From NCBI RefSeq assembly GCF_001403795.1, contig NZ_CXSU01000005.1:123019-187018 (forward strand): 64,000 nucleotides of DNA, given 5' to 3'. This DNA comes from Jannaschia donghaensis (GTDB lineage Bacteria > Pseudomonadota > Alphaproteobacteria > Rhodobacterales > Rhodobacteraceae). The number at the start of each line of letters is the position of its first letter. Positions within the stretch are counted from its first letter, which is position 1. Below, one piece after another: positions 1-64,000 of the stretch. The position numbers were made by a program, and so were the translations under genes. The notes under the pieces are model-generated. The model saw only the letters and a program-made list of their open reading frames with translations, was not told the DNA's origin and made no database searches.

Positions 1-2
1 TC

Positions 3-224
3 ACCGGGTTCTCAGGCCGGTTCAAAACGTCCTCGCTGTTCTATCCAACCGCCGAGGGATGGGAAAAAATTCCGCGCAGCTGGATGATGGCGTCGCTGCT
101 GGTGGGGGTCGCCATGATGACCTCTGTCATGGTGGAGTTGATCGGGCGGCAGATCGCCGTCATGGCCGGGCGGCGCGACGATTTGATGGAAATCCCCGAA
201 ACGTCCACCGTGGGAGCCGAATAG
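3..224 (+). CDS. TRAP transporter small permease (DctQ family), C-terminal part
   Basis: The window opens inside this gene; the open frame runs from base 3 to a TAG at 222-224. The visible 73 residues include one hydrophobic helix (SWMMASLLVGVAMMTSVMVE) followed by a basic and then acidic tail, as in the last transmembrane helix and cytoplasmic tail of DctQ small permeases. The call rests mainly on position: it ends 14 bases before a DctM large permease, the standard order of TRAP operons. DctQ proteins are inner-membrane partners that hold the large permease and help it accept substrate from the binding protein. The N-terminal part lies outside the window. Confidence 0.75.
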   Translation, partial: TGFSGRFKTSSLFYPTAEGWEKIPRSWMMASLLVGVAMMTSVMVELIGRQIAVMAGRRDDLMEIPETSTVGAE

Positions 225-238
225 ATGCCTTTGCCGCA

Positions 239-1531
239 ATGCTAGTCTGGTTCCTGCCGCTTTTCCTTGTCTTGTTGATGATCGGCCTGCCGGTGTTCTT
301 CGCCCTGCTGGCGGCCCCTGGTTTCCTGTTGTGGGCCAACGGGCAGGAGAAGGACCTCGTCTTGCTCTATCGCAACACTTACAACGGGATGGACAGTTTT
401 CCGCTGATGGCGATCCCGTTCTTCATGCTGGCCGGAGAGATGATGAATCGCGGCGGCATCACTATGCGGCTGGTCGAATTCAGTCAGGCACTCGTCGGGC
501 ACTTCCGGGCCGGGTTGGCCCAGGTCAACATCCTGTCGTCGATGCTGTTCGCCGGGCTGTCGGGGTCGGCCGTCGCCGACACCTCGGCGTTGGGGTCGAT
601 GCTGATCCCGGCGATGGAGAAGGAAGGCTACACCCGCAAGTTCGCCGCCGCCGTCACCGCCGCATCGAGTGTGATCGGGCCGATCATTCCGCCGTCGGGC
701 ATCATGATCATCTATGCCTATGTGATGGAGCAGTCGGTCGCCGCATTGTTCCTGGCGGGGATCGTGCCAGGCGTTCTGGTGGGCGCGGGGCTGATGACTG
801 TGACGAATGTCATGGCGCGGCGCAATCCGGACGGCTTTCCGGGCCTGAAGCGGCGCGCGACATGGCCCGAAAAGGGGCGGGCATCGCTCAAGGCGTTTTT
901 CCCGCTGCTCACGCCGGTCATCATTTTGGGCGGGATCCTGGGCGGGGTGTTCACCCCGACGGAAGCCAGCGCCGTGGCGGTGGCCTATGCCGCCGTCGTG
1001 TCGTTGTTCATTCTGCGGGAAATGTCGTGGCGCGACCTGCCGGACGTTCTGGGCAAGGCGGCGCTCATCTCCTCGGTCGTTCTGTTACTGGTGGGGGCGG
1101 CGCTGGCGTTCAAGACGGTCGTCGCCCTGTCCCACGCGCCCGAGGCGCTGGCAGAGCTGATCCTGTCGCTGTCGGCCAATCCGCTGGTGCTGCTGTTGCT
1201 GATCAACCTGTTGCTGTTCATCGTGGGCATGTTTCTGGACGCGGGCCCTGCGATCATCATTCTGGGTCCGATCCTGGGGCCGATCTTCACCTCGCTCGGT
1301 GTCGATCCGGTGCATTTCGCGATCATCATGTCCGTCAACCTGACCGTCGGGCTGGCGACGCCGCCCATGGGGCTTGTGCTGTTCGTGGCGTCGTCCGTTT
1401 CGGGCGAGCGGGTGGAGACGATCGCGCGTGCGATCCTGCCGTTCCTGGCGGTCGAAGTCTTCGTCATCGGCCTGATCACCTACATCCCGGCCATTTCGCT
1501 GGCCGTGCCGCGCTTCTTCGGCTTTTTATGA
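239..1531 (+). CDS. TRAP transporter large permease (DctM family)
   Basis: 430-residue inner-membrane protein, the usual DctM size, with about a dozen hydrophobic segments over its whole length. It has the family signatures GLSGSAVADTSALG (about residues 106-119) and IGPIIPPSGIMIIYA (about 146-160), and a repeat of this pattern in the second half (GLATPPMGLVLFV). The large permease forms the sodium-coupled channel of a TRAP importer for an organic acid or similar anionic solute. I chose the ATG at 239 because it follows the small-permease stop by 14 bases and begins directly with the first helix; the frame is open further upstream but only inside the dctQ reading frame. Next to a sulfoquinovose-like catabolic operon, it may import that sulfosugar or a related sulfonate; this is inference from proximity. 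Confidence 0.93.
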   Translation: MLVWFLPLFLVLLMIGLPVFFALLAAPGFLLWANGQEKDLVLLYRNTYNGMDSFPLMAIPFFMLAGEMMNRGGITMRLVEFSQALVGHFRAGLAQVNILSSMLFAGLSGSAVADTSALGSMLIPAMEKEGYTRKFAAAVTAASSVIGPIIPPSGIMIIYAYVMEQSVAALFLAGIVPGVLVGAGLMTVTNVMARRNPDGFPGLKRRATWPEKGRASLKAFFPLLTPVIILGGILGGVFTPTEASAVAVAYAAVVSLFILREMSWRDLPDVLGKAALISSVVLLLVGAALAFKTVVALSHAPEALAELILSLSANPLVLLLLINLLLFIVGMFLDAGPAIIILGPILGPIFTSLGVDPVHFAIIMSVNLTVGLATPPMGLVLFVASSVSGERVETIARAILPFLAVEVFVIGLITYIPAISLAVPRFFGFL

Positions 1532-1560
1532 TTTACCGGTCCAACAGGGAGAGAGACCAA

Positions 1561-2628
1561 ATGAAACTGAGCAACATCCTCAAGGCGGGCGCATTGGCCG
1601 CGGTCACCGCGCTGCCGTCCATGGCAATGGCCGACGCCCATGCCATGAACATCCGCGCCACCGCCAATTCCAACGAAAACGATGAGGACTACGACGGTCT
1701 GGTCGTCTTCAAGAACTACGTCGAAGCCGCCAGCAACGGCGCGATCACGGTCGAGCTTTTCATCGGAACGCAGCTGTGCGGCGCGCCGGACGAATGTATT
1801 CAGGGGGTCGCCGACGGCACGATCGACGTTTATATTTCGACGTCTTCGGGTTTGGCGAACATCGTCCCGTCCGTCCAGATTTTCGATCTGCCCTATTTGA
1901 TGTCCGATGACCGGATCGCGGAAGAAGTGTTGACCTCGACCGATCTGACCCAGGATCTGCGCAGCAAGATTCTTGCCGATACCGGGGACACGGTGCGTCT
2001 GATGACGATCGGCAACACCGGTGGCTGGCGGAACTTTGCCAACACGCAACGCCGCATCGCCGAGCCGGGCGACATGGAGGGCCTGAAGATCCGCACGGTG
2101 GTCGCCGACCTGCCCCAGGAACTGGTCCGCGCGCTGGGCGCGTCGCCGACGCCGATCCCGTGGCCCGAATTGTTCACCTCGCTCCAGACTGGCGTGGTCG
2201 AAGGGTCGAAGAACGGCATCACCGATATCATGGGCATGAAGTTCCCCGACGCGGGCCTGCAGTATATGACGCTGGATGGGCACGCCTATATGGCGGCGCT
2301 CTGGATCATGAACAACGAGAAGTTTCAGTCGATGGACGATGACATGAAACGCGTCATCGTGGACGGTTTTGCGGCGCTGCAGCAGGCGACCTTCGCCAGC
2401 CCCAAGCGCAAGTCCATCGCCGCCTACGAGGAATTCGTGTCCGGCGGCGGCGACCTTTACGTGCCCACGCCCGAGCAGAAGACGGCGTTCCAGGAAGCGG
2501 CGGCCCCAGTCTACGACTGGTTCGCGTCGAACGTGGACGGCGGTGAGGAAATGCTCGCCAATTTCCGCGCCGCCATTGCCTCGGCCGAGGAATCGGTGGG
2601 CGCGCGCCGCGACGCCGACCTGAACTGA
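1561..2628 (+). CDS. TRAP transporter substrate-binding protein (DctP family)
   Basis: 355-residue periplasmic solute receptor of a TRAP transporter. A Sec signal peptide occupies about residues 1-24 (cut near AMA/DAHA). The mature part has the DctP pattern: GDMEGLKIRT with the substrate-contacting arginine near residue 179, then FTSLQTGVVEGSKNG. It starts 29 bases after the large permease, with a purine-rich stretch (AGGGAGAGA) ahead of the ATG, and ends at a hairpin terminator, so dctQ-dctM-dctP form one transcription unit. Family members bind carboxylates, sulfonates and ectoines; the sequence alone does not fix the ligand. The nearby sulfosugar genes suggest a sulfonated ligand. Confidence 0.93.
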   Translation: MKLSNILKAGALAAVTALPSMAMADAHAMNIRATANSNENDEDYDGLVVFKNYVEAASNGAITVELFIGTQLCGAPDECIQGVADGTIDVYISTSSGLANIVPSVQIFDLPYLMSDDRIAEEVLTSTDLTQDLRSKILADTGDTVRLMTIGNTGGWRNFANTQRRIAEPGDMEGLKIRTVVADLPQELVRALGASPTPIPWPELFTSLQTGVVEGSKNGITDIMGMKFPDAGLQYMTLDGHAYMAALWIMNNEKFQSMDDDMKRVIVDGFAALQQATFASPKRKSIAAYEEFVSGGGDLYVPTPEQKTAFQEAAAPVYDWFASNVDGGEEMLANFRAAIASAEESVGARRDADLN

Positions 2629-2633
2629 TGACA

Positions 2634-2666
2634 GGCGGGGGCATCCGATCGGGCGTCCCCGCCCTT
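2634..2666. terminator. Hairpin between TRAP operon and truncated potassium-transporter gene
   Basis: GGCGGGG at 2634-2640 pairs with CCCCGCC at 2657-2663, followed by CTTAC. It lies between two converging genes and could end transcription of both. The T tract is short, so it is a weaker intrinsic terminator on the + strand. Confidence 0.55.
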
Positions 2667-3714
2667 ACGACACCGGCAGCGTGGTTTCGTCCGTATCGGG
2701 CGGTCCGATGAAGCGCGCCGCCAGCAGCCAGGCCAGCGTGAGCGGGCCGATCCGACCGAGAAACATGAGCAAACACAGTATCGCCCGTTCCGTGCCCGAC
2801 GCCGCCTGCGTGACCCCGGACGTCAGACCGACGGTGCCAAAGGCGGAGGATGCCTCGAACAGGGTGTCGGCAAAGGTATGATCGCCCAATCCCCAGATCA
2901 CCAGTGTGGCCACGAAGACCAGGACCAGTGCCACGCCGACCAACTGCGCGATGCGCAGCAGGCTTTGTGCGGGAATGCGCCATTTGCCCGCGTGCAGCGG
3001 CCCGCCGCGCCGCGCCGAGATGCCGATTGCCACGATCAGCAGCAGGACGGTCCCGACCTTGAGCCCGCCCCCCGTGGACGTGGCCCCGGCCCCGATCAGC
3101 ATCAGGACAATGGTCAGCGCCTGTCCGCCCCCGGTCAGCCCATCGACGCCGACACCGTCGAACCCGGCGGTGCGCGGCGTCAGCGCCTGGAACAAAGGCA
3201 GCCCTGCTCGCGCGCCCTCGCGGTGGGTGCCCAGCGTGCGGGGGTTGGACCACTCGATCAGGGCGAAGCCTGCCCAGCCCAGCACGATAAGCAGGGCCGT
3301 GCCGACCAGGACCACGCGGGTGTGAAGGTGCAGTGCATCGCGCCCCAGGATGCGGCCACGCAGGTTGGAAATCGCCGCAAAGCACAGGCCGCCGACCACG
3401 AACAGAGCCGCCGTGACGACAAGCAGCGCCGCCGGGGCCCCCGCGACACCGCCGATGATTGTAAAACCCGCATTGTTGAAGGCGGAACCGGACTGGAAAA
3501 CCGCGTGCCACAGCCCGGCCCAGCCGCTGTCGCGCATCAGCCCCGGAGCGAGGGCCAGAACGCCGAGCGCCTGCACCGATCCGGCGAATGCCAAAACGCG
3601 CAGCGCGAGCGACAATGGCGTGTTGCCGGCCAAAACCGGCAGGTCGGCGCGAAACAAGCTGCTGTTTGCGCCGCCGTTGAGAAGGCCGAGCGCCAGAACA
3701 CCGAAGGTGATCAA
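2665..3714 (-). pseudogene. N-terminally truncated TrkH/KtrB-type potassium transporter
   Basis: The 349-residue product is membrane protein throughout and matches the KtrB/TrkH family from the second half of repeat one onward. The second, third and fourth pore loops are visible: SAFNNAGF, TPRTAGFDGV and SAFGTVGLTSG. The first pore loop and its two flanking helices (about 100 residues) are missing. The homologous frame starts at LGLITFG, the point where full-length proteins read G-L-G-F-M-T-F-G, and is cut by an in-frame TAG at 3727-3729, which is the stop codon of the neighbouring SEL1 gene. The only near start is a TTG at 3714 without a clear ribosome binding site. A channel with three of four filter segments should not conduct, so I read this as a decaying remnant left by a deletion or rearrangement. 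Confidence 0.8.
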
Positions 3715-3726
3715 GCCCAGGTCATC

Positions 3727-4194
3727 CTAGCGGAATGGATACATCCAGACGCGGTAGTCGGCGATCAACTCGTGCGCCTTGGCGATCTGGTCGGACGACA
3801 TCTTGCGGATCACCTCCTCCTGGCTGATCGCGGCGTCCGGGTCGCCGCCGATCGCGCTAAGCGCGTACCACATATAGGCGCGGATCAGGTCCGGGGCGGG
3901 CATGCCCAGGCCGACTTCGTAGTACCAGCCGACGCCGGACTGCGCGCCGGGGTGCCCCTTCATCGCGCTGCGCAGGTACCAGTCGAAGGCGCGCACGGGG
4001 TCACGCTCGACCCCCAGGCCAAGGGCGTACATCACACCGATCAATTCCTCGGCCTCGGCGTTGCCGGAGCGGGCGGCGGGGGCAAGGGCGGCGCGCGCGG
4101 CGACGTAATCGCCGGCGTCCATCAGGTCGCGCGCCTTTTCCAGATCGGCCGCGGCGGGCGTTGCAAGGCACAGCAGCAGGGCAAGGGTCTTCAT
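3727..4194 (-). CDS. SEL1-like repeat (TPR-like) exported protein
   Basis: 155 residues with a signal peptide (MKTLALLLCLATPAAA, then DLEKARDLM). The body contains SEL1 repeats: NAEAEELIGVMYALGLGVE with RAFDWYLRSAMKGHPGAQ, then GVGWYYEVGLGM with RAYMWYALSAIGGDPDA. Such helical repeats act as protein-protein adaptors, here probably in the periplasm. The ATG at 4194 has a good ribosome site (AAGGAGA, spacing 5). Its start faces the di-heme cytochrome gene, so the two divergent genes share almost no spacer. Downstream it abuts the truncated potassium-transporter frame. Function unknown. Confidence 0.85.
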   Translation of the reverse strand: MKTLALLLCLATPAAADLEKARDLMDAGDYVAARAALAPAARSGNAEAEELIGVMYALGLGVERDPVRAFDWYLRSAMKGHPGAQSGVGWYYEVGLGMPAPDLIRAYMWYALSAIGGDPDAAISQEEVIRKMSSDQIAKAHELIADYRVWMYPFR

Positions 4195-4215
4195 CGCATT
4201 CTCCTTGCCGCCACC

Positions 4216-5478
4216 TTGGCCGTGGCGGCGGGTGCTGCCAAGGCACAAGAGGTGCCGTTCCACCCCTACGAGGAGGCCCGTGCAGCAGTTGGCCAACTGC
4301 TGTTCTATGACCCGATCCTGTCGGGCAACCGCAACATCAGCTGCGCGACCTGTCACCACCACGACACCTTTTCCGCCGATGGTGTGTCGCTGGGCATCGG
4401 CGAGGGGGGCGTGGGCATCGGGCCGAAACGGCGCGTGGTCGAGGGGGGCATCGTCAAGCGCGTGCCGCGCAACGCACAGGGTCTGTGGAATGTGGGGGCG
4501 GTCGAATTCACGACGTTCTTTCACGACGGGCGGGTGTCGTTGTCCGACGACTACGGCACCGGCTACGACAGTCCGGCGGAAGAATGGCTGCCAAAAGATC
4601 TGCCCAATCTGCTGGCGGTGCAGGCCCTTTTCCCGCTGACCGCGCAGTTCGAAATGGCGGGCAACGTGGGCGAGAACGAGGTCATTGGCGCGGTCAGCGA
4701 CCGCATCGACCGGGGCTGGCCGATCCTGGCCAAACGGGTGCGGGGGGTGCCGGCCTATGCCGAGGCTTTGACGGCGGCCTTTGGATTGGAACATTCGGAA
4801 GACATCGGCATCGCGCATATTGCTATCGCGCTGGCCGATTTCATGAACTCCGAATGGCGCAGTCTGGATGCGCCCTACGACGCGTGGCGCGCCGGGACGG
4901 GCGATCTGACGCCTGCGCAACACCGTGGGCGCGACCTGTTCTTTGGCAAGGGCGATTGCGCCTCGTGCCATGCCGGCCCGCTGTTCACCGACCACGATTT
5001 CCATGCCATCGCCCTGCCGCCCTTCGGGCCGGGCCGCACCCGGCGGTGGGACCCTGTGCCGCGTGACGTGGGCCGCATGGCGGAAACGGACGATCTGGCC
5101 GATGCCTACCGCTTTCGTACGCCGTCTTTGCGCAATGTGACGCTGACCGCGCCCTACGGTCATAACGGGGCCTATCCCACGCTGGCGGGCATCATTCGGC
5201 ACCACGCTGACCCGGCGCGCGGGTTGCGGGACTGGCAGCCGACCCTTGCGAACCTGCCCCACGCGCCCTGGCTGTCCGAGATCGACTTCGTGATCCGGTC
5301 GGACGCGCGGGAGATGGCGCGGGTTGCGATGCATTCGGACATTCAGCCCGTTGATCTTTCGGAAACGGAGATCGCCGATCTGGTCGCCTTTCTCGGGGCG
5401 TTGGAGGGGACGAAAAGCAAATACGGCCGTCTTGGCGTGCCGGATGCCGTTCCGTCGGGTTTGGCGGTAGATCGATGA
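4216..5478 (+). CDS. Di-heme cytochrome c peroxidase / MauG-like protein
   Basis: About 420 residues, periplasmic, with two heme-binding motifs: CATCH near residue 43 and CASCH near residue 248, the layout of bacterial di-heme peroxidases (CcpA) and MauG enzymes. The C-terminal half has RFRTPSLRNVTLTAPYGHNG, a family signature. These proteins reduce hydrogen peroxide or carry out radical oxidation of protein partners. The start is uncertain: the hydrophobic export segment reads back through ILLAATLAVAAGAAKAQ, but the only ordinary start codon is a TTG at 4216, which clips that segment; an ATT at 4198, about ten bases after AAGGG, would give a better signal peptide. Its stop overlaps the next gene start (ATGA, 5475-5478), so it is translationally coupled to a sugar kinase, an unusual pairing. 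Confidence 0.85.
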   Translation: MAVAAGAAKAQEVPFHPYEEARAAVGQLLFYDPILSGNRNISCATCHHHDTFSADGVSLGIGEGGVGIGPKRRVVEGGIVKRVPRNAQGLWNVGAVEFTTFFHDGRVSLSDDYGTGYDSPAEEWLPKDLPNLLAVQALFPLTAQFEMAGNVGENEVIGAVSDRIDRGWPILAKRVRGVPAYAEALTAAFGLEHSEDIGIAHIAIALADFMNSEWRSLDAPYDAWRAGTGDLTPAQHRGRDLFFGKGDCASCHAGPLFTDHDFHAIALPPFGPGRTRRWDPVPRDVGRMAETDDLADAYRFRTPSLRNVTLTAPYGHNGAYPTLAGIIRHHADPARGLRDWQPTLANLPHAPWLSEIDFVIRSDAREMARVAMHSDIQPVDLSETEIADLVAFLGALEGTKSKYGRLGVPDAVPSGLAVDR

Positions 5479-6317
5479 CGCGCCTTCTGGTCTGTGGCAT
5501 CGCCGTGATGGATTACGTCCACCGGGTCGACGTGCTGCCGATGACCGAAGGGAAACACCGCAGTACATCGTTCGACCGGATCGGCGGCGGCTGCGCTGCG
5601 AATGCCGCCGTCGGGGCCGCGCGGCTGGGGGCGCATGTCACCCTGATGGCGCGTCTGGGGATGGATACGACGGGGGACGAACTGGCCGCGATGTTGGCCG
5701 GTCGAGGCATCGAGACCGCTCTGACGCGGGGCGGCCGCACGCCGTTGTCGTCGATTCTGATCGATGGACGCGGAGAGCGGATGATCGTCAATTTCCCCGG
5801 TGCGAACCTGCCGACCGATCCGCCGCCCGTGCCGAATACCGACGTCGTCCTGTCCGATTGTCGTTGGCCCGAAGCCGCCGAGGCCGTGCTGCATGCGGCC
5901 AAGACCAACGGCATCCCCAGCGTTCTGGACGGCGAGAAATACACGCCGGCCCCCCTTGCCGCGCTGGCCGATCACGTGGTGTTCAGCGCACCCGGTCTGC
6001 GCGATTTCTCCGGCATAGACCAGCTGGACAAGGCGCTGGCCGATGCGTCCGTCCGCTTGCCTGGCCATGTGGCCGTGACCGACGGGCCGGACGGGGTGCG
6101 TTGGGGCGACGGGCTGCACGTGCCGGCCCCGCGCATCACGCCGGTGGACACGCTGGGGGCCGGTGACCTGTGGCACGGGGCCTTCGCCCTTGCGCTGGGG
6201 CAGGGTCGCGACCGGGTCGCCGCAAGCCGGTTCGCCAACGCCGCCGCCGCGTTGAAATGCACGCGCGCGGGCGGCTGGGATCATTATCCGACACTTCACG
6301 AACTGGAAACCGCATGA
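5475..6317 (+). CDS. PfkB-family kinase, probable 6-deoxy-6-sulfofructose kinase (YihV-like)
   Basis: 280 residues. The ribokinase/PfkB fold is shown by GGGCAANAAVGAARLGAHV near the N-terminus and DTLGAGDLWHGAF (about residues 225-237), where the last Asp of GAGD is the catalytic base. By recall it aligns over its length with E. coli YihV: CGIAVMDYVHRVDVLP, RGERMIVNFPG, DVVLSDCRWPEAAEAV, VLDGEKYTPAPL and ALKCTRAGG all have close counterparts. YihV phosphorylates 6-deoxy-6-sulfofructose with ATP. The gene overlaps the di-heme gene upstream and the aldolase gene downstream by four bases each. A general fructose or ribose kinase is the alternative, but the aldolase and isomerase partners favour sulfofructose. 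Confidence 0.8.
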   Translation: MTRLLVCGIAVMDYVHRVDVLPMTEGKHRSTSFDRIGGGCAANAAVGAARLGAHVTLMARLGMDTTGDELAAMLAGRGIETALTRGGRTPLSSILIDGRGERMIVNFPGANLPTDPPPVPNTDVVLSDCRWPEAAEAVLHAAKTNGIPSVLDGEKYTPAPLAALADHVVFSAPGLRDFSGIDQLDKALADASVRLPGHVAVTDGPDGVRWGDGLHVPAPRITPVDTLGAGDLWHGAFALALGQGRDRVAASRFANAAAALKCTRAGGWDHYPTLHELETA

Positions 6318-7342
6318 CGATCACCCTCACCCCCGGCAAACAGATGGGCTTTCGCCGCATGTCCGACGCCGCCGGGCGTTTCAAGATGACGGCCGTCGAT
6401 CAACGTCCCCCCATCAAGACGGCGGTCGAGGCGCATCGCGGCGGTCCACATTGGGAAGATGTGGCGCGGGTGAAGACCGAATTGCTGCGCGCGTTGCAGC
6501 CGTCGTCCACGGCCATGCTGATGGATCCGCACTATGCCATCCCCCATGGCTGGCAGGTATTCGACCCCGCGAAAGGCCTGATCGTGACGCTGGAGGATTC
6601 GCAGTTTCGCGACACCGGGCAGGGTCGGTTCAGCGCGGAAATCGACGATTGGTCGGTGGGAAAGATCAAGCGGATGGGCGGCGATGCGGTCAAGGTGCTG
6701 GCCTGGTACCGGCCCGACATTTCGGACGAAGTGCGCGCGGCGCAGCATGATTTCGTCAAGCGCACCGGAGAGGCCTGCGCGCGCTTCGACATCCCGTTCT
6801 TGTTCGAGCTGCTGGTCCATCCGATCGAGAGCGACGCCGAGCAGACCAGCGAATACACCGAGATGGCGACCAAACACGCCGATCACGTTCTGCAATCCGT
6901 CGATGCGTTTGCCGGCGCGGATTACGGTGTGGATGTCTTCAAACTGGAAAGCCCGGTTCCGGCCAAGGGCATCACAGGGGGCGATGCGCAGGTGCAGGCC
7001 TTGTTCGACGAGATAGGCAAACTGGCGGCGCGGCCGTGGGTGATGCTGTCGGCGGGCGCGGGCAAGCCGGACTTCAAGACGGTCCTGGAATACGCCTATG
7101 CCGCTGGGGCGTCGGGGTATCTGGCGGGCCGCGCGATCTGGCTGGATGCCTTTGCCGCCTATCCGGACTGGGAGGCTATGGCGGCAGGCCTGAGGCGCGA
7201 CTCGGTGCCCTACATGGAGGATCTGAACGCCCTGACCGATGCCCATGCGACGCCGTGGCACGAGCATGCCTGCTATGGCGGCAGGGGGCTCGATTTCATC
7301 GATCCGACCGCCGGCTTCCGGCAGGGTTACGGAGACATCTGA
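6314..7342 (+). CDS. LacD/YihT-type class I aldolase, probable sulfofructose-phosphate aldolase
   Basis: 342 residues of the tagatose-1,6-bisphosphate aldolase / YihT family. Landmarks are FKMTAVDQRPPI at the start of the barrel, VKVLAWYRPD, DVFKLESPVP with the probable Schiff-base Lys near residue 210, then RPWVMLSAG and AGASGYLAGRAIW. YihT splits 6-deoxy-6-sulfofructose 1-phosphate into dihydroxyacetone phosphate and 3-sulfolactaldehyde. The start ATG overlaps the kinase stop (ATGA), as expected for consecutive steps of one pathway. The alternative is a tagatose-1,6-bisphosphate aldolase, but no tagatose or galactose genes are nearby. Confidence 0.85.
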   Translation: MTITLTPGKQMGFRRMSDAAGRFKMTAVDQRPPIKTAVEAHRGGPHWEDVARVKTELLRALQPSSTAMLMDPHYAIPHGWQVFDPAKGLIVTLEDSQFRDTGQGRFSAEIDDWSVGKIKRMGGDAVKVLAWYRPDISDEVRAAQHDFVKRTGEACARFDIPFLFELLVHPIESDAEQTSEYTEMATKHADHVLQSVDAFAGADYGVDVFKLESPVPAKGITGGDAQVQALFDEIGKLAARPWVMLSAGAGKPDFKTVLEYAYAAGASGYLAGRAIWLDAFAAYPDWEAMAAGLRRDSVPYMEDLNALTDAHATPWHEHACYGGRGLDFIDPTAGFRQGYGDI

Positions 7343-8667
7343 TGCGGATCGGGATTCTACCGCTGGGGCGACCCACGTTCGATGTGCCGTTTGCCGAAGA
7401 GAAGCTGGCGGCGATGTTGGCCGTGCTGGATGCGTCGGACCATGAGATCGTCGGGCCGCGAACCTTGCTCATGGAGGCCGATGCCGCCGCGCAGGAGGCG
7501 ACGCGCGATGTGGACGTCCTGTTGATATTGCAGGTGACCTTCACCGACGCCGCCTTCGCCACACGCGCCGCCGTCGCCCATCGGGGTCGCGTCGCGATCT
7601 GGGCCGTGCCGGAACCGCGGGTGGGCGGTCGGCTGCGGCTCAATGCGTTCTGCGGGCTGAACCTTCTGTCGCATGCGTTGGGTTTGAACGATCGTCGCTT
7701 CACTTGGGCGTACGGCGATCGGATCGACATCGACGCGCTGCTGACCGGGCCGGAGCTTACGCCCAAACGCGGCGCGCCGACCGACGCCGCGCCCCGAGCC
7801 ATCAACCGCGATCTGAAGATCGGGCGCATCGGCGCGCACCCTGTGGGTTTCGACACCTGCGCTTATGACAAGGTCGACCTTGCGAGGCTGACCGGCGCGC
7901 AGGTGACCGAGCTGGAGCTGCCGGACCTGTTCGACCGCGCGCGCAGCTTGTCAGCCGAGGCCGTCGAACCCTATGCCGCCAAGGCTGCCGACCTGGGCGG
8001 GCTGGACACGCTCGACAAGGGGGAGTTGGACCGGTCCCTTCGATTGGCGGGCGCGCTGGATCAGTTGAAGTCCGAGTATCATTTCGATGCCATGGCAATC
8101 CGCTGCTGGCCCGAGACCTTCACCGAATACGGCGGCGCGGTCTGCGGACCCGTATCGATGCTGGGCGAGGCGCGCACCCCCTGCGCCTGCGAGGCGGATG
8201 TCTACGGCGCGGTGACCCAGGCGATCCTGCAGGATGTGACCGACGCGCCCGTTTTTCTGGCCGATCTGGTGGACATGGACGCACAGACGGGGGTCGTCTG
8301 GCACTGCGGTCAGGCCCCGGTGTCGATGGCGGCACGCGCGCCCGACGCGACCGTGCACACCAACCGCAAACAGGCTCTGTTGCTGGAATTTCCCCTAAAG
8401 GGAGGGCGTGTAACGCTGTTCCGGCTGAGCCAGGCCTACGGCGCGCCACAGGTCGTGATCGCGACCGGGCAGGTCATCGACGCGCCCATGGCCTACACCG
8501 GAACCAGCGGGACGGTGCGCTTCGACCGTGGTGCCGATGCCGTCTGCGCCGACGTGATGGCGTCGGGGTTGGAGCATCATATGGCGCTGGCCTACGGCGA
8601 CCACGCCGATGCGCTGCGCGGCGTGGCCGCGGGCCTGGGCGTGCCGGTGCTGGAGCTGGGGGCATGA
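7342..8667 (+). CDS. L-fucose isomerase-fold protein, probable sulfoquinovose isomerase
   Basis: 441 residues with the two-part architecture of the L-fucose/L-arabinose isomerase superfamily. The C-terminal half carries the likely metal-site residues in the usual order: Glu in CACEADVYGA, Asp in LVDMD and His in VWHCGQAP; the WPETFTEYG segment precedes them. Members are Mn-dependent aldose-ketose isomerases. In the known sulfo-EMP2 route a protein of this superfamily, unlike the YihS isomerase of E. coli, converts sulfoquinovose to sulfofructose; the kinase and aldolase directly upstream make that the best reading. The start ATG shares one base with the aldolase stop (TGATG). Another aldose remains possible as substrate. 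Confidence 0.75.
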   Translation: MRIGILPLGRPTFDVPFAEEKLAAMLAVLDASDHEIVGPRTLLMEADAAAQEATRDVDVLLILQVTFTDAAFATRAAVAHRGRVAIWAVPEPRVGGRLRLNAFCGLNLLSHALGLNDRRFTWAYGDRIDIDALLTGPELTPKRGAPTDAAPRAINRDLKIGRIGAHPVGFDTCAYDKVDLARLTGAQVTELELPDLFDRARSLSAEAVEPYAAKAADLGGLDTLDKGELDRSLRLAGALDQLKSEYHFDAMAIRCWPETFTEYGGAVCGPVSMLGEARTPCACEADVYGAVTQAILQDVTDAPVFLADLVDMDAQTGVVWHCGQAPVSMAARAPDATVHTNRKQALLLEFPLKGGRVTLFRLSQAYGAPQVVIATGQVIDAPMAYTGTSGTVRFDRGADAVCADVMASGLEHHMALAYGDHADALRGVAAGLGVPVLELGA

Positions 8668-9755
8668 TCCGTTACGGCCTGATCGGGGCGGGCATGATGG
8701 GGCAGGAGCATATCCGCAACATCGCCCTTCTGGACGGGGCGATGGTCGCCGCCGTGGCCGACCCGGACGAAGCTATGCGCGCATCGGCCATGGCGGTGTC
8801 CGGCGGGCAGGGTTTCGCGGATGCCGAGGCGCTGATCGCCGCGAACGTCGCGGATGTCTTCCTGATCGCGTCGCCCAACGACATGCACGCCGGCATGGTT
8901 CAGCGTCTGTTGGCGACGGACAAACCCATCCTGGTGGAGAAGCCGCTGGCGACGACGACCGCCGATTGCCGCGATCTGCTGACCCAAGCGCGGGGACGGG
9001 TGGCACCGGTCTGGGTGGCGATGGAATACCGGTACATGCCGCCCGTCCAACGGCTTATGCAGATGATAGATCAGGGCGCGGTGGGAACACCGCGCATGGT
9101 ATCGATCCGGGAACACCGCTTTCCGTTCCTGCAGAAGGTCGACGATTGGAACCGGTTCAACGCGCGCACGGGCGGCACGCTGGTCGAGAAATGCTGCCAT
9201 TTCTGGGATCTAATGCGCCTTATGCTGCGGGCCGATCCGGTGCGGGTCTATGCAAGCGCGGGGGTGGATGTGAACCACCGCGACGAACGCTATGCCGGGG
9301 GCATTCCGGACATCGTCGACAATGCCTATGTGGTCGTCGATTTCGCCAACGGAACCAGAGGAATGCTGGATCTGTGCATGTTTGGCGAAGGGTCGCATTG
9401 GCAGGAATCGATTGCCGTCACGGGCCCCCAAGCCCGGGTGGAGGCGTTCATTCCCGGTCCGGCCCGATTTGCGCCCGACGGCAAGCCGCGCGAGGCGGAA
9501 GTCGTCAGCAGCATCAGGGCATCGAAGGAGGAGGTGAGGGAGGTGGTGCACACACCGCCCGAACTTCTGATTGCCGGCGACCACCACGGCTCCACCTTCT
9601 ATCAGCACCAGCGATTCACCAATCTGGTGCGCGCCGGAACAGGGGTGCCCGAAGTATCGCTTGAAGATGGCTATTGGTCCGTCCTTGTGGGCGAGGCGGC
9701 GGAGGAATCCGCGCGGTCAGGCCATGCGATCGACCTGACGGGACGGGGGGCCTAG
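8664..9755 (+). CDS. Gfo/Idh/MocA-family protein, candidate NAD-dependent sulfoquinovosidase
   Basis: 363 residues. The N-terminal Rossmann domain has GLIGAGMMGQEHIRNI, and EKPLA marks the catalytic-lysine loop typical of Gfo/Idh/MocA proteins; MEYRYMPPVQRLMQMID follows. Most family members are sugar oxidoreductases, but some (GH109, and the NAD-dependent sulfoquinovosidases classed as GH188) use bound NAD to hydrolyse glycosides by a transient oxidation. In an otherwise complete sulfoquinovose operon with no GH31 sulfoquinovosidase in the window, the glycosidase role is attractive but is inference. A plain sugar dehydrogenase is the alternative. The start overlaps the isomerase stop (ATGA), and a repeat element follows it. 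Confidence 0.75.
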   Translation: MIRYGLIGAGMMGQEHIRNIALLDGAMVAAVADPDEAMRASAMAVSGGQGFADAEALIAANVADVFLIASPNDMHAGMVQRLLATDKPILVEKPLATTTADCRDLLTQARGRVAPVWVAMEYRYMPPVQRLMQMIDQGAVGTPRMVSIREHRFPFLQKVDDWNRFNARTGGTLVEKCCHFWDLMRLMLRADPVRVYASAGVDVNHRDERYAGGIPDIVDNAYVVVDFANGTRGMLDLCMFGEGSHWQESIAVTGPQARVEAFIPGPARFAPDGKPREAEVVSSIRASKEEVREVVHTPPELLIAGDHHGSTFYQHQRFTNLVRAGTGVPEVSLEDGYWSVLVGEAAEESARSGHAIDLTGRGA

Positions 9756-9770
9756 GGGCTTCTTCTGGTG

Positions 9771-9804
9771 AAAAATACCTCGGGAGTGTGAGGGCGGTGC
9801 CCTC
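9771..9804. repeat. Short intergenic hairpin repeat, copy 1
   Basis: AAAAATACCTCGGGAG (9771-9786) is followed by a perfect hairpin GAGGGC-GGT-GCCCTC (9790-9804). A second, inverted copy lies at 13158-13200. Elements of this shape are common between genes in Rhodobacterales. It sits between the Gfo/Idh/MocA gene and the next dehydrogenase gene. Confidence 0.6.
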
Positions 9805-9823
9805 ATGCCTGAATGGAGACGAG

Positions 9824-10726
9824 ATGATACTGATAACCGAATTCATGGACGAGGCGTGGGTCGACTGGCTGCGGGACCGTTGCGAAATAGACTACCAACC
9901 CGACCTGCCCGACTTCCCCGAGGAGCTGGCCGAGAAGGCGCAGATGGCGCAGGCCCTGATCGTGCGCAACCGGACGCAGGTGCGCGGTGATCTGCTCTAT
10001 GCCGGGTTTTCCTGTGTCGGACGGCTGGGTGTCGGCCTCGACAATATCGATATGGAGGGATGCGCGGAACGGGATATCGCGGTCTTTCCGGCCACGGGCG
10101 CGAACACGCTGTCGGTGGCGGAATACGTGGTGACGACGGCGGCGATGCTGTTGCGCGGCGCGTACGCGATGCGCCCGGCGATGGAGGCTGGCGACTGGCC
10201 CCGTGGACCGGCCGGACAGGGGCGGGAGATCGCGGGCAAGACGCTGGGTTTGATCGGATACGGTGAAATCGCGCGGGACGCGGCGCGGCTGGGCACGGCG
10301 CTGGGCATGAAGGTTCTCGCCTCTGACCCCTATGCCGACGACTTTCCCGGCGCGATGGAGGGGACCGAAGAAGAGGTGCTGACCACCGCGGACGTCATAT
10401 CGCTTCATGTGCCGTTGACGGACGAAACGCGGGGCATGATCGACGCGGATGTCATCGCCGCCATGAAACCCGGTGCAGTGGTCATCAATGCGGCACGGGG
10501 CGGTGTGGTAGACGAGGCGGCGCTGTGCGACGCGCTGACGTCCGGCCATCTGGGCGGGGCCGCGCTGGATACTTTCGCGTCCGAGCCGCTGGGCACCGAT
10601 CATCCGTTCGCGGGCGTGCCCAACCTGATCCTGACGCCGCATATCGGCGGCGTGACGGCGGAGGCGAATGCCCGCGTGTCGGAAATGACGGCACGCAAGG
10701 TGGCTGCGCACCTGGGACTGGCCTAG
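9824..10726 (+). CDS. slcC: Phosphoglycerate dehydrogenase-like protein, probable (S)-sulfolactate dehydrogenase (SlcC-like)
   Basis: 300 residues of the D-isomer-specific 2-hydroxyacid dehydrogenase family. Visible are GRLGVGLDNIDM, the NAD-binding GLIGYGEIARDAARLG, INAARGGVVDEAAL with the substrate Arg, and TPHIGGVTAEAN with the catalytic His. The opening ILITEFMDEAWV and the compact length resemble SlcC, the 3-phosphoglycerate-dehydrogenase-like enzyme that oxidises (S)-3-sulfolactate to sulfopyruvate. In this operon it would act after sulfolactaldehyde oxidation. The ATG at 9824 has GGAGACGAG ahead of it. Phosphoglycerate dehydrogenase itself is less likely because no serine pathway or ACT domain is present. 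The symbol is by resemblance and context only. Confidence 0.65.
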   Translation: MILITEFMDEAWVDWLRDRCEIDYQPDLPDFPEELAEKAQMAQALIVRNRTQVRGDLLYAGFSCVGRLGVGLDNIDMEGCAERDIAVFPATGANTLSVAEYVVTTAAMLLRGAYAMRPAMEAGDWPRGPAGQGREIAGKTLGLIGYGEIARDAARLGTALGMKVLASDPYADDFPGAMEGTEEEVLTTADVISLHVPLTDETRGMIDADVIAAMKPGAVVINAARGGVVDEAALCDALTSGHLGGAALDTFASEPLGTDHPFAGVPNLILTPHIGGVTAEANARVSEMTARKVAAHLGLA

Positions 10727-10746
10727 GTGCCGGGGTCGAGGATGCC

Positions 10747-11700
10747 ATGGACCTGAACCGCTATATCATCACAGGGAATGGCCTGACGGCGACCTTCACC
10801 GAATGGGGGGCCGCGCTGGTCGATTTGCGTCTGGACGGGGTGGATCATCCGCTGGTCCTGGGCCTAGCCGATCTGGCCGATTATGCGGCCGGGCACTCGA
10901 ACTACATGGGGGCGACAGCGGGGCGGTTTGCCAACCGGATCGGGGACGCGCGGTTCACGCTGGACGGGGTCGAGCATCGGCTGGATGCGAATTTCCAGGA
11001 TCGCCACACGCTGCACGGCGGATCGAAGGGGACGGGCAAGCGCGTGTGGGACGTCGTGGACCACGGGGCGGATACCATCGCTTTCGCCATCGACCTGGCG
11101 GACGGCGAGATGGGGTTCCCCGGCGCGATGCGGATCGAGGCGCGGTTCACCTGTGCGCCGGGACCCTGCCTTCGGATCGCGTATTCCGCCACCTGCGCGG
11201 CCCCCACCATCGTCAATCTGGCGCATCACACCTATTGGAACCTGGACGGCAGCGACGATGTGTCGGGCCACGCCTTGACGGTGCAGGCGGATCGATACCT
11301 GCCACTGGACGACGGGATGATCCCGACCGGCGTGGCGGAGGTTGCGGGCACAGAATTCGATTTCCGGGCCGGGCGGATATTGCCCGGCGGCGACCTGCTG
11401 GACCATAACCTTTGCCTGTCGGATGGACAGGTGCCGCTGCGCGACGTCGCGGTGTTGCGCGTGCGTGGTCTGTCGATGGCGGTGGCGACGACGGAGCCGG
11501 GATTGCAGGTCTATGACGGGGCCAAGCTGCGCACGCCGGTGCCGGGAATCGGGGGGCGCACGTACCGCGCCCATGCCGGTGTCGCCCTTGAGCCGCAGAA
11601 TTGGCCCGACGCACCCAACCATGACGATTTTCCGGCCTGCGTTCTGCGGCCTGGCGAGACATATGAACAGGTGAGCACCTTCACCTTTGCGAAAGGATAG
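10747..11700 (+). CDS. Aldose-1-epimerase (mutarotase), probably for sulfoquinovose
   Basis: 317 residues of the GalM-type mutarotase fold. The family signatures are FANRIGDARFTLDG, HTLHGGSKG, the His of NLAHHTYWNLDG and GLQVYDGAKL, with a C-terminal AHAGVALEPQNWPDAPNH containing the catalytic Glu. Mutarotases speed exchange between alpha and beta sugar anomers. Sulfoquinovose operons often carry a dedicated mutarotase because the glycosidase releases one anomer and the isomerase may need the other. The start lies 20 bases after the preceding stop with GAGGA upstream, and the aldehyde dehydrogenase gene follows after three bases. Confidence 0.9.
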   Translation: MDLNRYIITGNGLTATFTEWGAALVDLRLDGVDHPLVLGLADLADYAAGHSNYMGATAGRFANRIGDARFTLDGVEHRLDANFQDRHTLHGGSKGTGKRVWDVVDHGADTIAFAIDLADGEMGFPGAMRIEARFTCAPGPCLRIAYSATCAAPTIVNLAHHTYWNLDGSDDVSGHALTVQADRYLPLDDGMIPTGVAEVAGTEFDFRAGRILPGGDLLDHNLCLSDGQVPLRDVAVLRVRGLSMAVATTEPGLQVYDGAKLRTPVPGIGGRTYRAHAGVALEPQNWPDAPNHDDFPACVLRPGETYEQVSTFTFAKG

Positions 11701-11703
11701 CAG

Positions 11704-13149
11704 ATGGCGTTTCAGGACTGGATGAAGCAGGCAAACCTGATCGGGGGGGAATGGGTCGGGGCCGACAGCGGCGAGACGATCGACGTGACCAATCCGGTGG
11801 ACGGATCGGTAATCGGGACGATCCCCAAGGGCGGCAAGGCCGAGACCGAGCGCGCGATTTCGGCGGCGACCGAGGCGTTTCCGGGCTTCCGCGACATGTC
11901 GTTGATGGATCGGTGCAACCTTTTGTGGAGGCTGCACGATGCGCTGATGGACAACCAGAAGGAGCTCGCCGAACTGCTGACCGTCGAGATGGGCAAGCCG
12001 ATGGCTGAGTCGATGGGCGAGATCGCGATCGGCGCGCAATACGTCCGCTGGTTCGCCGAAGAAGCGCGCCGCGCCAAGGGCGAGATCGTGCCGGCGGGCG
12101 TGAACGGGCGCCGCATTCTGGTGACAAAACATGCCATCGGGGTGGTCGGCATGATCACGCCCTGGAACTTTCCCAGCAGCATGTTGGCCCGCAAGGTGGC
12201 CCCCGCATTGGCCATGGGCTGCACCGTGGTGGCCAAACCCGCGACGGCGACGCCGTATTCCGGTCTGGCATGGGGCGCGCTGTGTGAAGAAGCGGGGTAT
12301 CCCAAGGGCGTCATGAACGTCGTCACCGGATCGGCCAAGGACATCTCCAAGGCGATGATGGAGAGCTTTGCGGTCCGCAAGATCACCTTCACCGGGTCCA
12401 CTGAGGTGGGCAAGGAGTTGATGCGCGGGGCCGCCGATACGGTCAAGAAGGTGTCGATGGAGTTGGGCGGCAATGCCCCCTTCGTGGTGTTCGACGACGC
12501 CGATATCGACAAGGCCATCGACGGCGCGATGGTGTCGAAGTTCCGCAACGCGGGCCAGACCTGCGTCTGCGCCAACCGCATCTATGTGCAGGCGGGGATC
12601 CATGACGCCTTCGTTGCGAAGCTGAAGGCCCGGACCGAGGCGATGAAGGTCGGCGACGGGCGCGAGGACGGGGTCGAGCAGGGTCCGATGATCGACATGG
12701 ACGCCGTCGAGAAGGTCGAGGATTTCGTGGCCGACGCCAAGGCCAAGGGCGGCGAGATCGTCACCGGCGGGGATCGGCACGAGAAGGGTGGCACGTTCTT
12801 CCAGCCCACGATCATCACGGGGGCGACGCAGGACATGAAGTTCGCCCATGAGGAAATCTTCGGACCCATCGCCCCGGTGTTCAAGTTCGAGACCGAGGAG
12901 GAGGCGATCCGTCTGGCCAACGATACGGTCTATGGTCTGGCTTGCTATGCCTACACGTCGGATCTGGGGCGGGCGTTTCGCCTGAACGAAGGGCTGCAAT
13001 ACGGGATGATCGGCATCAATTCGGGCTTGATCACCACCGTGGAAGCCCCGTTCGGCGGGGTGAAGGAAAGCGGGCTTGGCAAGGAAGGCGGATCGCAGGG
13101 TCTGGAGGATTACGTCGAGACGAAATACGTCTGTATCGACGGGATCTGA
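11704..13149 (+). CDS. SSADH-type aldehyde dehydrogenase, probable sulfolactaldehyde dehydrogenase
   Basis: 481 residues of the NAD(P)-dependent aldehyde dehydrogenase superfamily, closest in pattern to succinate-semialdehyde dehydrogenase (GabD). The catalytic Cys is in NAGQTCVCANR (near residue 288) and the general-base Glu in MELGGNAPFVVFDD; TPWNFPSSMLARK and FTGSTEVGKELM bind the cofactor. Sulfolactaldehyde dehydrogenases of sulfoquinovose pathways belong to this group and yield 3-sulfolactate. The gene is last in the + strand operon, three bases after the epimerase. A true succinate-semialdehyde role cannot be excluded from sequence alone, but no GABA genes accompany it. Confidence 0.85.
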   Translation: MAFQDWMKQANLIGGEWVGADSGETIDVTNPVDGSVIGTIPKGGKAETERAISAATEAFPGFRDMSLMDRCNLLWRLHDALMDNQKELAELLTVEMGKPMAESMGEIAIGAQYVRWFAEEARRAKGEIVPAGVNGRRILVTKHAIGVVGMITPWNFPSSMLARKVAPALAMGCTVVAKPATATPYSGLAWGALCEEAGYPKGVMNVVTGSAKDISKAMMESFAVRKITFTGSTEVGKELMRGAADTVKKVSMELGGNAPFVVFDDADIDKAIDGAMVSKFRNAGQTCVCANRIYVQAGIHDAFVAKLKARTEAMKVGDGREDGVEQGPMIDMDAVEKVEDFVADAKAKGGEIVTGGDRHEKGGTFFQPTIITGATQDMKFAHEEIFGPIAPVFKFETEEEAIRLANDTVYGLACYAYTSDLGRAFRLNEGLQYGMIGINSGLITTVEAPFGGVKESGLGKEGGSQGLEDYVETKYVCIDGI

Positions 13150-13157
13150 GGTCGGTC

Positions 13158-13200
13158 GGGGGTGCTGCCCCCGGCCACACCGGCCCCCCGAGGTGTTTGC
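13158..13200. repeat. Short intergenic hairpin repeat, copy 2 (inverted)
   Basis: The hairpin GGGGG-TGCTG-CCCCC at 13158-13172 is followed by CCCCCCGAGGTGTTTGC (13184-13200), the reverse complement of an arm close to the one at 9771. It lies between converging genes and may act as a terminator for both. Together with copy 1 it frames the slcC-like, epimerase and aldehyde dehydrogenase genes. Confidence 0.55.
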
Positions 13201-13210
13201 GGTCAGAAGG

Positions 13211-14155
13211 TCAGACCGGGTTCGGGGGGGTGCGACCTTCGGCGATGGCGACCGCGTTCTCCAGCGCCATCCGGCCCATGTCTTCGCGCACTTCCAATGC
13301 GGCGGTGCCCAGATGGGGCAGCAAGACGACGTTTTCGAGCGCCTTAAGCGCGTCGGGCACGGTGGGTTCGCGTTCGTAGACGTCAAGGCCCGCGCCACCG
13401 ATCGCCCCGGATTGCAGCGCTTCGATCAATGCGGCTTCGTCCACCACATCGCCGCGTGCGATGTTCACCAGGATGGCGTGCGGCTGCATCGCGGACAGGG
13501 CTTCGGCATCGATGATGTGGCGCGTTTCGGCGGTGGCGGCGAGGGCGGTGACGACGACGTCGGCCTGCGTGCAGACGTCGGCGACGCTGGCCAGTTGATC
13601 GGCCCCGTCGATGCTTTTGTCAGAGCGGTTCCAGAAGACCACCTTCATCCCGAACCCGGCGGTGCAGCGTTTGGCGATGGCCTGCCCGATGCGACCCATG
13701 CCGATGATTCCGACCGTCTTGCCCGACACATGCATCCCCAGCATCTGCACCGGGTGCCAGCCGTGCCAGTCGCCCGCGCGGACCATCCGCTCCCCCTCGC
13801 CGGCGCGGCGGGCGGCCATCAGGATCAGGGTCATGGCGGTGTCCGCCGTGGCGTCGGTGACGGCACCGGGCGTGTTGGTGACGACCAGACCGACGGCGCG
13901 GGCGGCGTCCACGTCGATATGGTTGAAGCCGACACCGAAATTGGCAAGGCCTTTCGCGCGAATGTCGCCGGTGAAGGCATCGGCGGTGAAAGCGTCGCCC
14001 AACGTGGGCAGAACGACGTCATGATCCGCGAGGGCGGCGCGACATTCGTCGACGCCCATCGGTCGGGTGGCGTCGCGGCAGGTAACGTCGAAATGCTCGG
14101 CAAGGGCGGCCATCACGCTGTCAGGCAGGGCGCGGGACACGAAGAGTTTTTTCAA
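13211..14155 (-). CDS. D-2-hydroxyacid dehydrogenase (glyoxylate/hydroxypyruvate reductase type)
   Basis: 314 residues of the D-isomer-specific 2-hydroxyacid dehydrogenase family. The NAD site is VGIIGMGRIGQAIAKRC, the substrate Arg is in VNIARGDVVDEAAL, and the catalytic His is in LLPHLGTAALEVRED. The pattern FGVGFNHIDVDAAR and GLDVYEREP is like GhrB/GyaR glyoxylate reductases, which reduce glyoxylate or hydroxypyruvate in the cytoplasm. It starts at a TTG that overlaps the CsaA stop by four bases (TTGA). It lies on the strand opposite the sulfosugar operon and points toward it, so a role there, for example on sulfopyruvate, is only a possibility. Confidence 0.85.
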   Translation of the reverse strand: MKKLFVSRALPDSVMAALAEHFDVTCRDATRPMGVDECRAALADHDVVLPTLGDAFTADAFTGDIRAKGLANFGVGFNHIDVDAARAVGLVVTNTPGAVTDATADTAMTLILMAARRAGEGERMVRAGDWHGWHPVQMLGMHVSGKTVGIIGMGRIGQAIAKRCTAGFGMKVVFWNRSDKSIDGADQLASVADVCTQADVVVTALAATAETRHIIDAEALSAMQPHAILVNIARGDVVDEAALIEALQSGAIGGAGLDVYEREPTVPDALKALENVVLLPHLGTAALEVREDMGRMALENAVAIAEGRTPPNPV

Positions 14156-14490
14156 TGCATCCGCCCTCCTTCGGACACGGTTTGATCGGGCGAAAGCAAG
14201 ACGACTTCGCCGGTGGCATCGGGCAGGCCGAGGACGAGGACCTCGGACATGAAGGTGCCGATCTGGCGGGGCGGAAAGTTGACGACGGCAACGACCTGAC
14301 GCCCCACGAGCGTCTCGGGCGTGTAATGCGCCGTCACCTGAGCGGAGGTCTTCCGCTCACCGATCTCGGCACCGAAATCGATCCACATCTTGATCGCAGG
14401 CTTACGCGCCTCGGGGTAGGGTTCGGCGCGAATGACGCGACCGACACGAATATCGACCTTCAGGAAGTCATCGAAATCGATCTCGCTCAT
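14152..14490 (-). CDS. csaA: CsaA-like tRNA-binding domain protein
   Basis: 112 residues made up of a single EMAP/OB-fold tRNA-binding domain: FLKVDIRVGRVIRAEPYPEA at the start, then KTSAQVTAHYTPETLVGRQV, VVNFPPRQIGTFMSEVLVLG and a short tail. This is the full length of CsaA, a dimeric cytoplasmic protein related to the C-terminal domain of methionyl-tRNA synthetase and described as an export-related chaperone. Its start overlaps the proC stop by four bases (14487-14490) and its stop overlaps the next start, so proC, csaA and the dehydrogenase are one translationally coupled unit. Confidence 0.9.
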   Translation of the reverse strand: MSEIDFDDFLKVDIRVGRVIRAEPYPEARKPAIKMWIDFGAEIGERKTSAQVTAHYTPETLVGRQVVAVVNFPPRQIGTFMSEVLVLGLPDATGEVVLLSPDQTVSEGGRMH

Positions 14491-15281
14491 GTTCGCAACT
14501 CCCGCGAGCGGTCGGCGGCCGCTTTGACGGTGCGCGCCATCAGGTCAGGCAGCTCCTTCATCAGCACCTCCAACCCCGCTTGGGTCGTGCCATTGGGCGA
14601 GGTGACGTTGACGCGCAACTGGCCGGGGTCTTCGCCCGTCATGGCCAATTCGCCCGACCCGGCCACGGTCGCGCGGGCCAGTTGCAGCGCCAGATCGTCC
14701 GGCAGGCCCTGTGCCACCCCGGCGTCGCGCAGCGCCTCGATCATGTGGAACACATAGGCGGGGCCGGAGCCCGACAGGCCCGTGACCGCGTCCATCTGGT
14801 CTTCGTGGTCCAGCCGAACGACTTCCCCCACGGCCGCCAGAAAGCCTTCGGCAAGGTCCAGATCCGCTGGGCCAGTCCGACTGTTCCCGACGATCGCCGT
14901 GATCCCACGCCCGACAGCGGCGGGGGTGTTGGGCATGGCGCGGATAATGCGGGCGTCCACGCCGAAGGCCGTTTCGAACGCCGCAATGGGCGTTCCGGCC
15001 GCGATTGAGACGAAAAGCGTGTCCGACAAACCGCGAAGCGCGGGCAGGGCGTCGCCCATCATCTGCGGTTTGACCGCAATCAGCGTGATGGCCGGGGTAT
15101 CGGGAAGATCGGTATTCAAGGCGACGCCGGTGCCCCGCAACCAGTCCGATGGGTGGGGGTCGAGCACGGTTGCCGCCTGCGGCGTCAGGCCCCGGTCCAG
15201 CCAGCCCGCCAGCATCGCGCCGCCCATCTTGCCGCACCCCAGAAGAACGACGCCACGGGCATTGATGTCGGTGAAGTCCAT
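14487..15281 (-). CDS. proC: Pyrroline-5-carboxylate reductase
   Basis: 264 residues. The N-terminal Rossmann motif LLGCGKMGGAMLAGW binds NAD(P)H, IRAMPNTPAAVGRGITAI is a family signature, and the C-terminal domain has the diagnostic AVTGLSGSGPAYVFHMIEAL and VTSPNGTTQAGLEVL. It performs the last step of proline synthesis, reducing 1-pyrroline-5-carboxylate. The ATG at 15281 is preceded by GGAGGGATC; the frame stays open upstream but without family similarity. First gene of the proC-csaA-dehydrogenase unit, 52 bases after the YbjN-like gene on the same strand. Confidence 0.96.
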   Translation of the reverse strand: MDFTDINARGVVLLGCGKMGGAMLAGWLDRGLTPQAATVLDPHPSDWLRGTGVALNTDLPDTPAITLIAVKPQMMGDALPALRGLSDTLFVSIAAGTPIAAFETAFGVDARIIRAMPNTPAAVGRGITAIVGNSRTGPADLDLAEGFLAAVGEVVRLDHEDQMDAVTGLSGSGPAYVFHMIEALRDAGVAQGLPDDLALQLARATVAGSGELAMTGEDPGQLRVNVTSPNGTTQAGLEVLMKELPDLMARTVKAAADRSRELRT

Positions 15282-15333
15282 GATCCCTCCGGTTTTCGCG
15301 ACCCTAAGCGGCGTCCCTAAGCGTGCCAAGGCG

Positions 15334-15840
15334 TCAGGCGTGACCGTAAGCCCCGGCCATGGCGATCTGGATCGCGTCGGTCGGCGCACGCCCGCCCCAG
15401 CACACCAGTTGGAACGCGGGATAGTAGCGCTCTCCGGTCAAAATGGCTTCGGCCACGATGGCGTTGATCTGCTCGACTTGGGCGCAGGCCCCGCCGGCCA
15501 GCACCAGACCATAGCGCCAGACCATCATCTTCTGCGCGGTCCAATAGGAGAAGGACCCGGCCCAGCTTTCGTCGTTGGCAAGGTTCAGAACCTCGTAGAG
15601 CTTGGGCAGGCTGTCCTCGGGCGGCTCCATCTCGAAGCAGCAGACAAGGCGCAGCGTCTCGTCCACCTCGGACCAGGCAAGGGTGACGGAATAGCTGCGC
15701 CACTGGCCTTCGACCACCATGGAGATTTGATCCTCTCCGGTACGGTCGAAGTCCCAGTCGTGGGTCTCGGCGACGGTTTCCACCAAATCGATGGGGTGCA
15801 GATCGCCGGTGTCCGAGAATTGATCGCGCTGGTGCAGCAT
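15334..15840 (-). CDS. YbjN domain-containing protein
   Basis: 168 residues with a single YbjN-type domain: DLVETVAETHDWDFDRTGED near the start, a central VTLAWSEVDETLRLVCCFEM and KLYEVLNLANDESWAGSFSY. This fold resembles secretion chaperones; the E. coli protein influences motility and stress responses, but no biochemical activity is settled. I chose the ATG at 15840 because GGAAGG lies six bases upstream; a second ATG at 15864 has no such site. It is upstream of proC on the same strand, an association often seen in this bacterial group. Confidence 0.8.
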   Translation of the reverse strand: MLHQRDQFSDTGDLHPIDLVETVAETHDWDFDRTGEDQISMVVEGQWRSYSVTLAWSEVDETLRLVCCFEMEPPEDSLPKLYEVLNLANDESWAGSFSYWTAQKMMVWRYGLVLAGGACAQVEQINAIVAEAILTGERYYPAFQLVCWGGRAPTDAIQIAMAGAYGHA

Positions 15841-16077
15841 GTTCGGCCTTCCGATGTCGCCCATAGGGCTTGTGCGTTGCGCGATCCCTATGTTTTGGGC
15901 CGCGCTCGCCTACAATATATGGTGAAGGGCGGCGGAGTCCCTGTAAAGGGGCGGTTTTCCCTTCTCCACAGATTTCACGCGGGAAACGCGCTCCTCCACA
16001 GGCATGTGAATTCTTTGTCTTCCGGCGTCACGGCCATGTGAAACCTCGGCTATGACAACTGCGCTAGATGGTTGGAC

Positions 16078-16731
16078 ATGAAATTCATGATCCCGGCCTG
16101 CGCCTCCGCCTTCGCCCTGTCCTTCCTCCTTGCCACGCCCGGCCAGACCCAGCCTCTGTCGTTCGACGGCAGTTGGAAGGAGCAGGGATTCCTGCGCTTC
16201 ACTTCCAACGACTACGGCCAGAACGGCGCGTCGTTGCAGGTGGTGTCGGACGGCACCGTGTCCTTGCTCTGGAAGGCGGTGCCAGACGCCCTTCGCGGCA
16301 CCCGGTCCGCCACCTGGACCTGGGCGGTTGCCGAGGGTGTTCCGGCGACGGACCTGCGGCGCAAGGGCGGGGATGATCGCAATCTGGCCGTTTATTTCGC
16401 CTTCACCGATGCGGCGACGGCGGCCACCGCGAATCCGAACCGCGCGACGGCCCTGCTGCGCGACCCGAACACCCGGGTTCTGGTCTATGTCTGGGGAGAC
16501 GACGACGGGCGCGGCACGATACAGGACAGCCCATATCTGCCAGGGTTGAAAACCGTGGTTCTGCGCCAGGCGGGCACGGGCCAGTTTGCCGAAAACGTGA
16601 ATCTGGCGGCGGACTATGCACGCGCATTCGGCGGCGCGCCCGAGGTCCTGATGGGCGTCGGCATTTCGGCGGACAGCGACGACACCGACACCAAGATCCG
16701 CGCGTCGATCACGGCCCCCGACTTGCGCTGA
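16078..16731 (+). CDS. Exported DUF3047 family protein
   Basis: 217 residues beginning with a signal peptide (hydrophobic ACASAFALSFLLATPGQTQ, cleavage near TQ/PLS). The mature part fits the DUF3047 pattern: a beta-rich domain with WKAVPDALRGTRSATWTWAV, then DDRNLAVYFAFTD, RVLVYVWGDDDGRG and LGVG-type strands near the C-terminus. No activity is known for the family. I preferred the ATG at 16078 over a TTG six bases upstream. It stands alone between divergent and same-strand neighbours; the 237 bases upstream hold its promoter and that of the YbjN gene but no gene. Confidence 0.75.
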   Translation: MKFMIPACASAFALSFLLATPGQTQPLSFDGSWKEQGFLRFTSNDYGQNGASLQVVSDGTVSLLWKAVPDALRGTRSATWTWAVAEGVPATDLRRKGGDDRNLAVYFAFTDAATAATANPNRATALLRDPNTRVLVYVWGDDDGRGTIQDSPYLPGLKTVVLRQAGTGQFAENVNLAADYARAFGGAPEVLMGVGISADSDDTDTKIRASITAPDLR

Positions 16732-16773
16732 CGCGGCGGCCCGCTACCGTCGCGCCAACGAATGGAGGGTGCG

Positions 16774-17532
16774 ATGGACTTGAATGGATGCGTGGCGGCA
16801 ATCACTGGCGGGGCCGGCGGGCTGGGGGCGGCGACGGCGCGGCACATCGCGGCGGCGGGCGGCCAGGTCGCGATCCTTGATCTGAATGAGGCGGGGGCCG
16901 ACCTGGCCGATGAGTTGAACGGCACGTTTCACAGACTGGACGTGACGGATGCGGCGGCCTGCGCTGCGACGCTGGGCGATGTTGCGGGGGACGGGCGGCT
17001 TGACCTGATGGTGAACTGCGCGGGCATCGCGCCTGCTGCCAAGACGGTGGGCCGCGACGGGGCCCATGACCCCGCGCTTTTCGCAAAGGTCATCCAGATC
17101 AATCTGATCGGGACCTTCAATTGTGCCTCCGCGGCCGCTGCCATCATGGCGGGTCAGGACGGCCGCGGCCCAGACGGGGAGCGGGGGGTCATCGTGAACA
17201 CCGCCTCCGTCGCGGCGTATGAGGGACAGATCGGGCAAATCGCCTATGCCGCGTCCAAGGGGGCGGTCGCGGCGATGACCTTGCCAATGGCGCGGGACCT
17301 TGCGCGCAGCGGCATCCGCGTCGTTGCCGTCGCCCCCGGCCTGTTTCTGACCCCGATGCTGGAAGGTTTGCCGCAGGAGGTTCAGGACAGCCTGGGCGCA
17401 CAAGTGCCCTATCCCTCGCGGCTGGGTCATCCGGCGGAATTTGCGTCGCTGGTCGGGCACATCGCGGCCAATCCCATGCTGAACGGGGAGGTCATCCGAC
17501 TGGACGGAGCGATCCGCATGACGCCGAAATGA
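16774..17532 (+). CDS. Short-chain dehydrogenase, HSD10 / 3-hydroxyacyl-CoA dehydrogenase type II-like
   Basis: 252 residues of the classical SDR family. The cofactor motif is TGGAGGLGAATARH, and the catalytic Ser/Tyr/Lys lie in NTASVAAYEGQIGQIAYAAS plus the following K. The segment VIVNTASVAAYEGQ, the APGLFLTPMLEGLP loop and the end GEVIRLDGAIRM are strikingly like human HSD17B10, which oxidises 2-methyl-3-hydroxybutyryl-CoA in isoleucine breakdown. A similar role in branched-chain acyl-CoA oxidation is likely. The ATG at 16774 follows GGAGG by six bases and is preferred over one at 16762. The stop overlaps the next gene start (ATGA). Confidence 0.88.
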   Translation: MDLNGCVAAITGGAGGLGAATARHIAAAGGQVAILDLNEAGADLADELNGTFHRLDVTDAAACAATLGDVAGDGRLDLMVNCAGIAPAAKTVGRDGAHDPALFAKVIQINLIGTFNCASAAAAIMAGQDGRGPDGERGVIVNTASVAAYEGQIGQIAYAASKGAVAAMTLPMARDLARSGIRVVAVAPGLFLTPMLEGLPQEVQDSLGAQVPYPSRLGHPAEFASLVGHIAANPMLNGEVIRLDGAIRMTPK

Positions 17533-18185
17533 CCGATCTTGCGGATTGGAGACCGTTGATTTGGACACCGCCCGCGTCGATGGCGGGGCGATACGCGCGG
17601 CTGGACCGGTTGAGCGTCGACGCGCATGCGCAGGCGTTGCATGCCGCCAATCCACCTGAAGCGTCGCATTGGGCCTATATGCCTTACGGCCCGTTTCCGG
17701 ACCCACAGGTGTATCGCCTGTGGGCCGAAGGCGCGGCGGCCAGTGACGATCCAGTCTTCTACGCGATCAAGGGACCGTCGGGATGGGCCGGTGTCGCGTC
17801 GATGATGCGGATCGACCGCGCCAACGGCGTGATCGAGATCGGCAACATCGCCCTGTCGCCGGGATTGCAGCGCACGCCGGCGGCCACCGAGGCGATCCAC
17901 CTGATGATCGACTGCGCCTTCGCGGCAGGATTTCGCCGTGTGGAATGGAAATGCAACGCCGAGAACGCACCCAGTCGGCGGGCAGCCGGGCGCTATGGCT
18001 TCACCTTCGAAGGGGTGTTCCGCCAGCACATGGTGGCGAAGGGCGTAAATCGCGACACGGCTTGGTTCGCGATCCTTGATGGCGACTGGCCCCGCCTGCG
18101 CGCGGCGCATCTGGCATGGCTGGCCCCGTCGAATTTCGATGCGCAGGGGGGTCAGCGGCAATCGCTGGCGACGCTGACGGGCTAG
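17529..18185 (+). CDS. GNAT family N-acetyltransferase
   Basis: 218 residues with a RimJ/RimL-type acetyltransferase domain: a substrate loop around SHWAYMPYGPFPD, IEIGNIALSPGLQRTPAATE as the acetyl-CoA-binding strand and helix, and FRRVEWKCNAENAPSRRAAG with GFTFEGVFRQHMV at the end. This set is typical of GNATs acting on proteins or small amines; the substrate is not evident. It is coupled to the SDR gene by a four-base ATGA overlap, and its stop shares CTAG with the converging response-regulator gene. Confidence 0.85.
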   Translation: MTDLADWRPLIWTPPASMAGRYARLDRLSVDAHAQALHAANPPEASHWAYMPYGPFPDPQVYRLWAEGAAASDDPVFYAIKGPSGWAGVASMMRIDRANGVIEIGNIALSPGLQRTPAATEAIHLMIDCAFAAGFRRVEWKCNAENAPSRRAAGRYGFTFEGVFRQHMVAKGVNRDTAWFAILDGDWPRLRAAHLAWLAPSNFDAQGGQRQSLATLTG

Positions 18186-18880
18186 ACGACCCGGCGTTCC
18201 TGCCGATGCTGCGAAATGAGAGCCTGCAATTGCGGGCGCAGATCGTCCACCGTGCGACCGGCAAGGCCCTGCGTCTGATCCAGAAGTTCGGCATCGTTGC
18301 CGGTCCGGGCAAGGCCGGTCAGAAAGTCGGCCACGAAGCTGGGCGCGACACGATTTTCGGTCAGCAGGCGTTCGGCATAGGCCAGGTCTTCGCTCAGGGC
18401 GAGGCGGTCCGGCTCTACCGTCTCGGACCCGACGACGCGCAAGCCCTTGGGCCAAAATTCGGGGGGGAGATGGCGCAGGATGGCTTGCTGGAAGGACGCC
18501 ATGCTTTCGATCGGTTTGGCGAGGAAGCCGTCGGCCCCCGCATTGAGCGTTTCCCGCTCTACCTCTGTCGCGTCGCGGCCCGACGTGCCGATCAAGACGG
18601 TCGGGCGCTGCGCCGCGCGGTTCAGTCGGGCAATGAGGTCGAGCCCGCATCCATCGGGCAGGCCGAGGTCGATGATGGCGACTTCCGCCCGGTAGGTGTT
18701 CAAATGGCGTTCGGCGGAGGCGATGCAATCGGCCCGCCGAATACGTGCGCCCGATCGCAGCGCCAGCATGCGTACCGCTTCGGAGGCATAGCGGCTATCT
18801 TCGACCAGAAGGACGGTCTGACCCAACAAGGGGCGCTGCGGTGTCGGCACGGGGCGGATCATGAAGTCCGAATCGGACAT
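18182..18880 (-). CDS. Orphan response regulator with receiver domain
   Basis: 232 residues. Residues 20-135 form a CheY-type receiver: acidic pair in VLLVEDSRYA (E27, D28), phospho-acceptor D71 in VAIIDLGLPDG, and conserved K122 in FLAKPIES. The remaining 100 residues are helical and match no output domain I recognise; there is no helix-turn-helix or enzymatic motif, so it may signal by protein contacts. No histidine kinase gene is adjacent. It converges on the acetyltransferase gene with stop codons overlapping in CTAG. Confidence 0.85.
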   Translation of the reverse strand: MSDSDFMIRPVPTPQRPLLGQTVLLVEDSRYASEAVRMLALRSGARIRRADCIASAERHLNTYRAEVAIIDLGLPDGCGLDLIARLNRAAQRPTVLIGTSGRDATEVERETLNAGADGFLAKPIESMASFQQAILRHLPPEFWPKGLRVVGSETVEPDRLALSEDLAYAERLLTENRVAPSFVADFLTGLARTGNDAELLDQTQGLAGRTVDDLRPQLQALISQHRQERRVV

Positions 18881-19019
18881 AAGGTCTCTCCAGCAGGTTC
18901 AACATCAGCATTCGCCTAACAACCTTAACGAAAGTTGAACGCCGCGCGACAAATCGCGCCGCCGGCTTGCGACCCCCCCTGCCGGTCGCCTATGTCGCAG
19001 GCAGAAACGGGGGTCTGAC

Positions 19020-19424
19020 ATGATCGGCAATCTCAATCACGTGGCCATCGCCGTACCCGACCTTGAGGCGGCCGCCGCGCAGTACCGCGATACGCTGGGT
19101 GCGAAGGTGAATCCGCCGCAGGCGGAGCCGGACCACGGCGTCACCGTGGTGTTCATCGAGCTTCCCAACACGAAGATCGAACTGCTTCATCCACTTGGAA
19201 ATGACAGCCCGATCCAAGGGTTCCTGGACAAGAACCCTTCGGGCGGCATTCATCACATCTGCTACGAAGTCGAAGACATCTTGGCGGCGCGCGACACGTT
19301 GATTGCGTCCGGGGCGCGGGTCCTTGGCACCGGCGAGCCGAAGATCGGCGCGCATGGAAAGCCGGTGCTGTTCCTGCATCCCAAAGATTTTACCGGCACC
19401 CTGGTCGAACTGGAGCAGGTCTGA
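19020..19424 (+). CDS. mce: Methylmalonyl-CoA epimerase
   Basis: 134 residues, a single vicinal-oxygen-chelate protein of the usual epimerase size. Metal ligands are visible as His7 in LNHVAIAVPD, the His of GGIHHICYEVED and the Glu of GTLVELEQV; the segment NTKIELLHPLG is typical. It interconverts (R)- and (S)-methylmalonyl-CoA in propionate and ethylmalonyl-CoA metabolism. It is followed with one-base overlap (TGATG) by a DUF1467 gene, a pairing common in Rhodobacterales. The chaperone gene meaB for the mutase step lies far away at 57.4 kb. Confidence 0.95.
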   Translation: MIGNLNHVAIAVPDLEAAAAQYRDTLGAKVNPPQAEPDHGVTVVFIELPNTKIELLHPLGNDSPIQGFLDKNPSGGIHHICYEVEDILAARDTLIASGARVLGTGEPKIGAHGKPVLFLHPKDFTGTLVELEQV

Positions 19425-19702
19425 TGTCCGTCTTCTCGGCAATCGTCGTCTTCATGATGATCTGGGCCATGGTCTTCATGCTGGGGCTGCAGATTGGCCA
19501 GAACACGCAGGGCGATCAGGGTAAGGTTTCGATGGGCACCCATGCATCGACACCGGCGGACCCGATCCGCGTCTGGCGGCGCATCGCCTGGGCCACCGGG
19601 ATCACATTGGTTCTCTGGATCCCGCTGATCTGGTTCATAACCAGCGGCAACCTGACGATCGACGATCTCCGCCGGTGGACCGGGCGCGAGGTTCTGGGCT
19701 AG
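19424..19702 (+). CDS. DUF1467 small membrane protein
   Basis: 92 residues with two transmembrane helices: AIVVFMMIWAMVFMLGLQIG at the start and ATGITLVLWIPLIWFITSG near the C-terminus, separated by a polar loop with the DPIRVWRRIAWATG motif. This fits DUF1467, an inner-membrane family of unknown function confined mainly to alphaproteobacteria. It is translationally coupled to mce, and its stop overlaps that of the converging EI24-domain gene by four bases (CTAG). Confidence 0.85.
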   Translation: MSVFSAIVVFMMIWAMVFMLGLQIGQNTQGDQGKVSMGTHASTPADPIRVWRRIAWATGITLVLWIPLIWFITSGNLTIDDLRRWTGREVLG

Positions 19703-20382
19703 CGCGTCAGGCGGTGGAACAGATGCGCGAAGCTGGCCGCGCCGATGACCGGGACCAGCAGGTTCAGGATCGGCACTGAAAGCGGAATGGCCATTAACAC
19801 GCCCATCGCCCAGATCGCGCCGCGGTTGCGCGCGCGGAAGGCCTCGGCATCTGTCCGTGACATCCGACGCAGCGCGACCATCTGCGCATATTCCCGGCCT
19901 AGAAGGAATCCGTTGACCCCCCAGAAGATGAACAGGGCCAGGGGCGCCAGCACCAGATAGGCGATCAACGCCAGCAGGTTGACCCCGATGACCAGCCCGA
20001 GGAACCCCGCGCTTTCACGCAGCATTTCACCCCATCCCTGGGTCCGGGCGGGGGGCAGGCCGGGGTAATGGCGATCCTCGACCGCGTCCACGATCCGGTC
20101 CAGAAAGACCCCGGTGAAGGCCGACGCGACGGGCACCATCAGGAACACCGACGCAATCAGGGTGAAGGGCACGACGGCCCATCCCGCCACGTTGTCGAGC
20201 CATGTGACCTCCCCCAGCCAAGGCAAGGTGACGGACGGTCCGACAAAGGCGGCAGCGCCCCAGACCATCAACGCAGAGAAGGCGATCAGGAGCGACAGCG
20301 ACAGCCCGACGCCAAGCAGCAGCACGCGGCGAAATCGGGGGTCGCCCAACTGCCCGATGGCGCGCAGCGCATCGTCTATCAT
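19699..20382 (-). CDS. EI24 domain-containing (CysZ-like) membrane protein
   Basis: 227 residues with about four to six hydrophobic segments, including VLLLGVGLSLSLLIAFSALM, WAVVPFTLIASVFLMVPVAS and IGVNLLALIAYLVLAPLALF, and an amphipathic middle with DRIVDAVEDRHYPGLPPART. This fits the EI24/CysZ family; CysZ imports sulfate in enteric bacteria, but most alphaproteobacterial members are uncharacterised. The ATG at 20382 overlaps the stop of the nitroreductase gene by four bases, so the two are co-translated. The longer upstream open frame is a shadow of that gene. Confidence 0.8.
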   Translation of the reverse strand: MIDDALRAIGQLGDPRFRRVLLLGVGLSLSLLIAFSALMVWGAAAFVGPSVTLPWLGEVTWLDNVAGWAVVPFTLIASVFLMVPVASAFTGVFLDRIVDAVEDRHYPGLPPARTQGWGEMLRESAGFLGLVIGVNLLALIAYLVLAPLALFIFWGVNGFLLGREYAQMVALRRMSRTDAEAFRARNRGAIWAMGVLMAIPLSVPILNLLVPVIGAASFAHLFHRLTR

Positions 20383-20972
20383 GCTGAGATCCAGCTTGTG
20401 CGGGCGGCGACATCCGGACGGGGCCGGTCGGGTGGCACCGACGTCTCGGTGCCCAGAACGACGAAGCCCGCGACCCATTCGGTTGGCGCAAGCGACAGCC
20501 CGTCGTTCAGCCAGTCGCGGTCGTAGGCCATCCAGCCCGACAGCCAGTTCGCCCCCCAACCCGCCGCCAGGGCAGCCGTCACAAGGTTCAGGCAGACGCA
20601 TCCGGCGGACAGCGTCTGCTCCACCTCCGGGATCTTGTCGGACGCGACAGGGCAGGCGACGACTGCGACCATCAGCGGCGCGTCCGCGAACATCGCGGCG
20701 TTCTTTGGCAGTTTGTCGGCGTCGCGCGCCTGAGCGGCACCCAGCCGCCGGGTGACATCGGCCAGCCGGTTCAGCGCGGCACCCTCCAACACGATCAGAC
20801 GCCAGGGTTCCAGCTTGCCGTGGTCGGGCACGCGCAGCGCCGCGGTCAGCAACGGCTCCAGCGCGGCACGGTCGGGGGCTGGCGCACGCAGGGTCTTGGC
20901 GGGGCGTGACCGGCGCGCGCGCAGGAAATCGACGACATCGGGGCGCGGCGTCAGGGGGGCGATATCGGGCAT
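20379..20972 (-). CDS. Nitroreductase family protein
   Basis: 197 residues of the FMN-dependent nitroreductase fold, close in size and pattern to E. coli YdjA. FMN-binding segments are RRSRPAKTLRAP near the N-terminus, RVPDHGKLEPWRLIVLEGAA, and the C-terminal GLVVLG-like AGFVVLGTETSVP with AAGWGANWLSGW before it. These enzymes reduce nitro compounds or quinones with NAD(P)H. The ATG at 20972 is preceded by AGGATAAAA; the frame upstream of it lacks similarity. First gene of a two-gene unit with the EI24 protein. Confidence 0.87.
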   Translation of the reverse strand: MPDIAPLTPRPDVVDFLRARRSRPAKTLRAPAPDRAALEPLLTAALRVPDHGKLEPWRLIVLEGAALNRLADVTRRLGAAQARDADKLPKNAAMFADAPLMVAVVACPVASDKIPEVEQTLSAGCVCLNLVTAALAAGWGANWLSGWMAYDRDWLNDGLSLAPTEWVAGFVVLGTETSVPPDRPRPDVAARTSWISA

Positions 20973-21060
20973 TTTTATCCTTTTCCGGGCTGATCCCCAT
21001 GTCGCGCGCGTGCGCCGGGGTTTCAAGACCGGGGCAGGTGCGCGAGGGCCCAGAAGGTTC

Positions 21061-21116
21061 GGCGGAAAACCGCCAGTCCCTTACGTAACGTCAATCGAAT
21101 CCCGCGAAACGCGGGA
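21061..21116. promoter_or_regulatory. Three palindromes upstream of the SMP-30 lactonase gene
   Basis: GGCGG-AAAA-CCGCC (21061-21074), TTACGTAA (21081-21088) and TCCCGCG-AAA-CGCGGGA (21100-21116) follow one another in the 192-base divergent region between the nitroreductase and lactonase genes. They may be operators or leader hairpins; which proteins use them is unknown. Confidence 0.35.
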
Positions 21117-21164
21117 ACCGACGGAAGCTGAGGAGCGGTCCTTGCCGCACTTGGGAGGAAGACA

Positions 21165-22367
21165 ATGACGAAGATGATACAGAGCCTGTCGCGCCGGCAG
21201 GCGCTTGGCGCATTGGGCGGCGGTGCCGTCGCATTGACGACGGTCGCGGCGCGCGCGCAATCGACTGCGGTGGAGCCGCTGACCACCATCACGACGCCAC
21301 GCCGGACCTTCGGGCCGGACGCCCAGCCGAACGTTTATTTCTGGGATCCGGACTTGGTGTCGGTCGACGATAAACTCTGGGGCGTGATGCAGCCCAATGC
21401 GTCGATCGAACGACTTTGGACGGGTGCGCGCTGGGCCGAGGGACCTGCCTGGAACAGCGTGGGCAAATACCTGATCTGGTCGGACATTCCAGAGAACCGG
21501 CAGATGCGATGGCTGGACGACGATAACCACGTCAGCGAATTCCGGATGCCGTCGAACTATTCCAACGGCAACAGTTTCGATCGGCAGGGCCGACAATTGT
21601 CGGCGGAACATCTGACGCGGCGGGTCGTGCGCTATGAACACGATGGGTCGATCACCGTTCTGGCCGATATGTTCGAGGGCAAGCGCTTCAATTCGCCCAA
21701 CGACGTGATTGAACACACCGACGGCAGCATCTGGTTCACCGATCCGCCGTACGGCGGTCAACTCTACGAAGGGGCACCTGACGCGGCGGGCGGGCCGTCG
21801 AACGCCGCGGGATTGCTGAACCCCCGGTTGGGTCAGCCGCCCGAGATCGGGGACTATATCCGCGAGATGGAGACCGCCACATACCGCATCGGGACCGACG
21901 GAGCGATCACCCGGGTCGCCACGGAGGAGGATGCGGCAGACCCGAACGGTCTGTGCTTTTCGCCCGATCACCGGGTCCTCTACATCGCATCGACGGGCAA
22001 GGGGCCGGGCGACACGGGGCCGGGCGGCAACGGCGAGGTCATCGCGATGGACGTGGGCGACGATGGCACGCTGTCGAACCGCCGCGTGTTTTCCGACTGC
22101 ATGGTCGACGGCGTGAAATGCGGGCCCGACGGGTTGCGCACGGACGTGGCGGGAAACCTTTGGGCGTCGTCGAATGCGGGTCGCAACGTCGGGTATTCGG
22201 GCGTGACCGTCTGGGCACCGGACGGCACGTTGATGGGCCGCATCCGCCTGCCGGAGATTTGCGGCAACATCTGCTTTGGCGGACCCAAGCGGAACCGTCT
22301 GTTCATGGCCGCGTCGCAGTCGATCTATTCCGTCTATACCGGCACGCAGGGGTCGGGCCCGGCCTGA
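21165..22367 (+). CDS. Tat-exported SMP-30/gluconolactonase family protein
   Basis: 400 residues. The N-terminus is a twin-arginine signal: SRRQALGALGGGAVALTTVA then AARAQ. The body is a six-bladed propeller of the SMP-30/Gnl/LRE lactonase type: GARWAEGPAWNSVGKYLIWS holds the first metal-binding Glu, FNSPNDVIEHTDGSIWFTD holds the Asn, and DPNGLCFSPDHRVLYIAS plus GPDGLRTDVAGNLW supply further ligands. Such enzymes hydrolyse sugar or other lactones, here in the periplasm. GGGAGGAAGACA precedes the ATG. It is transcribed alone, with three palindromes upstream. Substrate unknown. Confidence 0.9.
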   Translation: MTKMIQSLSRRQALGALGGGAVALTTVAARAQSTAVEPLTTITTPRRTFGPDAQPNVYFWDPDLVSVDDKLWGVMQPNASIERLWTGARWAEGPAWNSVGKYLIWSDIPENRQMRWLDDDNHVSEFRMPSNYSNGNSFDRQGRQLSAEHLTRRVVRYEHDGSITVLADMFEGKRFNSPNDVIEHTDGSIWFTDPPYGGQLYEGAPDAAGGPSNAAGLLNPRLGQPPEIGDYIREMETATYRIGTDGAITRVATEEDAADPNGLCFSPDHRVLYIASTGKGPGDTGPGGNGEVIAMDVGDDGTLSNRRVFSDCMVDGVKCGPDGLRTDVAGNLWASSNAGRNVGYSGVTVWAPDGTLMGRIRLPEICGNICFGGPKRNRLFMAASQSIYSVYTGTQGSGPA

Positions 22368-22369
22368 CG

Positions 22370-23218
22370 TCAGGCGCCAATCGCATGCCTGAGTGCATGA
22401 TGTTCGGCGGGGGCTTCGTCCCCGCCGGAAACGAAGGCGGCCGTGATCGGCGCGCCCGGCAGATCGGGGAACGCATAGGCGGCGCAGGCGGAAAATGGAC
22501 CGCCCCCGGAATGGCCCAGCGCGCGGCCGGCGGATCCGACAGTGCCGATCATCAGCCCAAGGCCGTATCCCGTGCTTGTCCAAACGCGCGCCGGGTCGTG
22601 GAAGGGCAGGGATTTTGCGGCTTGCATCGGTGCCAGACCCGGATCCGTCAAAATGAGTTGCAACAGGCGCACCGCATCGCCGGGCGTGCCAATCACGCAA
22701 CCGTGGGCAACCCAGCCGGGATGATAGTCGTCGGATCGGAAAGGCAGGTCGGCGAAATCCTCGGGCAGTGTAGCGAGGCGGACGGAATCGAGGCCGAACG
22801 GCACGGTCAGATCCGTCAGCAGGTCCGCGAACGTCCGTCCCGTCGCCGACTCCAGCGCCTGGCGTGCAAGCAGATAGCCGATGTTGGAATAGGAAAATCG
22901 CGTCTGCGGCGGCGCATCGGGGAAATCGGGCGGGACAGCGGCCAAGAAATCATTCGTCGACCAGACAGGTTTCCCGGCCGCCACCGCCGCGCGGTATGCG
23001 GGAAGAGGGCCGTAGTCGCCCAGACCCGCCCGATGCTCTAAAAGATCGCGCAGCGTCCAAGGGCGGCCTGCGCACGGCACGTCTAGATCCAGATCGCCCC
23101 GGACGTGGGCCTTGACGCACAGCGCGGCGAGCATGGTTTTCGATATGCTCCACCATGGCAGCGGCGGGGCGTCGTCAACGATCAAGCCATCGTCGGTGAG
23201 GTGGGCCGTAAAGATCAT
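22370..23218 (-). CDS. Serine beta-lactamase-like (class C / esterase EstB type) hydrolase
   Basis: 282 residues of the penicillin-binding-protein-like family. The active-site set is visible: SISK (S24, K27), YSN in TRFSYSNIGYL and HSGGG in ALGHSGGGPFSA. There is no signal peptide, so the enzyme is probably cytoplasmic, which argues against a role in beta-lactam resistance; esterase or peptidase activity is more likely. It converges on the SMP-30 gene with only two bases between the stops. Confidence 0.85.
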   Translation of the reverse strand: MIFTAHLTDDGLIVDDAPPLPWWSISKTMLAALCVKAHVRGDLDLDVPCAGRPWTLRDLLEHRAGLGDYGPLPAYRAAVAAGKPVWSTNDFLAAVPPDFPDAPPQTRFSYSNIGYLLARQALESATGRTFADLLTDLTVPFGLDSVRLATLPEDFADLPFRSDDYHPGWVAHGCVIGTPGDAVRLLQLILTDPGLAPMQAAKSLPFHDPARVWTSTGYGLGLMIGTVGSAGRALGHSGGGPFSACAAYAFPDLPGAPITAAFVSGGDEAPAEHHALRHAIGA

Positions 23219-23307
23219 GGGTCAGTCTGGGCCCTGGATCACGTCGTCGGCAAGGGCTTCTGCGCGGGACCGGAGCGTTGCAGGATTGCGCGGACAAAGA
23301 GGCTTTG

Positions 23308-23742
23308 ATGCCGATCACTGGCCTACACCATCCTGCTCCATCGATTTCCGATTTTGAAATCGCTGTCACTCGGTACGGAGAGAGACTCGGGTCTATCCTG
23401 ACCGACGAATGGACGGCCGACGACGCTCGCATCGGTGTCGTCACGTGGGGCCCGGCGCGCCTCAGTCTTGTCTGCCGGTCCGGTGCCGCCTTTGGTCCGG
23501 ACGAGGCACAGGGCATCGTGGAGAGTTTCGGCGCGCGGGGTTGGACGTATTTGGCGCTGGCGGCCGACGACATCCATCCCGCGCAGGCCATGTTGGAGGC
23601 GAAGGACGTGACCGTTCCTGCCTATGCGGGCCACGCGCAGCCGGGATCCACCTGCGCCTTCATGACCGACCGTGACGGCAATCGCCTCGAACTGGTGCAG
23701 CCGGACAAGCCGTGCCTCAGGTCTTGGGAACAGCCTTCTTAG
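23308..23742 (+). CDS. VOC (glyoxalase/bleomycin resistance-like) family protein
   Basis: 144 residues with one vicinal-oxygen-chelate domain: ITGLHHPAPSISDFEIAVTR at the start, then WTYLALAADDIHPAQAMLEA, and the closing DRDGNRLELVQP with the conserved Glu. Members bind a metal and act on small oxygenated substrates or sequester drugs; the role here is unknown. The ATG at 23308 has AGAGG upstream and is chosen over an earlier start at 23278. Its 3' end overlaps the end of topA by 26 bases on the opposite strand. Confidence 0.8.
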   Translation: MPITGLHHPAPSISDFEIAVTRYGERLGSILTDEWTADDARIGVVTWGPARLSLVCRSGAAFGPDEAQGIVESFGARGWTYLALAADDIHPAQAMLEAKDVTVPAYAGHAQPGSTCAFMTDRDGNRLELVQPDKPCLRSWEQPS

Positions 23743-26434
23743 CCGTAGCCTTCTTAGCTGCCGGCTTTTTCTTGGCGGCAGGTTTCTTCGCGGCGGCCTT
23801 CTTCTTGGGCGATTTGGCCGCCTTCGCAGCGATCAGTTCAACCGCCTGCGCGACCGTCAACTCTTCGGGCGAGACATCCTTGGGCAGGGTCGCGTTAACC
23901 TTCTCCCACTTGATGTAGGGGCCGAACCGTCCTTCCATGACGGCCATCGCGCCTCCGTTTTCGGGGTGTTCGCCCAGATCGCGCAGCGCTTTGGCCGCGG
24001 CACGTCCCGCACCGCGCGGATTGGCGCGTTTGTCGGCCAGAACCTCGACCGCGCGGTTCATCCCGATGGTAAAGACCTCTTCCTCGTCCGACAGGTTGGC
24101 ATAGACCGGCTTGGCGTCCTCGGGCCGCTTGTGCATCACATACGGCCCATACCGACCAAGGTTGGTCGTGATCGGTTCGCCGTCCTCGGGGTGCGTGCCG
24201 ACCTCGCGAGGGAGGGTCAGAAGCTGCATGCCCTTGTCGAAGTCGATGCTCTCGGGCGGCCATGTCTTGGGCAGGGAGGAGCGCTTGGGCTTCTTGTTCT
24301 CCTCGGTCGCTTCGCCGAGTTGCACATAGGGGCCAAAACGACCTGACTTCAGCCAGACTTCCATGCCGCTCTCGGGCTCCACACCCAGCATCCGCTCGTC
24401 GCCCTGGTTCTCGCCTTCCATGCCCGGCGGGCCGAAGGGACGGGTGTACCGGCATTCAGGATAATTGCCGCAGCCGATGAAGGCCCCGCCCGACCGTGCG
24501 GTGCGCATCGACAGACGACCCTCACCACACTTGGGGCACAGGCGTGGGTCGCTGCCGTCGCCTTTGTCGGGGAAGATATGGGGCGACAGGACTTCGTTGA
24601 TCTTGTCTAGGACTTCGGTGATCCGCAGCTCGCTCGTCTCGCCGATGGCGGCCGAGAAATCGCGCCAGAACCGGTCGAGCACATCCTTGTAATTCTTGCC
24701 GCCGGCGGAGACCTCGTCCAGCTCTTCCTCCAACCCGGCGGTGAAATCGTAGCTGACGTAACGGCGGAAATAGTTCGACAGGAAAACAGTCACCAGTCGA
24801 CCCTGATCCTCCGGGAAAAGACGGTTGCCCTCCTTGCGGGCATAGCCGCGGTCCACGATCGTCGACAGGATGCTGGCATAGGTCGACGGGCGACCGATGC
24901 CCAACTCCTCCATCTTCTTGACCAGCGTGGCTTCGGTGTAGCGCGGCGGCGGCTGGGTAAAGCTCTGCTGGCCCAGCACCGCGGCCGAGGGGGCAAGGCG
25001 GGCATTCGACGGCTGCGCATCGACCGCGTCGACCAATGCGTCCGATGTCTTGTCGTTCTCGACCAGCTTGGCGAAGTCGTCCTTGTAGGCGCCGGCGACC
25101 TTTTTGGCGATGTCGCCGTCGTGGATGGCGGGCAGACGCTTGTCGTCGTCACCGGTGGGCGCGTCGTCGTCGCGACCTTCGGTATAGACCTTCATGAAGC
25201 CGTCGAAGACCACGACCTGACCGGTGGCGCGCAATTCGACCTGACCGCCCGCATCGGCGATGGTCACGGTCGTCCGCTCCATCTTGGCGGCGGCCATCTG
25301 ACTGGCGAGTGTGCGTTTCCAGATCAGGTCGTAGAGTTGCTTCTGGTCCTTTTCCAGCCGCAGATCGTCGGTGGCCTTGGACATGTCGGTGGGGCGGATG
25401 CACTCATGTGCTTCCTGGGCATTCTTGGCCTTGTTCTTATAGGTGCGCGGCTCGGCCGGGGTGTACGCCTTGCCATAGCGGTCCTGAATGGCGGCGCGCG
25501 CCTCGGCGACGGCTTCGGGGGCCATGTCGATGCCATCGGTCCGCATGTACGTGATGTGCCCGGCTTCATACAGGCGCTGCGCCGTGGACATGCAGGCCTT
25601 GGCCCCCATGCCGAACTTGCGGCTGGCTTCCTGTTGCAATGTCGACGTCATGAAGGGCGGGCTGGGGTTGCGGGTGGCCGGCTTCGCCTCCACGGAGGTG
25701 ACGGTCAGGTCGCGGCTTTCGACGGCTTGCACGGCGAGTTCGGCCTGCGTCGCGTCGGCCAGATCGAACCGGTCGAGCTTCTTGCCGGCCAGCGCCACCA
25801 GCCGCGCCTCGAACTGTTGGCCGCGCGGCGTTTCCAGCATGGCGCGGACGGACCAATATTCGCGCGCATCGAACGCCTCGATCTCCATCTCGCGCTCGAC
25901 CACGAGGCGCAGGCAAACCGATTGCACACGGCCCGCCGACTTGGAGCCGGGCAGCTTGCGCCAAAGCACGGGCGACAGGTTGAACCCCACCAGATAATCC
26001 AGCGCGCGGCGGGCCAGATAGGCGTGGACCAGCGGGGTATCGATGTCGCGCGGGTTGGCGATCGCCTCTTGCACGGCCTTCTTGGTGATCGCGTTGAAGG
26101 CCACCCGGCTGACCGGCATGTCCTTCTTGATGCCACGCCGCGCCAGCAACGCTTCCTGCAGGTGCCAGGAAATCGCCTCGCCCTCCCGGTCGGGGTCGGT
26201 CGCGAGGATCAAGTTCGGATCGTCGGCCAGCGCGTCCGCGATGTCCTTGATCCGTTTCTTGCTGTCGGCGGGCACCTCCCATGTCATGTCCCATGACCCG
26301 TCGGTATCGACCGAGCCGTCCTTGCCCACCAGATCGCGGACGTGACCGTAACTGGCGAGAACGGTGTAATCCTTGCCCAGATATCCGTTGATTGTCTTGG
26401 CCTTGGCCGGGGATTCGACGACGACGACGGGCAT
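23717..26434 (-). CDS. topA: DNA topoisomerase I
   Basis: 905 residues, type IA topoisomerase that relaxes negative supercoils. The N-terminal Toprim domain begins VVESPAKAKTINGYLG and has DPDREGEAISWHL; the active Tyr is in HITYMRTDGIDM (Tyr296). After the core there is a four-Cys zinc region (CPKCGEGRLSM, then GCGNYPECRYT) and several C-terminal repeat domains with KSGRFGPYVQLG, NLGRYGPYVMHK and MEGRFGPYIKWE. The last 35 residues are a Lys/Ala-rich tail (repeats of KKPAAKK) likely to bind DNA nonspecifically. It lies downstream of dprA with a 213-base spacer, a common order. Confidence 0.98.
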   Translation of the reverse strand: MPVVVVESPAKAKTINGYLGKDYTVLASYGHVRDLVGKDGSVDTDGSWDMTWEVPADSKKRIKDIADALADDPNLILATDPDREGEAISWHLQEALLARRGIKKDMPVSRVAFNAITKKAVQEAIANPRDIDTPLVHAYLARRALDYLVGFNLSPVLWRKLPGSKSAGRVQSVCLRLVVEREMEIEAFDAREYWSVRAMLETPRGQQFEARLVALAGKKLDRFDLADATQAELAVQAVESRDLTVTSVEAKPATRNPSPPFMTSTLQQEASRKFGMGAKACMSTAQRLYEAGHITYMRTDGIDMAPEAVAEARAAIQDRYGKAYTPAEPRTYKNKAKNAQEAHECIRPTDMSKATDDLRLEKDQKQLYDLIWKRTLASQMAAAKMERTTVTIADAGGQVELRATGQVVVFDGFMKVYTEGRDDDAPTGDDDKRLPAIHDGDIAKKVAGAYKDDFAKLVENDKTSDALVDAVDAQPSNARLAPSAAVLGQQSFTQPPPRYTEATLVKKMEELGIGRPSTYASILSTIVDRGYARKEGNRLFPEDQGRLVTVFLSNYFRRYVSYDFTAGLEEELDEVSAGGKNYKDVLDRFWRDFSAAIGETSELRITEVLDKINEVLSPHIFPDKGDGSDPRLCPKCGEGRLSMRTARSGGAFIGCGNYPECRYTRPFGPPGMEGENQGDERMLGVEPESGMEVWLKSGRFGPYVQLGEATEENKKPKRSSLPKTWPPESIDFDKGMQLLTLPREVGTHPEDGEPITTNLGRYGPYVMHKRPEDAKPVYANLSDEEEVFTIGMNRAVEVLADKRANPRGAGRAAAKALRDLGEHPENGGAMAVMEGRFGPYIKWEKVNATLPKDVSPEELTVAQAVELIAAKAAKSPKKKAAAKKPAAKKKPAAKKATAKKAVPKT

Positions 26435-26647
26435 GGGCGGAGACCTCGGAAACTGTTCGATGCGGGGGATCTGGCGGCGACGCGGGTGGCCTGTCCCCTT
26501 GGGCCGCGGACCATGTGGGGCCTACCCGGGTATTGTCAATGCCGGGTCCGGTGACGCTTTCGGCACCGCAATACGGTGTCGATGGGCCGTCGCCGCCGAT
26601 GGCCTAAGCTCACCTGTCTCGATGGATGTCAGAAACGGCGACGCGGG

Positions 26648-27826
26648 TCAGAGCCGGACAAGACCCCCGCCGGCACGGCGCGCGATCTGACCGGACAGTT
26701 CCATTTCCGACAGCTGTGCCGACAGAACCGGTGCGGCGATAGCGCCGCCCGACGCCAGATCGCGCAGCAGCTGATCCTCGGGGACGGGAACCGGAGAGAG
26801 AAGCGACAGGATGCGCGCCTCCAGGTCGTGTCCCGGTGGCGGGCTCGGGGTGGGCGACATGTCGGGTTGAGCAAGTGCCGCCGCAGGGACGGCGCGCAGC
26901 GTGTCGAGGTATTCGAGCACATCGGCCACACCGCGCACCAGCGTGGCCCCGTCGCGCAGCAGCAGATTGCAGCCCGATGCGCGCCCGTCGAACGGATGAC
27001 CGGGCACGGCCATCACTTCGCGCCCCTGATCGAGGGCGTCGCGCGCGGTGATCATGGAGCCGGACTTGGCCGCCGCCTCCACCACCACGACGGCCTGCGC
27101 GACGCCGGCGACGATGCGGTTGCGGCGGGGAAAGTCGCGGGCCTGGGGGGCAAGGCCGAAGGGGCGTTCGGACAGGTTGCAGCCAGCCTCGGCGATTTTT
27201 GCCGCCAAATCGACGTTTTCGGCCGGATAGACGCAATCGAGCCCACCGGCGTGTACCGCGACCGTATGCCCGACTAGGGCCGCATCGTGGGCGACCGCGT
27301 CCACGCCCCGCGCAAGCCCCGAGGCCACGGTGACGCCGGCTTCGGCCAGATCGCGCCCCAGGGCGCGCGCCATGCGAAGCGCCAGAGACGAAGCATTGCG
27401 TGTGCCGACGATTGCGACCGTCGGGCGCGCCAGTACACCTGCGTCGCCCTGCGCCCAAAGCACCGCGGGCGCGGAGGAGACGTCAGCGAGCCGCGCAGGA
27501 TATCCCGGCGCACCCAACGTCAGCAGCCGCGCGCCGTGTTTGCGCGCCGCGCGGACCTCTCGGCGCACCGATGCCTCATCCGCGACCGTGTAGTCCGACG
27601 CACCGGCGGCGCGGGCGATGCCCGGGAGCACGGCCAATGCGGTTTGGGCATCGCCATGTTCGGCAATAAGTCTGCGAAACGTGGCCGGCCCCACCCGGCG
27701 GGACCGGGCGAGGCGCAGACGCGCAAACAATTCCTCCTGCGACGGCGGGCCATCAAAGACCGGCAGAGGAGCTTCGGCGAAGTCGTCGGGGAAGCGGAGG
27801 AGGTCGGAGGGATTCGCGTAGTCCAT
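26648..27826 (-). CDS. dprA: DNA-processing protein DprA
   Basis: 392 residues. After an N-terminal helical domain (LRLARSRRVGPATFRRLI) comes the Rossmann-like DprA core: VAIVGTRNASSLALRMA, VASGLARGVDAVAHDAAL, VHAGGLDCVYPAENVDLA, FPRRNRIVAGVAQAVVVVEA and SGSMITARDALDQGREVMAV. A C-terminal winged helix (residues 330-392) completes it. DprA loads RecA on single-stranded DNA taken up in transformation. It is upstream of topA on the same strand. No other competence genes are in the window. Confidence 0.96.
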   Translation of the reverse strand: MDYANPSDLLRFPDDFAEAPLPVFDGPPSQEELFARLRLARSRRVGPATFRRLIAEHGDAQTALAVLPGIARAAGASDYTVADEASVRREVRAARKHGARLLTLGAPGYPARLADVSSAPAVLWAQGDAGVLARPTVAIVGTRNASSLALRMARALGRDLAEAGVTVASGLARGVDAVAHDAALVGHTVAVHAGGLDCVYPAENVDLAAKIAEAGCNLSERPFGLAPQARDFPRRNRIVAGVAQAVVVVEAAAKSGSMITARDALDQGREVMAVPGHPFDGRASGCNLLLRDGATLVRGVADVLEYLDTLRAVPAAALAQPDMSPTPSPPPGHDLEARILSLLSPVPVPEDQLLRDLASGGAIAAPVLSAQLSEMELSGQIARRAGGGLVRL

Positions 27827-28308
27827 GAGGCAGATTGGACCGATGGTCGTTTAAGAATGGTTAACTGAACGAGGGATGGCGTCGGGCTCCGTGGTCGTCG
27901 CGGCCCATCCTGAAAACCCCGGCGCGAAGCCAGCTTATCACGAGGACGTCGTTCGCATCCGCCTCGGCCCAGCGCAGCGCAGCGACCGGAAGCAGGGTCG
28001 CAAGTCCCATGACAGCACCCCACCCGCACGGTCCTGTTATAGCAGCGGGCGAGCGTCGCCCGCGCTGTGAGCGTTGCGACCATGGCCGAAAACGGTGCAA
28101 CATGAGGAGCGAGCCGGTTTCGGCTAGTCACAATGTGACTTTGTCATCGCCGTCCACGCGTGGACGGCGAGACGATGAATACCAAACCGCGCCGACGAAA
28201 GCCGGGCCCAGGCAAAACTGGACTGCGAGAGAAAGCCAATTTGCCCGCGCTAACACTCCTTGGCCCTGGACATCCCCAAAGCCGGGGCGGAACCGGATCG
28301 CATCGGCT
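27827..28308. other. 482-base gap between dprA and tldD
   Basis: No convincing gene. Short open frames exist on both strands but have no family pattern and no good ribosome site. The dprA promoter must lie at its left end. The right part holds a stack of palindromes: AGCCG-GTTT-CGGCT (28112-28125), GTCACA-A-TGTGAC (28127-28139) and a perfect 24-base palindrome (28147-28170). These could form terminators or an operator array. Confidence 0.6.
28147..28170. repeat. Perfect 24-base palindrome downstream of tldD
   Basis: Twelve-base arms TCGCCGTCCACG / CGTGGACGGCGA meet with no spacer. A spacerless palindrome is more like a protein-binding or cruciform site than a terminator hairpin, and no T tract follows. 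Two smaller palindromes lie immediately to its left. Confidence 0.55.
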
Positions 28309-29730
28309 TCACGCCGCCGAGCCACCCACCGTCAGCCCGCCGATCAGCAGTGTTGGCTGGCCCACACCCACGGGCACCCATTGGCCGGCCTTGCCGCAGT
28401 TGCCCATGCCCGGATCCAGCGCCATGTCGTTGCCGATGGCGCGGATGTTGGTCAGGGCGGTGGCGCCGTCGCCGATCAGGGTCGCGCCCTTGACCGGGTC
28501 TCCGACGGCGCCGCCCCGAACGCGGTAGGCTTCGGTGCAGCTGAACACGAACTTGCCGTTGGTGATATCGACCTGGCCGCCACCGAAGCCGACGGCATAG
28601 ATGCCATCCTTCACATCCGCCACGATATCGCCCGGGGCTATGTCCCCGCCCAGCATGTAGGTATTGGTCATGCGTGGCATGGGCGTGTGGGCATAGCTTT
28701 CGCGCCGGCCGTTCCCGGTTGGCGCGACGCCCATCAGGCGGGCGTTCTGGCGATCCTGCATATAGCCGACCAGGATGCCGTCCTCGATCAAGGTGTTCTT
28801 GGCGCTGGGCGTGCCTTCGTCGTCGACGGTGATCGACCCCCTGCGGTCGGGGATGGTGCCGTCGTCCAGAACGGTGACGCCGGGGCTGGCGATACGCTGA
28901 CCCAGAAGCCCGGCGAAGGCGCTTTGATCCTTGCGGTTGAAGTCGCCCTCCAATCCATGTCCCACCGCCTCGTGCAGCAGGATGCCGGGCCAGCCCGCGC
29001 CCAGGGCCACGTCCATCACCCCGGCGGGGGCGGGCACGGCCGACAGGTTCACGACGGCGATGCGCAGCGCTTCTTTAGCGAGCGATTGGAAATGGTTGCG
29101 GTCCGTCAGGCCGGTCAGGCCGACACGTCCGCCGCCGCCGGCGGTACCGGATTCGCGGCGGCCCTGCTCCTCCACGATGATCGACACGTTCAGGCGCACC
29201 ATGGGCCGCGCGTCCGAGACGGAGGCCCCTTCGGCGCGCAGGATCTCCACCTCCTGCAAGGACGCGGACATCGAGGCGCTGACCTGCACGACGCGGGGGT
29301 CGAGGGCGCGGGCGAAGGCGTCGATTTCGCGCAGGGTATCGAGCTTCACGTCGAAGGCGACGCCGGTGATCGGATTCTCGTCGGTATAGAGTTTGCGGTT
29401 CGTGCCGGCGGGCGCATCGGCCAGCGTGCCACCGCCGTCGCCCACGGCCAGGCGCGCCGTTTCCGCCGCGCGGCGCAGGGATTTCTCCGATATTTCAGTG
29501 GAATGGGCATAGCCCGCCGTCTCACCGCGCAGCGCGCGCAGGCCGAACCCTTCGGAGGCGTCATAGCTGGCGGTCTTCAGTCGACCATCGTCGAAGACCA
29601 CCATTTCCGACCGCCGACGTTCCAGAAACAGTTCTCCGTCGTCGGCCCCCGACAGGGTGTCGCGCAGGACCGTCAGGGCCGCGTCGCGGTCCAGAAGGGT
29701 TTCGAAGGGGCGGAAGGGCGTGTCGGTCAT
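28309..29730 (-). CDS. tldD: Metalloprotease TldD
   Basis: 473 residues, full-length TldD/PmbA family. The C-terminal domain has GWPGILLHEAVGHGLEGDFN, in which HEAVGH supplies the zinc-binding HExxxH, followed by GSITVDDEGTPS and GREYSHTP-like RRESYAHTPMPRMTNTYML. TldD works with its partner TldE/PmbA as a cytoplasmic protease that degrades unfolded peptides and, in some bacteria, matures peptide antibiotics or degrades antitoxins. Divergent from ctaC, which is the usual arrangement in Rhodobacterales. No TldE gene is in the window. Confidence 0.96.
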   Translation of the reverse strand: MTDTPFRPFETLLDRDAALTVLRDTLSGADDGELFLERRRSEMVVFDDGRLKTASYDASEGFGLRALRGETAGYAHSTEISEKSLRRAAETARLAVGDGGGTLADAPAGTNRKLYTDENPITGVAFDVKLDTLREIDAFARALDPRVVQVSASMSASLQEVEILRAEGASVSDARPMVRLNVSIIVEEQGRRESGTAGGGGRVGLTGLTDRNHFQSLAKEALRIAVVNLSAVPAPAGVMDVALGAGWPGILLHEAVGHGLEGDFNRKDQSAFAGLLGQRIASPGVTVLDDGTIPDRRGSITVDDEGTPSAKNTLIEDGILVGYMQDRQNARLMGVAPTGNGRRESYAHTPMPRMTNTYMLGGDIAPGDIVADVKDGIYAVGFGGGQVDITNGKFVFSCTEAYRVRGGAVGDPVKGATLIGDGATALTNIRAIGNDMALDPGMGNCGKAGQWVPVGVGQPTLLIGGLTVGGSAA

Positions 29731-30202
29731 GGGGCATCCTCGGGCATCGGTTCCCGTCGGATATAGGGCCGTTCCAGCCCGGACCCCAGAGCCGCGGCGC
29801 GGGAATCGCAGGTTAAGGAATGTTCACACAGATGAACGACAGGTTCGCGGAAATGCGAATTGCGGCGCGGATCCGGGATTTTCTCTGGCGCGTGATACCC
29901 CTGAAATCAGCCCGGATTCACGGGTGATCCACGGGTGATCTACGTCGGATATGGGGGTGACGGCCCCTCCGGCGGTCCCGGTGCGATTCGCATGGCCAAG
30001 GGGCAACAGACGCCGAAAATCGTCAGGTCGAACACGGAGCGTACGGTGCCCGCCGGGGCGCGTCGGGACCGGTCCGATCCGCCCACGACGCCGTGCGACA
30101 TATGGCGCGGAGGCCTTGCGGAGTCGGGTCCAGATATGATTTTAGGCGTCCAAACGACAGGCGCGACTCCGACCGATCGCGCGACGCTTAAGGATAGACA
30201 GC
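29731..30202. other. 472-base divergent promoter region between tldD and ctaC
   Basis: No gene is supported. The region must hold the promoters of tldD (leftward) and of the ctaC cluster (rightward). An exact 11-base tandem repeat, CACGGGTGATC twice (29919-29929 and 29930-29940), is the clearest structure and lies 263 bases before the ctaC start. Confidence 0.6.
29919..29940. repeat. Tandem 11-base direct repeat upstream of ctaC
   Basis: Two contiguous exact copies of CACGGGTGATC. One helical turn of spacing would put two regulator monomers on the same face of the DNA, so a binding site for a regulator of the cytochrome oxidase cluster is possible; a chance slip duplication is the alternative. 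Confidence 0.4.
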
Positions 30203-31072
30203 ATGAAGATGCCCTCGTTCAAGGCCGCCGGTCTGACCGCCGCGACGACGTTCGCCCCCCTTGCCGCCAGCGCGCAGTCGATGCTGGGCGAATTGCCGAT
30301 CATCGGCCAGCCGCAGGCCGGCGGTATCGGGTTTCAGCCCGCCGCCACGTCGCTGGCCGCCGAGATCCACTGGCTCGACAGCTTCCTTCTGGTCATCATC
30401 ACGGTCATCGCATTGTTCGTGACCGGCCTGCTGGCCTGGGTCGTGCTGCGGTTCAACGCCAAGTCGAACAAGGACCCGGCGACGTTCACCCACAATTCCC
30501 CGCTGGAGGTGGCCTGGACGATCGTGCCGATCCTGATCCTGGTGGGCATCGGCGCGTTTTCCCTGCCGGTCCTGTTCGATCAGCAGCGCATCCCAGAAGG
30601 CGAAGTGGTCGTGAAGGTCACCGGCTACCAATGGTACTGGGGCTATGAATATCCCGAGGAAGAGGGCGTCGAATTCTCGTCCTACATGATCGGGGCGGAC
30701 GCCGGGAACATGATGACCGACGAAGTGGCCGAGCAGTTGGTGCAGGCGGGCTATGGTCCCGACCAGTTCCGTCTGGCCACCGACACCGCCGTCGTCGTGC
30801 CCGTGGGCAAGACGGTCGTGATGCAGGTGACGGGCGGCGATGTCATCCACTCCTGGACCATTCCCGCCTTCGGCGTGAAGCAGGATGGCATTCCCGGTCG
30901 TCTGGCGCAGCTGTGGTTTAAAGCCGAGGAAGAAGGCATCTACTTCGGCCAGTGTTCGGAGCTGTGCGGCATCGCCCACGCCTACATGCCGATCACGGTC
31001 AAGGTCGTGTCCGAGGAGAAATATGCCGAATGGCTGGACGCAGTGCGCGCCGGCGAGATCGAGACCTGGTAA
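30203..31072 (+). CDS. ctaC: Cytochrome c oxidase subunit II
   Basis: 289 residues. A signal peptide (to about ASA/QSM) precedes two transmembrane helices (SFLLVIITVIALFVTGLLAW and AWTIVPILILVGIGAFSLPV). The periplasmic cupredoxin domain has the aromatic electron-entry patch GYQWYWGYEY and the CuA ligands in VIHSWTIPAFG and in GQCSELCGIAHAYMPI (two Cys, Glu, His, Met). It accepts electrons from cytochrome c for the aa3-type oxidase. First gene of the cluster ctaC-ctaB-coxF-ctaG-ctaE-SURF1; subunit I (ctaD) is not in the window, as is usual in this order. Confidence 0.98.
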   Translation: MKMPSFKAAGLTAATTFAPLAASAQSMLGELPIIGQPQAGGIGFQPAATSLAAEIHWLDSFLLVIITVIALFVTGLLAWVVLRFNAKSNKDPATFTHNSPLEVAWTIVPILILVGIGAFSLPVLFDQQRIPEGEVVVKVTGYQWYWGYEYPEEEGVEFSSYMIGADAGNMMTDEVAEQLVQAGYGPDQFRLATDTAVVVPVGKTVVMQVTGGDVIHSWTIPAFGVKQDGIPGRLAQLWFKAEEEGIYFGQCSELCGIAHAYMPITVKVVSEEKYAEWLDAVRAGEIETW

Positions 31073-31078
31073 GTCGCC

Positions 31079-32017
31079 TTGACGGACCTCTCCCTCCATA
31101 TCGCAACGTCTGACGGACCCGCCGAGGAGGCGGGTCTGCGCGACTATTGGCAGCTGCTCAAGCCGCGGCTGATGTCGTTGTCGGTGTTCACCGCGCTGGT
31201 CGGGCTGTTGGTGGCACCGGGCGGGGTGCATCCGTTTTTGGGGGCCACGTCGATCCTGTGGATCGCGGTGGGGGCCGGGGCGTCGGCCGCGCTCAACATG
31301 TGGTTCGACGCCGACATCGACCGGGTGATGAAACGCACACGGAACCGCCCGATCCCGTCGGGCCGCGTGGCCCCGTCCGATGCGCTGGCGTTCGGGTTGT
31401 TCCTGACGGTGCTGTCGGTGACGATGCTGGGGTTGACGGCCAATTGGGTCGCGGCCGGATGGCTGTTCTTCACGATCTTCTTCTATGCCGTAATCTACTC
31501 GATGTGGCTCAAGCGCACGACGTCCTGGAATACGGTGATCGGCGGGCTGGCCGGGGCGTTCCCCCCGCTGATCGGCTATGCGGCCGTGACCGGCACGACG
31601 CCGGTGGAGGCCTGGTTGATGGTCGGCCTGATCTTCATGTGGACGCCGCCGCATTTCTGGGCGCTGGCCCTATTCGTCAAGCTGGATTACCACGCCGCGC
31701 GCATCCCGATGCTGACGGTCACCCATGGCCGGGACGAGACGCGCCGGCAGGCGTGGCTGTGGTCGCTGGGGTTGGTGGCCGTGTCGCTGGTGACGGCGTT
31801 CACCGCGATCGGCGGGCCGCTGACGCTGGCCGTGGCGCTGGTGCTGAATGCGGTCTGGTTGCAGCGCGCCTGGGCGATGTATCGGCGCACGGATGCCGAG
31901 GCCGAGGCCGACAAGCATCTGGCGGAGCGGCGGCTGTTCAAATGGTCGCTGATCTATCTGTTCGCGCATTTCGCGGTGTTCGTGGCCGAGGCTGCGCTGC
32001 CGTTTGGGGGTTGGTGA
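31079..32017 (+). CDS. ctaB: Protoheme IX farnesyltransferase
   Basis: 312 residues of the UbiA prenyltransferase superfamily with about nine transmembrane helices. The first Asp-rich motif is NMWFDADIDRVMKRTRNRPI, and the second region has KLDYHAARIPMLTV. The enzyme converts heme B to heme O with farnesyl diphosphate, the first step to heme A for the oxidase. I use the TTG at 31079 because it is six bases after the ctaC stop and no ATG precedes the first helix. The stop overlaps the coxF start (TGATG). Confidence 0.95.
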   Translation: MTDLSLHIATSDGPAEEAGLRDYWQLLKPRLMSLSVFTALVGLLVAPGGVHPFLGATSILWIAVGAGASAALNMWFDADIDRVMKRTRNRPIPSGRVAPSDALAFGLFLTVLSVTMLGLTANWVAAGWLFFTIFFYAVIYSMWLKRTTSWNTVIGGLAGAFPPLIGYAAVTGTTPVEAWLMVGLIFMWTPPHFWALALFVKLDYHAARIPMLTVTHGRDETRRQAWLWSLGLVAVSLVTAFTAIGGPLTLAVALVLNAVWLQRAWAMYRRTDAEAEADKHLAERRLFKWSLIYLFAHFAVFVAEAALPFGGW

Positions 32018-32238
32018 TGCATCAGGACCATGAAATTCACGTGCGCCGCCGGGGCCGGAATTTCGGCCTGCTGGCCGTTCTTCTGGGGTTCATCGTGGTG
32101 ATTTTCGGCCTGACGGTCGTGAAGGTCACGTCGGGCGGATTTTCGGAGGCATTCGACCATGTCGCGCGCCCCGCGCTGGTTCCCGACGCGTCGCTGAACG
32201 AAGTGCCCGCGACGTCTGCGCCGGAGGTGTCGCAATGA
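32017..32238 (+). CDS. CoxF-like small membrane protein of the cytochrome oxidase cluster
   Basis: 73 residues: a polar N-terminus (MHQDHEIHVRRRGRN), one transmembrane helix (FGLLAVLLGFIVVIFGLTVV) and a short periplasmic tail. Small single-helix genes at this spot between ctaB and ctaG are annotated as CoxF in alphaproteobacteria; the function is unproven but assembly of the oxidase is presumed. It overlaps both neighbours, by one base with ctaB and four bases with ctaG. Confidence 0.8.
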   Translation: MHQDHEIHVRRRGRNFGLLAVLLGFIVVIFGLTVVKVTSGGFSEAFDHVARPALVPDASLNEVPATSAPEVSQ

Positions 32239-32828
32239 TGCGCCGGTGGCGGGATCTGACGGACAACGCGCGGGTTCTGGCGATGACGCTGGGCACGGTG
32301 GTGGCGATGGGATCGCTGGGCTGGGCCGCGGTGCCGCTTTACGATCTGTTCTGCAAGGTGACGGGCTATGGCGGCACGACCGCGCGGGCCGAGGGCGAGG
32401 CGGGCGAAATCCTGGACCGCACGGTCCTGGTGCGGTTCGACGCCAGCCGCGAACGCGGCATGCCGTGGGAATTCAAACCGGTCCAGACGTCCATGACGGT
32501 GCGCATCGGTGAGACGAACCTGGCCTTCTACGAGGCGACGAATCCCACGGATGAACCGGTGGCAGGCACGGCCAGCTTCAACGTGGCCCCCTATGCCGCC
32601 GGACCGCATTTCGTGAAGATCGCCTGTTTCTGCTTCGAGGAGCAGATCCTGATGCCCGGCGAAACCGTGTCGATGCCCGTGACATTCTATGTCGACCCCG
32701 AACTGGTGGACGACCCCGAGGCGACCGGCATCCCCGAGATCACGCTGTCCTACACCTTCCACGTAACGGACTTGCCCGACGACTATGCCGCGCTTATCAC
32801 CCCAGCGACGGCGACGCAGACCAACTGA
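32235..32828 (+). CDS. ctaG: Cytochrome c oxidase assembly protein CtaG (Cox11)
   Basis: 197 residues. One N-terminal transmembrane anchor ([20 protein letters not shown]) ends in [12 protein letters not shown], followed by a periplasmic immunoglobulin-like domain. The copper-binding CFCFEEQ motif, diagnostic of Cox11/CtaG, is present and is preceded by ISNVA-like [17 protein letters not shown]. It delivers copper to the CuB centre of subunit I. It is coupled to coxF by ATGA and followed 11 bases later by ctaE. Confidence 0.97.
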
Positions 32829-32839
32829 GAGGCGACATC

Positions 32840-33643
32840 ATGGCCGGTGCCAAGAACCACGACTACCACATCCTTCCGCCGTCGATCTGGCCGTTCCTGG
32901 GCTCGGTCTCGGGGTTCGTCATGCTGCTGGGGGCGGTCTTCTGGATGAAGGACCATTCCAACCCGTGGCTGTTTGCCGTGGGGTTCGTCGGTGTGCTTGG
33001 CGTCATGTTCGCCTGGTGGGCCGATGTGGTGAAGGAATCGAACGTGGGCGACCATACGCCCGTCGTGCGCATCGGCCTGCGCTATGGCTTCATCTTCTTC
33101 ATAATGTCCGAAGTGATGTTCTTCGCGGCCTGGTTCTGGTCGTTCTTCAAACACGCGATCTATCCCATGGGGGCCGGATCGCCCACGGAGGACGGCGTCT
33201 GGCCGCCCGTGGGGATCGAGACGTTCGACCCCTGGCATCTGCCGCTGATCAACACGCTGATCCTGCTGTGTTCGGGGGCCGCGGCCACCTGGGCGCATCA
33301 CGCGCTGGTCCATGAGAACAACCGGCAGGACATGAAGTGGGGCCTGATCCTCGCCATCGCGCTGGGCGCGCTGTTCACCGGATTTCAGATCTACGAATAC
33401 AGCCACGCGGCCTTCGGATTTTCGGGCAACATCTATGGCGCGAACTTCTTCATGGCGACCGGCTTCCACGGTGTGCACGTCCTGATCGGGACAGTCTTTC
33501 TGGCTATCTGCCTGTTCCGCCTGCAGGCCGGGCATTTCACGCCGTCCAAGCACATCGGCTTCGAGGCGGCGGCATGGTATTGGCACTTTGTCGATGTGGT
33601 CTGGCTGTTCCTGTTTGCCTCGATCTACGTCTGGGGCGGCTGA
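32840..33643 (+). CDS. ctaE: Cytochrome c oxidase subunit III
   Basis: 267 residues with seven transmembrane helices. Family marks are [17 protein letters not shown] at the N-terminus, [20 protein letters not shown] with the conserved Glu in helix III, FYATGFHG-like [16 protein letters not shown] and [16 protein letters not shown] at the end. Subunit III binds lipid and stabilises the catalytic core of the aa3 oxidase. A strong hairpin lies just downstream, before the SURF1 gene. Confidence 0.98.
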
Positions 33644-33670
33644 TCCGGCCACGTCACGACAGGTCGATGC

Positions 33671-33695
33671 GGCGCGGGGTTTTCCCGCGCCGTTT
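33671..33695 (+). terminator. Hairpin with short T tract after ctaE
   Basis: GGCGCGGG at 33671-33678 and CCCGCGCC at 33684-33691 form a perfect 8-base stem with a five-base loop, followed by GTTT. It lies 28 bases after the ctaE stop and before SURF1 on the same strand, so it may partly stop transcription or stabilise the upstream mRNA. Confidence 0.55.
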
Positions 33696-33715
33696 CCCAT
33701 TTTGAAGGTCCGCGC

Positions 33716-34378
33716 ATGCGTTTCATCATTCCCGCCCTGTTCGGTCTGATCGGCTTCGCCATGCTTGTCGCGCTGGGCGTCTGGCAGGTGCAGCGGATGG
33801 AGTGGAAGCAGGCGATGATCGCCGCGATCGAGGCGCGCATCGACGCGGAGCCTGTCGCCCTTCCGGCCCAGCCCGTCGCGGCGGCGGACAACTTCACCCC
33901 CGTCAGCCTGACCGGGACGGTCGACGGTGCGCCGCTGCGCGTGCTGGGGGCCTGGCGCGCGGGTGGCACCGGATATCGCATCATCGCGCCGGTGCGGACC
34001 GACGGGCGGCGGATCATGGTGGATCTGGGCATCGTGCCGTTGGACCAGGCCGATGATCTGGTCCTGCCGCGCACGGCGCTGCGCATCGCGGGCACGCTCA
34101 ATTGGCCCGATGACCTGAACGACGGCACGCCGGAGCCGGACGGCCGCAATTGGTATGCGCGCGACGTGGAGCCGATGGCACGCGCCTTGAACACCGAGGC
34201 CGTCATGGTCGTCGCCAGCCAGGTGGAGCCGCCGCTGCCGATCCTGCAGGTGCCGGTCGGGGTGGAGGGCATCCCCGACAACCACCTGGGCTATGCGATC
34301 CAATGGTTCGGCCTGGCGGCCGTCTGGCTGGGGATGACACTCTTCCTGCTGTGGCGTATCAGGCGGCGCACCCTTTGA
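33716..34378 (+). CDS. SURF1 family cytochrome oxidase biogenesis protein
   Basis: 220 residues with the SURF1 layout: one helix at each end (ALFGLIGFAMLVALGVWQVQ and AIQWFGLAAVWLGMTLFLLW) and a periplasmic domain between. Family motifs are GVWQVQRMEWKQ, RRIMVDLGIVPLD and the C-terminal NHLGYAIQWF. SURF1 assists heme A insertion into subunit I. It follows the ctaE hairpin by 20 bases and precedes thrC by 11 bases. Confidence 0.93.
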   Translation: MRFIIPALFGLIGFAMLVALGVWQVQRMEWKQAMIAAIEARIDAEPVALPAQPVAAADNFTPVSLTGTVDGAPLRVLGAWRAGGTGYRIIAPVRTDGRRIMVDLGIVPLDQADDLVLPRTALRIAGTLNWPDDLNDGTPEPDGRNWYARDVEPMARALNTEAVMVVASQVEPPLPILQVPVGVEGIPDNHLGYAIQWFGLAAVWLGMTLFLLWRIRRRTL

Positions 34379-34389
34379 AGGCGGACGAC

Positions 34390-35769
34390 ATGCGATACAT
34401 CTCCACCCGTGGTCAGGCCCCCGCCTTGGGGTTCGAGGATACGATGTTGACCGGCCTTGCGCGGGACGGCGGATTATACGTGCCCGAAGAGCTGCCGGTG
34501 ATGAGCCGGGGCGATATCGCGGCGCTGGCGGGCCTGTCCTACGAGGAGGTGGCGGTGCGGGTCATGGCCCCCTTCGTGGCGGATGCTTTCGACGAGGCGA
34601 CGTTCGCTGACATGGTGGCCCACGCCTATATGCCCTTTGGCCACGACGCCCGCGCGCCGCTGGTGCAGCTGGGCCCGAACCATCACCTGCTGGAGCTGTT
34701 CCACGGGCCGACCCTGGCGTTCAAGGATTTCGCAATGCAGCTGATCGGACAGATGTTCGAGCATACGCTGACCAAGCGCGGCGAACGGGTCACGATCATC
34801 GGGGCCACGTCGGGCGATACCGGGTCGGCGGCGATGGAAGCGTTTCGGGGGTTGGACGCGGTCGATCTGTTCGTCCTCTATCCCCACGGTCGCGTCTCCG
34901 AGGTGCAGCGCCGCCAGATGACCACCCCGTCAGAGGCAAACGTCCACGCGCTGGCCATCACCGGACATTTCGACGACGCGCAGGCCCGCGTGAAGGACAT
35001 GTTCAACGACTTCGACTTCCGCGACCGGGTGCGTCTGGCGGGCATCAACTCGATCAACTTTGCGCGCGTGTTGGCGCAGGTGGTGTATTACTTCACCTCT
35101 GCCACGGCGTTGGGTGCGCCGCACCGGGAGATCAGCTATACCGTCCCCACGGGCAATTTCGGCGACATTTTCGCGGGGCATATCGCCAAGCGCATGGGCC
35201 TGCCGATCAGGCAGTTGGTCGTGGCGACCAACCAGAACGACATCCTGCACCGGTGCCTGACGACCGGCGAATACCGCCCCGGCACGGTCGAGCCGTCGAT
35301 CTCGCCCTCGATGGACATTCAGGTATCGTCCAACTTCGAGCGGGCGCTGCATCTGGCTTACGGCGGCGATGGACGCGCGATCGCGCAGTTGATGGACGAG
35401 CTCAAGCACGGTGGGTTCACCGTCAGCCAGGGCGCGTTGCAGACGTTGCAGGACACCTATGTGTCTGGCCGCGCGACCGAGGAGGAGACGACGGCCGCGA
35501 TCCGGTCGGCGTTGGACCGGACGGGCGAATTGCTTTGCCCGCACACGGCTGTCGGCACCCATGTCGCGGAGGCGCATCTGGGCCAGGGGCCGATGATCAC
35601 GCTGGCCACGGCGCATCCCGCCAAGTTCCCCGACGCGGTCGAGGCGGCGACCGGCATCCGGCCCCCGTTGCCCGCCCGCATGGCCGACCTGTTCGACCGC
35701 GAGGAGCGGATCACGCGGGTCGACAACGACCTGTCGGCCATCGAGGCCATCATCGACGCCCGCATCTGA
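34390..35769 (+). CDS. thrC: Threonine synthase
   Basis: 459 residues, PLP-dependent fold type II. The N-terminal MRYISTRGQAP opening is typical, the PLP lysine is in FHGPTLAFKDFAMQLIG, and the phosphate-binding stretch is IGATSGDTGSAAMEAFRG. VPTGNFGDIFAGHIAKRMGL is a further signature. It converts O-phosphohomoserine to threonine in the cytoplasm. The placement between SURF1 and an M16 peptidase is conserved in Rhodobacterales. The frame is open upstream inside SURF1; the ATG at 34390 is the start that matches the family. Confidence 0.97.
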   Translation: MRYISTRGQAPALGFEDTMLTGLARDGGLYVPEELPVMSRGDIAALAGLSYEEVAVRVMAPFVADAFDEATFADMVAHAYMPFGHDARAPLVQLGPNHHLLELFHGPTLAFKDFAMQLIGQMFEHTLTKRGERVTIIGATSGDTGSAAMEAFRGLDAVDLFVLYPHGRVSEVQRRQMTTPSEANVHALAITGHFDDAQARVKDMFNDFDFRDRVRLAGINSINFARVLAQVVYYFTSATALGAPHREISYTVPTGNFGDIFAGHIAKRMGLPIRQLVVATNQNDILHRCLTTGEYRPGTVEPSISPSMDIQVSSNFERALHLAYGGDGRAIAQLMDELKHGGFTVSQGALQTLQDTYVSGRATEEETTAAIRSALDRTGELLCPHTAVGTHVAEAHLGQGPMITLATAHPAKFPDAVEAATGIRPPLPARMADLFDREERITRVDNDLSAIEAIIDARI

Positions 35770-35784
35770 GAAAGTCGCATCTGA

Positions 35785-37044
35785 ATGACCACGCAACTGC
35801 ATCGTTTGTCCAACGGGTTCCGCATCGTAACGGAGCATATGCCGGGCCTGCAATCGGCCAGCGTCGGCATCTGGGTGGGCGCGGGCGGGCGCCACGAGGC
35901 GCCCGAGCAGAATGGCATCGCGCATTTCCTGGAGCACATGGCTTTCAAGGGCACGGCCCGGCGGTCGGCATTGCAGATCGCCGAGGAGATCGAGGACGTG
36001 GGCGGCTATATCAATGCCTATACGTCCCGCGAGGTGACGGCCTATTACGCCCGCGTCCTCAAGGACGATGTAGCGCTGGCGACCGACCTGATCGCGGATA
36101 TCGTGCTCAACCCCACGTTCGACGCCCGAGAGATCGAGGTGGAGCGTGGCGTCATCTTGCAGGAAATCGGCCAGGCCCTGGATACGCCCGATGACATCAT
36201 CTTCGACTGGCTGCAGGAAGCGGCCTATCCCGAGCAGCCCATCGGTCGCACGATCCTTGGCCCAAGCGAGCGGGTGCAGGCCTTCGACCGGGCGGATCTG
36301 GAGCATTTCACGGCGCAGCATTACGGCCCCGAGCAGATGATCCTGGCCGCCGCCGGTGCCGTGGACCACGATGAATTGGTGCGCCTGGCCGAGGAATTGT
36401 TCGGGCATCTGCCCCGCACGCCGCTACTGCTGCCCGAGCCGGGATTGTTCCGGGGTGGCGAGATCCGCAACGCGAAGGTGCTGGAACAGGCGCATTTCGC
36501 GCTGGGCTTCGATCAGCCGGGATACCGCGACGACGGCATCTATGCCGCGCAGATCTTTGCGGGGGCGATGGGCGGGGGCATGTCGTCGCGCCTGTTCCAA
36601 GAAGCGCGTGAAAAGCGGGGGCTGTGCTATACCATCTTCGCCAGCGTGGGGGCCCATTCGGACGGCGGGATGTTGACGGTCTATGCGGGGACCGGGGCCG
36701 AAGATGTGGCCGACCTGGCGAATCTGACCATCGACGAGTTGAAACGGGCCGCCGATGACATGACCGACGCGGAGGTCGCGCGGGCGCGCGCGCAGATGAA
36801 GTCGGGCATGCTGATGGGGCTGGAGTCGCCCTCGTCACGGGCCGAACGGCTGGCCCGCGTCGTTGCCGTCTGGGACCGGGTGCCGCCCCTGTCGGAGGCC
36901 ATCGAGAAGATCGACGCCGTCGACGTCGCCGCCGTGCGCGCCCACGCCGAGGCGCTGTGCCGGACGGAACCGGCCCTGGCGCTTTACGGTCCGGTGGAGG
37001 GCGCGCCGGATGTCGCCACGTTGCGCGACCGGCTGGCCGCATGA
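35785..37044 (+). CDS. M16 family zinc peptidase (processing peptidase-like)
   Basis: 419 residues, the size of single-chain M16B peptidases related to the mitochondrial processing peptidase beta subunit. The inverted zinc motif HxxEH is in NGIAHFLEHMAFKG (H47, E50, H51), and the distal Glu ligand is in EIEVERGVILQEIGQALDTP. A glycine-rich loop of the second domain reads AGAMGGGMSSRLFQEAREKR. Substrate unknown; cytoplasmic, no signal peptide. It begins 15 bases after thrC and overlaps the next gene by ATGA. Confidence 0.94.
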   Translation: MTTQLHRLSNGFRIVTEHMPGLQSASVGIWVGAGGRHEAPEQNGIAHFLEHMAFKGTARRSALQIAEEIEDVGGYINAYTSREVTAYYARVLKDDVALATDLIADIVLNPTFDAREIEVERGVILQEIGQALDTPDDIIFDWLQEAAYPEQPIGRTILGPSERVQAFDRADLEHFTAQHYGPEQMILAAAGAVDHDELVRLAEELFGHLPRTPLLLPEPGLFRGGEIRNAKVLEQAHFALGFDQPGYRDDGIYAAQIFAGAMGGGMSSRLFQEAREKRGLCYTIFASVGAHSDGGMLTVYAGTGAEDVADLANLTIDELKRAADDMTDAEVARARAQMKSGMLMGLESPSSRAERLARVVAVWDRVPPLSEAIEKIDAVDVAAVRAHAEALCRTEPALALYGPVEGAPDVATLRDRLAA

Positions 37045-37628
37045 TCTTCGCCGGGTTGCGCAAGCCCAGGATCCAGACGGAGCGGATGATCCTGCGCCTG
37101 CCGCAGCATGGCGATTACCGTGCCTGGGCCGCGCTGCGCGAATCGTCGGCCACCTTCCTGCAACCCTGGGAGCCGGAGTGGGCGGCCGACCACCTGAGCC
37201 GCAAGAGCTTTACCAATCGGGTGTACTGGGCCAGTCGCAGCCACGGACAGGGCAGTGCGCTTGCCCTGTTCCTGACGCGGAAATCCGATGACACGATCAT
37301 GGGGGCGATCACGCTGGACAACGTGCGCCGCGGGCCGGCGCAATCGGGGACGCTGGGGTATTGGATCGGGCAGAGCCACGCGCGGCAAGGCTACATGCGC
37401 GAGGCGATCCTGGCCGTCAGCCACCACGCCTTCGCCCGGCTGGACCTGAGCCGTCTGGAGGCCGCCTGCCTGGAGGAAAACAGCGCCTCGCGTGGCCTGC
37501 TGGAGCGGTCGGGGTTCAAGTACGAGGGGGTTGCGCAAAGCTATCTGCAAATCAGCGGGCGCTGGCGCAATCACGTCCTTTACGCGATGCTGCGATCCGA
37601 CCGGCGCGGGCGGACCGAAGCGGGATGA
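37041..37628 (+). CDS. rimJ: RimJ/RimL-type GNAT acetyltransferase
   Basis: 195 residues. The N-terminal RIQTERMILRLPQHGDYRAW, FLQPWEPEW, LGYWIGQSHARQGYMREA and LEAACLEENSASRGLLERSG are the usual elements of ribosomal-protein N-acetyltransferases of the RimJ group, with the acetyl-CoA loop at QSHARQGYMRE. Probably acetylates the N-terminus of a ribosomal or similar protein. Translationally coupled to the M16 peptidase gene by a four-base overlap. The exact target cannot be told from sequence. Confidence 0.87.
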   Translation: MIFAGLRKPRIQTERMILRLPQHGDYRAWAALRESSATFLQPWEPEWAADHLSRKSFTNRVYWASRSHGQGSALALFLTRKSDDTIMGAITLDNVRRGPAQSGTLGYWIGQSHARQGYMREAILAVSHHAFARLDLSRLEAACLEENSASRGLLERSGFKYEGVAQSYLQISGRWRNHVLYAMLRSDRRGRTEAG

Positions 37629-37682
37629 AACCGGGACACGGTGCGCGGCGTTGAAGGCATATTCCTTCAAGGAGCCTAAGCC

Positions 37683-38066
37683 ATGACCTCTTCCACGATC
37701 CGCCGCGTGGCGACGACGAACCCCCAAGTCTATGCCTTCGAGATCGACGGCAAAGTCACATCCGACGACATGGAGGATATGGCGAACGTCATGAATGCGG
37801 CGTTCGATGCGCATGACAGCGTCGACATGCTGCTGATCTTCCGGCACTTCGACGGGAGCGAGGTGGGCGCGGGCTTCGATTGGGCCTCCATCAAGTCGCG
37901 GTTCCGGTCGCTGACCAATGTCGGGCAATACGTCGTCGTCGGCGCGCCCGATTCGGCCGCCGATATGATCGAGCTTATGGGCAAGATCATCCCGGTCGAG
38001 GCGAAGACCTTCGAGATGGCCGAGTTGGACAAGGCCTGGACGGCCGTGGACGCGCGCCCGGTCTGA
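37683..38066 (+). CDS. STAS/SEC14-like (SpoIIAA-like) domain protein
   Basis: 127 residues with a single SpoIIAA-like domain: VYAFEIDGKVTSDDMEDMAN, then DMLLIFRHFDGSEVG, VGQYVVVGAPD and PVEAKTFEMAELDKAWTAVD. The family is widespread in alphaproteobacteria and has no established role; it resembles anti-sigma antagonists but no partner kinase is nearby. AAGGAGCCTAAGCC precedes the ATG. It converges on the DUF4087 gene with four bases between the stops. Confidence 0.8.
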   Translation: MTSSTIRRVATTNPQVYAFEIDGKVTSDDMEDMANVMNAAFDAHDSVDMLLIFRHFDGSEVGAGFDWASIKSRFRSLTNVGQYVVVGAPDSAADMIELMGKIIPVEAKTFEMAELDKAWTAVDARPV

Positions 38067-38070
38067 GGGG

Positions 38071-38475
38071 TCATTCCGCGGGCAGGTTGGGATCGGCCCG
38101 GCATCGGGAAAGGCGCAGCGTCTCCATCGCGGAGGCACTCAGCACATGTCCCGTTGCCGCATCGAACGTCCCGGTGACGCAGGCGCAGCCGTACCCGTAG
38201 GAGCTGCGGCCCGGTTCTCCGTTCGACGACACCCATTCGTCGACGAGGGCCGGGTCCCCGGGCGGTAGGTCGTAGAAGCCATCGGCCACCCAGCCGCCCT
38301 GCACGCTCAGCGTCCAGACCCCGTCCGCGTCGTCCAGAAACCAGTTCGCCGGTGTCGGATTGCCCAGCCACCCGCATCGTGTTTGCTCGGCCGCAGTCGC
38401 GGGCACGGCTGCGACGGCCAAGACCAGGCCCGCGGCGACATGGCGAGTTGCGCGTATCGGTTTTCCTTGCTTCAC
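38071..38475 (-). CDS. Exported DUF4087 family protein
   Basis: 134 residues with a signal peptide (HVAAGLVLAVAAVPATAA, then EQT). The mature domain has CGWLGNPTPANWFLDDADG, WTLSVQGGWVADG and SYGYGCACVTG, the pattern of DUF4087, a small periplasmic family with conserved Cys residues that probably form disulfides. No function is known. Divergent from the metallo-beta-lactamase-fold gene. Confidence 0.75.
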   Translation of the reverse strand: MKQGKPIRATRHVAAGLVLAVAAVPATAAEQTRCGWLGNPTPANWFLDDADGVWTLSVQGGWVADGFYDLPPGDPALVDEWVSSNGEPGRSSYGYGCACVTGTFDAATGHVLSASAMETLRLSRCRADPNLPAE

Positions 38476-38552
38476 TGTAACCCATCCTTACACGGGCCAG
38501 ATCGGCTGCCCAGCCTGCGCCGTGTCCGCCCAGAAGACAGGAGGGTGACCCT

Positions 38553-39383
38553 GTGATCCGACGTCTGCTCAGCCTAGTCGTCCTGTCCGCCCTGCTGCCC
38601 GGCCCGGCCACGGCACAGGATCGTCGGCCCAGCCATTGCATCGCCATCGCGCAGGCCCCGGGCGTCGAATATCTGCACCACGCCAGCTTTGCCGCGCCGC
38701 TGGATGATTACAATGTTCGGCTGAACTATATCGACCATTCGATGTTCATGATCGAGACGCAGGGCGGGCTGCGCGCCGTGACGGATTACGCGGGATTCAT
38801 CGGGGCCACGCGCCTGCCGGACGTCGTGACGATGAACCGGGCGCATATTTCCCATTGGACGCCGCTGCCGGACCCGGACATCCCCCACGTCTTGCCCGGA
38901 TGGTCCGACCGCGTGGGCGACCCTGCGGATCACCATCTGGACCTGGGCGAGATGCTGGTGCGGTCGGTGTCCACCGACATCCGGTCGCGCGCGGGCGACG
39001 GGGTGGACGAGAACGGCAATTCGATCTTCGTGTTCGAGGTGGCGGGCCTGTGCATCGGGCACCTGGGCCATCTGCACCATGAACCCGACGATGCGCAATT
39101 CGCCGCCCTGGGCCGTCTGGACGTGGTGATGGCGCCGGTCGACGGGGGGCTGACGCTGTCGCTGCCGGAGATGATCTCGACGCTGCAACGGCTGCGGTCG
39201 TCGGTGATCTTACCGATGCATTGGTTCGGCCCCGCCTCGCTGGACCGCTTTCTGGACGGCATGGAGGGCGACTTCGCAATCGATCGCCGGGCCGAGAGTT
39301 TTCTCGAAGTCTCCCTCAACACCTTGCCATCGCGCCCGACGGTGATCGTCCTGCGCCCCTCCTATCTGACGGACCCCCAGTGA
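38553..39383 (+). CDS. Exported metallo-beta-lactamase-fold hydrolase
   Basis: 276 residues with a signal peptide (LLSLVVLSALLPGPATA, cut near ATA/QDR). The fold is of the beta-lactamase-superfamily-3 (UlaG-like) type: LNYIDHSMFMIETQGGLRAV at the start, VVTMNRAHISHWTP in place of the usual HxHxDH, GLCIGHLGHLHHEPDD and ILPMHWFGPASL. The first metal motif is reduced to single histidines, so metal use may differ. It starts at a GTG after AGGAGGGTGACCCT and its stop overlaps the next gene start (GTGA), coupling it to a GlcD-type dehydrogenase. Confidence 0.8.
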   Translation: MIRRLLSLVVLSALLPGPATAQDRRPSHCIAIAQAPGVEYLHHASFAAPLDDYNVRLNYIDHSMFMIETQGGLRAVTDYAGFIGATRLPDVVTMNRAHISHWTPLPDPDIPHVLPGWSDRVGDPADHHLDLGEMLVRSVSTDIRSRAGDGVDENGNSIFVFEVAGLCIGHLGHLHHEPDDAQFAALGRLDVVMAPVDGGLTLSLPEMISTLQRLRSSVILPMHWFGPASLDRFLDGMEGDFAIDRRAESFLEVSLNTLPSRPTVIVLRPSYLTDPQ

Positions 39384-40816
39384 CACTTGACCATGTGACC
39401 GACTTCGCCCCCGCGACGGGGGCCTTTGCCGACGATCTGCGCGCGCGCCTGCCCGCCGCCACCTTCCGCGACATCGAAGCGCGATATCTGGAGGAGCCGC
39501 GCGGCCGCTGGGCCGGGGCCGACGGTCTGTTGCTGGCCCCCGAAACCGTGCAGGAGGTGTCGGTGATCGTGACCGCGGCCGCCGCCGCCCGAGTGCCGAT
39601 CATTCCCTATGGCGGCGGAACGGGGTTGGTCGGCGGACAGGTCGCCGGCGATCTGGCGACGCCGATCATCCTGTCGTTGGAACGGATGACAAAGGTGCGC
39701 CGCGCGGATGCGACCGAGAACGCCCTGACGGTCGAGGCGGGCGTGATCCTGCAGCACGTGCAGGAGGCGGCGGAGGCCGTGGACCGGCTGTTCCCCCTGA
39801 CGATCGCGGCGCAGGGGTCTGCGCGGATCGGTGGGATCCTGTCGACGAATGCGGGCGGCGTGAACGTCCTGCGGTACGGCAATGCGCGCGATTTGTGCCT
39901 GGGGTTGGAGGCGGTGATGCCGGACGGCAGCATCCTGAACGGGCTGTCGCCGCTGCGCAAGAACAACACCGGATACGACCTGCGCCACCTTTTGATCGGG
40001 GCCGAAGGGACGCTGGGCATTATCACTGCGGCGACGCTGAAGCTGTTGCCGCGCCCCGCGCATACCGGGGCGGCGATGATGGCGGTGCGCGACCCTGCGG
40101 CCGCGCTGAACCTGCTGAACATGGCGCGCGACCGGATCGGGGAGGGGGTGTCGGCGTTCGAGCTGATCGGGAAGACCGGCCTCGAATTCCTGGCCGAAAC
40201 GATGCCGGAGGTGCGTCTGCCGCTGGGAACCCCCGACTGGTCGGTGCTGATCGATCTGGGGCTTTCGGTCAACGGCGATCCGGCTGCCGCGCTGGAAGAC
40301 CTGTTTGCCGCCGCGTCCGAAGCGGGCCTGGTTGCCGATGGCGTTATCGCGCAGTCCGAGCAACAGCGGCGCGATTTCTGGCAGGTGCGGGAATCGATCC
40401 CGGAGGGCAATCGCCGGATCGGATCCGTCAGCAGCCATGACATATCCGTGCCGACCGCCGCGATTCCGGATTTCATTGCGGAAGGCCCCGGCGTGGTTGC
40501 GAAGATCGGGGATTTCCGCATCAATTGCTTTGGGCATGTCGGCGATGGCAACCTGCATTACAACGTCTTCCCGATGCCGGGGCGCACGCGGGACGATCAC
40601 GACGATCAGCGGGGCGCGGTAAAGACGGCCGTGCACGACCTGGTTCATGCGCACGGTGGATCGGTCAGTGCCGAGCACGGCGTGGGCCGGCTGAAGGTGG
40701 GCGATCTGGAACGTTATGTCGATCCGACGAAACTGGCGGCGATGCGGGCGATCAAGGCAGGGTTGGACCCCGCGGGCATCATGAACCCCGGTGCCGTCCT
40801 GCGCCGCGGCACCTGA
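39380..40816 (+). CDS. FAD-linked 2-hydroxyacid oxidase/dehydrogenase (GlcD / D-lactate dehydrogenase type)
   Basis: 478 residues. The FAD-binding PCMH domain has IPYGGGTGLVGGQVAGD and GSARIGGILSTNAGGVNVLR; the C-terminal FAD-oxidase domain has FGHVGDGNLHYNVFPMPG and HAHGGSVSAEHGVGRLK. This is the pattern of D-lactate, D-2-hydroxyglutarate and glycolate (GlcD) dehydrogenases, which pass electrons to quinone or cytochrome c. A GTG start overlaps the preceding stop. No glcE or glcF partners are adjacent, so a single-subunit D-2-hydroxyacid dehydrogenase is most likely. Confidence 0.9.
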   Translation: MTLDHVTDFAPATGAFADDLRARLPAATFRDIEARYLEEPRGRWAGADGLLLAPETVQEVSVIVTAAAAARVPIIPYGGGTGLVGGQVAGDLATPIILSLERMTKVRRADATENALTVEAGVILQHVQEAAEAVDRLFPLTIAAQGSARIGGILSTNAGGVNVLRYGNARDLCLGLEAVMPDGSILNGLSPLRKNNTGYDLRHLLIGAEGTLGIITAATLKLLPRPAHTGAAMMAVRDPAAALNLLNMARDRIGEGVSAFELIGKTGLEFLAETMPEVRLPLGTPDWSVLIDLGLSVNGDPAAALEDLFAAASEAGLVADGVIAQSEQQRRDFWQVRESIPEGNRRIGSVSSHDISVPTAAIPDFIAEGPGVVAKIGDFRINCFGHVGDGNLHYNVFPMPGRTRDDHDDQRGAVKTAVHDLVHAHGGSVSAEHGVGRLKVGDLERYVDPTKLAAMRAIKAGLDPAGIMNPGAVLRRGT

Positions 40817-40953
40817 CCCCTGAAAAGGGTGCGCCCCGCCGGGGGAGGCAGGGCGCTGGGGGGAATGGGTGGGATCCGGAAGGACACCACCCGTCCTTCA
40901 TCGCCCAAGAAGATTACCAAAGGCTTAATTTTCAGCCGGACCTGCGGGTTTCT

Positions 40954-41490
40954 TCACGCGCCTTCGAAATCGCACAGCGTGTGGATCTGCATCTGCATCT
41001 CCTCCAGCGCGCGGCGACCGCCCAGTTCGGGCAGGTCGACGACGAAGGCGCAGCCGACGACCTCCGCGCCCAGACGCTCCAGCAGGGAAATACCGGCCTT
41101 GGCCGTGCCGCCCGTCGCCAGCAGGTCGTCGACCAGCAGCACGCGCGCGCCGGCGGGCAGGGCGTCGCGGTGCACCTCCACGGTCGCGGTGCCGTATTCG
41201 AGGACGTATTCCTGCTCGAACGTCGCGCCCGGCAGCTTGCCCTTCTTGCGGATCGGCACGAAGCCGCAGCCCAGCTGATGCGCGACGGCCCCGCCCAGGA
41301 TGAAGCCCCGCGCCTCCAGCCCAGCGACGGCGTCGATTTCCTCTCCGGCCCAGGGGGCCAGAAGCTGATCGACGCAAAGCCGCATTCCCCGGGCATCCGC
41401 AAACAGGGTCGTCACGTCGCGGAACATGATCCCCTTGTGCGGGAAGTCGGGGATGGTGCGGATGTAGTCCTGAACGGTCTTTTTCTGCAT
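40954..41490 (-). CDS. apt: Adenine phosphoribosyltransferase
   Basis: 178 residues, type I phosphoribosyltransferase. [20 protein letters not shown] at the N-terminus and the PRPP loop [17 protein letters not shown] are diagnostic. It turns adenine and PRPP into AMP. It lies downstream of mtnP, whose reaction releases adenine from methylthioadenosine, so the pair forms an adenine salvage route with a DUF2927 gene between. The ATG at 41490 is chosen over upstream in-frame codons lying inside that gene. Confidence 0.97.
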
Positions 41491-41494
41491 GGCG

Positions 41495-42217
41495 TCAGCT
41501 TTCCTCGGGCTCGGGGCCGGTTGAGATGTCGGTTGTTGGTGCCGAAGGTTCGGTGCGGTCCACGGGGTCGGGCGCATAATGGCGGCGCAGGGCCATGGCG
41601 TCCTGGCCTTCCAGCCGGACGACGGAATTGCCGTCTTCGGAAAACAGGCTGCGGCGATACGCAGGGCCGCGCACGTCTGTCATCAGGCCAAGGCTCTGCA
41701 CGATTTCCTCCAGCAGGATCGACGCGATCTCCCGGCGTCGGGCCTGTGCCGACACGGCGATCAGCGCCTCGCGGATTTCGCCGTCGCGGGCGCGCAAGGC
41801 CACGCGGCCCAGCGACAGCAACGCGCCGTCCAGATCGGGCACGCCGGTGTCGCGCATCACGTGGCCGGGCGGGGTCGCGACGATGTGGACTTCGATATCG
41901 CCGGCCCCGTCGCCGCGCGATAGACGAATGCCCGCATCCAGCGCATTGATCTGCGCGACCGCATTGCTCAGCCCCCGCTCATAGAGGTCGCGCTGCCACG
42001 GCTCCAGCGTGTCGGTGACGGAGGCGAGGGCCACGCTCAGATCGCGGCGACGATCGTCGGACCAGCGCAGGAACGGCTTGCGGCATCTGCCGCCGGGGGC
42101 GGCGGCGCAGGCGACGGCGCGGTAGAACGCTTCGTCGTCGAGCGAGCCGGCCACCGGCACGAATTCCTGTGCAAAGGCACCGCCGGGCACAAGCAGCAGG
42201 ACGGCGAGCGCCTTCAA
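41495..42217 (-). CDS. Exported DUF2927 family protein
   Basis: 240 residues with a signal peptide ([19 protein letters not shown]). The mature domain matches DUF2927: [40 protein letters not shown] and the zinc-protease-like helix [17 protein letters not shown], where the family has an E-E-x-x-Q pattern. Related proteins are suspected metalloproteases but none is characterised. The TTG start overlaps the mtnP stop by four bases (TTGA), and apt follows after four bases. Confidence 0.8.
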
Positions 42218-43071
42218 AGAACCCGGCCCGCGATGGTCCGAAGTCGGGCAACCAGATCGGGGTCACGTGCGTCCGGCGCGGTCATGACCGCATGGTCCAG
42301 CGCGTGATCGCAGCCTTCGGCGCAGGGGCCGTCGGCCACCAGACCGGGCAGCGCGGCGACCATGGCGGCGGCGCGGCCGATATTGCCGTGCAGCGTTTCG
42401 AGGATGTCGGTGATCTGCACCTGCCCGTGGTCGGGGTGCCAGCTGTCGTAGTCGGTGACCATCGCGACGGAGGCGTAATGCAGCTCCGCCTCCCGCGCCA
42501 GTTTCGCCTCGGGCATGTTCGTCATGCCGATCACGTCGCAGCCCCAGCTGCGGTAGAGCCTCGATTCCGCAAGGGTCGAGAACTGCGGGCCTTCCATCGC
42601 CAGATAGGTGCCGCCGTCGTGAACCGTCGCGCCGGCGGCGCGGGCCGCCCGCACGCAGGCCGCCGACAGGTCAGGACAGGTGGGATGGGCCACGGACACA
42701 TGCGCGACGAGGCCCGTGTCGAAGAACGTCTTGGGCCGCAGATGGGTGCGGTCGATGAATTGATCCACGATGACGAAATCGCCTGGGGCCATGGCGTCGC
42801 GGAAACTGCCCGTCGCCGAGACCGACACCAGATGGGTGACGCCAGCCGCCTTCATCGCGGCGACATTCGCGCGGTACGGCACCGATGACGGCGTGTGGAT
42901 GTGGCCCCGCCCGTGACGCGGCAGGAAGACCATGTCGACACCGTCCAGCGTGCCGTGCAGCAGATCGTCCGACGGCGCGCCCCAGGGGGTGTCATGGGCC
43001 TGCCACGTCGCCCCCTGCAACCCGTCGACGGCATAGAGCCCCGACCCCCCGATGATCCCGATGACCGGCAT
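42214..43071 (-). CDS. mtnP: S-methyl-5'-thioadenosine phosphorylase
   Basis: 285 residues of the purine nucleoside phosphorylase superfamily. IGIIGGSGLYAVDGL at the N-terminus, FLPRHGRGHIHTPSSVPYRA for phosphate binding, and YLAMEGPQFSTLAESRLYRS with GMTNMPEAKLAREAELHYA for substrate binding are the family signatures. It splits methylthioadenosine to adenine and methylthioribose 1-phosphate. First gene of the mtnP-DUF2927-apt unit; divergent from the SulP transporter gene with a 123-base spacer. Confidence 0.97.
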   Translation of the reverse strand: MPVIGIIGGSGLYAVDGLQGATWQAHDTPWGAPSDDLLHGTLDGVDMVFLPRHGRGHIHTPSSVPYRANVAAMKAAGVTHLVSVSATGSFRDAMAPGDFVIVDQFIDRTHLRPKTFFDTGLVAHVSVAHPTCPDLSAACVRAARAAGATVHDGGTYLAMEGPQFSTLAESRLYRSWGCDVIGMTNMPEAKLAREAELHYASVAMVTDYDSWHPDHGQVQITDILETLHGNIGRAAAMVAALPGLVADGPCAEGCDHALDHAVMTAPDARDPDLVARLRTIAGRVL

Positions 43072-43194
43072 CTTCTCTCCCCGTGTTGTGGGGGCGAGTC
43101 TAGCAGGCCCGCAGGCGGGGGGGAGGGGGCTACCGCCGCGCGGGATTCCCTGCTATCCGCGCTGCAAATCCAGACACGACCGAAAGTATTCCCC

Positions 43195-44805
43195 TTGAGC
43201 AGCGAATCCCTGCTGGCAAGATTTGCCAACCGTTTCGACACCCCCGACCTGCGGGTCGCCCCCACCTCCACGCTTTCGGCATCCGTCCTGCGGGTCGAGG
43301 TGCTGGCCGGTCTGACGGTGGCGCTGGCGCTGGTGCCCGAAGCGGTGGCCTTTGCCTTCGTCGCGGGCGTCGGGCCGCTGGTGGGGCTTTATGCTGCGTT
43401 CATCGTGGGCCTGGTGACGGCGCTGATCGGTGGGCGTCCGGGCATGATTTCGGGGGCGACGGGGGCCTTGGCCGTGGTCATGGTCAGCCTTGTGGCGGCG
43501 CATCCGCCCGGCGTGGGGTTGCAGTATCTGCTGCTGACGGTGGTTCTGATGGGTCTGATCCAGATCTTCGTGGGCATCATGCGCTGGGGCAAGTTCATCC
43601 GGCTGGTGCCACACCCGGTGATGCTGGGCTTCGTCAACGGCCTGGCCATCGTCATCGGAAAGAGCCAGATCGACTTCTTCAAGACGGCCGAGGGGGCGTG
43701 GATGGCACCGGGGCAACTGGTGCTGGTGCTGGCACTTGTGGCGCTGACGATGGTGGTGATCTGGGGTATGCCCAAGTTGACCATGGCGATCCCGGCCCCG
43801 CTGGCCGGCATCGGGGTGACGGCGGCCGTGGTCCTGATTTTCGGGCTGCCGGTGCCCAATGTGGGCGATCTGGCCTCTATCTCCGGCGGTCTGCCGCAGT
43901 TCGCGCTGCCCGATGTGCCGCTGAACCTGGAAACCCTGCAGATCATCGCGCCCTATGCCCTGATCCTGGCGGCGATCGGCCTGATCGAAAGCCTGCTGAC
44001 GTTGAACCTGGTGGGCGAAATCACCGGTCAGCGGGGCGGCGCCAGCCAGGAATGCATCGCGCAGGGCGCGGCCAACACCGTGACCGGCTTCTTCGGCGGC
44101 ATGGGGGGCTGCGCGATGATCGGTCAGTCGATGATCAACGTGAAATCCGGCGGACGCACCCGCATCTCGGGCATCGCGGCGGCGCTGTTCCTGCTGCTGT
44201 TCATCCTCGTGGCCTCGCCGCTGATCGAACAGATCCCGCTGGCCGCCTTGGTGGGTGTGATGTTCATGGTGGTGATCGGGACCTTCGCCTGGAACTCGCT
44301 CAAGATCCTGCTCAAGGTGCCCAAGATCGACGCGGCCGTCATCATTCTGGTGACGATCGTGACGGTGCTGACCGACCTTGCCATCGCGGTGGTCGTCGGC
44401 GTGATCGTCAGCGCGCTGGCCTATGCCTGGCAGAACGCGACGCGCATCCACGCCAAGTCGCATGTCACGCCTGAAGGGGCCAAGGTCTATGCCATTCAGG
44501 GGCCGCTGTTCTTCGGATCGGCCACCGGTTTCGTGGAGATGTTCGATCCCGAAAACGACCCCGCACTGGTGATCGTGGACTTCGCCGACAGTCGCGTCGC
44601 CGACCAATCGGCGTTGCAGGCGATCGAGGCGGTCGCCGCCAAATACGAGGCGGCGGGCAAGTCCATTCAACTGCGCCACCTGACGCGCGACTGTCACAAG
44701 CTGCTGACCAAGGCCGGGCACCTGATGGTCGACAGCGACGATGACCCCGATTACGCGGTCGCCGCGAATTACGGCGTGCGCACGGGCATCCTGGGCGGAC
44801 ACTGA
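43195..44805 (+). CDS. SulP family anion transporter with STAS domain
   Basis: 536 residues. The membrane part has the SulP signature VEVLAGLTVALALVPEAVAF and about 11-12 hydrophobic segments, followed from about residue 420 by a C-terminal STAS domain (VYAIQGPLFFGSATGFVEMF, VIVDFADSRVADQSALQAIE). SulP proteins carry sulfate, bicarbonate or other anions by symport or exchange; marine members often move bicarbonate. I chose the TTG at 43195, which directly precedes SSESLLARFANRF; no ATG is available. Converges on the flavin reductase gene with a strong hairpin between. Confidence 0.92.
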   Translation: MSSESLLARFANRFDTPDLRVAPTSTLSASVLRVEVLAGLTVALALVPEAVAFAFVAGVGPLVGLYAAFIVGLVTALIGGRPGMISGATGALAVVMVSLVAAHPPGVGLQYLLLTVVLMGLIQIFVGIMRWGKFIRLVPHPVMLGFVNGLAIVIGKSQIDFFKTAEGAWMAPGQLVLVLALVALTMVVIWGMPKLTMAIPAPLAGIGVTAAVVLIFGLPVPNVGDLASISGGLPQFALPDVPLNLETLQIIAPYALILAAIGLIESLLTLNLVGEITGQRGGASQECIAQGAANTVTGFFGGMGGCAMIGQSMINVKSGGRTRISGIAAALFLLLFILVASPLIEQIPLAALVGVMFMVVIGTFAWNSLKILLKVPKIDAAVIILVTIVTVLTDLAIAVVVGVIVSALAYAWQNATRIHAKSHVTPEGAKVYAIQGPLFFGSATGFVEMFDPENDPALVIVDFADSRVADQSALQAIEAVAAKYEAAGKSIQLRHLTRDCHKLLTKAGHLMVDSDDDPDYAVAANYGVRTGILGGH

Positions 44806-44815
44806 TGCTGCGGCT

Positions 44816-44837
44816 CCGGCGGGCTTCGACCCGCCGG
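44816..44837. terminator. Hairpin between sulP and flavin reductase genes
   Basis: CCGGCGGG (44816-44823) and CCCGCCGG (44830-44837) form a perfect 8-base stem around a CTTCGA loop, a stable tetraloop-like closure. It sits between two converging genes and probably serves both, though neither side has a long T tract. Confidence 0.6.
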
Positions 44838-44842
44838 CCCCA

Positions 44843-45445
44843 TCATTCGCCCGGACGCGCGAGCGAGAAGAGGTTTTCGACCCGCGTGTAATCCTTGTAG
44901 CCCAGCCGGGCCATGGGTCCGAAGGACATCACGTCGAAGATGCCGTCGCGCAGCGCGTCGTCGCGGATGTGCACGCCCGTGACCTCCCCGAAGACGGCGA
45001 CGTTCGCGTCGCCCGGCAGGGTCACGATCTGGGTCACACGGCATTCCAGCGATGCGGGGGCATTCGCGACGCGGGGGCAGTCGATGGTCTCGCAGTCCAG
45101 CTTCTCAACGCCTGCGACGGCGAATTCATCCTCCCCTGCGGCCAGCGGGGCCGACGAGGCGTTCATCGCATCTCGCATGGCGTATTCGACGACGTTGACG
45201 CAGAACACGCCGCTTTCGCGCAGTTGCGCCATGCTGTCCTTGGTGCCGTCGCGGTCGGGTTTGGCCGTCGTGGAGGCGAACATGACCTGCGGCGGCACAT
45301 AGGCGACCGCGTTGAAGAAGCTGTAGGGGGCGAGGTTGTCGCCCAGGCCGCCGCGCGTGCTGATCCACCCGATGGGACGGGGCGAGACGATGGCGTTGAA
45401 CGGATTGTGGGGCAGGCCGTGGCCATCCTCGGGGCGGTAGAACAT
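44843..45445 (-). CDS. Flavin reductase family protein
   Basis: 200 residues with the flavin reductase-like (FMN-binding split barrel) domain: IVSPRPIGWISTRGGLGDNL, APYSFFNAVAYVPPQVMFAS with the FMN phosphate contacts, KDSMAQLRESGVFCVNVVEY and the C-terminal GEVTGVHIRDDALRDG. Members reduce flavin with NAD(P)H for a monooxygenase partner or act as stand-alone FMN proteins. No monooxygenase gene is adjacent, so the partner is unknown. Thirty bases separate its start from the next gene on the same strand. Confidence 0.88.
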   Translation of the reverse strand: MFYRPEDGHGLPHNPFNAIVSPRPIGWISTRGGLGDNLAPYSFFNAVAYVPPQVMFASTTAKPDRDGTKDSMAQLRESGVFCVNVVEYAMRDAMNASSAPLAAGEDEFAVAGVEKLDCETIDCPRVANAPASLECRVTQIVTLPGDANVAVFGEVTGVHIRDDALRDGIFDVMSFGPMARLGYKDYTRVENLFSLARPGE

Positions 45446-45474
45446 GCGGGTCCTTTCTTGTGTCGCTGCGGAGC

Positions 45475-46503
45475 CTAGGCTGCCGCCCAGAAGTGCGAAA
45501 GGCCCAATCCCCGCGCGGCCAGACGCGCGTCGCGGGGCGTGTCTTCGCCCCGGCGTCCCGAGCCGAGAGCAAGGCGCGTCCAGGCGCGCTCCATCCGCTC
45601 CACGGCGTCGAGATCGAGAGCGGTGCCCTGCAGCTGGAGCGTCGAGACCTTCGTCGCCTCCAGCCCGTCGATGCGGGCCAGCGCCTTGCAGTTGATCAGG
45701 CGCAGGCTCTCCAGGTTCGGCGCGCCGATCAGGTCCAGCCGCTCGAGGCGGATCTGATCCTCGATGGTCAGATGGCGCAGCTTCGGGAAGCGTGACAGGT
45801 CGCCCATGTCGTCCACGCCGCGGCAGCGGATCACCGACAGGTCCGTGAGCGTGTCGCTGCGCACCTCGTCCATGTCGGGCGCCCCGCCGAGGAAGAACGA
45901 CAGGCTTTGCAAGGCGGGGCAGTCGGCCAGGAAGGCATAGCTGTCCTTGGGGCGTGCGCGCATCTGGAGGTGGCGCAGCGCAGGCAGGCCGCGAAGACCG
46001 TCGTGCGACTTGACCGAGTTGCTCAGGAAGACCGTCTCCAGGGCACGGAACCGTGACAGGGCCGTCCCGTCGATGGCCTTCGTCTTCATGTCGCCAACCC
46101 GCAGGCTGCTGAGGGACGTCGGATCGATGCGGTGCAGGATGTCCTTGTCCGAGAGTTCGTAGATTTCCAGCGACAGGTGTGTCGAGGCCGTCAGGTCTGC
46201 CAGCGCGTCGATGTTCCCTGCGGTATCGAGGCAGTCGAGGTCGAAGCGCCTAACATGGCGCAGGTCGCGCTGGAGTGCGAGGTCGAAGGGTGTCTTCCCG
46301 TGGAAGCCGTAGAACCGCAGCGTCACGCGGTCGGGGTTCGTTTGGGCCAGCGCCTCGACATGGGCGAGGGCGGCGTCGGTCGGCGGGCGCGAGAACTGCA
46401 CGACAAGGTCGTGCCCGGCGGCCAGTGCCGTCTCGACCTCGGCCCGGTCGGCGTCGGTCTGCCATTGGATTCGGGTCTGGAGGCGGGTCTGAGAGAAATT
46501 CAT
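45475..46503 (-). CDS. Leucine-rich-repeat-like protein of unknown function
   Basis: 342 residues, no signal peptide or membrane helix, so probably cytoplasmic. From about residue 125 to 310 it shows irregular repeats with the L-x-x-L-x-L spacing of leucine-rich or beta-helix solenoids: LSSLRVGDMKT, LETVFLSNSVK, LRHLQMRARPK, LQSLSFFLGG, LTDLSVIRCRG, LRHLTIEDQIR, LESLRLINCK, VSTLQLQGTALD. The N-terminal 120 residues are mixed and unrecognised. Such solenoids bind proteins. Genes of this sort are scattered in bacteria and uncommon in this lineage. Base composition matches the neighbours, so recent transfer is not obvious. Confidence 0.7.
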   Translation of the reverse strand: MNFSQTRLQTRIQWQTDADRAEVETALAAGHDLVVQFSRPPTDAALAHVEALAQTNPDRVTLRFYGFHGKTPFDLALQRDLRHVRRFDLDCLDTAGNIDALADLTASTHLSLEIYELSDKDILHRIDPTSLSSLRVGDMKTKAIDGTALSRFRALETVFLSNSVKSHDGLRGLPALRHLQMRARPKDSYAFLADCPALQSLSFFLGGAPDMDEVRSDTLTDLSVIRCRGVDDMGDLSRFPKLRHLTIEDQIRLERLDLIGAPNLESLRLINCKALARIDGLEATKVSTLQLQGTALDLDAVERMERAWTRLALGSGRRGEDTPRDARLAARGLGLSHFWAAA

Positions 46504-46549
46504 GTCCCGAGGCTAGCCACCCCGCGCGGAACGGGCAACAACACCCTCG

Positions 46550-47026
46550 ATGGAGTTGCACCGCGAAACCGACGCCGACACCTGGGAGGTGGAGGCCCTG
46601 CTGGACACCTGCTTCGCGCCTGGCCGCACGGCGCTGTCGTCGTACCGTTTGCGCGAAGACGTGGCGCCCGCGCGGGAGTTGTGTCTGGTCGCACGCGGCA
46701 CGGCCGGCGAGGTGGCGGGCGCGATCCGGTTCTGGCCGGTCCGGGTCGGGGCGCAGGACGCGATGCTGCTGGGGCCGATCGCCGTCCACCCCACGCGACA
46801 GGGCGAAGGATTGGGCGCGTTTCTGTTGCAATCGGGTCTGGACCGCGCCGCCGTGGGCGGGGTGGAGCGGGTGCTTCTGGTCGGCGACGCGCCGTATTAC
46901 GGACGGTTCGGGTTCAGACGGCTGGCGAACGTGACGATGCCGCCGCCGACCAATCCCGACCGTGTCCTGGGCATCTGGGACTGGGCGGGCGTGACCGGTC
47001 AGGTGGTGCGCGCCAAGCCACGGTGA
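46550..47026 (+). CDS. GNAT acetyltransferase (YhbS-like)
   Basis: 158 residues with one GNAT domain: ELHRETDADTWEVEALLDTC at the start, LLGPIAVHPTRQGEGLGAFL as the acetyl-CoA loop (Q-x-x-G-x-G type) and LLVGDAPYYGRFGFRRL near the end, which is characteristic of the YhbS group. Substrate unknown. The start is divergent from the LRR-like gene with a 46-base spacer. The EcsC gene follows after 37 bases on the same strand. Confidence 0.87.
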   Translation: MELHRETDADTWEVEALLDTCFAPGRTALSSYRLREDVAPARELCLVARGTAGEVAGAIRFWPVRVGAQDAMLLGPIAVHPTRQGEGLGAFLLQSGLDRAAVGGVERVLLVGDAPYYGRFGFRRLANVTMPPPTNPDRVLGIWDWAGVTGQVVRAKPR

Positions 47027-47063
47027 TCTTGCCTTGCAGGCAGACCCGCCCCATCTGTCGGGT

Positions 47064-47834
47064 ATGACACCGACATTGAGCCCCCCCGCCGAGCCCCAGA
47101 TCTTTCCGCCCCTCGACCGGGAGGCGGAGCTGGATCGGCTGGCCGATCGGATGCGCACCGCCTCGGGTGTGGGGATGCAATTGCTGGGTCTGATCGGCAC
47201 GCAGGCCGAAAGCCTGATCGACATGCTGCCGGGGTCCGCGCGGGCGGGTCTGGAAAAGGCGACCGCCGTCGCGTTGGAACAATCGTTCAACGCCGCGCAT
47301 GCCACGCGCAAGGGCCGCATCGCGGATGCGCCCGACTGGCTGACCCGCGCGATTTCGGTCGGCACGGGGGCGGCCGGCGGGTTCGGCGGGCTGCCGTCCG
47401 CCTTGGCGGAATTGCCAGTGACGACCACGATCATCCTGCGCGCGATCCAGACGATCGCCGACGAACACGGGCTGGATCCGGCCCTGCCCGAAGTGCGCGC
47501 CGCCTGTCTGCGGGTCTTCGCCGCCGCCGGGCCGCTGGATGATGACGATGGCACGGATCTGAGCTTTCTGACGCTGCGCCTGACCGTCACCGGCAGCGCC
47601 GTGCACGGATTGATCGCCAAGGTGGCACCGCGCCTTGCCGTGCCGCTGGGCCAGAAACTGGCCGCGCAGGCGGTGCCGTTCATCGGCGCGGCGGCGGGGG
47701 CCGCGACGAACTACGTCTATACCTCCTATTATCAGGACATGGCCCGCGTTCAGTTCGGCCTGATGCGTCTGGGCGCGCAAACGGGTGAGGATATGGAGAC
47801 ACTGTCGGCGGCGTTGAAGACCCGTCTGAGCTGA
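47064..47834 (+). CDS. EcsC family protein
   Basis: 256 residues with the EcsC domain from about residue 60: ARAGLEKATAVALEQSF, GTGAAGGFGGLPSALAELPV, TTIILRAIQTIADEHGLDP and AAAGAATNYVYTSYYQDMAR at the end. The family is named after B. subtilis EcsC, encoded with an ABC transporter, and has no known activity; the glycine/alanine-rich hydrophobic helices suggest membrane association. The ATG at 47064 is preferred to an upstream TTG at 47034. Confidence 0.82.
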   Translation: MTPTLSPPAEPQIFPPLDREAELDRLADRMRTASGVGMQLLGLIGTQAESLIDMLPGSARAGLEKATAVALEQSFNAAHATRKGRIADAPDWLTRAISVGTGAAGGFGGLPSALAELPVTTTIILRAIQTIADEHGLDPALPEVRAACLRVFAAAGPLDDDDGTDLSFLTLRLTVTGSAVHGLIAKVAPRLAVPLGQKLAAQAVPFIGAAAGAATNYVYTSYYQDMARVQFGLMRLGAQTGEDMETLSAALKTRLS

Positions 47835-47877
47835 CGGCCCTTCCGCAGCCCCCTTGGGCGTGGTCAAACCGCGGGCG

Positions 47878-49086
47878 ATGACCGCGCCCCGCACACCCCG
47901 CGTCCTGTTGATCGCGCCCTACCTGTCGGGCGACGCGACCGGAGAGCCATTCGTCGCCTTTCGCTGGGCGCAGGCGTTGACGCCGCTGGTCGATCTGACG
48001 GTGGCCTGTTTCCAGTCGCCCGCCCATTCGCCCATCGCCGCCCAGCTTCCCGGCGCACGCATCGTGACCTGGCCCTCGCCACGGTTCATCCCGCGCGGCG
48101 GCCGCTTTGCGGCGATGCTCAAGCCCGAATGGCCGATCTTTGCGGCCCGCGTCCGCGCCCATCTGCGCAACCATTCCACCGATTACGATATCGCGCATCA
48201 GATCATGCCGCAGGCGATGCGCTATGCCTCGCCCCTCCGCGGTCATAGCCTTCCTTATGTCATCGGCCCACTGGGCGGTGCGCTGCCCACGCCGCCCGCC
48301 TTCGCCTACGAGATCGCGCCCGCCGGATGGTTCACCCGGCTGCGCGCGCTGGACGGGCCCCGTCTGCGCCACGATCCCTGGTTGCGGCGCAGCTATGCCC
48401 ACGCGGCGCTGGTGCTGGGCGTGGCCCCTTACGTGGGCCGGACGTTGGCGGCGGCGGGCATCGACCTGCGCGCCTATGCTGATGTTCTAGAGTTGGGGAT
48501 CGAGGATCTGGCCCCGCCGCGCCCCGCGCGCGCCGACGACCGCGTGCGCCTGCTGCACGTCGGGCGCGGTGTGCGCACCAAGGGGCTGCGCGATGCGATC
48601 CGGGCGATGGCGCAGGTCGACGATCCGCGTCTGCATCTGACCAGCGCGGGCGACGGCCCCGAAATCGCTGCCTGCCGGGCCGAAGCGGCGCGGCTGGGGG
48701 TGGCGGATCGGGTCACGTTCCTTGGCCGGATCCCACGGGCGGAGGTGGAGGCGCTGTATCGCACGTCCGACATCTACGTCTTTCCCAGTTTCCGCGAACC
48801 CGCTGGCAATGTCGTGTACGAGGCGATGCGCTGGGGCCTGCCGATCATCGCGGCGGCGGCGGGGGGGCCGGACGCGATCCTGGACGAAAGCTGCGCGATC
48901 AAGGTTCCGGTCACCGATCCCGAGACCTTCGCCACCGACATTGCCGCCGCCCTGCGCCGCCTGATCGGTGATCCGGCATTGGCCGACCGGCTGGGACAGG
49001 GCGCGCGCGCCAAGGTCGCCGCCGAGGGGCTTTGGCCCAACAAGGCGGCGGGTCTGGTCGGGTTTTACCGTTCCGTCCTCGATTGA
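47878..49086 (+). CDS. Glycosyltransferase family 4 protein
   Basis: 402 residues, GT-B fold. The N-terminal domain starts RVLLIAPYLSGDATGEPFVA; the C-terminal donor domain has VRLLHVGRGVRTKGLRDAIR, LTSAGDGPEIAACRAEAARL, VTFLGRIPRAEVEALYRTSD and the EX7E region FPSFREPAGNVVYEAMRWGL. GT4 enzymes transfer a sugar from a nucleotide donor with retention. The sugar and acceptor are unknown; no polysaccharide cluster is around it. The ATG at 47878 is chosen over upstream GTG/TTG codons. Confidence 0.88.
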   Translation: MTAPRTPRVLLIAPYLSGDATGEPFVAFRWAQALTPLVDLTVACFQSPAHSPIAAQLPGARIVTWPSPRFIPRGGRFAAMLKPEWPIFAARVRAHLRNHSTDYDIAHQIMPQAMRYASPLRGHSLPYVIGPLGGALPTPPAFAYEIAPAGWFTRLRALDGPRLRHDPWLRRSYAHAALVLGVAPYVGRTLAAAGIDLRAYADVLELGIEDLAPPRPARADDRVRLLHVGRGVRTKGLRDAIRAMAQVDDPRLHLTSAGDGPEIAACRAEAARLGVADRVTFLGRIPRAEVEALYRTSDIYVFPSFREPAGNVVYEAMRWGLPIIAAAAGGPDAILDESCAIKVPVTDPETFATDIAAALRRLIGDPALADRLGQGARAKVAAEGLWPNKAAGLVGFYRSVLD

Positions 49087-49160
49087 CGCGGCGGCGGCGA
49101 TGCAACCGCATCGCCGGGATCGGTGTTGGCTTGCAACGATAGCAAACACGGAGAGATCTC

Positions 49161-49844
49161 ATGGCCGACGGCAAGACCCTGTTCATCACCGGCGCGTCCT
49201 CCGGCATCGGGGCGCAGACGGCGCGCCAAGCCGTCGACGCGGGTTGGAACGTCGGGCTGTTCGCACGCTCCGAAGGCAAGATCACCGATCTGGCCAAAGA
49301 CCTGGGTCCACGGGCCATCGCCCTTCCCGGCGACGTGGCGGACCGCGATGCGCAGGCCGCGGCCCTGGACAAACTGGCCGAGACATTCGGCGGAATCGAT
49401 GCGGTCTTTGCCAATGCGGGCACAGGGGTTGAAACGCCCGGCACCCAGAACGGCGACCCGGCGGAATGGCACGACATGATCCATGCCAACGTCATGGGCG
49501 TGCTTTACACGGCCCATGCCGCGCTGCCCCACCTTCGCAAGACCAAGGGCCATTACATCGTCACCGGATCGGCGGCGGGGCGCACGCACATCAAGGGCTC
49601 GATCTACGGCGCGACCAAGTGGTTCGTCCACGGCTTCGCCGGCAACCTGGCCGAAGAAATGACCGAATGGGGCGGGCGCTGCACCGTAATCTCGCCGGGG
49701 ATGGTCGATACGGAGTTCTTCGACGAGGCGGATGCATCGCGTCTGCACCCGTCGGACGTGGCCGATGCGGTGCTGCACGCATTGACCGCCCCCGCGCGGG
49801 CCGACGTGCGTGAAATACACCTGATGCCGAACCGAAACGCCTGA
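49161..49844 (+). CDS. Short-chain dehydrogenase/reductase
   Basis: 227 residues of the classical SDR fold: cofactor motif TGASSGIGAQTARQA, NAG in VFANAGTGVE, catalytic Ser in YIVTGSAAGRTHIKGS, then YGATKW with the Tyr and Lys. The closest known pattern is YdfG-like serine/3-hydroxy acid dehydrogenases, but the substrate is open. AGAGATCTC lies before the ATG. It converges on the ArsR-type regulator with 12 bases between stops. Confidence 0.87.
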   Translation: MADGKTLFITGASSGIGAQTARQAVDAGWNVGLFARSEGKITDLAKDLGPRAIALPGDVADRDAQAAALDKLAETFGGIDAVFANAGTGVETPGTQNGDPAEWHDMIHANVMGVLYTAHAALPHLRKTKGHYIVTGSAAGRTHIKGSIYGATKWFVHGFAGNLAEEMTEWGGRCTVISPGMVDTEFFDEADASRLHPSDVADAVLHALTAPARADVREIHLMPNRNA

Positions 49845-49856
49845 CGCGCGGGGGTC

Positions 49857-50189
49857 TTACCCGGCGTCGCGTCTCTCCTGCAGGGCCAAAAGCGACTCCA
49901 ACGCGTCGAGGTCCAGGCCGTCGAATTGCCCGAAGCCCTGCATCCAGACGCTGACGCCGCGCAGCGCGTCAGGATCCAGCTTGCACCAGACGACGCGGCC
50001 GCGCTTCTCCTGTTGGATCAAACCGGCGCGGGCCAGCACGCCCAGATGCTTGGACACCGCGGCCAGTGACACGGGCAGGGGCGCGGCCACATCCGTGACC
50101 GCCATGTCATCCTCCAGCAGCATCGCGAGGATGGTGCGGCGGGTCGGATCGGCCAAGGCCGAGAAGACGGAGGACAGCGGGTCGGACAT
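49857..50189 (-). CDS. ArsR/SmtB-type winged-helix repressor
   Basis: 110 residues with a winged helix-turn-helix: VFSALADPTRRTILAMLLED, MAVTDVAAPLPVSLAAVSKH as the recognition helix region and LARAGLIQQEKRGRVVWCKL as the wing. No metal-binding cysteine pair is seen, so it belongs to the non-metal-sensing ArsR branch that often controls adjacent SRPBCC or enzyme genes. I chose the ATG at 50189 rather than 50234. An inverted repeat TTCAAC-N6-GTTGAA lies 41 bases upstream and may be its operator. Confidence 0.88.
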   Translation of the reverse strand: MSDPLSSVFSALADPTRRTILAMLLEDDMAVTDVAAPLPVSLAAVSKHLGVLARAGLIQQEKRGRVVWCKLDPDALRGVSVWMQGFGQFDGLDLDALESLLALQERRDAG

Positions 50190-50229
50190 GGCCCCGCGAT
50201 GCACTGACGACGTCCGGGGGTCAACGACG

Positions 50230-50247
50230 TTCAACCGATGCGTTGAA
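50230..50247. promoter_or_regulatory. Candidate operator of the ArsR-type regulator
   Basis: TTCAAC-CGATGC-GTTGAA is a perfect 6-base-arm inverted repeat. ArsR-family operators usually have TTGAA-like arms of this kind. It lies between the divergent regulator gene and atpI, closer to the regulator, so autoregulation is the simplest reading; an effect on the ATP synthase operon 135 bases away is less likely. Confidence 0.5.
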
Positions 50248-50381
50248 TGTCACTGTGCTGCGTCAGGCCGCCGCAGGCATCGTTTCACACATTATAAGTC
50301 ACGGAATTTACTAGATATCAGGTGTCGTTGACTCGGGTCGCGCCGCCGCCTAGACCATGCCCGACTTGCCATGGGTGCTCC

Positions 50382-50738
50382 ATGTCCGACGAACCCGACG
50401 CTGACCGCCTTGCCGCCCTTGAGGCCAAGCTTGCCGCGAAGCGTCCGACGGACGAAAAGCACCACATGGAGGAGCATTATTCCCAGGCGCAGCTTGCCTG
50501 GCGGATGGTGATCGAACTCGTCGCGGGACTCGGGATCGGGTTCGGCATCGGGTACGGGCTGGACTATCTGTTGGGGACAAGCCCCTGGCTGATGGTCGTG
50601 TTCGTTCTTCTGGGCTTCGTGGCCGGTGTGAAGACGATGATCGCCTCCGCAAGAGAGATACAGGGGCGCCTCGATCCGAGCGTCGCCTTGAAGGAACCGG
50701 GCGCAGGCGCGCCGAAAGATGGGGACCACGATGGCTGA
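50382..50738 (+). CDS. atpI: ATP synthase protein I
   Basis: 118 residues: a charged N-terminal helix ([20 protein letters not shown]), then two transmembrane helices ([20 protein letters not shown] and [20 protein letters not shown]) linked by LDYLLGTS, the AtpI/AtpQ pattern. It aids assembly of the c-ring and possibly magnesium uptake. First gene of the F0 operon atpI-B-E-F'-F; its stop overlaps the atpB start region by eight bases. The ATG at 50382 matches the family better than the upstream GTG/ATG codons. Confidence 0.92.
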
Positions 50739-51486
50739 ACCGAGTGCCGAAGGCGGGCTGAGCTTCCACCCGATGGATCAGTTCATGATCAAGCCGCTGT
50801 TCGGCGAATACGGCGATCCGGTTTCCTGGTACACCGTCACCAACCTGACGTTGTGGATGGGTCTGGCCGTTGTCTGCGTCGCCGGCCTGTTCGTCTTCGC
50901 CACACGGGGCCGCGCCATCATTCCAGACCGCGGGCAATCGGTGGCCGAGCTGGCCTACGGCTTCGTCTACAAGATGGTCGAGGATGTGACCGGCAAGGAC
51001 GCGGTGAAGTACTTCCCCTATATCTTCACGCTCTTCTTGTTCATCCTGTTCGCCAATTTCCTGGCGCTGATCCCGTCGTCGTTCTCCCCCACCAGCCACA
51101 TCGGCGTGACCGCCGTTCTTGCCTTTGCGGTGTTCTTTGCGGTCACGATCCTGGGTTTCGTCAAGAACGGTGCCTCGTTTCTGGGGTTGTTCTGGGTCAC
51201 GTCCGCCCCGCTGGCGATCCGCCCGGTATTGGCGGTGATCGAGTTGATCTCGTACTTCGTGCGTCCGGTCAGCCACTCCATTCGGCTCGCGGGCAACCTG
51301 ACGGCCGGTCACGCCGTGCTCAAGGTGTTCGCCGGCTTCGCCCAGGTCGCCGCGATCTCTCCCTTCGCCATCCTTGGCGTCGCTGCGATCTACGGCCTGG
51401 AAGTCCTCGTGGGCTTCATTCAGGCCTACGTCTTCACCATCCTCACCTGCGTGTATCTCAAAGACGCACTGCACCCGAACCACTGA
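50731..51486 (+). CDS. atpB: ATP synthase F0 subunit a
   Basis: 251 residues with five to six transmembrane helices. The essential Arg is in [20 protein letters not shown], and the C-terminal [19 protein letters not shown]-type ending is typical of alphaproteobacterial subunit a. It forms the proton half-channels next to the c-ring. Two in-frame ATGs are possible (50719 and 50731); I prefer 50731, with GGGGACCACG ahead of it. Confidence 0.97.
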
Positions 51487-51550
51487 CGGTTTGGCGCAGG
51501 ACGCGCCTCTCCCGACCTTAACGAACCATTCCATATCAAGGAGACTCCCC

Positions 51551-51787
51551 ATGGAAGGCGATATCGCAAACCTCGGTCAATTCCTCGGCGCTGGCCTCGC
51601 GGCCATGGGCTCGGGCATCGCGGCCCTCGGTGTCGGCAACGTTGCCGGCAACTTCCTGGCGGGTGCTCTGCGCAACCCGTCCGCCGCAAACTCGCAGACG
51701 GCGACGCTCTTCATCGGCATCGCCTTCGCGGAAGCTCTGGGCATCTTCTCGTTCCTGGTGGCGCTGCTGCTGATGTTCGCCGTCTAA
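51551..51787 (+). CDS. atpE: ATP synthase F0 subunit c
   Basis: 78 residues, two transmembrane helices joined by the polar loop GALRNPSA. The first helix is glycine-rich ([20 protein letters not shown]) and the second has the ion-carrying Glu in [20 protein letters not shown]. Subunit c makes the rotor ring. The lack of a sodium-binding Gln-Glu pair indicates proton coupling. AAGGAGACTCCCC precedes the ATG, a strong ribosome site fitting its high copy number. Confidence 0.98.
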
Positions 51788-51866
51788 GATAGCGACCGAA
51801 GATATCACGACCGGCGGGGGGCCATGGCTCCCCGCGGGATCCCAATCGACCTGACGGGACGGAACA

Positions 51867-52421
51867 ATGGCCACCGAACCATATCAACAAGATATTGCCG
51901 GCGAATGTGTCAACACTCTGGGCAATGCCATCGGCATGCCGCAGCTGTGCGATGCCTGGTTCGGGAACCAGATCTTCTGGCTGCTCGTCACGTTGGTCGC
52001 CATCTACCTGATCCTGACCAAGATCGCCCTGCCGCGTGTCAGCGCCGTGCTGGCCGAACGATCAGGCACCATTTCAAACGATCTGGCCGCCGCCGAAGAC
52101 CTCAAGCGGCAAGCCGTCGAAGCCGAGACCGCCTATGAGAAGGCGCTGGCCGACGCCCGCGCCGAAGCGCAGCGCATATCGGACGAGGCGCGCGCCGCCA
52201 TCAAGGCCGACCTCGACGCCGCGATCGCCCAGGCGGACGAAAAGATCGCCGCAAAATCCGCCGAGAGCCAGAAGGCCATCGACGAAATCCGCGCCGGTGC
52301 CCCCGCCTCCGTGGCGGAGGTCGCCCGCGACGTCGCCGCCGAGATCGTGAAGGCCCTGGGCGGCAAGGCCGACGCCGCCACGGTAAACGCCGCCGTCGAT
52401 GCCCGCGTGAAGGGAAACTGA
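51867..52421 (+). CDS. atpF': ATP synthase F0 subunit b'
   Basis: 184 residues. One transmembrane helix ([20 protein letters not shown]) is followed by a long charged coiled coil ([20 protein letters not shown] onward) that reaches the F1 head. Photosynthetic bacteria and many alphaproteobacteria have such a diverged b' beside b, forming a heterodimeric stator. It begins 80 bases after atpE and ends five bases before atpF. Confidence 0.94.
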
Positions 52422-52425
52422 TCCG

Positions 52426-52980
52426 ATGCGCCTAATTCTGCCCGCATTCTTGTTGACCGCCACGCCAGCTCTGGCCGCGACCGGTCCGTTCTTCAGCCTG
52501 TCGAACACCGATTTCGTCGTCACGCTCGGCTTCCTCGTCTTCATCGGCATCCTTCTCTACTTCAAGGTGCCGACGCTGCTGACGAAGCAGCTTGATGCCC
52601 GCGCCGAGGGGATTCAGAGCGATCTGAACGAAGCCAAGGCCCTGCGCGACGAAGCCCAGGCTCTCTTTGCCTCCTACGAGCGTAAGACCCGCGAAGCACA
52701 GGCACAGGCGGATGACATCGTCGCCGCCGCCAAGTCGGACGCGACTGCGGCCGCCGATCAGGCCCGCGCCGACCTGGAAGTCTCGGTCACGCGCCGTCTG
52801 GCCGCCGCTGAAGATCAGATCGGCAGCGCGCAGAACGCCGCCGTTCGGGAAGTGCGCGACACTGCGATCACCGTCGCAATCGCGGCCGCCGGCGAAGTCG
52901 TCGCCAAGCAGATGACAGCGGACGAGGCGAACGCCATGATCGATGCATCGATCGAGCAGGTCGCGGCCAAGCTGCACTGA
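52426..52980 (+). CDS. atpF: ATP synthase F0 subunit b
   Basis: 184 residues. A short N-terminal segment (LILPAFLLTATPALAA), which may be a cleaved leader, precedes the membrane helix VVTLGFLVFIGILLYFKVPT and the stator coiled coil (LLTKQLDARAEGIQSDLNEA onward). Pairs with b' to connect the a subunit to F1. The hairpin at 53006-53029 ends the F0 operon; the F1 genes are not in the window. Confidence 0.95.
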   Translation: MRLILPAFLLTATPALAATGPFFSLSNTDFVVTLGFLVFIGILLYFKVPTLLTKQLDARAEGIQSDLNEAKALRDEAQALFASYERKTREAQAQADDIVAAAKSDATAAADQARADLEVSVTRRLAAAEDQIGSAQNAAVREVRDTAITVAIAAAGEVVAKQMTADEANAMIDASIEQVAAKLH

Positions 52981-53005
52981 CCCGGCCGTATCGGGTGAAA
53001 TTCCG

Positions 53006-53029
53006 GGGCACCCTTCAGGGGTGCCCTTT
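53006..53029 (+). terminator. Terminator of the F0 ATP synthase operon
   Basis: GGGCACCC (53006-53013) pairs with GGGTGCCC (53019-53026) around a five-base loop and is followed by TTTG. It stands 26 bases after the atpF stop and before the alpha/beta hydrolase gene. Confidence 0.7.
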
Positions 53030-53047
53030 GTCGTGAGGGGGACGGCG

Positions 53048-53851
53048 ATGCAGGGTTGGCAGACGATGGATCGGGCCACGCTCGACGATGCCTATGCGAA
53101 CGCCGATCATATCGACGGCGCGGTGGACTATCCGCCCCGGTGGGCGACCGATGCCGCCACGTTTCGGGACCGGACCCCCGCGACCCTTGATATACCTTAC
53201 GACGACGTCCCCGGTGCGGCCTTCGATCTGTTCCACCCCGACGGCGCGCCCGAAGGGCTGGTGGTGTTTGTCCATGGTGGCTACTGGCTTCGCTTCGGTC
53301 GGTCCGACTGGTCCCATTTCGCATCCGGTGCGTTGGCCCGTGGCCACGCCGTCGCCGTCGTCGGCTATCCCCTTGCCCCGGCCGTGCGCATCCGCGACAT
53401 CACCCGACTGATCGCGCGGGCTGTCGATGCCGCCGCGGCGCGTGTCCCCGGCCCGATCCATCTGACGGGGCACAGTGCGGGCGGTCATCTTGTGGCGCGC
53501 ATGGTCATGGCCAATGCCGCCCCCGCCTGCATCGACCGCATCGTGACCTGCGTGCCCATCAGCCCGGTCACCGACCTGCGTCCCTTCGTGGCGCTGTCGA
53601 TGAATGCTGACCTGCACCTCGACGGGGCGGAGGCTGCTGCCGAAAGCCCCGTTTTGGGCCTTTCCGTGCCCGGACCCCGCATCGCCGTTCACGTCGGCGA
53701 AAAGGAACGGCCGAGTTTCCTGCAGATGGCCGATGCACTGGGCGACGCATGGGATATTCCGGTCCATTGCACGCCGAACCGGCACCATTTCGACGTGATC
53801 GACGCGTTGCGTGATCCGGCCTCCCCGTTGATGCGTGACCTGCTGGGCTGA
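53048..53851 (+). CDS. Alpha/beta hydrolase (kynurenine formamidase-like)
   Basis: 267 residues of the alpha/beta-hydrolase fold. The oxyanion region is VVFVHGGYWLRFGRSDWSHF (HGGYW motif), the nucleophile is Ser in IHLTGHSAGGHLVARMVM, and the late Asp/His pair falls in RHHFDVIDALRD. HGGYW plus GHSAGGH is typical of arylformamidase-like esterases. The ATG at 53048 follows GGGGGACGGCG. No tryptophan-catabolic gene is near, so the substrate is not assigned. Converges on hrpB. Confidence 0.85.
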   Translation: MQGWQTMDRATLDDAYANADHIDGAVDYPPRWATDAATFRDRTPATLDIPYDDVPGAAFDLFHPDGAPEGLVVFVHGGYWLRFGRSDWSHFASGALARGHAVAVVGYPLAPAVRIRDITRLIARAVDAAAARVPGPIHLTGHSAGGHLVARMVMANAAPACIDRIVTCVPISPVTDLRPFVALSMNADLHLDGAEAAAESPVLGLSVPGPRIAVHVGEKERPSFLQMADALGDAWDIPVHCTPNRHHFDVIDALRDPASPLMRDLLG

Positions 53852-53859
53852 GCCGTCGT

Positions 53860-56235
53860 TCAGGTCCCGCGGGGTTTCGCGCGCGTCGTGGGGGCAGCGG
53901 CGGTCGGGTCTTCGGGCCAGGGATGGCGCGGATAGGCGCCGCGCATGTCCCGCCGCACATCGGCATAGGCCCCCGCCCAGAAGCCCGGCAAATCTTGTGT
54001 GATCGCCACGGGCCGCTGACCGGGGGACAACAATTCCATGCGCAGCGGCACGCGGCCCACCATGGGGTGCGATGTCTCGCCCAACACCTCCTGCAGGCGC
54101 AGCGACACGGTGGGAATGTCGGGGGTATAGTCGATGGGCACCTTGCGCCCCAGCGGCGTACGGTAGTGCGCCGGGGCCGCCGCATCCACCCGCCGCATCG
54201 CGTCCCAACCCAGCCAGGCCTGCAGGGCATCGAACGGGTCGAGGCGTTTGAGGGCATCTGCGTCCTTCGCACCCTCCACATACGGCAGCAACCAATCGTC
54301 CAGTGCGTCCGTCAGCGCGGCGTCGGACACATCCGCCACGCCCGAGGCAGCGACGCGCGCCCGGTAAAGACGGGCGCGTTTCGTCCAGTTCAGGCACTCC
54401 AGGCCCAGCGATCGCACCCCCTCCAGCACAGCCGCCGCAACGGCTTCGGGTGGCGCGTCGTCCCACCGCCGATCCTCCAGCGCGATGGCGCCCAGCCGCT
54501 CCTGCCGCCGGGCCTCCACCCGCCGGTGGCGCACCGACCAGTGGCACAGGTCCACCCATTCGATGCGGTCGCCCAGCACGTCGCGCAGATCGGCCTCGGC
54601 GATCGGCAGGGCGCGGCGCACGCGCGCCTCGGTCAGGTCGCCGTCCAGATCGCAGGCCACGATCAGCCGCGCGCCCGACAGCACGTCGCCCTTGTCCATT
54701 CGGGCCCCCTTGCCGCCCGACAGCAGCCACCGGGGCGCGTCACGGTCCCGGCGCAGGCCGATGCGGTCGGGGTAGGCAAGGGCCAGCTGTTGCGCCGCGT
54801 TCAGGTTTGGCCCCGCCTCGAACCGTTTCAACCGCTTGGCCTCGGCCCGGGCCTCCTGCGACGGGCGGCGCAGAACCTCCGACAGATCCACCGATCCGGG
54901 CCCCATGCGCGCCGACAGCACCCCCGCCAGCGCCGCCGCCCCCCGTCCGCCGCGCAGCACCATGTGCCCCAGACGGGGATGCAGCGGCAGCCGCGCCAGC
55001 GCGCGCCCGTGGTCGGTGATGCGCCCCGCGGTCAGCGCGGACAGGTCGGTCAGCAGCGCGCGTGCCTCGGCCAGCGCCGCGTCGGGGGGCGGGGTCAGGA
55101 ACGCCAGGTCGCCCTCCACATCCGCCGCGCCCCCGCCCCAGACCGCCAGTTCCAGCGCCAGGCCCGACAGGTCGGCGTTCGCGATTTCGGGGTCGGGGAA
55201 GGGCCGCATCGCGCCTTCCTCCCCGCGCGTCCAGTTGGCGAAGGCGATGCCGTCCGCGACGCGACCCGCGCGCCCGGCCCGTTGCGTCGCCTCCGCGCGT
55301 GTCACGCGTTCCGTCACCAGCCGGGACATGGCCGATGCGGGGTCGAACCGGGCCCGTCGCGCCCGGCCCCCGTCGACCACGGCGCGCACGCCTTCGATCG
55401 TCAGGGAGGTTTCGGCGATGGATGTGGCCAGCACCACCTTGCGGCGGGGCCCCGGTCGGATCGCGGCCTGCTGCTCGGCGAAGGGCAGGGCCCCGAACAA
55501 GGGGCGCACGTCCGCCGCGACGCCCTGCAACAGCGCGGCGCAGCGCCGGATCTCGCCTTCGCCCGGAAGGAAGGCCAGCACGTCGCCGTCGACGGCGTCC
55601 AACGCCTCGACCACCAGGGCCGCGACCTGCGCCTCCAGGCGTTGTCCGTCGGGTGGGGGGCGGTCGCGCCAGCGGCGCTCCACCGGGAAACTGCGCCCTT
55701 GGGACGTGACCACGGGCGCGCCCAGCATCCGGGCCACCGGCTCGGCATCCAGCGTCGCCGACATCACCAGAACCGCCAGGTCGGGGCGCAGCGCCTGTCG
55801 CGCCTCCCATGTCAGGGCAAGACCCAGATCCGCGTTCAGGGACCGTTCGTGAAATTCGTCGAAGATGACCGCGCCCACCCCCGGCAGTTCGGGATCGGCC
55901 TGCACCATGCGCGTCAGGATGCCTTCGGTGACGACTTCGATGCGCGTGGCTTTCGACACTTCGGACGCGCCGCGCATCCGGAACCCGACGGTCTGGCCCA
56001 CCTGCTCGCCCAAGGTCTCGGCCATCCGCACGGCGGCCGCCCGCGTCGCCAGGCGCCGCGGCTCCAGCAGGATGATCCGTCCTTCGATGACCGGCAGCAG
56101 GGCCAGCGGCACGCGCGTCGTCTTGCCGGCCCCCGGCGGAGCCTGCAACACGCACAACCCGTGCGTCCGCACCGCCGCCAAAATGTCGGGCAGCGCGTCG
56201 TCGATGGGCAGGCCGACGTCGGGACGCGGGGTCAT
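53860..56235 (-). CDS. hrpB: ATP-dependent helicase HrpB
   Basis: 791 residues, DEAH-type superfamily 2 helicase of the HrpB branch. Walker A is LQAPPGAGKTTRVPLALLPV, Walker B is VIFDEFHERSLNADLGLALT, motif III is MSATLDAEPVARML, and motif VI is QRAGRAGRVADGIAFANWTR. The C-terminal HrpB domain (LLPYVEGAKDADALKRLDPF and onward) completes it. The role is in RNA or nucleic acid processing but not well defined. It overlaps the DUF3108 gene stop by four bases. Confidence 0.96.
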   Translation of the reverse strand: MTPRPDVGLPIDDALPDILAAVRTHGLCVLQAPPGAGKTTRVPLALLPVIEGRIILLEPRRLATRAAAVRMAETLGEQVGQTVGFRMRGASEVSKATRIEVVTEGILTRMVQADPELPGVGAVIFDEFHERSLNADLGLALTWEARQALRPDLAVLVMSATLDAEPVARMLGAPVVTSQGRSFPVERRWRDRPPPDGQRLEAQVAALVVEALDAVDGDVLAFLPGEGEIRRCAALLQGVAADVRPLFGALPFAEQQAAIRPGPRRKVVLATSIAETSLTIEGVRAVVDGGRARRARFDPASAMSRLVTERVTRAEATQRAGRAGRVADGIAFANWTRGEEGAMRPFPDPEIANADLSGLALELAVWGGGAADVEGDLAFLTPPPDAALAEARALLTDLSALTAGRITDHGRALARLPLHPRLGHMVLRGGRGAAALAGVLSARMGPGSVDLSEVLRRPSQEARAEAKRLKRFEAGPNLNAAQQLALAYPDRIGLRRDRDAPRWLLSGGKGARMDKGDVLSGARLIVACDLDGDLTEARVRRALPIAEADLRDVLGDRIEWVDLCHWSVRHRRVEARRQERLGAIALEDRRWDDAPPEAVAAAVLEGVRSLGLECLNWTKRARLYRARVAASGVADVSDAALTDALDDWLLPYVEGAKDADALKRLDPFDALQAWLGWDAMRRVDAAAPAHYRTPLGRKVPIDYTPDIPTVSLRLQEVLGETSHPMVGRVPLRMELLSPGQRPVAITQDLPGFWAGAYADVRRDMRGAYPRHPWPEDPTAAAPTTRAKPRGT

Positions 56236-56948
56236 TTCCGTCGCAGCACCGCGTCGCCCAGACGCGACGTCGCGCGGATTTCCTGAACCTGGACGCGACC
56301 GTCGGGCGTCGGGCCATAGATCACGGTCATCGGCACGCGCGGACGCTTGGCCATCTCCTCGGGGGAGTAGCCCTTTAGCCGTCGGTATTCGCCGGAACAG
56401 CGGATCGTCCCGCCATCGCCCGTCTGGGCCGCCCCCAGCGTCAAACGAGAGATGTGGCGCCCGTCAAACAGGTCGTAACGCTGATCGCAGGCCCCCGCCG
56501 CATCGGTGGGACGCACCATCAGGTAAAGCGCGCTGAGCGTGTCGATCACACCCGACTGGGCGGTCGGCTCGATGTCCCAGGGCTCGGCCGGGCGGGGCGG
56601 GTCGAAGGTGACGTTGGTGGGGCGTCCCCCGTCGAAGGTCATCGTGGCCCCCGTCAGCGTGCCATCGTCCAGCTCCCGCTCCTCGTAGCGGGTGACGGCG
56701 TGCCGGCCGCCCCGCACGGTGCCGCGCGCGGTGCCGTCGTATTGGTACTTGACCAAGGCACCGGCGATTCCCGTGGGCCGGCCCTGCGCGGTGACGACAT
56801 AGCTGCCGCCGTCGTCCCGTGCGCTCAGCGCGATCTGTCCCCCGACGACGCCGCGAAACGACACGTCGAAACGCGCATCGACGTCTTCGGCCTGCGCGAC
56901 CAGAGGGGTGAGCGCCAGCAGCGCGACGGCAATCAAACGAAGCGGCAT
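56232..56948 (-). CDS. Exported DUF3108 family protein
   Basis: 238 residues with a signal peptide (LIAVALLALTPLVAQA, then EDVDARFDV). The mature beta-rich domain has VSFRGVVGGQIALSARDDGG, RHAVTRYEERELDDGTLTG, the Asp/Pro-rich GVIDTLSALYLMVRP and RCSGEYRRLKGYSPEEMAK, which fit DUF3108. The fold resembles periplasmic lipid-binding proteins, and the function is unknown. It is coupled to hrpB downstream by an ATGA overlap. Confidence 0.82.
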   Translation of the reverse strand: MPLRLIAVALLALTPLVAQAEDVDARFDVSFRGVVGGQIALSARDDGGSYVVTAQGRPTGIAGALVKYQYDGTARGTVRGGRHAVTRYEERELDDGTLTGATMTFDGGRPTNVTFDPPRPAEPWDIEPTAQSGVIDTLSALYLMVRPTDAAGACDQRYDLFDGRHISRLTLGAAQTGDGGTIRCSGEYRRLKGYSPEEMAKRPRVPMTVIYGPTPDGRVQVQEIRATSRLGDAVLRRK

Positions 56949-57060
56949 AGGGACCTCCGGACCGGGTTCGGACCGCCTTAGCGCAGTCGCGGGGCAGCGT
57001 CACCTGCGACCCGTTGCGTCCCCCTGCCACCCGCGCGATCACATCGATCATTTCACCGAC

Positions 57061-57342
57061 ATGGACGATGCGCTTGCGGCGCATATCATGGTCACCGCGC
57101 AACGGCTGGCGCGGGCCGCGCGGCGTGTGTTGCGGCCCTTGCGAATGGGATACGTCGTTCACGGGTTCGGGGTGGCGCATGCGCATCTGAATGTTATTGC
57201 GCAGCACGACCCGACCGACATCATCTCTGCCTGCCACGTCGACGCGCCGGGCGGCTTCACCGTGACGCAAGACCATCTGACGCCGCCGACCCGGGTGGCG
57301 TCGGAGGCGATGGCCGCCCGCCTGTGCTACGCCTTGCAATGA
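57061..57342 (+). pseudogene. Truncated HIT-family protein
   Basis: The 93 residues from the ATG at 57061 match the second half of a HIT (histidine triad) domain: LARAARRVLRPLRMGYVVHG, then GFGVAHAHLNVIAQHDPTDI. The triad reads H-A-H-L-N, so the third His is Asn. The first half of the domain, with its nucleotide-binding strands, is missing; the open frame runs back to 56908 but shows only a short trace (HPRDHIDHFTD) and then no family pattern, being antisense to the DUF3108 start. I read it as a decayed remnant, although a short expressed protein cannot be excluded because its stop overlaps an ATG in the meaB frame. Confidence 0.6.
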
Positions 57343-57368
57343 CGCGACCGGGCGGGCATCCCGATCCC

Positions 57369-58352
57369 ATGACCACACGCGATCCGCTGCACGATCCTGT
57401 CCTTGCCGGCGACCGCCGGGCGCTGGCCCGCGCGATCACGCTGGTGGAAAGCACGCGGCCCGATCACCGCGACCGCGCCGCCGCCCTGCTGGACGGGTTG
57501 CGCGCGGTGACGCAGGCGCAGGCGTTGCGGATCGGGTTGTCGGGCACACCCGGCGTGGGCAAGTCCACCTTTATCGAGACATTCGGCCTGATGCTAACGG
57601 GGCAGGGACAGCGCGTCGCCGTTCTGGCGGTCGACCCCAGCAGCGCGCGTACCGGCGGGTCGATCCTGGGCGACAAGACGCGGATGGATTACCTCACCCG
57701 CGATCCCAAGGCGTTCATTCGCCCGTCCCCGGCGTCCAGCCATCTGGGCGGCGTCGCCCGCCGCACGCGCGAAGCCGTCAGCCTGTGTGAAGCCGCCGGT
57801 TTCGACGTCGTGCTGATCGAGACGGTGGGCGTCGGCCAGTCCGAGACCTTGGTCGCGCAGATCTCCGACCTGTTCGTCCTGTTGCTGGCACCGGCGGGTG
57901 GGGACGAATTGCAGGGGGTCAAACGCGGCATCATGGAAATCGCCGACCTGATCCTGGTCAACAAGGCGGACGGCGAGCTGAAATCGACGGCCCGGCGCAC
58001 CGTGGCCGATTACGCGGGCGCCCTGCGGCTTTTGCGCAAACGGCCCAACGACCCCGACGGGTTCCCCAAGGCGCTTGCCGTCTCGGCCCTCGAATCGTCG
58101 GGGCTGGAGAAGGCCTGGTCCGAGATGCAGAGCCTGGCCGACTGGCGGCGTGCGAACGGTTACTGGGACGCGACGCGCGCCGAGCAGGCCGCCCATTGGT
58201 TCGCCGAAGAGGTGCGCGCTGGCCTGCTGGCACAGCTGGACAGACCGGAAACCCGCGCGCGCATGGCCGAAATGGCGCGCGACGTCGCGTCGGGCCGTCG
58301 GGCGGCGCGCGCGGCAGCGGTCGATCTGCTGGAAATGCTGCGCGGCGCTTGA
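57369..58352 (+). CDS. meaB: Methylmalonyl-CoA mutase-associated GTPase MeaB
   Basis: 327 residues, P-loop GTPase of the MeaB/ArgK family. Walker A is [20 protein letters not shown], switch region [19 protein letters not shown], Walker B-like [15 protein letters not shown] and specificity motif [10 protein letters not shown]. MeaB loads and protects the adenosylcobalamin cofactor of methylmalonyl-CoA or related mutases. The mutase gene is not in the window, but the epimerase gene mce is at 19.0 kb. The ATG at 57369 gives the usual short N-terminus; an earlier ATG at 57339 overlaps the HIT stop and is possible. Confidence 0.93.
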
Positions 58353-58443
58353 CCTTCGGTGCCCCGCCGCCTATCACGCCGCGACCGCGGGGCCGTTTTC
58401 GGCCCTGCCCCTATTTTATAACCCTTCAACCAGAGGTGGCCCC

Positions 58444-58746
58444 ATGTCGCGCGTCTGCGAACTTTCCGGAAAAGGCCCGATGTCGGGCAACAACGTCAGC
58501 CACGCGAACAACCGCACGCGTCGTCGTTTCCTGCCGAACCTGAACGACGTCACGCTGCAGTCGGAAACCCTGGGCCGCAGCTTCAAGCTGCGCATTTCGG
58601 CTGCGGCACTGCGGACCGTCGACCACCGCGGTGGTCTGGACGCCTTCCTGGCCAAGGAAAAGGACGTGAACCTGTCCGACCGCGCCCTGAAGATCAAAAA
58701 GAGCATTGCCAAGTCTTCGGACACGGCAGCCGCTCTGGAAGCCTGA
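58444..58746 (+). CDS. rpmB: 50S ribosomal protein L28
   Basis: 100 residues, the normal length of alphaproteobacterial L28. [20 protein letters not shown] and [15 protein letters not shown] are the family signatures. The TATTTTATAAC stretch 33-43 bases upstream looks like a promoter -10 region, and CCAGAGGTGGCCCC precedes the ATG. It is a monocistronic gene ended by a strong terminator. Confidence 0.99.
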
Positions 58747-58778
58747 TTGGCCGCACCTGCGAAACACTGATCGAAATT

Positions 58779-58800
58779 GGCCCCTTTGAGGGGCCTTTTT
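58779..58800 (+). terminator. Intrinsic terminator of rpmB
   Basis: GGCCCC (58779-58784), loop TTTGA and GGGGCC (58790-58795) form a perfect stem followed directly by TTTTT. It lies 33 bases after the rpmB stop and is the clearest rho-independent terminator in the window. Confidence 0.85.
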
Positions 58801-58869
58801 CTTGCCCAGATTGCCTTGATCCGACCCCCGATGATCTGACACGCTATCGCCAATCTGCGAAAGCCTGCC

Positions 58870-59598
58870 ATGACTGTCCTGCACCGCCCCCTGCGTCAAA
58901 AGACGATCGGTATCCTTGGCGGGTCCTCCAATGTGGCGACCGGTGAATACTATAAGTTCCTCAACCAAGCCGTGAACCGGCGCGTTGGTGGTTGGGACAT
59001 CGCCGAGACGCTGATTTCCGGCATGAATTTCGGCAACATCGAATCCTTCGTGCGCGCGGGCGACTGGGATGCCTTGGCCGCCTATATGGATGGCAAGGTT
59101 GCGGGTCTGGTCGCGGGCGGTGCGGATGTCCTGCTTTGCGTGTCCAACACCCTGCACGCGCCGTTGGAGGCGATCGTCGCGAACCACGATATCCCCCTGA
59201 TCCACATCGCCGATCCGACGGGTGTGACCATCCGGGATGCGGGGCTGTCGCGCGTCGCGCTGTTCGGGACGCGCCCGGTGATGGAGATGGACTATATCCG
59301 CGACCGCTATCGCGACAAATTCGGGTTGGAGATCGTGGTTCCGACGCTGGACGAAATGGCAGACATCGACCGCATCATCTTCGACGAATTGGTGCGCGGT
59401 GACATCCGCGATGCGTCCCGCCAGACATATCTTGAAATCGCGCGTCGCCTGGCGCGGGACGAAGGGGCCCAGGGTCTGATCCTGGGCTGCACGGAAATCT
59501 TCCTGCTGCTGCGCCCCGACGATGCGCCGGACCTGCCGATGTTCAACACCACCGAGCTGCACTGCGAGGCGGCCGTCCGCGTCGCACTGGACGGCTAG
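58870..59598 (+). CDS. Aspartate/glutamate racemase family protein
   Basis: 242 residues of the Asp/Glu racemase superfamily: KTIGILGGSSNVATGEYYKF at the N-terminus, first catalytic Cys in ADVLLCVSNTLHAPLEAI and second in GAQGLILGCTEIFLLLRPDD. The two-cysteine arrangement without cofactor is typical of YgeA-type amino acid racemases. Which amino acid it acts on is unclear. Its stop codon overlaps that of soxR on the other strand (CTAG, 59595-59598). Confidence 0.92.
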   Translation: MTVLHRPLRQKTIGILGGSSNVATGEYYKFLNQAVNRRVGGWDIAETLISGMNFGNIESFVRAGDWDALAAYMDGKVAGLVAGGADVLLCVSNTLHAPLEAIVANHDIPLIHIADPTGVTIRDAGLSRVALFGTRPVMEMDYIRDRYRDKFGLEIVVPTLDEMADIDRIIFDELVRGDIRDASRQTYLEIARRLARDEGAQGLILGCTEIFLLLRPDDAPDLPMFNTTELHCEAAVRVALDG

Positions 59599-60035
59599 GG
59601 CCGCTCGACAAGGCCCGCGCCCGGACGCCCCGCGCCCACGGCGTCGTCAGGATTGTAGAGCGGGCAGACCTTCATGCTCAGGCACCCGCAGCCGATGCAT
59701 CCTTCCAGCCGGTCGCGCAGACGCGTCATCACTTCGATGCGTTCCGTCAGTTCGGCGTGCAGGTCTTCGGCCACCAGCGTCCAGTCGGCAGGCGTGGGCG
59801 CGCGGTCGACCGGCACCCCGGCCAGCGCGACCTTGATTCGCCGCAGCGACAATCCCAGCCGCTGGGCGATGCGAATGAAGGACAGACGCCGCAATTCCGC
59901 CCGTGGAAACCGCCGTCGCCCGCCCGCATCGCGCGGCGGCGCGATCAGGCCCTTATCCTCGTAGAAGCGGATCTGGCTGATGCTCAGCCCCGTGCGGGCC
60001 GCGACGTCCCCAATCGACAATTCCGGTTGCACCAT
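59595..60035 (-). CDS. soxR: Redox-sensitive transcriptional activator SoxR
   Basis: 146 residues, MerR family. The helix-turn-helix is IGDVAARTGLSISQIRFYED, the dimer helix follows, and the 2Fe-2S cluster motif CIGCGCLSMKVC (C113, C116, C118, C124; CX2CXCX5C) is intact. SoxR senses redox-cycling compounds by cluster oxidation and bends promoter DNA to activate transcription. Its own start has AAGGAGAAATTTC ahead. A perfect-looking SoxR box lies in the 73-base divergent region toward the VOC gene, the likely target. No soxS gene is present, which is normal outside enteric bacteria. Confidence 0.97.
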   Translation of the reverse strand: MVQPELSIGDVAARTGLSISQIRFYEDKGLIAPPRDAGGRRRFPRAELRRLSFIRIAQRLGLSLRRIKVALAGVPVDRAPTPADWTLVAEDLHAELTERIEVMTRLRDRLEGCIGCGCLSMKVCPLYNPDDAVGAGRPGAGLVERP

Positions 60036-60046
60036 GAAATTTCTCC

Positions 60047-60077
60047 TTGACCTCGACTATGGTTGAGGTCGCAGACC
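60047..60077 (+). promoter_or_regulatory. SoxR box within promoter of the divergent VOC gene
   Basis: CCTCGACTATGGTTGAGG (60051-60068) fits the SoxR operator pattern CCTCAA-N6-TTGAGG, with one base changed in the left arm. It overlaps a -35 element TTGACC (60047-60052); a 19-base spacer, typical of MerR-type promoters, places the -10 at about 60072-60077. The orientation drives the gene at 60109. Confidence 0.8.
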
Positions 60078-60108
60078 GGGGGCGTCAACCATCGAAAGGA
60101 ACGATTTC

Positions 60109-60489
60109 ATGGCTCGCCTCGAACACGCCAATCTGACCGTCGGGAACGCCGAGGCTTTCGCCGACGTCCTGTGCGCCGTCTTCGCCTGGTCCGTCCGCTG
60201 GTCCGGCGACGTCCTTGGCGGGGCCGGACGCTCCGTCCACGTCGGAGGGGCTGACAGCTACCTCGCCCTTTATGAACCCGGCGCTGGCGCGGGGCAGGGG
60301 GTGGACACTTACGTCACGCGCGGTGGCCTCAACCATCTGGGCGTCGTCGTCGACGACCTTGACCAGGTGGAAGCGCGCGTCGTCGCCGCCGGATACCACC
60401 CGCATAACCACGCGGCCTACGAACCCGGACGTCGCTTTTACTTCGACGGACCCGAGGGCGTGGAGATCGAAGTGGTCGCCTATGCCTGA
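60109..60489 (+). CDS. SoxR-controlled VOC (glyoxalase-like) family protein
   Basis: 126 residues, one vicinal-oxygen-chelate domain: MARLEHANLTVGNAEAFADV with the first metal His, SYLALYEPGAGAG, the second His in GGLNHLGVVVDDLDQVEARV and the Glu in FDGPEGVEIEVVAYA. VOC proteins bind or modify small electrophiles, quinones or antibiotics. AAAGGAACGATTTC precedes the ATG. The divergent soxR gene and the intervening SoxR box indicate induction by redox-active compounds, so a detoxifying role is likely. Confidence 0.88.
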   Translation: MARLEHANLTVGNAEAFADVLCAVFAWSVRWSGDVLGGAGRSVHVGGADSYLALYEPGAGAGQGVDTYVTRGGLNHLGVVVDDLDQVEARVVAAGYHPHNHAAYEPGRRFYFDGPEGVEIEVVAYA

Positions 60490-60492
60490 TCC

Positions 60493-61374
60493 TCAGACGG
60501 CGGTCGTCACCTGCGCGCGCAGCCATTTGCGCAAGATTCGCAGACGCTCCGACCGCCGTCCGGGCAATGTGACCATGTGATAGCCCAGCGGTGCCTCCGT
60601 CAGGTCGCAGATGCGCACCAGGTTCCCGGCCGCCACCTCCCGCTCGACCACCGGGCGCGACATCACCGCAACGCCCAGCCCGTTGAGTGCGCCCGCCAGC
60701 GACAGCGCATTGGTCGCCATCACCTTCACGGTCAAATCATCCGGGTTCAGCCCCGCCTGCGCCAGCAAGTCGCGCCGTTCCAGCACGTAATGTTCCAGCA
60801 GCCAGGGCAGGTGGCGCACCTCCTCCAACGTGCCGACCTTCCGCCCGCCCAGAAGGCGGGGATGGGCCACGACCCAGAAATCGCCTTCGGTCAGCAACTC
60901 CGAATTCACCCCCGGCCAAGCGCCGTCGCCCCAGCGGATGGCCATATCGACCCCGTCGGATCGCAGGTCGGCCAACCCGACATCGGGCAGGATGTTCACC
61001 TGAATGTCCGGATGGCGCATCCAGAAATCGCCCAGCCGCGGCATCAGCCATTCCGCCGCGAACCCCGGCGTCACCGCCAGCGACAGGGGCCGGATGGCCT
61101 GATCGGCGCGCAGCTGATCCACCGCATCCGCGATCGCCGCGAAGCCCTGGCTCAACCCGTCGGCCAGGCGCAGACCGGCATCGGTGACCGCGATGCCGCG
61201 CCCGTCGCGTTGCACCAGCGCCGTCTCTAGATGCGCCTCGACCGTGCGGACGTGCTGCGCGATGGCGGCGGGGGTCACGTTCAACTCCCGCGCGGCGGGG
61301 CTGAAGCCGCCCAGGCGGGCCGCCGTCTCGAAAGCGCGCAACGCGGGCAGGGATGGCAGATCGGCCCAATTCAT
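60493..61374 (-). CDS. LysR family transcriptional regulator (GcvA-like)
   Basis: 293 residues. The N-terminal helix-turn-helix reads LPSLPALRAFETAARLGGFS and AARELNVTPAAIAQHVRTVE, the opening typical of the GcvA branch of LysR regulators. The effector domain runs from about residue 90 (RPLSLAVTPGFAAEWLMPRL, IQVNILPDVGLADLRSDGVD). LysR proteins usually control the divergent neighbour; here that is a 59-residue peptide gene 92 bases away. The effector is unknown. Converges on the VOC gene with three bases between stops. Confidence 0.92.
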   Translation of the reverse strand: MNWADLPSLPALRAFETAARLGGFSPAARELNVTPAAIAQHVRTVEAHLETALVQRDGRGIAVTDAGLRLADGLSQGFAAIADAVDQLRADQAIRPLSLAVTPGFAAEWLMPRLGDFWMRHPDIQVNILPDVGLADLRSDGVDMAIRWGDGAWPGVNSELLTEGDFWVVAHPRLLGGRKVGTLEEVRHLPWLLEHYVLERRDLLAQAGLNPDDLTVKVMATNALSLAGALNGLGVAVMSRPVVEREVAAGNLVRICDLTEAPLGYHMVTLPGRRSERLRILRKWLRAQVTTAV

Positions 61375-61466
61375 AGTTCAGCTATCAATTCAGAATTCAT
61401 AATGCTTTGCATAGCGCGCCGTTTTGCTGTGTAGCAATGGGAATGATGACAACCGGAGGATACGCT

Positions 61467-61646
61467 ATGACACCGAAACTTGCTTTCTTCGCCACGCCGC
61501 GTGCGACCCGCTCGGCCTTGCGCGCGTCATCGGGCACCACGTCCGGCATGGTCGACGCGTCTGATCTGACCGTGATCGAGCATCAGCGGCAGCAGGACGA
61601 CGACAGCCGTCTGTGCATCAACTGGGAACGCCGCCTGCCGCGCTAA
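61467..61646 (+). CDS. Small protein of 59 residues divergent from a LysR gene
   Basis: MTPKLAFFATPRATRSALRA and a tail ending CINWERRLPR. The ATG follows an ideal ribosome site, GGAGGA with a six-base gap. The peptide has a basic N-terminal third, a polar middle (SDLTVIEHQRQQDDDSR) and a single Cys; there is no signal peptide or membrane helix. I do not recognise a family. Its stop overlaps the sirtuin stop by four bases (CTAA). The strong ribosome site and divergent LysR gene suggest a real regulated gene. Confidence 0.6.
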   Translation: MTPKLAFFATPRATRSALRASSGTTSGMVDASDLTVIEHQRQQDDDSRLCINWERRLPR

Positions 61647-62326
61647 ACGCCGGTCGCTATCTCCGCCACCCAGCCCGGCACCACCTCGGTCGCCGGGCCG
61701 GTTCGAACGGCATCGAAGGCTCCGCCCGATGCCTCCAGGTTCAATTCCAGCGTCCGCGCACCGGCCCGTCGCGCCAGATCGACAAATCCTGCCGCCGGAT
61801 AGACCGTGCCTGACGTGCCGATGCTGACGAACAGGTCGGCGCGCGCCAGCAGGTCTTCGATCCGCGCCATGGCATAAGGCATCTCTCCGAACCAAACGAC
61901 GTCGGGCCGCGTCGCCGCCACGCCGCACGCGGGGCAGGCATCCTTGGCCGTCATCACCGCCGGGGCGTCCCACCGCGCATCGCACGCCGCACAAAGCGCC
62001 CGCGACAAGGCCCCGTGCATGTGGATCACGTCGGTCGCGCCCGCGCGGTCCAGCAGGTCGTCAATATTCTGCGTCACCAGCGCGACCCCCGGCATCAGCG
62101 ACAGCTGCGCCAATGCGACATGCGCCGCGTTCGGAGCGGCATCGGCCATGTTCGCCCTGCGTGCATTATAGAAATCGTGCACCAGCGCCGGATCGCGCGC
62201 GAAGCCTTCGGGCGTCGCGACCTGCGCCAGATCGTACCGCGTCCACAGGCCGTCCACATCGCGGAAGGTGCCCAACCCCGATTCCGCGCTCAGACCGGCG
62301 CCCGATAATACCACGATATTCACCAT
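61643..62326 (-). CDS. cobB: NAD-dependent protein deacylase (sirtuin)
   Basis: 227 residues, class III sirtuin. VVLSGAGLSAESGLGTFRD binds NAD, TQNIDDLLDRAG and the catalytic His in VIHMHGALSRALCAACDARW follow, and a zinc knuckle is made by CAAC and CPAC. RPDVVWFGEMPYAM completes the acyl site. The residues usually linked to desuccinylase activity (Y-x-x-R) may be present as TRYDLA-type loop; I cannot decide deacetylase against desuccinylase. The ATG at 62326 matches family starts; an upstream ATG at 62362 does not. Confidence 0.93.
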   Translation of the reverse strand: MVNIVVLSGAGLSAESGLGTFRDVDGLWTRYDLAQVATPEGFARDPALVHDFYNARRANMADAAPNAAHVALAQLSLMPGVALVTQNIDDLLDRAGATDVIHMHGALSRALCAACDARWDAPAVMTAKDACPACGVAATRPDVVWFGEMPYAMARIEDLLARADLFVSIGTSGTVYPAAGFVDLARRAGARTLELNLEASGGAFDAVRTGPATEVVPGWVAEIATGV

Positions 62327-62406
62327 GTCTCTGCCCCAATTGCCCAGCATCAAATCTATCACGGCCCCATTTTGGGGCCAGACCCATCCTGATGACGAGG
62401 TCCCTG

Positions 62407-63084
62407 ATGTTCGCCCGAACCGAAGCCCCCATTTTCGCCTTCCGCGGTCCCATGGGTATACCGGTGGAGGTCGCGCCCAGCTTCGCGATGCTCGCCTTCG
62501 TTTTCCTGATGATCGACACCAGCGTGGATGGTATCGTCTTCTTCGCCCTGATCGCGGGCTCGATCTTCCTGCACGAACTCGGCCATGCCTGGGGATGCCG
62601 GGTGCAGGGCGTCGGCGTCAGCCGCATCGTCATGTGGGGCGGGGGCGGATTGTGCTATCACCGGCCCGAACCCGACCCCCGCCGGGACGAGTTGATCGTG
62701 ATTGCAGGCCCTCTCGTCAATCTGGCGCTTTGGGCCATCGCGTCGCTGGCGTCGGGATATTTCTTCGAGGCGGGGCCCCGGTCCGACATGGCGTACGAAT
62801 TGGCGTCATTGCTCGGGTCGCTGGCCTGGATCAACCTGATCCTCTTCGCGCTCAACATGCTGCCGGTCAGTCCACTGGACGGCGGGCGGCTGTTCTACCT
62901 CGTATTGCGCCGGGTCCTGCCGATGCAGGATGCGGGTCGCGTGGCCGGGGTCGTCGGCACGATCATGGCCATCGCCTGGATCCCGGCGATGTTCTATCTT
63001 TTCGTGACCTACGGTGTTCTGCTGTTCTTCATGCCGTCGATTTCGCAACATGTCGCGATGGCGCGCGGCCGCGCGCTGCCCTAG
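62407..63084 (+). CDS. Site-2 protease family (M50) membrane metalloprotease
   Basis: 225 residues with about six hydrophobic segments. The zinc motif HELGHAWGC (HExxH) and the distal LNMLPVSPLDGGRLFYLVLR (NxxPxxxLDGG) are both intact. It is a short M50 protein without PDZ or CBS domains, like many peptidases of unknown substrate; it cleaves within the membrane. I chose the ATG at 62407 with GAGG six bases upstream over one at 62392. Its stop overlaps the converging gene stop (CTAG). Confidence 0.88.
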   Translation: MFARTEAPIFAFRGPMGIPVEVAPSFAMLAFVFLMIDTSVDGIVFFALIAGSIFLHELGHAWGCRVQGVGVSRIVMWGGGGLCYHRPEPDPRRDELIVIAGPLVNLALWAIASLASGYFFEAGPRSDMAYELASLLGSLAWINLILFALNMLPVSPLDGGRLFYLVLRRVLPMQDAGRVAGVVGTIMAIAWIPAMFYLFVTYGVLLFFMPSISQHVAMARGRALP

Positions 63085-63590
63085 CTGCAGCCAGCGTCGT
63101 CGCAGATTTGCAGCGCGCGGATCCAGTCCGACCATTCCATCAATTCCGCGCGCGGGGGGCTGATGACCCAGGCGCGCTGCACCACGAACAGGGTGTTATC
63201 CCGTCCTTCGATGACGCGCAGAAGGTCGACCTCCGGCCGACCGCTCCGGTTCAGGTTCGGGCAGGCGTGGATCGACATGGTCGACGTGCGGCCCCCGGCA
63301 TCGAAGACATCCGGGTCCATCGCGAATGCTTCGCCGCAGGCCTCCGAGATGTCAGCCGACAGGCGCGCCACGTAGTCCTCCGCACTCAGCCCGCTGTCGC
63401 GAACCTCGGCCAGGGTGATCGCATGGGTCCAGCTGTCCAGCGCCTCGCCGTCGTGCACGTATTCCGTCAGCTTGACCGTGCCAGTGTCGCTGGCGTGAAC
63501 GCCGGTGAAACCTTCGGGCGGGAAAAAGCGCAGGGTTTCCGCCTGCGCGGGGGCGGCAAGCAGTGTCAGCGCGACAAATGCGCTACGCAC
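63081..63590 (-). CDS. Exported protein of unknown function
   Basis: 169 residues starting at a GTG, with a signal peptide (VRSAFVALTLLAAPAQA, then ETLRFFPPEGF). The mature part has EYVHDGEALDSWTHAITLAE, DISEACGEAFAMDPDVFDAG, SMSIHACPNLNRSGRPEVDL and ends LQICDDAGCS; the four cysteines probably pair in the periplasm. I recognise no family. The start overlaps the end of the lipoprotein gene upstream by eight bases, so the two are co-expressed. Confidence 0.7.
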   Translation of the reverse strand: MRSAFVALTLLAAPAQAETLRFFPPEGFTGVHASDTGTVKLTEYVHDGEALDSWTHAITLAEVRDSGLSAEDYVARLSADISEACGEAFAMDPDVFDAGGRTSTMSIHACPNLNRSGRPEVDLLRVIEGRDNTLFVVQRAWVISPPRAELMEWSDWIRALQICDDAGCS

Positions 63591-63927
63591 AGTTCCGCTC
63601 CGCTTTGGCGACGAAATCCTTGTACTTGCGCCAGAACCGCTCATCTCCGGCGCGGTCGGACTGCCGCGTGACCTGCGCCAGATGGGGCGTGCGGAAAAAG
63701 GCGACGACGCGCGATTGCTCTCCGCGGGCCAGTTCCGAATTGGCGGTCGCCTGAACGCAGCCACACAGGCTGGACGATGCGGCACGGCGATCGGCCTTGA
63801 GACAGGCCGAGTGGATCGGGCCAGTCGCGAAGGCGCGCGCGGCCCCGCCGCCGCCCGACCCTCCGCCGCCACAGGCGGACAACGCCAGGACCAGGCCAAG
63901 GGCCGTCAGTGTCTTGATCGGATTCAT
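63583..63927 (-). CDS. Small Cys-containing lipoprotein
   Basis: 114 residues. A lipoprotein signal is clear: KTLTALGLVLALSAC followed by a Gly/Ser linker (GGGGSGGGG). The mature domain has SACLKADRRAASSSLCGCVQ and VVAFFRTPHLAQVTRQSDRA, then RFWRKYKDFVAKAERNCA, a pattern shared by small Rhodobacterales proteins sometimes labelled 'arginine transporter' without evidence. The ATG at 63927 is chosen because the lipobox then falls at residues 16-19. The gene precedes and overlaps the exported protein gene. Confidence 0.72.
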   Translation of the reverse strand: MNPIKTLTALGLVLALSACGGGGSGGGGAARAFATGPIHSACLKADRRAASSSLCGCVQATANSELARGEQSRVVAFFRTPHLAQVTRQSDRAGDERFWRKYKDFVAKAERNCA

Positions 63928-64000
63928 CGGCTGCTCGGCCTCCATCCTGATGTTTTCCCCAGGATGCCAGAGGCGGGTCGGTCTGACAATCGGGCGTGCG

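Follow-up and report, generated by a model that had tools for sequence, protein, structure and literature searches.

Sulfoquinovose (SQ), a sugar that contains sulfur, occurs in the membranes of plants and algae. The sulfo-EMP pathway of Escherichia coli (YihQRSTV) combines the GH31 enzyme YihQ, the isomerase YihS, the kinase YihV, a class I aldolase of PF01791, an aldose epimerase, YihU and the carrier YihO. The sulfo-EMP2 pathway of Firmicutes is defined, in the available text of PMC9594981, by SqvD, SqiK (PF00365) and SqiA (PF01116); SqvD enzymes have a FucI/AraA-type fold and isomerise SQ. Hybrids that mix sulfo-EMP1 and sulfo-EMP2 isozymes are also in print, for a Yersiniaceae bacterium (same text), for a Vibrio (PMC13372026, available part) and for Proteobacteria in general (PMC12890257, available part). 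Roseobacter-group sulfo-SMO clusters carry instead a SmoC-type monooxygenase, a flavin reductase and an aldo/keto reductase. In the genus Jannaschia, a GH188 cluster of J. faecimaris is already named in the Figure 5 legend of PMC10755693, the main text of which does not contain the words 'transporter', 'heme', 'cytochrome' or 'peroxidase'.

The locus described here lies in a window of 64,000 nucleotides (the whole stretch of DNA analysed) from the genome of Jannaschia donghaensis. Seven plus-strand genes at 5475-13149 follow one another with short overlaps or gaps (Table 1), and the place, order and strand given for this tightly packed set in the first-pass annotation were confirmed, with families assigned by Pfam. 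The seven genes very probably form an SQ operon. Upstream of them are a TRAP DctM/DctP pair (239-2628) and then a di-haem gene that ends at 5478; its start codon is uncertain, with homology clear from about 4264. A DeoR-type regulator (Pfam) and a DctQ-like reading frame (by eye) are found just upstream of the window, in locus L001. A promoter and terminator scan returned fewer sites than shuffled sequences.

Table 1. Genes of the J. donghaensis locus, with positions counted from the first nucleotide of the window.
Feature	Position	Strand	Evidence
TRAP large permease DctM	239..1531	+	NCBIfam TIGR00786, 426 bits, above cut-off
TRAP solute-binding protein DctP, proposed SQ/SQ-glycoside binder	1561..2628	+	PF03480 E 2.3e-55
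Sel1-repeat protein, divergent from di-haem gene	3730..4194	-	PF08238 E 5.8e-15; signal peptide by eye
MauG/CCP-family di-haem protein	4198..5478	+	PF03150 E 4.5e-28; signal peptide by eye
Predicted sulfofructose kinase, YihV type, PfkB family	5475..6317	+	Pfam PfkB; best PDB match YihV
Predicted sulfofructose-1-phosphate aldolase, class I, LacD/PRK12858 subfamily	6314..7342	+	Pfam DeoC/LacD; NCBIfam NF009498
Predicted SQ-sulfofructose isomerase, SqvD/SftI-like, FucI/AraA fold	7342..8667	+	Pfam Fucose_iso_C; NCBIfam NF048012
Predicted NAD+-dependent sulfoquinovosidase GH188 (SqgA)	8664..9755	+	Pfam GFO_IDH_MocA; GH188 structures
Proposed (S)-sulfolactate dehydrogenase, SlcC type, 2-hydroxyacid dehydrogenase family	9824..10726	+	PF02826 (2-Hacid_dh)
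Aldose-1-epimerase, proposed SQ mutarotase	10747..11700	+	PF01263 (Aldose_epim) E 3e-68
Proposed sulfolactaldehyde dehydrogenase, SlaB/GabD type	11704..13149	+	Pfam Aldedh

The neighbourhood is kept across 80 named loci around isomerase relatives (tblastn, E<=1e-15; contig ends truncate some of them), so the gene set was not assembled by chance. The kinase is present in 76 of the 80, the GH188 protein in 73, the aldolase in 72, DctM and DctP in 67 each, the di-haem gene in 61, the epimerase in 53, the 2-hydroxyacid dehydrogenase in 52 and the aldehyde dehydrogenase in 46; kinase, GH188 and class I aldolase are thus without a match in 4, 7 and 8 loci. All ten genes tested occur together in 24/80, and the J. 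faecimaris locus (L058) likewise has the full ten. The joint presence of SlcC-like, TRAP and di-haem genes, which the first-pass annotation did not recognise, is therefore a recurrent arrangement among relatives.

The Gfo/Idh/MocA protein, correctly placed in its family at first reading but missed as a glycosidase, is by its sequence an NAD+-dependent sulfoquinovosidase of GH188. Its PDB matches are the GH188 structures 8zn9 (E 2.3e-121), 8qc3 (E 2.9e-107) and 8qc2 (E 2.4e-105), at 356-408 bits, where the inositol dehydrogenase 4hkt reaches 76 bits. The eight SQ-contacting residues of ArSqgA named in PMC10755693 (K107, Y136, R166, L170, K172, E189, H193 and H321), sulfonate contacts included, are all conserved.

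The kinase belongs to PF00294 only (Pfam) and is predicted to be a sulfofructose kinase of the sulfo-EMP, YihV type. Its best PDB match is YihV (7ag6; E 3.5e-57, 197 bits), versus E 1.7e-22 and 83 bits for the best ribokinase, and it is 41.6% identical to E. coli YihV. Long branches left its placement in a tree without resolution, and residues were used in place of the tree. In the alignment K27, N109 and R138 of YihV, whose roles in that enzyme we presume, are kept in the operon kinase and absent in RbsK. The aldolase belongs to PF01791 only (Pfam), scores 317 bits with NCBIfam NF009498, above cut-off, and has a lysine at 210 that aligns with the LacD motif VDVLKVE; family and lysine point to a class I aldolase of the sulfo-EMP kind. 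It is 28% identical to YihT. The first-pass annotation had held that firm grouping of both enzymes with tagatose or ribose enzymes would speak against SQ. The aldolase does lean to LacD, with 125 bits for the tagatose-bisphosphate aldolases and 70 bits for YihT, but the kinase sides with YihV and not with ribokinase. Replacement of a missing class I aldolase by a class II enzyme was considered and rejected: a Zymomonas PF01116 protein matches only 1/100 loci, L096, which also has the class I aldolase.

The isomerase matches PF02952 at 39 bits (gathering threshold 29.3), as expected of SqvD in the sulfo-EMP2 definition, and the SQ isomerase model NF048012 at E 7.6e-73 and 245.7 bits, far under the 700-bit equivalog cut-off. 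No sequence match was found in the PDB. A fold search with its predicted structure (pLDDT 90.5) returned arabinose and fucose isomerases as PDB hits 1-41 (TM 0.51-0.59). A search for YihS in 100 loci, among them some fetched twice from the same place, gave no match at E<=1e-8.

For the aldehyde dehydrogenase, 8c54 is matched at E 2e-159 and the succinic semialdehyde dehydrogenase (SSADH) 3jz4, the best match, at E 1.3e-171. Residues R171, R289, C295, E261 and WNF of RlGabD are kept, and the R171/R289 pair, which binds the sulfonate in RlGabD, is also present in the aligned SSADHs. For the 2-hydroxyacid dehydrogenase the favoured reading is an (S)-sulfolactate dehydrogenase of the SlcC type, as relatives carry ComDE or SuyB beside its gene. 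ComDE follows it directly in 15/80 loci, SuyB precedes it in 6/80 and ComC follows in 5/80. The adjoining ComD and ComE score above NCBIfam cut-offs; SuyB and ComC fall below those of their best models and are named by family and position. This context favours the sulfolactate to sulfopyruvate step proposed at first reading. In the J. donghaensis genome, ComD, ComE, ComC, SuyB-type proteins and CuyA were not found above cut-off, except for one fused SAF/GD_AH protein, so that none of these routes offers sulfopyruvate an exit there. That protein, the single match of a PF04295 search (L004), lies downstream of a TRAP-permease-like frame, and we take it to be UxaA-like rather than SuyAB; the search is a fair SuyB test, since a relative's SuyB matches PF04295. 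CuyA gave weak matches only (29.9 of 289.4 bits). The genome also holds xsc, above cut-off, with an adjoining PTA_PTB gene.

Gene content, protein families, active-site residues and neighbourhood are direct observations; we infer all substrates and the order of the steps. The TRAP transporter would import the sulfosugar. DctP is 68-76% identical to the DctP of 17 sulfo-SMO-type loci, and its nearest paralogue in the genome is <=30% identical. SQ would be freed by GH188 with catalytic NAD+, mutarotated by the aldose-1-epimerase, converted to sulfofructose by the SqvD-like isomerase and phosphorylated to sulfofructose-1-phosphate by the kinase. The aldolase would then yield dihydroxyacetone phosphate and (S)-sulfolactaldehyde, which would be oxidised to (S)-sulfolactate by the aldehyde dehydrogenase and on to sulfopyruvate by the SlcC-type enzyme. 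In relatives the pathway may be completed by ComDE (toward sulfoacetaldehyde and Xsc) or by ComC and SuyAB. The course to sulfolactate agrees with the first-pass annotation and draws support from the GH188 residues, the kinase nearest to YihV and the match, far below cut-off, to the SQ isomerase model.

The label 'sulfo-EMP2-like' given to the operon at first had to be dropped: by the family definitions, the PF00294 kinase is not a PF00365 SqiK and the PF01791 aldolase is not a PF01116 SqiA. Shared with sulfo-EMP2 are the SqvD/SftI-kind isomerase of FucI fold and an oxidising sulfolactaldehyde dehydrogenase. The intermediates, the YihV-type kinase, the PF01791 aldolase and the epimerase are shared with E. 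coli, whereas the SqvD-like isomerase stands for YihS, GH188 for YihQ, the oxidative end for YihU and the TRAP transporter for YihO. Of the three core enzymes the isomerase alone resembles SqvD/SftI; with a YihV-like kinase and a LacD-like class I aldolase, the operon very probably encodes a hybrid sulfo-EMP route for sulfoquinovosyl glycerol and SQ. It differs from the Yersiniaceae and Vibrio hybrids, which use SqiA in the available parts of their descriptions, by its class I aldolase together with GH188, the SlcC-type gene, TRAP and the di-haem/Sel1 genes. With sulfo-SMO clusters it shares GH188, TRAP DctQMP and the MauG-like and Sel1 genes, and the sulfo-EMP core stands where those clusters have their three enzymes.

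The upstream MauG-like/Sel1 pair, recurring with both SQ pathways, was unexpected. The two genes occur together in 61/61 named loci holding either, and also beside unrelated SQ-monooxygenase (sulfo-SMO) clusters. The di-haem protein has PF03150 and a pair of CxxCH motifs that do not vary among 19 sequences, which places it in the di-haem CCP/MauG superfamily, together with MauG, MbnH and the His-Xaa-Ser-associated di-haem enzymes. These are its three closest NCBIfam models, and it scores below the cut-off of each (246 bits versus 340 for TIGR03981; 121 bits versus 443.85 for TIGR03791, MauG of TTQ biosynthesis). Its fixed neighbour is the Sel1-repeat protein. The closest solved relative is 6e1c ('Di-heme enzyme'); the predicted model of the MauG-like protein (mean pLDDT 65.4) was left out of the fold search. 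In 81 sequences the Sel1 protein has four near-invariant tryptophans and a YxxWxYPFR end. Among 394 genomes of one family (393 genera), MauG orthologues, cut at 53% identity after the list had been seen, are present in 105/193 with either SQ pathway versus 3/201 with neither; among the matches listed, paralogues and further MauG copies in SmoC genomes are mixed at 50-52%.

The pair probably has an accessory, periplasmic role in SQ use, one that serves more than one pathway. MbnH oxidatively modifies MbnP. By analogy, the di-haem enzyme might oxidatively modify the Trp/Tyr-rich Sel1 protein, and modified Sel1 might be needed for capture or processing of SQ or its glycosides ahead of the sulfo-EMP or sulfo-SMO enzymes, an undescribed, pathway-independent part of SQ use in Rhodobacteraceae and relatives; we offer this tentatively, as rather less than an even chance. 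Among the papers covered by the literature search, no description of a link between these genes and SQ pathways was found. Alternatively, the pair could be a mere passenger, found near SQ genes by descent within one family. All genomes counted do come from one family, the MauG tree is compatible with one switch between EMP and SMO contexts, and 31/108 MauG genes had no place seen <=15 kb from either pathway. Yet almost every genome comes from a different genus, and MauG copies without linkage also remain in genomes that have an SQ pathway (105/108 overall); we consider a mere passenger unlikely.

As to substrate, the operon might serve another sulfosugar, such as sulfofucose via sulfotagatose and its 1-phosphate. 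A FucI/AraA fold and a LacD-like aldolase, nearer LacD than YihT, would suit galacto-configured substrates, and for Paracoccus an EMP-like sulfofucose route built on PF00294 and PF01791 enzymes has been considered, where the proteins concerned were not increased (PMC12421959, available part). SqvD enzymes of the same fold, however, isomerise SQ (PMC9594981, available text). In the GH188 protein the residues that contact SQ are conserved, among them E189, which reaches the C4-OH, and a different sulfosugar such as sulfofucose is improbable. Inositol catabolism also uses a PfkB kinase, a LacD-type aldolase, a Gfo/Idh dehydrogenase and an aldehyde dehydrogenase, and the IolG model matches the Gfo protein (E 3.4e-32), but an operon for inositol or an ordinary sugar is scarcely credible and was rejected on the kinase and Gfo protein scores, with ComDE, ComC and SuyB-type genes beside relatives and MauG/Sel1/TRAP common to SQ-monooxygenase-type clusters.

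With the hybrid sulfo-EMP route for SQ as the preferred reading, the genes of this marine bacterium look able to import and degrade SQ by a mix of known pathways. The tight MauG/Sel1 link adds a haem redox protein that the SQ pathways compared here do not account for and that is directly testable. A survey based on SmoC only would miss the hybrid route in 30/394 family genomes (isomerase without SmoC). The findings suggest that marine SQ degraders may keep a common module for import, hydrolysis and the periplasm and swap the core of catabolism between a sulfo-EMP hybrid and sulfo-SMO; where the hybrid takes the place of sulfo-SMO, C3 sulfonates would replace sulfite as the sulfur product.

The seven genes that the first-pass annotation had assigned to the operon are confirmed in the window as a single unit on the forward strand (see table). 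The genome that holds them (3.48 Mb, 13 contigs) belongs, as judged by gene relatedness, with Jannaschia: the window isomerase shares 90% identity with its J. marina counterpart and 69-85% with the isomerases of the remaining named loci of Jannaschia. The TrkH-like gene between DctP and Sel1 is probably a truncated copy. Several Jannaschia loci have a D-2-hydroxyacid dehydrogenase gene similar to the second one of the window at the matching place past the operon end. The SulP-type permease and the CysZ/EI24-type protein may have a part in exporting or taking up sulfur, with no tie to the operon. The ATPase family of the ABC transporter upstream of the window recurs near sulfoquinovose (SQ) loci of Jannaschia and Litoreibacter.

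Features of the window and of related loci. Positions are those of the window unless a locus (L) is named; L001 is the region upstream of the window.
Feature	Position	Strand	Remarks
DeoR-type regulator	just outside the window, upstream		
DctM	239-1531	+	upstream of operon, same direction
DctP	1561-2628	+	upstream of operon, same direction
TrkH-like gene	2665-3714	-	between DctP and kinase, opposite to operon; only C-terminal part of family model matched (179-488 of 502)
Sel1-repeat gene	3730-4194	-	between DctP and kinase, opposite to operon
MauG/CCP-type di-haem gene	4198-5478	+	between DctP and kinase; 4-base overlap with kinase start
Kinase	5475-6317	+	
Aldolase	6314-7342	+	
Isomerase	7342-8667	+	
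Gfo/Idh/MocA protein (GH188)	8664-9755	+	
2-Hydroxyacid dehydrogenase	9824-10726	+	
Epimerase	10747-11700	+	
Aldehyde dehydrogenase	11704-13149	+	
Second D-2-hydroxyacid dehydrogenase	13211-14155	-	convergent with operon end
CysZ/EI24-type protein	19699-21000	-	
SulP-type sulfate permease	42895-44805	+	
IclR-type regulator and ABC-transporter ATPase	L001:5228-7094		about 8-10 kb upstream of window
YihU-like reductase	L102:979-1854		near Aliiruegeria haliotis operon
Kinase then isomerase, no aldolase between	L063:9138-9980, L109:8953-10001; also L064, L104, L119, L128, L132		
Zymomonas mobilis ZM4 plasmid pZZM402	L141:128-9907		in a row: PF01116 class II aldolase, aldose epimerase, SqvD-like isomerase, GH188-like, MFS, TonB, SSADH-type dehydrogenase

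The strongest single evidence for SQ as the substrate is, at the level of homology, the Gfo/Idh/MocA protein. Among solved structures it is closest to 8zn9, 8qc3 and 8qc2 (E 2.3e-121 to 2.4e-105), and the next PDB match after these GH188 structures is an inositol dehydrogenase (E 2e-20). We take 8qc2 and 8qc3 to be the SqgA structures of the GH188 paper; a single constant offset brings the residue numbers of that paper into line with the 8qc3 chain. The SqgA residues that the consulted sections of the paper describe as touching SQ (Lys107, Tyr136, Glu189, His193, His321) or contacting its sulfonate (Arg166, Leu170 through its backbone, Lys172) are all kept in the window protein (8 of 8, read from the alignment), and the legend of its Figure 5 names a GH188 gene of Jannaschia faecimaris (PMC10755693).

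The window kinase scores 197 bits against YihV and 83 bits against the best ribokinase. Lys27, Asn109 and Arg138 of YihV, presumably its sulfonate contacts, are kept in the window kinase and absent in RbsK; of 16 kinase orthologues, all have Lys27 and Arg138 and 13 have Asn109. A tree of the kinase with the PfkB proteins of its own genome and of E. coli did not resolve. The isomerase matches the NCBIfam SQ-isomerase model at E 7.6e-73, well below the model cut-off. The first 41 PDB matches of its predicted structure (mean pLDDT 90.5) are arabinose and fucose isomerases. The TM-scores are 0.51-0.59 and the printed rmsd is about 23 A, which indicates an arabinose/fucose isomerase fold with its domains arranged differently. 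In our reading the isomerase is a distant branch within the SQ-isomerase family.

The consulted sections of PMC9594981 and PMC12890257 define sulfo-EMP2, in Firmicutes, as SqvD with SqiK (PF00365) and SqiA (PF01116). The kinase and aldolase of the window fall in PF00294 and PF01791, so the sulfo-EMP2 label first given to the operon is not retained; by these families it is a hybrid, in which a SqvD-like isomerase joins a kinase of the sulfo-EMP type and a class I aldolase. Hybrid SQ clusters of Proteobacteria are already published, according to the parts consulted of PMC9594981, PMC13372026 and PMC12890257. The aldolase assignment deserves caution: its scores of 291 bits with 8tnf, 125 bits with LacD tagatose-bisphosphate aldolases and 70 bits with YihT place it nearer the first two. 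Among the 80 named loci around isomerase relatives (the best 80 of 134), a class I aldolase match is absent in eight. Seven of these eight have the isomerase immediately after the kinase and no class II aldolase match either, so the aldolase would be located elsewhere or be of another kind. Five loci without an aldolase match (Silicimonas, Boseongicola) also have no GH188. Three other loci (L078, L079, L112) have the di-haem gene, aldolase, isomerase and GH188, with no kinase match.

The catalytic residues of RlGabD and those proposed to bind the sulfonate, as given in the consulted part of PMC10599462, are kept in the window aldehyde dehydrogenase and equally in the aligned succinate-semialdehyde dehydrogenases, so residue conservation is not decisive for this enzyme. 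The 2-hydroxyacid dehydrogenase is followed directly by ComD and ComE in 15 of the 80 named loci; SuyB precedes it in six, and ComC follows in five of those. These ComD and ComE proteins pass NCBIfam cut-offs; the SuyB and ComC neighbours (Pfam GD_AH and Ldh_2) fall below the cut-offs of their best models. In Hoeflea halophila a SuyA-like reading frame was found by eye ahead of SuyB. Together with the SlcC/ComC/SuyAB set reported for Paracoccus in the consulted part of PMC12421959, the neighbours support the proposed conversion of sulfolactate to sulfopyruvate, with the 2-hydroxyacid dehydrogenase as its putative catalyst.

In the genome of the window (99.99% complete) ComE, ComD, ComC and CuyA have no match above cut-off, and the only SuyB-type match is a fused SAF/GD_AH protein; sulfopyruvate or sulfolactate may thus be excreted by this strain or leave by a route not found here. 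The genome has xsc with an adjoining phosphate acetyltransferase gene, and ComE is present in 14 of 20 Jannaschia genomes. The YihU-like reductase of the table is 61% identical to E. coli YihU and suggests a reductive end in some strains.

Isomerase orthologues (E≤1e-100, ≥47% identity) occur in 32 of 394 Rhodobacteraceae genomes, nearly one per genus, and 30 of the 32 are without SmoC, the SQ monooxygenase. Rhodobacterales (Jannaschia, Litoreibacter, Shimia, Tropicimonas and others) and Hyphomicrobiales (Hoeflea, Stappia, Ahrensia, Zhengella) account for the named loci, along with three MAGs labelled Gammaproteobacteria. The plasmid genes of Zymomonas mobilis ZM4, whose isomerase and GH188-like protein are 37.5% and 45% identical to those of the window, are likely an SQ cluster in this ethanol-producing model bacterium.

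The di-haem gene is present in 61 of the 80 named loci, each time with a divergent Sel1-repeat gene, the matched stretches lying 49-332 bases apart; neither gene occurs without the other in any of the 80. The 61 Sel1 proteins are 64-85% identical to that of the window, and 81 Sel1 sequences share near-invariant Trp72, Trp90, Trp109 and Trp150 and a YxxWxYPFR end. From the high-scoring rows of the 79 family genomes with the di-haem gene and no isomerase, 19 loci were taken, and one with a 49% identical di-haem paralogue was added as contrast. Sel1 is present in all of these 20 except the contrast. DctP and DctM accompany the gene in 17 (DctP 68-76% identical to that of the window, which has no paralogue above 30% identity in its own genome), a flavin reductase in 18 (contrast included), an aldo/keto reductase in 16, an LLM-class monooxygenase in 15, a GntR regulator in 11 and GH188, by tblastn, in nine. 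The monooxygenase matches 7olf (E 3e-208) and 7oh2 (E 4.3e-207), which we take to be structures of SmoC; the next match has E 1.7e-59. By gene content, we read these loci as sulfo-SMO clusters.

Di-haem orthologues (≥53% identity) occur in 108 of the 394 family genomes and SmoC (E≤1e-140) in 163, two of which also carry the isomerase. All but three of the 108 carry SmoC or the isomerase, that is, 105 of 193 genomes with either SQ pathway versus 3 of 201 with neither (Fisher p 3.4e-37, a test that ignores shared descent). By pathway, the gene is found in 78 of the 163 genomes with SmoC and in 29 of the 32 with the isomerase. Among the three exceptions, G334 is only 74% complete. In at least 77 of the 108 the gene lies within 15 kb of SmoC or the isomerase. 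In a MauG tree of 41 rows (one candidate under 380 residues dropped) the SMO copies form one branch (99/97) beside the Jannaschia, Litoreibacter and Thalassobacter copies (93/92), which fits a single switch between EMP and SMO contexts. In a DctP tree of 25 rows (fragments under 330 residues dropped) the two contexts are mixed, to nearly the degree seen when labels are shuffled (35 of 500 shuffles gave a value as low).

Literature searches on sulfoquinovose with di-heme found nothing, and the Roseobacter SQ literature may hold an earlier mention; those with cytochrome c peroxidase or TRAP transporter gave only matches off topic by title, none among the matches listed for MauG, Sel1 and diheme concerned sulfoquinovose, and the SQ papers searched by word mention no such protein. 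The nearest annotated families of the di-haem protein are the His-Xaa-Ser-associated, MbnH and MauG families, and it falls below the cut-off for all. MbnH and MauG are enzymes that modify partner proteins; this and the fixed, Trp-rich Sel1 partner invite the idea that the di-haem protein might modify Sel1. It is also possible that it is a plain peroxidase, since bacterial cytochrome c peroxidases match it nearly as well as the best PDB match (130 versus 138 bits). Import and GH188 precede the split of the two pathways, so the most likely role of the di-haem/Sel1 pair is in a step that both share: the capture, transport or preparation of SQ or SQ-glycosides, or protection there.
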